Origin: Xanthomonas cassavae CFBP 4642
GTDB lineage: Bacteria > Pseudomonadota > Gammaproteobacteria > Xanthomonadales > Xanthomonadaceae
Reading direction: 5' to 3'
Length of the DNA stretch: 13,724 bases
Assembly (NCBI RefSeq): GCF_000454545.1
Contig: NZ_CM002139.1
Span: forward strand, 5,048,364 to 5,062,087
Numbering within the stretch: position 1 is the first letter of the stretch; each line of letters opens with the position of its first letter. Below, piece by piece: positions 1 to 13,724 of the stretch. The notes beneath the pieces are model-generated. The model ran no database searches. It saw nothing but the letters and a program-made list of their open reading frames with translations, and had not been told where the DNA came from. The position numbers and the translations under genes are program-made.

Positions 1-99
1 AACGCCCGGCCACGGCAGACGCTTGGCTGGAAGACGCCGAACCAGGCGCTGGAAGAAGAGATCGCTCAATTCAACTCACGTGTTGCACTTGCAAGTTGA
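1..99 (+). CDS. IS30-family-like transposase, C-terminal end (partial)
   Basis: Reading frame 1 is open from the first base to a TGA at 97-99, giving 32 residues that include RPRQTLGWKTP, then an acidic helix (ALEEEIAQF) and NSRVALAS. The R-P-R-x-T-L-G-W-x-T-P block is what I recognise as the end of the DDE domain of IS30-family transposases, where the wording 'NxRPRxxLGxxTP' lies near the C-terminus. Only the tail is present; the catalytic residues lie off the left edge, so I cannot say whether the element is intact. The stop lies inside the presumed terminal repeat of the element, which is common in compact insertion sequences. An IS3-type integrase also ends with a related motif, so the family call is likely but not certain. 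Confidence 0.72.
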   Translation, partial: NARPRQTLGWKTPNQALEEEIAQFNSRVALAS

Positions 100-106
100 G
101 ACCGCC
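1..106 (+). mobile_element. Right end of an IS30-like insertion sequence with presumed terminal inverted repeat
   Basis: The transposase tail is followed directly by a stretch at about 81-106 (beginning TGTTGCACTTGCAAGTTGAG) that overlaps the stop codon. From memory, Xanthomonas IS30-type elements end with a similar TTGCA/AAGTTGA-containing repeat. The other end is outside the window, so the matching repeat and the target duplication cannot be checked. The exact boundary (about 106) is an estimate. Only about 47 bp separate it from the stop of the SMP-30-like gene, so the element lies just beyond the 3' end of the xylan block and leaves that gene whole. Confidence 0.55.
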
Positions 107-153
107 CTGTCTCCATGCGCTGCCGCCGAGATGCACAGGCGCGCAGTGCACCA

Positions 154-1191
154 TCAACGCACGAACTGCAACCCCAGCGACTTGACCCGCACGCGGGCCA
201 GCATCGCGTGCGAGGTCATGTAGTGGGTATGGCCGTCGTTGCCGAACGCGCAGTTGGAGATGGCCTCACCGGTTTCGATGCGGCCCAGCCGCTGGCCGGA
301 TGGGTCGAACACGATGACGCCGCCGGGGCCGGTGGCGAACAGGTGGCCGTCAGACGAAACCGCCATGCCGTCGGGCAGGCCGGGGGCGTCCTTGGCGACC
401 AGATCCGAGGCATCGGCGAACACGCGCTTGCCGGTGACGGCACCCTGCGCATCGAGCGCATACGCCATCCAGATCGGCCGTTTGGGGTCGGAATTGGACA
501 CGTACAAGGTGCGCTCATCCGGCGACAATGCGATCCCGTTGGGGAAGCTCAGGCTGTCGTCCAGCAGATGCACGCTGCCGTCGGGGTCCAGCCGGTATAC
601 GCCGTTGTAGCGCAGTTCCTTGGCCGGCGAGTCGTTGAGATCCTTCAAGCCATACGGCGGATCGGTAAAGAACACCACGCCGTCGTTGCGACGCACCACA
701 TCGTTGGGACTATTGAAGCGCTTGCCGTCGAAGCGGGTGGCCAGCGGCGTCTTCTTGCGGGTGGCCGGATCGAGCCTGGCCACGATCCGCGTGCCCGAAT
801 CGGCCAGCAGCACCGTGCCGCTCGGCTCGGCATACAGGCCGTTGGCACCGGCTTCGCGCAGCGTGGCCTGTTCCGGGCCGACGTAGCCGGACGGCGACAG
901 CAGCACCGACAGGCCCGCTTCCTCGGACCAGCGATACAGCTTGTTTTCCGGTACATCGGTGAACAGCAGGTAGCCCCCGTTGCGCACCCACGCCGGGCCT
1001 TCTGACCAGGTGAAGCCTTCGGTGAGCTTCTCGATGCGCGCATCGGCCGCGACCACCTTGCTGAAACGCTGATCGAAGCGTTGCAGATGCCCGATGCTGG
1101 TGAATCGCGGTGGCGGTGTGTCCTTCTTCGTGCAGGCAGCGACAATGGCCAGCAGCGGAACGGCCAACAACAAATAGGGCGACAAGCGCAT
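154..1191 (-). CDS. SMP-30/gluconolactonase-family lipoprotein
   Basis: 345 residues. The N-terminus is a lipoprotein signal: MRLSPY, a hydrophobic stretch, then V17-A-A-C20, a perfect lipobox; Thr follows Cys20, which fits outer-membrane sorting. The rest is an SMP-30-type six-bladed propeller. The expected divalent-metal and substrate positions are visible: E64 in WSEGPAW, N163 in SPND, N218 in FPNG and D274 in LPDG. Family members hydrolyse sugar lactones to aldonic acids; the substrate here is unknown, and aldono- or xylono-lactone is only a guess from the locus. The ATG at 1191 is preferred; a TTG two codons upstream (1197) is the only in-frame alternative, because a TGA lies shortly before it. 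It follows the xyn10A-type gene by 67 bp on the same strand, so it is probably the last gene of that unit. The upstream ribosome-binding site is weak. Confidence 0.88.
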   Translation of the reverse strand: MRLSPYLLLAVPLLAIVAACTKKDTPPPRFTSIGHLQRFDQRFSKVVAADARIEKLTEGFTWSEGPAWVRNGGYLLFTDVPENKLYRWSEEAGLSVLLSPSGYVGPEQATLREAGANGLYAEPSGTVLLADSGTRIVARLDPATRKKTPLATRFDGKRFNSPNDVVRRNDGVVFFTDPPYGLKDLNDSPAKELRYNGVYRLDPDGSVHLLDDSLSFPNGIALSPDERTLYVSNSDPKRPIWMAYALDAQGAVTGKRVFADASDLVAKDAPGLPDGMAVSSDGHLFATGPGGVIVFDPSGQRLGRIETGEAISNCAFGNDGHTHYMTSHAMLARVRVKSLGLQFVR

Positions 1192-1258
1192 CGGCAAGGT
1201 CCGGGTTCAAGTGCGAGCATCATGCCATCATGCGAGCCGCGCATGCTGGCGAACGCGG

Positions 1259-2434
1259 CTATTGCCCGGCAGCGGCGGGGACCGCCAGCACCGCGTCCAG
1301 CGCAGGTTTGGGCCGATGATTGCGGTCGAACAGCAAGGGATAATTGGTGCGGCCGGGAACCGGGTAATCGTTCTTCCACGACATGCCGTCGGTGACGCCC
1401 CACACGCTGATACGCGCCAGCGTGTCGCGCTTGCGCCAGAACAGCGCGAACAGCGCCGCATAGCGCTCGGTCAACTGCGCCTGTACCTGTGGCGGTAGCC
1501 CATCGCGATACGGGTCGAGAAACCGCTTGAATTCCGGCAGCTGGAACTGCTTGTGCGCCAGGCCCGTTCCGATCACCTGGCCTTCCTTGGTGACCGGCAA
1601 CACGTCCACGTCCAGTTCGGTGATCATCACCTTGATACCGAGCGCAGCATACGCATCGATGGCCGCTTCGATGTCCTGCACGCTGGGGTAGTTCAGCCCC
1701 CAATGCCCCTGCATGCCGACGCCGTCGATGCGGATACCGGCCTGCTGCAACATCCTGACCATGCGTACGATGCCGTCGCGTTTGGCCGGCCGCCAGGCAT
1801 TGAAGTCGTTGTAGTAGAGCTCTGCATCCGGCGCGTAGCGCTGCGCGAAGGCAAAGGCATTGCGCACCACGGTGTCACCATCGCCTACGACTCGTACCCA
1901 GTTGGTGGCCCGGTAGCTGCCGTCTTCGTCGATGATCTCGTTGACCACATCCCAGGCCCGCACCTTGCCGACATAGCGCCCGGCAACCCGTTCGATATGC
2001 GCACGCATGCGCTCGATCTGCGCAGCCGAGGTGTTGGCTGCGCCCTGCGCATCGACGAAGAACCACTCCGGGGTCTGGTTGTGCCAGACCAGCGTGTGCC
2101 CGACCACGAACATGCGCCGGCGCTGCGCATAGGCGACGAACGCGTCGGCGGCGGCGAAGTCGAACACGCCCGGCCGCGGCGCGACGACCTCGGCCTTCAT
2201 CACGTTCTCCGGAGTGACCGCATTGAAGTGGCAAGCCACCAGCGCCGCGGAGGCGGCGTCCTTGCCGGAGACGATCTCGGCATTGACTGCCGTCCCCAGC
2301 AAAAACCCCTTGGAATAGGCCGACTTGAGCGTCACCGCTCCGGGCGCGCACGCCGGCGCTGCCGTGGCGGATGCGGCGATCGCGCTCAGCCCGAGCAACA
2401 AGCCGCAGCGTAACAGCCAGGGTCGGTGATGCAT
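1259..2434 (-). CDS. xyn10A: GH10 endo-beta-1,4-xylanase, exported
   Basis: 391 residues. A signal peptide is clear: MHHRPW, a hydrophobic core (residues 8-20), then an ASATAA cleavage region near residue 26. The GH10 barrel follows in order: TPENVMK (74-80), GHTLVWHNQTPEW (112-124), acid/base E166 in WDVVNE, NDFN (209-212), MQGHWG (241-246), nucleophile E273 in ITELDVD, and VWGVTDGMSW (344-353). All canonical residues are present, so an active retaining xylanase that cuts the xylan backbone is expected, exported to the periplasm or beyond by type II secretion. Start choice: the frame is open another 86 codons upstream to 2692, but only the ATG at 2434 places a signal peptide at the N-terminus. 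It lies 400 bp downstream of uxaC on the same strand and 67 bp before the SMP-30 gene. The symbol follows X. campestris usage as I remember it; many genomes call this xynB. Confidence 0.95.
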   Translation of the reverse strand: MHHRPWLLRCGLLLGLSAIAASATAAPACAPGAVTLKSAYSKGFLLGTAVNAEIVSGKDAASAALVACHFNAVTPENVMKAEVVAPRPGVFDFAAADAFVAYAQRRRMFVVGHTLVWHNQTPEWFFVDAQGAANTSAAQIERMRAHIERVAGRYVGKVRAWDVVNEIIDEDGSYRATNWVRVVGDGDTVVRNAFAFAQRYAPDAELYYNDFNAWRPAKRDGIVRMVRMLQQAGIRIDGVGMQGHWGLNYPSVQDIEAAIDAYAALGIKVMITELDVDVLPVTKEGQVIGTGLAHKQFQLPEFKRFLDPYRDGLPPQVQAQLTERYAALFALFWRKRDTLARISVWGVTDGMSWKNDYPVPGRTNYPLLFDRNHRPKPALDAVLAVPAAAGQ

Positions 2435-2834
2435 GGCGTTCTCACAAGTCAAAAGGGGCGTGTGGTGGGGAATGCGGCGTGTGCATACCGGTGGGTGCGG
2501 GGAGTCAGGCGTTGCGTTGTGTCGAGACGAACGTGGCCCTCGCGCCCCGGCCAGCTCCAGTGCGGCAGCAGATGACGCGACCAGGCCAGCATGCCGGGCG
2601 TGCCGCTGCCGGGTGTCCGGGCGCAGGTCACAGGCGCAATTGTCGAGGTGGGACAGCAACGCCCGTAGACCCAGGGCGCGCGGTAGCGGCATACGCGCGC
2701 CGCATGTGGTCGCGCGCGCCTTGGCCGCGTGCGCGTGATGCTGTGCGGCGGCAGGGTCACCCGCTCACTCCCACGACGCACGTCGCCTGCAATGCGCCGG
2801 TCGTCGCCTGGGCGCGCGATGCGCCTGCCCACTC
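2435..2834. other. 400-bp intergenic stretch between uxaC and the xyn10A-type gene
   Basis: No convincing gene lies here on either strand; the open frames are out-of-frame GC-rich shadows with no recognisable protein. I see no TGRTAGCGCTAWCA palindrome and no clear sigma-70 promoter on the minus strand. The length is large compared with the 10-51 bp gaps in the operon upstream, which suggests that xyn10A has its own promoter or a long leader. The most distinct structure is the hairpin listed at 2675-2701. Confidence 0.7.
2675..2701. repeat. 8-bp GC inverted repeat (possible hairpin)
   Basis: GGCGCGCG (2675-2682) and CGCGCGCC (2694-2701) are perfect reverse complements with an 11-base loop. 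Neither strand has a T tract after it, so it is not a standard intrinsic terminator. It sits between the uxaC stop and the xyn10A start and could affect transcription or mRNA stability, but alternating GC runs of this size also occur by chance in such GC-rich DNA. Confidence 0.35.
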
Positions 2835-4256
2835 TCACAGCTTGTAGGCCTGCTTGGGCAGGCGGTAGGCCAGATCCACTGCGATTTCCGCAGCCTCGTC
2901 CTCGTCCAGCCGATGCTCGGCCACCAGCTTGGCCAAGAATGCACTGTCCACGCGTCGCGCGACATCGTGCCGGGCGGGAATCGACAGGAATGCACGGGTG
3001 TCGTCGTTGAAGCCCACCGTGTTGTAGAAGCCGGCACTGGCCAGGGTCTGCTCGCGGAACCGCCACATGCCCTCCGGCGCGTCATGGAACCACCAGGCCG
3101 GTCCCAGCAGCAGCGCCGGGTAATGTCCGGCCAATGGTGCCAGTTCACGGCTGTAGCTGGTTTCGTCCAGGGTGAACACGATCAGGCGCAGCCGCGGGTC
3201 GTTGCCATGGCGATCGAGCAAGGGTTTGAGCGCATGCACATAGTCGGTGCGCATCGGGATATCGGCACCCTTGTCGCGCCCGTAGCGCTGGAACAGCGGC
3301 TGGTTGTGATTGCGGAAGCAGCCCGGATGCAGCTGCATCACCAGCCCGTCGTCCAGGCTCATGCCTGCCATTTCGGTCAGCACCTGCGCGCGGAACAGCT
3401 CGGCCTGTTGCGGCGTCGCCGCGCCGCGCACCACGGTCTCGAACAGGCGCTGCGCCTCCCCCGGCGACAGGTCGGCCGTGGCGGCACTGGGATGCCCATG
3501 ATCGGTGGAGGTGGCGCCGTGCGCCGCAAAGAACGCGCGGCGCTGCCGGTGCGCGCGCAGATAGCCGGGCCAGGTCAGCACATCCTCGCCGGTGAGTGCG
3601 CCGAACTGCTGAAGCGCGCCGGCAAACTGCTCGTGCTCCGGGTCCACCACCGGGTCCGGACGGTAGGCGGTCAGCACGCGTCCGGTCCATCCGCTGTCGG
3701 CGATGGCGGCGTGATGCTGCAGGCTGTCCAGCGGCGACTCGGTGGTGGCGATCACCTCGATGGCGAAGCGCTCGAACAAGGCACGCGGTGCGAATGCGGG
3801 CGTCTGCAGCGCGGCGGTGATGTGGTCGTAGTAGTGATCGGCGGTGGCCGCATCCAGCCGGATGCGCAGATCGAACACTTCGTGGAAGACATGGTTGAGC
3901 CACAACGCCGACGGCGTTCCGCGCAACAGCGCGAAGTGTTCGGCGAACGCCCGCCATGCCGCACGCGGGTCCACCGCTGCGCGGCTGCCATGGGCTCGCG
4001 GAATGCCCAGCGTATCCAGATCGATGCCCTGGCTGTAGAGCATGCGAAACACATAGTGATCGGGCACCAGCAGCAGTTCTGTTGCGTTGGCGAACGCCGC
4101 ATTGGTGGCAAACCAGGCCGGGTCGGTGTGCCCATGCGGGCTGACGATCGGCAGCCTGGCGATCCGTGCATACAGACGGCGCGCAATCGCACGCGTGCCA
4201 GGGTCGGCGGGTAACAGCCGGTCGTCGTGCAGGGTCAGGGGAACAGGTGTGGACAT
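2835..4256 (-). CDS. uxaC: Uronate isomerase (glucuronate isomerase)
   Basis: 473 residues, the usual length for UxaC. It belongs to the amidohydrolase-like uronate isomerase family: the strand-1 metal motif H41-G-H43 in SPHGHTDP, an interior TDHGHP (251-256), QLHPGCFRNHN (309-319), and the C-terminal G385-PAWWFHD392 with its conserved Asp, followed by NTVGFNDDTRAF. It interconverts D-glucuronate and D-fructuronate (and D-galacturonate and D-tagaturonate) in the cytoplasm; no signal peptide is seen. In this context its substrate is the glucuronate freed from methylglucuronoxylan side groups. It starts 51 bp after the stop of the xyn10C-type gene on the same strand, so it is probably in one transcript with that gene and the transporter. 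No strong Shine-Dalgarno sequence precedes the ATG. Confidence 0.95.
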   Translation of the reverse strand: MSTPVPLTLHDDRLLPADPGTRAIARRLYARIARLPIVSPHGHTDPAWFATNAAFANATELLLVPDHYVFRMLYSQGIDLDTLGIPRAHGSRAAVDPRAAWRAFAEHFALLRGTPSALWLNHVFHEVFDLRIRLDAATADHYYDHITAALQTPAFAPRALFERFAIEVIATTESPLDSLQHHAAIADSGWTGRVLTAYRPDPVVDPEHEQFAGALQQFGALTGEDVLTWPGYLRAHRQRRAFFAAHGATSTDHGHPSAATADLSPGEAQRLFETVVRGAATPQQAELFRAQVLTEMAGMSLDDGLVMQLHPGCFRNHNQPLFQRYGRDKGADIPMRTDYVHALKPLLDRHGNDPRLRLIVFTLDETSYSRELAPLAGHYPALLLGPAWWFHDAPEGMWRFREQTLASAGFYNTVGFNDDTRAFLSIPARHDVARRVDSAFLAKLVAEHRLDEDEAAEIAVDLAYRLPKQAYKL

Positions 4257-4307
4257 GGGCTCAGAACACCGAGAAAGACGGGAAATACACGCTGTCGGCC
4301 GCCCGCG

Positions 4308-5300
4308 TCATGGTGCCGAGGTACCGCGGTGGGTGGCCACGTACTCGCGCAACCAGCGCATCGCCGGCCGCTCGCTGCCGTCGCCACGCAGCAAGTACGC
4401 CGCCTCCTTGTCGCGCCACAGGCCGGGACGAAACCCCCACAGGGTGATCCCGCGCACCGCAGGGTGCTCCCAGAACACCGGAAACACGCGCTGGTAATCG
4501 GCCAGCTGTTGCGCATCGCTTGGCCCATCCAGGTCGAATTCGGTGATGTAGATCGGCAGGCCAGTGGCCGTCAAGGCATCCAGATTGGCGCGGTGCACCG
4601 ACATCGCCACGTCGGGGGTGGTTTCAAAGGCATGCTCCTGGATGCCGATGGCATCCACCAGGTGCTCGCGCTGCAGCAGGTGCACGATCTGCAGATAGCG
4701 CTGGGTGGCCTTGGGCGTGTTGGTGATGCTGTAGTCGTTGATCATCAGCTTGGTGTGCGGGAAATGCTGGCGCGCCAACCGAAACGACTGCACTACCCAT
4801 TCCCACCCGCTGGTGCCGGTACCGCCCAGGGCCTGCAGATAGTTGCCGCCACCGGTGTCGGCCTTGCTGGGCGGGTCGTTGAGCGGTTCATTGACCACCT
4901 CCAGCAGGTCGATGTCCGGATAGCGTTGCGCCACGGCGGCAAACCACTGCTCGATCTCGCGGCGCTGCTCGGCCGGCGGCAGCGTCTTGATCCATTCCGG
5001 CTGCTGGTTGCCCCACACCATCACATGCATCTGGAACGGTATGCCGCGGGCCTTGGCGAAGCGATAGGCCGTATCCAGCGCGCTCCAGTCCATCTGGTCG
5101 CGCACCGCTTCCACCGTGCCCCACTTGCCGCCATTTTCCGGGGTGAGCTTGTTCCAGTACTGCGCAAATTCCGGTGCCTGCTGCGCGCTGTAGGCACTGC
5201 CCAAAAACTTGGATGCGCGCCCCGCCAACGGCGCCGCATGGGCCGCCAATGCAAGGCTTGCGGCGAGCAACACGCCCAACCCCATTGTGTGCAACTGCAT
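4308..5300 (-). CDS. xyn10C: Small GH10 xylanase, periplasmic (Xyn10C type)
   Basis: 330 residues with a Sec signal (MQLHTMGLGV, then LLAASLALAAHA, cleavage near residue 22). The GH10 core is short but complete: LTPENGGKWG (52-61), HVMVWGNQQPEW (92-103), acid/base E138 in VVNEPL, MINDYSI (186-192), IQEHAF (220-225), nucleophile E254 in YITEFDLDG and TLWGFRPG (286-293). Compared with the first GH10, the His normally found in the VWH motif is Gly97. The insert TGGGNYLQALGGTGTSGWEW (149-168) also differs. The enzyme probably works on shorter or decorated xylo-oligosaccharides in the periplasm (inference). A GAGGGA ribosome-binding site (5307-5312) overlaps the stop codon of the transporter gene, so translation is probably coupled. 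Confidence 0.93.
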   Translation of the reverse strand: MQLHTMGLGVLLAASLALAAHAAPLAGRASKFLGSAYSAQQAPEFAQYWNKLTPENGGKWGTVEAVRDQMDWSALDTAYRFAKARGIPFQMHVMVWGNQQPEWIKTLPPAEQRREIEQWFAAVAQRYPDIDLLEVVNEPLNDPPSKADTGGGNYLQALGGTGTSGWEWVVQSFRLARQHFPHTKLMINDYSITNTPKATQRYLQIVHLLQREHLVDAIGIQEHAFETTPDVAMSVHRANLDALTATGLPIYITEFDLDGPSDAQQLADYQRVFPVFWEHPAVRGITLWGFRPGLWRDKEAAYLLRGDGSERPAMRWLREYVATHRGTSAP

Positions 5301-5306
5301 GATGCG

Positions 5307-5312
5307 TCCCTC
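5307..5312 (-). promoter_or_regulatory. Ribosome-binding site of xyn10C overlapping the exuT stop
   Basis: GAGGGA on the minus strand lies 6 bases before the ATG at 5300. It overlaps the TGA (5311-5313) of the transporter gene. This fixes the start of xyn10C and suggests translational coupling of the two genes. Confidence 0.7.
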
Positions 5313-6627
5313 AGGAAGATGGCGGCGCCGGGGTGGTCGCGGGCAGATGCGCCGGCTCCAGCCGCGGCACCAGATGATGCACGAGCGCCAACGCCAGCAG
5401 ATACGCAGAGCCGGCCATCAGGAACACCGGCACATAACTGCCGGTCGCCTGTAGCAAAAACCCGATGAAGGTGGCGATGAGCATGCCGCCCACCGCGCCG
5501 GCGAATCCGCCGATGCCCACCACCGTGGCCACCGCGTGTCGCGGAAACATGTCCGACGGCAGCGTAAACAAATTGGCCGACCAGCCCTGGTGCGCGGCGG
5601 TCGCCAACCCGATCAGTGCCACCGCCAGCCACAGATTGTCTGCGCGCGCGGCAAACACGATCGGCACCACGCAGATCGCGCAGATCAGCATGGCGGTCTT
5701 GCGCGCACGATTGACGCTCCAGCCGCGCGCGATGAACCGCCCGGCGATCCAGCCACCGGCAATGCTGCCCACATCGGCCAGCACGAAGATCACGATCAAT
5801 GGCGCACCCAGTTGCAGCAGGCTCAAGCCATACTCGGCATGCAGGAACTTCGGCAGCCAGAACAGGAAGAACCACCAGATCGGGTCGGTGATGAACTTGC
5901 CCAGCACGAAGGCCCAGGCCTGGCGATGCGCAAGCACCTGCAGCCACGACAGCCGCCGTTGCGCCGGCTCGTACGCATCGCTGCGAATATGCGCCAGCTC
6001 TGCCGCCGACAGGCCGGGTTGTTGCTCGGGCGGGTGGTAACTGACCCACCACACCAACAACCAGGTGGCGCTGAGGACGCCGGTGAACAGGAAGGCTGCC
6101 TGCCAGCCCCAGATCGTGGCGATCACCGGCACCAGCAATGGGGCAACGATGGCCCCGATATTGGAGCCGGAATTGAAGATGCCGGTGGCCAGCGCGCGCT
6201 CGCGGCGCGGGAACCATTCGGCCACCGTCTTGAGCGCGGCAGGGAAATTGCCCGACTCGCCCAGCCCCAGGAAGAACCGCGCAATCGCAAAGCCTACCAC
6301 GCTGGTCGCCAGCGCGTGCCCCATCGCCGCCAGGCTCCACACCCCGATCGCCAGCGCATAGCCGATGCGGGTGCCGAAGCGGTCGATCACCGCGCCGCTG
6401 CACAACAGCCCCAATGCGTAGGCCGCCTGGAACGCGGTGACGATGTAACCGTACTGGATCTCGTTCCAACCGATCTGGGTCTGCAGGAACGGCGCCAGCA
6501 CGCCCAGCACCTGGCGGTCGACGTAGTTGATGGTGGTCGCTGCCAGCAACAGCGCGCACACCCGCCAACGCACGCGGCCCAACCCCGCCGGCGCAGCGAC
6601 AGGCACGGCCTTGGGTGCCTCGCTCAT
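5311..6627 (-). CDS. exuT: MFS hexuronate transporter (ExuT-like, anion:cation symporter family)
   Basis: 438 residues from the chosen ATG. The N-terminal half carries the signature of the ACS branch of the major facilitator superfamily: NYVDRQ (34-39) in helix 1, IDRFGTR (81-87) in the helix 2-3 loop, RFFLGLGESGNFPAALK (117-133) in helix 4, and GSNIGAIVAP in helix 5. Twelve membrane segments are expected. ExuT homologues import glucuronate and galacturonate with protons; being co-oriented with uxaC and xylanases argues for glucuronate or an aldobiouronate. Start choice: the frame opens at 6705, but the extra 26 residues are Cys/Ala-rich and outside the family, so the ATG at 6627 (MSEAPKAV) is preferred. 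It is the first gene of the minus-strand unit, 10 bp before xyn10C, and lies 165 bp from an operator-like palindrome. Confidence 0.87.
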   Translation of the reverse strand: MSEAPKAVPVAAPAGLGRVRWRVCALLLAATTINYVDRQVLGVLAPFLQTQIGWNEIQYGYIVTAFQAAYALGLLCSGAVIDRFGTRIGYALAIGVWSLAAMGHALATSVVGFAIARFFLGLGESGNFPAALKTVAEWFPRRERALATGIFNSGSNIGAIVAPLLVPVIATIWGWQAAFLFTGVLSATWLLVWWVSYHPPEQQPGLSAAELAHIRSDAYEPAQRRLSWLQVLAHRQAWAFVLGKFITDPIWWFFLFWLPKFLHAEYGLSLLQLGAPLIVIFVLADVGSIAGGWIAGRFIARGWSVNRARKTAMLICAICVVPIVFAARADNLWLAVALIGLATAAHQGWSANLFTLPSDMFPRHAVATVVGIGGFAGAVGGMLIATFIGFLLQATGSYVPVFLMAGSAYLLALALVHHLVPRLEPAHLPATTPAPPSS

Positions 6628-6792
6628 GCGCACGGCCTGCGCGGCGACCAGGCTCCGCGCAGCTGCTGCACCGGCATCGCAGCAGCAGCGGTGCGCGTAC
6701 CGCACCGGTGCCGCTCATGCGCGTGGTTGCCGCGTTCTTCGCTGGGTTTCATCGACCGCTGCACCTGCACGAGGGTGGCCTTGCGCCACGGG

Positions 6793-6806
6793 TGATAGCG
6801 CTATCA
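6793..6806. promoter_or_regulatory. LacI-family operator-like palindrome (xyl-box variant), exuT side
   Basis: TGATAGCGCTATCA is a perfect 14-bp palindrome with the central CG typical of LacI/GalR operators. It differs at two positions from the copy at 6953-6966. It lies 165 bp upstream of the exuT start, where repression would control the minus-strand operon. Binding by a XylR-like LacI repressor is inferred from the locus and from my memory of the Xanthomonas xylan regulon; the regulator gene is not in the window. Confidence 0.75.
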
Positions 6807-6952
6807 TTATCACGCTCCCCGGCGAAAGCCATCGCGCAGTGCAACACGACCGCGTGCCGTACGCACTCGCCAACCGTCAAAAACGCCCGGCTTGCGCACC
6901 ATCCTGCCCGGCTGCTGCGTCTATGCTGCCCTGCAGCGTGATGTTACGAATT

Positions 6953-6966
6953 TGGTAGCGCTAACA
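6953..6966. promoter_or_regulatory. xyl-box operator-like palindrome, receptor side
   Basis: TGGTAGCGCTAACA is a near-perfect palindrome that, as I remember it, is the consensus xyl-box bound by XylR in X. campestris. It lies 123 bp before the receptor's GTG start. An upstream TGTTACG (6942-6948) adds a further half-site-like TGTTA facing the TAACA arm. Confidence 0.8.
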
Positions 6967-7074
6967 TCCAGCGCCACTGATCGCCCGTTCTTCCCCACCG
7001 CACCATCGCCGCGCCGCTACCGGCAGCGGCACTCCCTGCGCCGGGGCGATGCGTGGGACATCTGCTCACCTGTT

Positions 7075-7084
7075 AGGGAAGGGA
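7075..7084 (+). promoter_or_regulatory. Ribosome-binding site deciding the GTG start of the receptor
   Basis: AGGGAAGGGA is a purine-rich Shine-Dalgarno stretch ending 5 bases before GTG at 7090. The open frame continues upstream to 6892, but that part would translate the operator region and has no signal peptide. This site and the following signal sequence select GTG as the start. Confidence 0.75.
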
Positions 7085-7089
7085 TTACG

Positions 7090-10020
7090 GTGAAGAACAG
7101 TTACGCACGAACCGCGTTGTCCTGCGCATTGGGATCCATCCTGCTGGGCATGGCCAGCAGCGTCGCCTGGGCCCAGTCCACCGATGCCACCACTGCGCCA
7201 CCGCCGCCGGACCCGGCCGGCAGCAACGACGCAGTGACCCAGCTCGATACCGTCACCGTCTCCGGCTACCGACGCAGCATTCAGTTCTCTACCGATGCCA
7301 AGCGCGATTCGGTCGGTTTCGCCGACACCGTGTTTGCCGAAGACATCGGCAAGTTTCCGGACATGAACATCGCCGAGTCGCTCAACCGCATTCCCGGCGT
7401 GCAGCTGGCGCGCGACGTGAACGGCGAAGGCCTCAACATCGCCATCCGCGGCCTGGGCACCAGCTTCACCAAGACCACGCTCAACGGCTCCAGCATCGCC
7501 ACCGCCTCGATCGGCCTGAACGCGCAGAACCAGAACCGCGAAGTCGATCTGAACCTGTTTCCCACCGAGTTCTTCACCCAGCTCACCGTCAGCAAGACAC
7601 CGACCGCCAGCATGCTCGAGGGCGGCGTCTCCGGTGTGGTGGACATGCGCAGCGCGCGCCCGTTCGATCGCCCCGGCGTGCACTTCACCTACCAGGCGCA
7701 GGCCGACTGGAACAGCACCAGCGAGAAGACAACCCCACGCGGCGCCTTCATGGGCAGCTGGACCAATGAGGAAGGCACCCTCGGCGCGTTGTTCGGGATG
7801 GCCTCGGTGCGCAGCAAACTCGGCGTGCGCGGCTTCGAGAGCGTGGGTTGGACCAACCCGGGCCTGACCTATACCCAATGCGGGCTCACCCCGCCCGCAG
7901 GCACGCCGGCCACCAATCAGCCGGCGGCGTGCAACGTCAACGGCGGCGGCAACTGGCGCATTCCCGACCGTGTCCCTGCCACTGCCGGCAGCGGCCTGAC
8001 CACCGGCGAAACCATCGACGCGGCGTGGCTGCTGGCACGCAACCCGGGCCTGAGCATCGACCAGATCAGCGATGCCTTGATTCCGCGTCTTGGCCGCCAG
8101 GTCTACATGAATGGCGATCGCGACCGCGATGCGTCGGTGATGTCGCTCGAATGGCGCCCCTCCGACAGCATGCACTTCTACCTGGACACGCTGTATTCCG
8201 AAGCCAAGCGCACCACCGAGCGGATCAGCATGAATCTGATCGGCCGCAACGGCAACATGATCCCGCTGGGCATGCAGCTGGACCAGAACAACGTGGTCAC
8301 CAGCGCCACCTTCGCCAACGCGCAGTACTTTCTGGAAGCGCGCCCATACCGCGAAGAGGTCAAGTTCTGGAGCGTCAATCCCGGTGCAGAGTTGTTGTTC
8401 GGCCCCGAGCAGGACATCAAGCTCAACGTGCAGGCCAATGCCACGCGCAGCTGGCTGGACCGCGAGTCGCCCAGCATCCTGGTCACCTCGCCGTTCACCA
8501 CCGTGGACTATCGCAACGAAGGCGGCGACCGCCCCTCGATCACCAGCCCGCTGGACCTCAACGATCCCAACCTGGGTTGGGGCTGGACAGGTGGCCGGGT
8601 CAACATCCAGAACGAAAAACGCGTGACCGAAACCCGCGGCGCACGCGCCGACCTGCAGTTCGGCGAGGACAAGCGCAACATCAAGATCGGTGCGGCCTAC
8701 GATCAGGCCGAGCGCACCATCCGCGGCTTCGACAACAGCATCGCCTGGGAGCAGGTGGTCTGCCGTGGCGGTGGCGGTAACGTATGCAATGGCGGTCCGG
8801 GCTCGGCGGTACCTAGCGCGGTGCTAGCCACCTATTTGCGGCCCGGCCCGGATGGCTTCATCACCGCCGATTTCGATCGCTTCCTGCGTGACACCAACTA
8901 TTACCCATTGCGCGATGCAGCGCCGGAATCCAACTCGGCCAATACCGGCGCCTCGACCGGTGGCATCCGCGAGAAGAACCTCGGCTTCTACATCGAAACC
9001 AACGCGGAAACCGAGGTGTGGAACCGCACGCTGCGCCTCAACGCCGGCGTACGTTACGTCACCACCGACCAGACCATCACCGGCCCGGTCACCATCAACG
9101 GCATCCGCCGCGTGCAGGTACTCGACTCCGACTACAAGGAAGCCCTGCCCTCGTTCAATGCCGCCTGGGACGTGGCCGACAACGTGGTGCTGCGCCTGTC
9201 CAGCTCGCGCACGCTCACCCGCCCGGACCCGAGCGCGATGTTGCCCAACACCAACTTCAGCGATCCCTCCGCGCAGACCGCCACCCAAGGCAATCCGAAT
9301 CTGGCGCCTTACCTGTCCACCAACGTCGACTTCGGCGGCGAGTGGTATACCGGCGGGGAAGGCTATGTGGGCCTGACGCTGTTCAACAAGCGCATCAGCG
9401 GCTTTACCGTCAACGGCGTGCGGCGCATTCCCTTCAACGATCTGGGTGTGCCCTACGACAGCCTGCTGCCGATCCAGCAGGCCGGCCTGCAGCAACGCGG
9501 TGGGCCGGACGCGGCCCCAGTCGACGTGCAGACCCAGGTCAACGCCGATGGCGTGCTCGACATCCGCGGTACCGAGGCGATCTGGGTGCAGCCGCTGGAC
9601 AGGCTGGTCGACGGCCTGGGCTTCAGCGTCAACTACACCCATGTCGCCCAATCCTCCGAAGGCGAAGGCGTGCCGGCGGTGGCGGTGGGTGTGGCGCCGA
9701 ACCTGTGGAACGGCACCGTGTACTGGGAAAAGAAGGCCGCCTCGGTACGCCTGTCCTACACCTGGAACGACGACATGGTGATCTCCGGGGCCAACCAGAA
9801 CGGCATTCCGTACGCACGCCTGAATGCCGATGCGCGCGGCCAGCTGGATCTGTCGGCCAGCTATGCGCTGGACTGGCTGCCGTCCAAGCCGCAGATCACC
9901 CTCAACGTCACCAACATCACCGACGAGCCGCTGCGCACCACCTATGCGTGGCCCAACGCCACCTACGACCTGTACGAGCCGGGGCGCACCGTCATGCTCG
10001 GCATCCGCGGCACGTTCTGA
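7090..10020 (+). CDS. TonB-dependent receptor, xylo-oligosaccharide uptake
   Basis: 976 residues from a GTG start. Residues 1-29 form a signal peptide ending AWAQ; a Thr/Pro-rich linker follows, then a TonB-box-like DTVTVSGYRRS (53-63). The plug domain has FPDMNIAESLNRIPGV (89-104) and NIAIRGLGTSFTKTTLNG (116-133). The remainder is a 22-strand barrel that ends in the outer-membrane terminal Phe (LGIRGTF). This is the large Xanthomonas/Caulobacter carbohydrate receptor type (TIGR01782-like). It is expected to take up xylo-oligosaccharides across the outer membrane using TonB energy. The ligand is inferred from its place beside xylanases, a sugar symporter and GH43. It resembles XytA of X. campestris by context, but I leave the symbol blank. 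Expression is probably controlled by the palindrome at 6953-6966. Confidence 0.94.
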   Translation: MKNSYARTALSCALGSILLGMASSVAWAQSTDATTAPPPPDPAGSNDAVTQLDTVTVSGYRRSIQFSTDAKRDSVGFADTVFAEDIGKFPDMNIAESLNRIPGVQLARDVNGEGLNIAIRGLGTSFTKTTLNGSSIATASIGLNAQNQNREVDLNLFPTEFFTQLTVSKTPTASMLEGGVSGVVDMRSARPFDRPGVHFTYQAQADWNSTSEKTTPRGAFMGSWTNEEGTLGALFGMASVRSKLGVRGFESVGWTNPGLTYTQCGLTPPAGTPATNQPAACNVNGGGNWRIPDRVPATAGSGLTTGETIDAAWLLARNPGLSIDQISDALIPRLGRQVYMNGDRDRDASVMSLEWRPSDSMHFYLDTLYSEAKRTTERISMNLIGRNGNMIPLGMQLDQNNVVTSATFANAQYFLEARPYREEVKFWSVNPGAELLFGPEQDIKLNVQANATRSWLDRESPSILVTSPFTTVDYRNEGGDRPSITSPLDLNDPNLGWGWTGGRVNIQNEKRVTETRGARADLQFGEDKRNIKIGAAYDQAERTIRGFDNSIAWEQVVCRGGGGNVCNGGPGSAVPSAVLATYLRPGPDGFITADFDRFLRDTNYYPLRDAAPESNSANTGASTGGIREKNLGFYIETNAETEVWNRTLRLNAGVRYVTTDQTITGPVTINGIRRVQVLDSDYKEALPSFNAAWDVADNVVLRLSSSRTLTRPDPSAMLPNTNFSDPSAQTATQGNPNLAPYLSTNVDFGGEWYTGGEGYVGLTLFNKRISGFTVNGVRRIPFNDLGVPYDSLLPIQQAGLQQRGGPDAAPVDVQTQVNADGVLDIRGTEAIWVQPLDRLVDGLGFSVNYTHVAQSSEGEGVPAVAVGVAPNLWNGTVYWEKKAASVRLSYTWNDDMVISGANQNGIPYARLNADARGQLDLSASYALDWLPSKPQITLNVTNITDEPLRTTYAWPNATYDLYEPGRTVMLGIRGTF

Positions 10021-10071
10021 CAGTGACTATCGACACGACGGCGCCGTGGGCAGCCATGCGCGGCCGATGGT

Positions 10072-10102
10072 CGCGATGCACGCACTCTACGCGTGCATCG
10101 CG
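10072..10102 (+). repeat. Perfect 12-bp hairpin between receptor and transporter genes
   Basis: CGCGATGCACGC (10072-10083) and GCGTGCATCGCG (10091-10102) are exact reverse complements with a 7-base loop (ACTCTAC). No T run follows on either strand, so it is not a classical intrinsic terminator. It starts about 50 bases after the receptor stop in a 241-bp spacer without other recognisable features. It could stabilise the receptor mRNA 3' end, partially attenuate downstream transcription, or be a dispersed repeat. Confidence 0.7.
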
Positions 10103-10261
10103 CCGCCGCTGCGCCGGTCACGCTGCCTGCAAGACGGCACACGACGTTTTAACGGACACTGCAACCGCTGCGCCTGCGGCCACGATCCAGCGAGGTCACG
10201 GCCAGCGGCGTAGCGCGCGCCGCGGCGTTTTCCGTAGCACTCTTCGAGCCCGCCTCACCTC

Positions 10262-11749
10262 ATGAACGATCGGTCACAGCAGCTCTCCGTGCGCGAGAAG
10301 ATCGGCTACAGCCTGGGGGACCTGGCCGCCAACCTGATCTTCCAGACGTTGGTCACTTTCCTGGCGTTCTTCTATACCGACGTGTTCCGGATTCCCGCCA
10401 GCGCGGCGGCCACGTTGATCTTTGTGGTCGGCCTGCTCGGCGCGTTTGTGTTCACGCCCATCATCGGCATCCTGGCCGACCGCACGCGCACCCGCTGGGG
10501 CAAATTCCGCCCATGGATCCTGTGGACGGCACTGCCGTTCGGCGCACTGTCGCTGGCGGCGTTCAACACGCCGACGCTTGGCGAGCACGGCAAAATCACC
10601 TATGCCTTCGCCACCTACACCTTGCTGATGCTGGTGTATGTGGCCAACAACCTACCGTACTCGGCATTGAGCGGCGTGCTCACCAGCAGCATGGAGCAGC
10701 GTAACAGCCTGTCTGCGTATCGCTTCCTGGCGGTGACGTTCGCGCAGTTCATCATCCAGGTGCTGTTGCTGCCATTGGTGTTGATCCTGGGCAATGGCGA
10801 CAAGGCGCAAGGCTTTCGCAACACCATGGGGCTGTTCGCGGCAGTCGGCACGCTGTGCTTCCTGATCACCTTCTTCACCACCCGCGAACGCGTGCTGCCG
10901 ATCACCGAACAGCGCAGCAGCGTGCGCCAGGACCTCACCGACCTGGTGCGCAACAAGCCGTGGCTGGTGATGCTGGCACTGACGATTCTGGTCTTCATCA
11001 ATCTCGCCATGAAGGGCGGGATGTACATCTACTACTTCAAGGACTACCTCGACGCGGGCGCGCTGGCGCAGTTTCTCGACAACGCAGGCTTCAATCGCTT
11101 CACTGGCGGCATCAACAGCATGCTCACCGGTGCCGGCATGACCGCGTTGCAGTGGCCGCAGGACGCGCCCACGTCGGCCTTCAGCGTGTTCAGTGCCGGC
11201 GGCATCCTGGCGATGATCGTGGGCATCGGGTTTTCCAAGCGCCTGGCCGATCGCTACGGCAAGCGCAACGTCTTCGGCGGCGCGCTGCTGGTTTCCACGC
11301 TGTTCCTGCTCGCGTTCTACGTGTATCCGCCGGATGCGATTGGCTTGGTATTTGCCTCCTACGTGCTGCACGGCTTTTTCTACGGCATCACCATCCCGCT
11401 GCTGTGGGCGATGATCGCCGATGTGGCCGATTACTCGGAGTGGAAGAACCACCGCCGTGCCACTGCCATCATCTTCTCGGCGATGTTGTGTGGCCTGAAG
11501 ATCGGCCTGAGCGTCGGTGGCGCGCTGGTTGCCGGCCTGCTCGCCGTCTATGGCTATGACGCCGCGCAGCCACGGCAGGGCACCGCGGTAACAGATGGCA
11601 TCCGCCTGGCCATCAGCGTGTACGCCGCCCTGCCGTTCCTGCTCGGCACCGCGCTGTTGGCGCTGTACGAAATCGACAAGGCACTGGAAACCCGCATCGA
11701 ACGCGAGCTGGGCGTGCGCCGTCAGGCCACACCCCTCGCATCGCCCTAA
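10262..11749 (+). CDS. GPH-family sugar:cation symporter (MelB/XynP-like)
   Basis: 495 residues, about 12 membrane segments. Family marks: REKIGYSLGDLAANLIF at the start of helix 1 (11-27), LADRTRTRWGKFRPWILW (71-88) after helix 2, NNLPYSAL (129-136) in helix 4, IADVADYSEWK (385-395) and GLKIGLSVGG (411-420), with K413 corresponding to the key Lys of MelB helix 11. It is expected to carry xylo-oligosaccharides or xylosides across the inner membrane. Oddity: aligned by eye with MelB, the two cation-site aspartates of helix 2 (WDAINDP) are Ala61 and Thr65 (GAFVFTP), and the helix-4 Asp is Asn130. A segment at about 260-305 between helices 7 and 8 is longer than in MelB. It lies 241 bp after the receptor gene and 34 bp before GH43. 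No clear Shine-Dalgarno sequence precedes the ATG. Confidence 0.92.
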   Translation: MNDRSQQLSVREKIGYSLGDLAANLIFQTLVTFLAFFYTDVFRIPASAAATLIFVVGLLGAFVFTPIIGILADRTRTRWGKFRPWILWTALPFGALSLAAFNTPTLGEHGKITYAFATYTLLMLVYVANNLPYSALSGVLTSSMEQRNSLSAYRFLAVTFAQFIIQVLLLPLVLILGNGDKAQGFRNTMGLFAAVGTLCFLITFFTTRERVLPITEQRSSVRQDLTDLVRNKPWLVMLALTILVFINLAMKGGMYIYYFKDYLDAGALAQFLDNAGFNRFTGGINSMLTGAGMTALQWPQDAPTSAFSVFSAGGILAMIVGIGFSKRLADRYGKRNVFGGALLVSTLFLLAFYVYPPDAIGLVFASYVLHGFFYGITIPLLWAMIADVADYSEWKNHRRATAIIFSAMLCGLKIGLSVGGALVAGLLAVYGYDAAQPRQGTAVTDGIRLAISVYAALPFLLGTALLALYEIDKALETRIERELGVRRQATPLASP

Positions 11750-11783
11750 CCCCCCACCTCCCACCCCATGCACAGGTACGCGC

Positions 11784-12818
11784 ATGTCCGATGAACTGCA
11801 AGCCGCCACCCTGCAGGCGCTGGCGCGCACCGCCATTTCCGCACCGCTGGTCACCCACCTCTACACCGCCGACCCGTCCGCGCATGTGTTCGACGGCGCG
11901 TTGTATATCTATCCCTCGCACGACATCGATGCCGGCGTGGCCTTCAGCGACGACGGCTCGCACTTCGGCATGGAGGACTACCACGTGTTTCGCATGGCGC
12001 ATCCCAACGCGCCGGCCGAAGACCTGGGCGAAGTACTGCATGTGCGCGATGTGCCCTGGGCGCAGCGGCAGATGTGGGCGCCAGATGCCGCGCAACGCAA
12101 CGGCAAGACCTATCTGTACTTTCCGGCCAAGCGCGCCGACGGCATCTTCCAGATTGGCGTCGCGGTCAGCGACGGACCGCAAGGTCCGTTCACCGCAGAA
12201 CCGGAACCCATCGCCGGCAGCTACTCCATCGACCCGGCGGTGTTCGCCGATGCCGATGGCGAGCATTACCTGTACTTCGGCGGCATCTGGGGCGGCCAGC
12301 TGCAGCACTACCGCGACAATGGCTATGCGCAGACCCACCAGGAACCCGAAGGCGCGGCGCCGGCGCTCGGCCCGCGCGTCGGCCGCCTGCGCCAGGACAT
12401 GCTGCACCTGGCCGAGCCCACGCGCGAGGTAGTGATCCTCGACGAACACGGCACCCCGCTACGCGCCGACGACCACGCCCGCCGCTTCTTCGAAGGCCCC
12501 TGGGTCCACCACCACGCCGGCCGCTATTACCTGTCGTATTCCACCGGCGACACCCACCTGATCTGCTACGCCACCGGCGACGCGCCCTACGGCCCGTTCA
12601 CCTATCAGGGCGTACTGCTCGCACCGGTGATCGGCTGGACCACCCATCACTCCATCTGCAACGTCGATGGGCAGTGGTACCTGTTCTACCACGATGCCAG
12701 CCTGTCGCAGGGCCAGACGCATCTGCGCAGCATCAAGATGACGCCGCTGCAGCACGATGAGCAAGGAAAGATCGCGACGATTTATCCGTATGGGGAAGAT
12801 GCGGCATCACCTTGGTGA
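11784..12818 (+). CDS. GH43 glycosidase (beta-xylosidase/arabinofuranosidase), cytoplasmic
   Basis: 344 residues, no signal peptide. It is a five-bladed propeller of glycoside hydrolase family 43 with all three inverting-mechanism acids visible: base D30 in YTADPSAHVF, pKa-modulating D150 in YSIDPAVF, and general acid E237 in FFEGPWVHHH. The motif YPSHDIDAG (43-51) followed by MEDYHVF (63-69) resembles the GH43_1-type subfamily. It should remove xylose or arabinose from imported xylo-oligosaccharides; linkage specificity cannot be read from sequence. Start choice: the frame is open from 11595, but that part overlaps the transporter gene, and MSDELQ at 11784 starts a normal domain. The gap to the transporter stop is 34 bp, so they are probably one transcript. 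Confidence 0.94.
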   Translation: MSDELQAATLQALARTAISAPLVTHLYTADPSAHVFDGALYIYPSHDIDAGVAFSDDGSHFGMEDYHVFRMAHPNAPAEDLGEVLHVRDVPWAQRQMWAPDAAQRNGKTYLYFPAKRADGIFQIGVAVSDGPQGPFTAEPEPIAGSYSIDPAVFADADGEHYLYFGGIWGGQLQHYRDNGYAQTHQEPEGAAPALGPRVGRLRQDMLHLAEPTREVVILDEHGTPLRADDHARRFFEGPWVHHHAGRYYLSYSTGDTHLICYATGDAPYGPFTYQGVLLAPVIGWTTHHSICNVDGQWYLFYHDASLSQGQTHLRSIKMTPLQHDEQGKIATIYPYGEDAASPW

Positions 12819-12820
12819 TG
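12805..12820. repeat. Short inverted repeat over the GH43 stop codon
   Basis: CATCACC (12805-12811) and GGTGATG (12814-12820) are exact reverse complements around two bases. The RNA form would be 6 bp with a 4-base loop. It covers the TGA of GH43. No T tract follows, so its role as a terminator is doubtful. Confidence 0.4.
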
Positions 12821-13029
12821 AACGACGGCGCGGAACCCACACACCGCGCGACAGGAGCATGCTGCATTCGACAAGCGTATCACCTGAGCCACGCACCCTG
12901 CTCTGCATGAATGCACGCAACGCGGCACCTACCGTGCAAGCGCTTGCGTAACGATCGCGTTGCCTTGACTCTGCTGTGCCTGCGCAGCACACTCGGCGCT
13001 GGAGCGTAGCAACTCCGTAGACAGCGGTG
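12819..13029. other. Intergenic stretch after GH43
   Basis: I see no supported gene in these 211 bases. The only tidy short frame, ATG 12859 to TAA 12951 (30 residues), has its AGGAG too close to the ATG and no recognisable sequence. The stretch holds the palindrome at 12936-12947 and a TTGACT (12965-12970) that could be a -35 element with a poor -10 (CACACT, 12988-12993). Confidence 0.6.
12936..12947. promoter_or_regulatory. Perfect GCAAGCGCTTGC palindrome, LacI-type operator candidate
   Basis: The 12-bp palindrome has the AAGCGCTT core typical of many LacI/GalR-family sites. It is clearly different from the TAGCGCTA core of the two sites near 6800 and 6960. It lies 18 bases before a possible -35 element (TTGACT), so it could control the transcription unit to its right. 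Whether any protein binds it is unknown. Confidence 0.4.
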
Positions 13030-13055
13030 CCACCCCCGTCAAGCGGTGGTTTTTT
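13030..13055 (+). terminator. Intrinsic terminator
   Basis: CCACC (13030-13034) pairs with GGTGG (13045-13049), with an alternative CCG/CGG extension near the loop, and is followed at once by six T residues (13050-13055). This is the best Rho-independent terminator in the window. It could end the receptor-transporter-GH43 transcript or a short RNA starting near 12995. Confidence 0.65.
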
Positions 13056-13190
13056 GTGCCCGATTCTTGGGCACACGCTCGGCGTCTCCGCGCCGGGAGG
13101 GCGGCGAATACAACACCCGCAAGGGAAATAAGCCCGCCGTCTGTCTGCGGTTGCTAACCTCCCGGCATCCCGCCGCATCGTGCGGCGGGA
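13055..13190 (+). ncRNA. Highly structured RNA / leader element upstream of the XAC0095-like gene
   Basis: About 135 nt with nested and competing helices. Hairpin 1 is TGTGCCC/GGGCACA (13055-13061/13069-13075, 7-base loop). A hairpin CGGCG/CGCCG (13080-13084/13091-13095) overlaps the 5' arm of a long-range 9-bp stem, GCCGGGAGG/CCTCCCGGC (13092-13100/13158-13166), so they exclude each other. Inside it are GGCGG/CCGCC (13100-13104/13134-13138; its first base is shared with the outer stem) and a CCC-GCAA-GGG tetraloop hairpin (13116-13125). A 10-bp hairpin, TCCCGCCGCA/TGCGGCGGGA with loop TCG, closes the element at 13168-13190, 8 bases before the ribosome-binding site. The sequence also has A-rich single-stranded patches (GAATACAACA, GGAAATAA). 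I do not recognise the class with certainty; the phage C4 antisense RNA family is one possibility, a cis-regulatory leader another. Confidence 0.5.
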
Positions 13191-13198
13191 GCCTGTCC

Positions 13199-13204
13199 GG
13201 AGAG
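13199..13204 (+). promoter_or_regulatory. Ribosome-binding site of the XAC0095-like gene
   Basis: GGAGAG lies 6 bases before the ATG at 13211, and 8 bases after the 10-bp hairpin. It supports this start over the in-frame ATG at 13046, which would translate the structured element. Confidence 0.65.
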
Positions 13205-13210
13205 TCGAGC

Positions 13211-13468
13211 ATGGACCAGTCTCTGTTCGGGTATTACCTGCTGCCGGAAGACGCGCAGCTTCGGTTGCTGCAGACGCGCGATCATCTACGCTTTCTCGCT
13301 GCGCTGGCACGCCCCCGCTGCGTGTCCAGTACCTCAGGCAGCAATGAGCCTCCCATACCATTGGATGCGTTGGCATTCTGCTTCGATATGCTGGCTGAGC
13401 AATTGAACGATGTATTGCTGCAGGCCTCGGTGCCTGGCGACATGACAGAGCGACGTCCTTCGTCATAG
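13211..13468 (+). CDS. XAC0095-like small protein
   Basis: 85 residues beginning MDQSLFGYYLLPEDAQLRLL. The G-Y-x-L-P-x-x-A-x-x-x-L block followed by an amphipathic helix (QTRDHLRFLAALARP) is what I recognise as the XAC0095-like family, small proteins largely confined to xanthomonads and without an assigned function. A middle Ser/Thr/Pro-rich stretch (32-46) is followed by a second helix, LDALAFCFDMLAEQLNDVLLQ. No signal peptide or membrane segment is seen, so it is probably cytoplasmic. The start is fixed by GGAGAG at 13199-13204. The long structured element directly upstream suggests post-transcriptional control. No functional link to the xylan genes is visible. Confidence 0.7.
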   Translation: MDQSLFGYYLLPEDAQLRLLQTRDHLRFLAALARPRCVSSTSGSNEPPIPLDALAFCFDMLAEQLNDVLLQASVPGDMTERRPSS

Positions 13469-13475
13469 CCTGGGT

Positions 13476-13577
13476 ATGACGCGAGCAACTGCGGTAATCG
13501 CTGCCACCCTTATCTCGATTTACTTTTTGCTGCTTCTACAAGCTGTAAGCAATATTCCATCATTATGGAAGCTCTGA
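13476..13577 (+). CDS. Possible 33-residue single-span membrane peptide
   Basis: An ATG 7 bases after the XAC0095-like stop opens 33 codons ending in TGA. The product starts MTRAT, has an unbroken hydrophobic segment of about 19 residues (AVIAATLISIYFLLLLQAV, 6-24), then a polar tail ending in SLWKL. This layout (short basic N-terminus, one membrane helix, Trp/Lys near the end) fits small membrane peptides, including type I toxin-like and regulatory ones. The DNA is visibly more AT-rich than the surrounding genes. The only Shine-Dalgarno-like bases (CTGGG) are too close to the ATG, so translation may depend on coupling with the gene before it. It may equally be a chance frame. Confidence 0.35.
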   Translation: MTRATAVIAATLISIYFLLLLQAVSNIPSLWKL

Positions 13578-13621
13578 ACAACCCATCCTGATCTGCCACA
13601 ATTGATCAACAGTTCACCTGA

Positions 13622-13708
13622 TTAGCCCTGACCATCAGCCGCCTGTCGCAGGATCTGCGCCGCGCTGGGTGGATGCTGCTGTCACCTGAAGCCAACGAGG
13701 TGGCGTGA
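13622..13708 (+). pseudogene. Short orphan reading frame, possible remnant of a gene's 3' end
   Basis: After a TGA at 13619-13621, a frame runs to TGA at 13706-13708 and would encode LALTISRLSQDLRRAG followed by WMLLSPEANEVA. It reads like protein sequence, uses GC-rich third positions, and its stop overlaps the next ATG as TGATG, an arrangement typical of coupled operon genes. No good start codon is present (one internal ATG at 13673 would give only 11 residues). It may be what is left of a truncated gene, or a chance frame. The 40 bases before it hold a TTGATCAA palindrome and nothing else I can name. Confidence 0.25.
13697..13703 (+). promoter_or_regulatory. Ribosome-binding site of the gene at the right edge
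   Basis: GAGGTGG lies 4 bases before the ATG at 13708 and supports a true start there. Confidence 0.45.
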
Positions 13709-13724
13709 TGAGTATCAATGCCGT
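13708..13724 (+). CDS. Start of an unidentified gene (partial)
   Basis: ATG at 13708 opens a frame coding MSINA before the window ends. It has a GAGGTGG ribosome-binding site and overlaps the stop of the preceding short frame as TGATG. Five residues are too few to identify a product. Confidence 0.4.

Follow-up and report, generated by a model that had tools for sequence, protein, structure and literature searches.

The stretch of DNA analysed here, called the window, comprises 13,724 nucleotides of the genome of Xanthomonas cassavae CFBP 4642, and all features of the window described below lie on its forward strand. Judged by eye from the translations, positions 1-12818 hold a cluster for the use of a sugar polymer, with glycosidases, a uronate isomerase-like protein, a TonB receptor and transporters, which precedes a structured leader that begins near 12965. 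Behind the leader lies a gene of the XAC0095 family at 13211..13468 that encodes 85 amino acids (NF047335, 83.2 bits, cut-off 34), and directly after this gene, from about 13708 to past the window end, there is a transposase-like ORF, of IS1595 type by eye (locus L009). A sequence-only reading of this DNA had described the RNA ahead of the XAC0095-like gene as unassigned and as starting at 13055. The gene stands, and the RNA already has a name: it belongs to sRNA-Xcc1 (Rfam RF02221), a small RNA known from plant pathogens, which cmscan of the window places at 13092-13174 (76.5 bits, cut-off 53, E 7e-13) and which forms the middle part of a larger feature. The same scan, proposed in that reading with the phage C4 model in mind, returned no match to C4 (RF01695) at E <= 1, and a hit to sbcD was taken as chance, its 19.6 bits lying below the cut-off of 40 (E 0.23). 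RF02221 is given no clan in Rfam. The family was found as an 88-nt RNA, mapped by RACE, in Xcc 8004 (PMC2996969, which like the other papers given by such numbers is cited here from part of its text), and seven Xylella homologues are reportedly transcribed (PMC12189769).

RF02221 occurs in all 35 Xanthomonas genomes searched, with 1 to 13 copies in each and seven in X. cassavae CFBP 4642. The main set of relatives consists of 186 unique loci out of 188 found in the genus, the family, the class, phages and plasmids; L080, L081, L087, L187 and L188, which lack the core, and L068, whose flank is too short, were dropped, and L078, L089, L185 and L186 were kept though their core is probably false. 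The ORF behind each RNA was chosen mechanically and is in the wrong frame at some loci (e.g. L021, L022, L030). Exact core matches were also seen, among the matches listed (L395-L474), in contigs labelled Desulfovibrionaceae, Azospirillum, Pasteurellaceae, Neisseriaceae, Pseudomonas and others, and by its sequence the RNA core is far more widespread than Xanthomonas.

Architecture and conservation of the leader

The leader opens with a promoter-like site at 12965..12993, TTGACT and CACACT spaced by 17 nt, which was recognized by eye and conforms to a family-wide pattern. It is followed by a 5' hairpin GGAG/CTCC (13001..13016, by eye and from complementarity) with a segment b1 in its loop region, by a second segment, a1, and by an intrinsic terminator at 13030..13055, with a stem of CCACC (13030-13034) and GGTGG (13045-13049) placed by eye and six T at 13050-13055; a terminator scan gave a slightly different stem, 13036-13049, with the same T run. 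On the 3' side of the terminator lie a hairpin GTGCCC/GGGCAC (13056..13074) and, in the MFE fold, a pre-P1 segment (13077..13090) that overlaps the hairpin CGGCG/CGCCG at 13080-13084/13091-13095, the latter competing for the 5' strand of P1. The three stems of the RF02221 model, including the tetraloop tip of P2, are all present in the Xcc1 element. P1 has nine pairs (13092-13100 with 13158-13166); P2 (13103..13134) pairs 13103-13105 with 13132-13134, holds a conserved internal loop AATACAA..AATA and ends in a tip, 13116-13118/13123-13125, closed by a GCAA tetraloop (hairpin 13116-13125); P3 is a hairpin at 13136..13151 whose loop carries a segment a', and the linker between P3 and P1 carries b'. 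A 10-bp hairpin (13168-13177/13181-13190) stands eight bases ahead of the ribosome-binding site GGAGAG (13199..13204).

This layout is common, by eye, to all seven copies of the genome, which share the order of a TTGAC promoter-like site, a hairpin GGAGC...AACTCC, a short variable stretch ahead of AGCGG, a terminator with its T run, a segment able to pair with the 5' strand of P1, Xcc1, a ribosome-binding site and a small ORF. Among the 186 unique loci, 158 have a T run of at least five upstream of the RNA, in 139 of them together with a stem of at least five pairs. The pattern TTGAC-17..19-A...T occurs at -185 to -100 in 92 of the 186 loci, whereas five shifted windows give it in 0-1 of 180-186. 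Relative to the terminator, 92/186 loci have such a promoter-like site 5' of it and 0/186 have one between it and the RNA; with a relaxed pattern the numbers are 142 and 3. A generic sigma-70 scan reported no promoter at the 12965-12993 site of the window. Since promoter-like sites precede the terminator and, with the strict pattern, are not found between it and the RNA, the terminator at 13030-13055, in view of which the sequence-only reading had thought that the RNA might be its own transcript, seems to be internal to the same leader rather than to close another unit, and it appears unlikely that Xcc1 has its transcription start at a promoter right next to it.

The dense structure ascribed to the region is borne out. 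The fold of 13055-13212 has a predicted energy of -91.1 kcal/mol, compared with -65.5 +/- 3.9 for 200 shuffles (z -6.6), and the helices that had been named, the six pairs of GTGCCC/GGGCAC, the 9-bp stem, the GNRA hairpin and the 10-bp hairpin, are all found in the sequence. P1, P2 and P3 are kept across 136 relatives with changes on both sides; the nine pairs of P1 are retained in 117/136 to 135/136 of them, and the pair 13093-13165, for instance, is TA in 102, CG in 17 and GC in 2. The sequence-only reading had made its case depend on compensatory changes in the 9-bp and 10-bp stems, and because of these two-sided changes the 9-bp stem holds. For the 10-bp stem the expectation is borne out in the genus, where the hairpin covaries (CCCGCCGC/GCGGCGGG, CCCGCTGC/GCAGCGGG, CCGTCGC/GCGACGG) and reaches at least 7 bp in 14/36 loci versus 1.1% of shuffles, and in the rest of the family (27/108 versus 2.4%), but not outside the family, where 7 bp are found in 2/31 loci versus 3.2% of shuffles, so that the hairpin is not general. 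Mutually exclusive helices are likewise present, as CGGCG/CGCCG uses bases that P1 needs for its 5' strand and the competing hairpin occurs in two matched forms, CCGACGC/GCGTCGG and CGGCG/CGCCG. Of 37 genus loci, 29 have it with 5 bp or more, and its private covariation is modest because 43% of swapped pairs reach the same length. A TATGG motif before P1, considered as a feature shared with C4, was rejected (8/40 outside loci versus 0-5 of 39-40 in five shifted windows), as was the looser ATGG (12/40 versus 0-3 in seven shifted windows), a weak signal picked after looking.

Complementarity between the RNA and its own leader

The P3 loop, a', and the linker next to it, b', are complementary to a1 and b1, the two stretches ahead of the terminator. 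In the window, AGACAG (13019-13024) faces CTGTCT (13141-13146), as found by eye and with the support of the tests on the class given below, and TAGCAAC (13007-13013) faces GTTGCTA (13150-13156); the predicted duplex of leader and a'b' has an energy of -30.5 kcal/mol. These segments vary from copy to copy, as an address would, and the two sides vary together. A helix score of at least 17 is reached for a1-a' in 87 of 112 loci with distinct addresses versus 8.2% of swaps between loci, and for b1-b' in 76 of 112 versus 9.4%, compared with 6/112 versus 10.1% in a reverse-complement control with the same score. By duplex energy of leader and a'b', the own pair ranks in the top 5% of swaps at 88/104 loci (by group, 11/13 in the genus, 57/62 in the rest of the family and 19/29 among outside, phage and plasmid loci). 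When a1 and a' were located by an anchoring blind to pairing, which could be applied to 123/186 loci and mis-anchored the window itself, 47 of the 60 distinct a1-a' pairs used were fully complementary, and the four variable address positions were Watson-Crick in 82-92%, against 28-49% expected if independent.

Two further sets were fetched with the P2 core pattern only, at least 80 viral and at least 80 genome loci. Among the matches listed, 7 had too short a flank and 154 were used, with 119 distinct addresses; an address already present in the first set recurs at 4/67 viral and 15/52 genome loci, and 1 and 5 loci are identical. The own pair is in the top 5% at 37/67 viral and 34/52 genome loci and outside it at 30/67 and 18/52, among the matches listed. 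With the addresses already in the first set removed, 32/63 viral (p 8e-13) and 20/37 genome loci (p 6e-9) rank in the top 5%, again among the matches listed. As a positive control, 16 distinct known C4 loci from the same family were put through this kind of test: in 10 of them the own pair is best of all, and one locus, L208, is probably mis-located by the pattern.

The code is equally evident within a single genome. In a 7 x 7 matrix of the copies of X. cassavae CFBP 4642 the own pair is best in every row, and two of these copies, L001 and L003, are identical at 247 of 259 positions and differ at 12, eight of which are four changes in a1 with four matching changes in a'. By these comparisons each Xcc1 copy is shown to carry a private code, complementary to its own leader. 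Such two-sided changes of address would insulate the copies from one another within one cell, an indication that orthogonal RNA regulators occur naturally as sets.

Genes behind the leader and possible modes of control

The proposal that the RNA precedes other XAC0095 paralogues is confirmed. For XAC0095 and for SymE, 30 loci each were taken out of many more places, one from each of 30 Xanthomonas genomes and always the one with the best score; with L009 and L010 added on the XAC0095 side, the Xcc1 core lies upstream of 25/32 XAC0095 and 25/30 SymE loci, and the leader is absent at the other 7/32 and 5/30. Three XAC0095-family genes are encoded in the X. cassavae genome, two of which, the window gene and that of L002/L008, stand behind an Xcc1 copy, and around the third (L010, C6:322882-323067) no Xcc1 match was found within the 3186 bases scanned. 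Among the downstream ORFs of 183 loci, single-linkage clustering puts 98 into a cluster that includes XAC0095-family proteins, a part of its members having been scanned, and 36 into a cluster with SymE-like proteins, of which one scanned member matches SymE PF08845 at 74.3 bits. XAC0095 of X. citri is reported to be a partner of HrpG (PMC2883993), and XAC0095 is reportedly expressed only in planta (PMC2653504). At L020 and L027 the ORF behind the leader starts with ATGCACGACG, as in the XAC0095 primer of PMC2653504, and therefore XAC0095 itself probably carries this leader. This sits uneasily with the BLAST search in PMC2996969, which, in the accessible part of that paper, gave no sRNA-Xcc1 homologue in X. 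citri 306; an insensitive BLAST is our guess.

At L001, L003 and L007 an XAC0095-like or very short ORF is followed, by eye, by a close SymE-like ORF, a pair that resembles orf45-anrP and for which translational coupling is, by analogy, possible. Outside the family many copies precede small ORFs, and a PHROGs scan of the ORFs at L064, L067, L069, L071, L074 and L076 gave no match in the six.

In the viral relatives the next gene is mostly an antirepressor. The annotated next gene is an antirepressor in a Bordetella phage and an Escherichia phage, KilA-N in an Acinetobacter phage and Rha in a Pantoea plasmid; in a Klebsiella plasmid it is annotated as hypothetical and identified by Pfam as KilA-N. 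The anti-repressor label in phage Smp131 carries little information because the annotated frame overlaps the leader itself. Among the matches listed, 14 of 81 viral loci have no closed ORF of 60 amino acids, and the 65 distinct ORFs scanned match Bro-N (11), P22_AR_N (9), Rha (9), AntA (9), KilA-N (7) and ORF6N (7), 52 matches in sum to six antirepressor N-terminal families whose members may overlap; 35 of the 65 match PHROG 245, anti-repressor Ant. For 71 other ORFs of the same viral contigs the corresponding counts are at least 2 for P22_AR_N and at least 1 for Rha, lower bounds taken from the 25 of 51 families listed. The window gene belongs to the XAC0095 family instead of being an antirepressor.

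The layout, the self-matching pairing code and the phage relatives suggest that the gene behind the RNA is under a switch borrowed from phages. We consider it likely that sRNA-Xcc1 is the centre of a leader that exerts antisense control of the C4 type. We infer that transcription would start 5' of the terminator, where some transcripts would end and release a short b1-a1 RNA, while the remainder would read through Xcc1 into the XAC0095-family gene. Xcc1 would be excised from the longer transcript as an RNA of about 88 nt, with a' exposed in its P3 loop and b' in its linker. The partners of these two segments would be a1 and b1 in the leader of that copy and, in some phage relatives, the ribosome-binding site as well. 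The excised RNA would repress the downstream gene; a1-b1, either as the short RNA or within the nascent leader, may titrate Xcc1 or act as a second target. The system may have originated in phages, mostly before antirepressor genes, and have come to stand before XAC0095-like and SymE genes in xanthomonads. On balance we favour the broader view that Xcc1 represents a second, widespread class of C4-type antisense RNA for phage antirepressors, domesticated in xanthomonads as insulated, self-addressed switches for XAC0095-like and SymE genes.

How the RNA might reach the ribosome-binding site bears on a serious rival to C4-type control, namely attenuation, in which mature Xcc1 would bind a1-b1 in the nascent leader and cause termination instead of blocking the ribosome-binding site, in the manner of P4 CI and seqA, which are described as a structural parallel of IsrK (PMC4825925). 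The position of a1 directly 5' of the terminator is as attenuation would have it, and the complementarity of a'b' to the leader is far stronger and more general than that to the ribosome-binding site. Pairing of a'b' with the ribosome-binding site is nevertheless significant in phage copies, being private in 23/65 viral loci (p 9e-14; 24/61 with new addresses only) and absent as a private signal in 42/65, all among the matches listed; in the genome set it is found in 11/51 (p 3e-5, among the matches listed). Attenuation is a tentative alternative, less probable than repression of the C4 type. In the genus neither a'b' (2/13, p 0.08, not significant) nor the pre-P1 segment (2/13, p 0.27) shows private conservation of pairing with the ribosome-binding site. 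In the predicted fold of the window, pre-P1 (13077-13090) covers the ribosome-binding region (13198-13210), with a pairing energy of -26.0 kcal/mol, which makes it no more than a candidate for a pairing site at the ribosome-binding site of the window gene. Folding fails to discriminate between states, since for the window all six states tried give this site a predicted accessibility of 0.01-0.02; over 95 loci the mean is 0.29 for the leader after the terminator, 0.34 from P1 and 0.42 with the RNA removed.

The private self-complementarity, the linkage to antirepressor, XAC0095 and SymE genes and the presence in phages all speak against the view that Xcc1 is a virulence sRNA acting in trans on many chromosomal targets, with the gene behind it incidental. 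We regard that view as unlikely, even though a paper of 2011, by its title, reportedly places sRNA-Xcc1 under HrpG/HrpX control. The HrpX box has the pattern TTCG-N16-TTCG; a scan of the window found none near the leader and a sole match, at chance level, at 10815-10838. The 88-nt RNA mapped by RACE and its many predicted targets (PMC2996969) would also suit action in trans. If its targets are written in its own leader, as C4-type control would have it, the vague outcome of target searches for a "virulence sRNA" would be explained.

A ligand-sensing riboswitch or other metabolite-sensing leader, suggested by the conserved A-rich internal loop of P2 and the competing helices and raised in the sequence-only reading, is very improbable and was rejected on gene context: the downstream genes that can be named are antirepressors, SymE and XAC0095, with no metabolic pathway among them, and the variable part of the RNA is a base-pairing address. 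That the hairpins are remains of mobile DNA (integron attC or transposon) with no RNA function is scarcely credible, in spite of reports of the element in integron cassettes (PMC12444791) and the transposase-like ORF named by eye downstream, given the covariation of P1-P3 and of the address, the conserved promoter and terminator, and the RNAs reported in Xcc (PMC2996969) and Xylella (PMC12189769).

In the literature searched, mostly freely readable papers, sRNA-Xcc1 was not found linked to antirepressors; the parts seen of the papers on sRNA-Xcc1 make no mention of a promoter-b1-a1-terminator unit, a private code or an antirepressor context, and do not so far link it to C4. Among the papers listed, PMC12189769 alone carries the Rfam numbers of both RF02221 and C4, which in the part seen stand as separate table entries. 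C4-type control would give a mechanism and a predicted target to an sRNA family that has been named in plant-pathogen and integron studies and that, in the accessible parts of the literature searched, is called a likely virulence regulator with no confirmed target. The reach of such control would grow to take in a widely distributed RNA family whose address code can be read, and the findings suggest that the switch passed from the antirepressors of phages to toxin-like and T3SS-linked genes of bacteria; if so, chromosomal copies might also act against incoming phages that share their address.

Comparison with known antisense systems

SymR is the cis-encoded antisense RNA of symE. SymE genes also stand behind the regulatory RNA in many xanthomonad copies of Xcc1; SymR is described as cis-encoded (PMC12444791), whereas Xcc1 is part of a same-strand leader. 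IsrK/STnc1160 of Salmonella Gifsy-1 has in common with the Xcc1 leader a terminated short RNA, a read-through mRNA and a complementary processed RNA (PMC4825925). The isrK promoter gives rise to the terminated short RNA and to a translationally inactive read-through mRNA that is activated by the short RNA, and a further stable RNA, complementary to IsrK, is encoded downstream in Gifsy-1 (PMC4825925). IsrK stands before a small ORF and an antirepressor-like gene, Xcc1 here before an XAC0095-like gene, and the isrK model RF01394 gives no match at E <= 1 on RF02221 leaders. The CI RNA of phage P4 with seqA and seqC, a processed antisense RNA that pairs at one site 5' and one site 3' of itself, can be likened to Xcc1 by description (PMC4825925).

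In its anatomy the leader is like that of C4 (RF01695, with c4-a1b1, RF03163, in clan CL00128). In phages P1 and P7, RNase P releases the C4 RNA from a longer transcript; the RNA has stems P1-P3, its b' segment partly covers the ribosome-binding site, and a' gives specificity (PMC5320573). The RNase P cut is made at the base of P1. That the RNA might belong to C4 had been raised from the sequence, and the idea fares differently by layout and by model. The C4, c4-a1b1 and isrK models give no match at E <= 1 at positions 12800-13724 of the window or in the relatives scanned (L002, L004 and 20 diverse RF02221 loci), and the RF02221 model gives none on C4 loci, so that no covariance model matches in either direction; Xcc1 further differs from C4 in its short P1 and in the large conserved internal loop AATACAA/AATA of P2. 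The layout and private complementarity, on the other hand, fit the C4 mechanism. The order of b1, a1, a terminator-like hairpin, a three-stem RNA and an ORF is the same, the P3 loop holds a' and the linker holds b', as seen from model alignments and helix positions, the address is private, and the antirepressor context is common to both, known for C4 from the literature and found for Xcc1 in the viral relatives only. Five C4 loci over the RF01695 cut-off (L191-L195; C6: 4492607, 406416, 4777263, 3190785, 831595) are present in the X. cassavae genome, all with c4-a1b1 upstream in the same order (two over the cut-off and three below, E <= 1.2e-5); counting isrK-like matches as well, most of the upstream matches are below cut-off. 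A Blast comparison of L191 with phages gave no match. With these loci in the same genome, two C4-type systems, C4 and Xcc1, therefore seem to coexist side by side, and because the Xcc1 leader has the parts of C4 in the order of C4, control of the C4 type is proposed for it.
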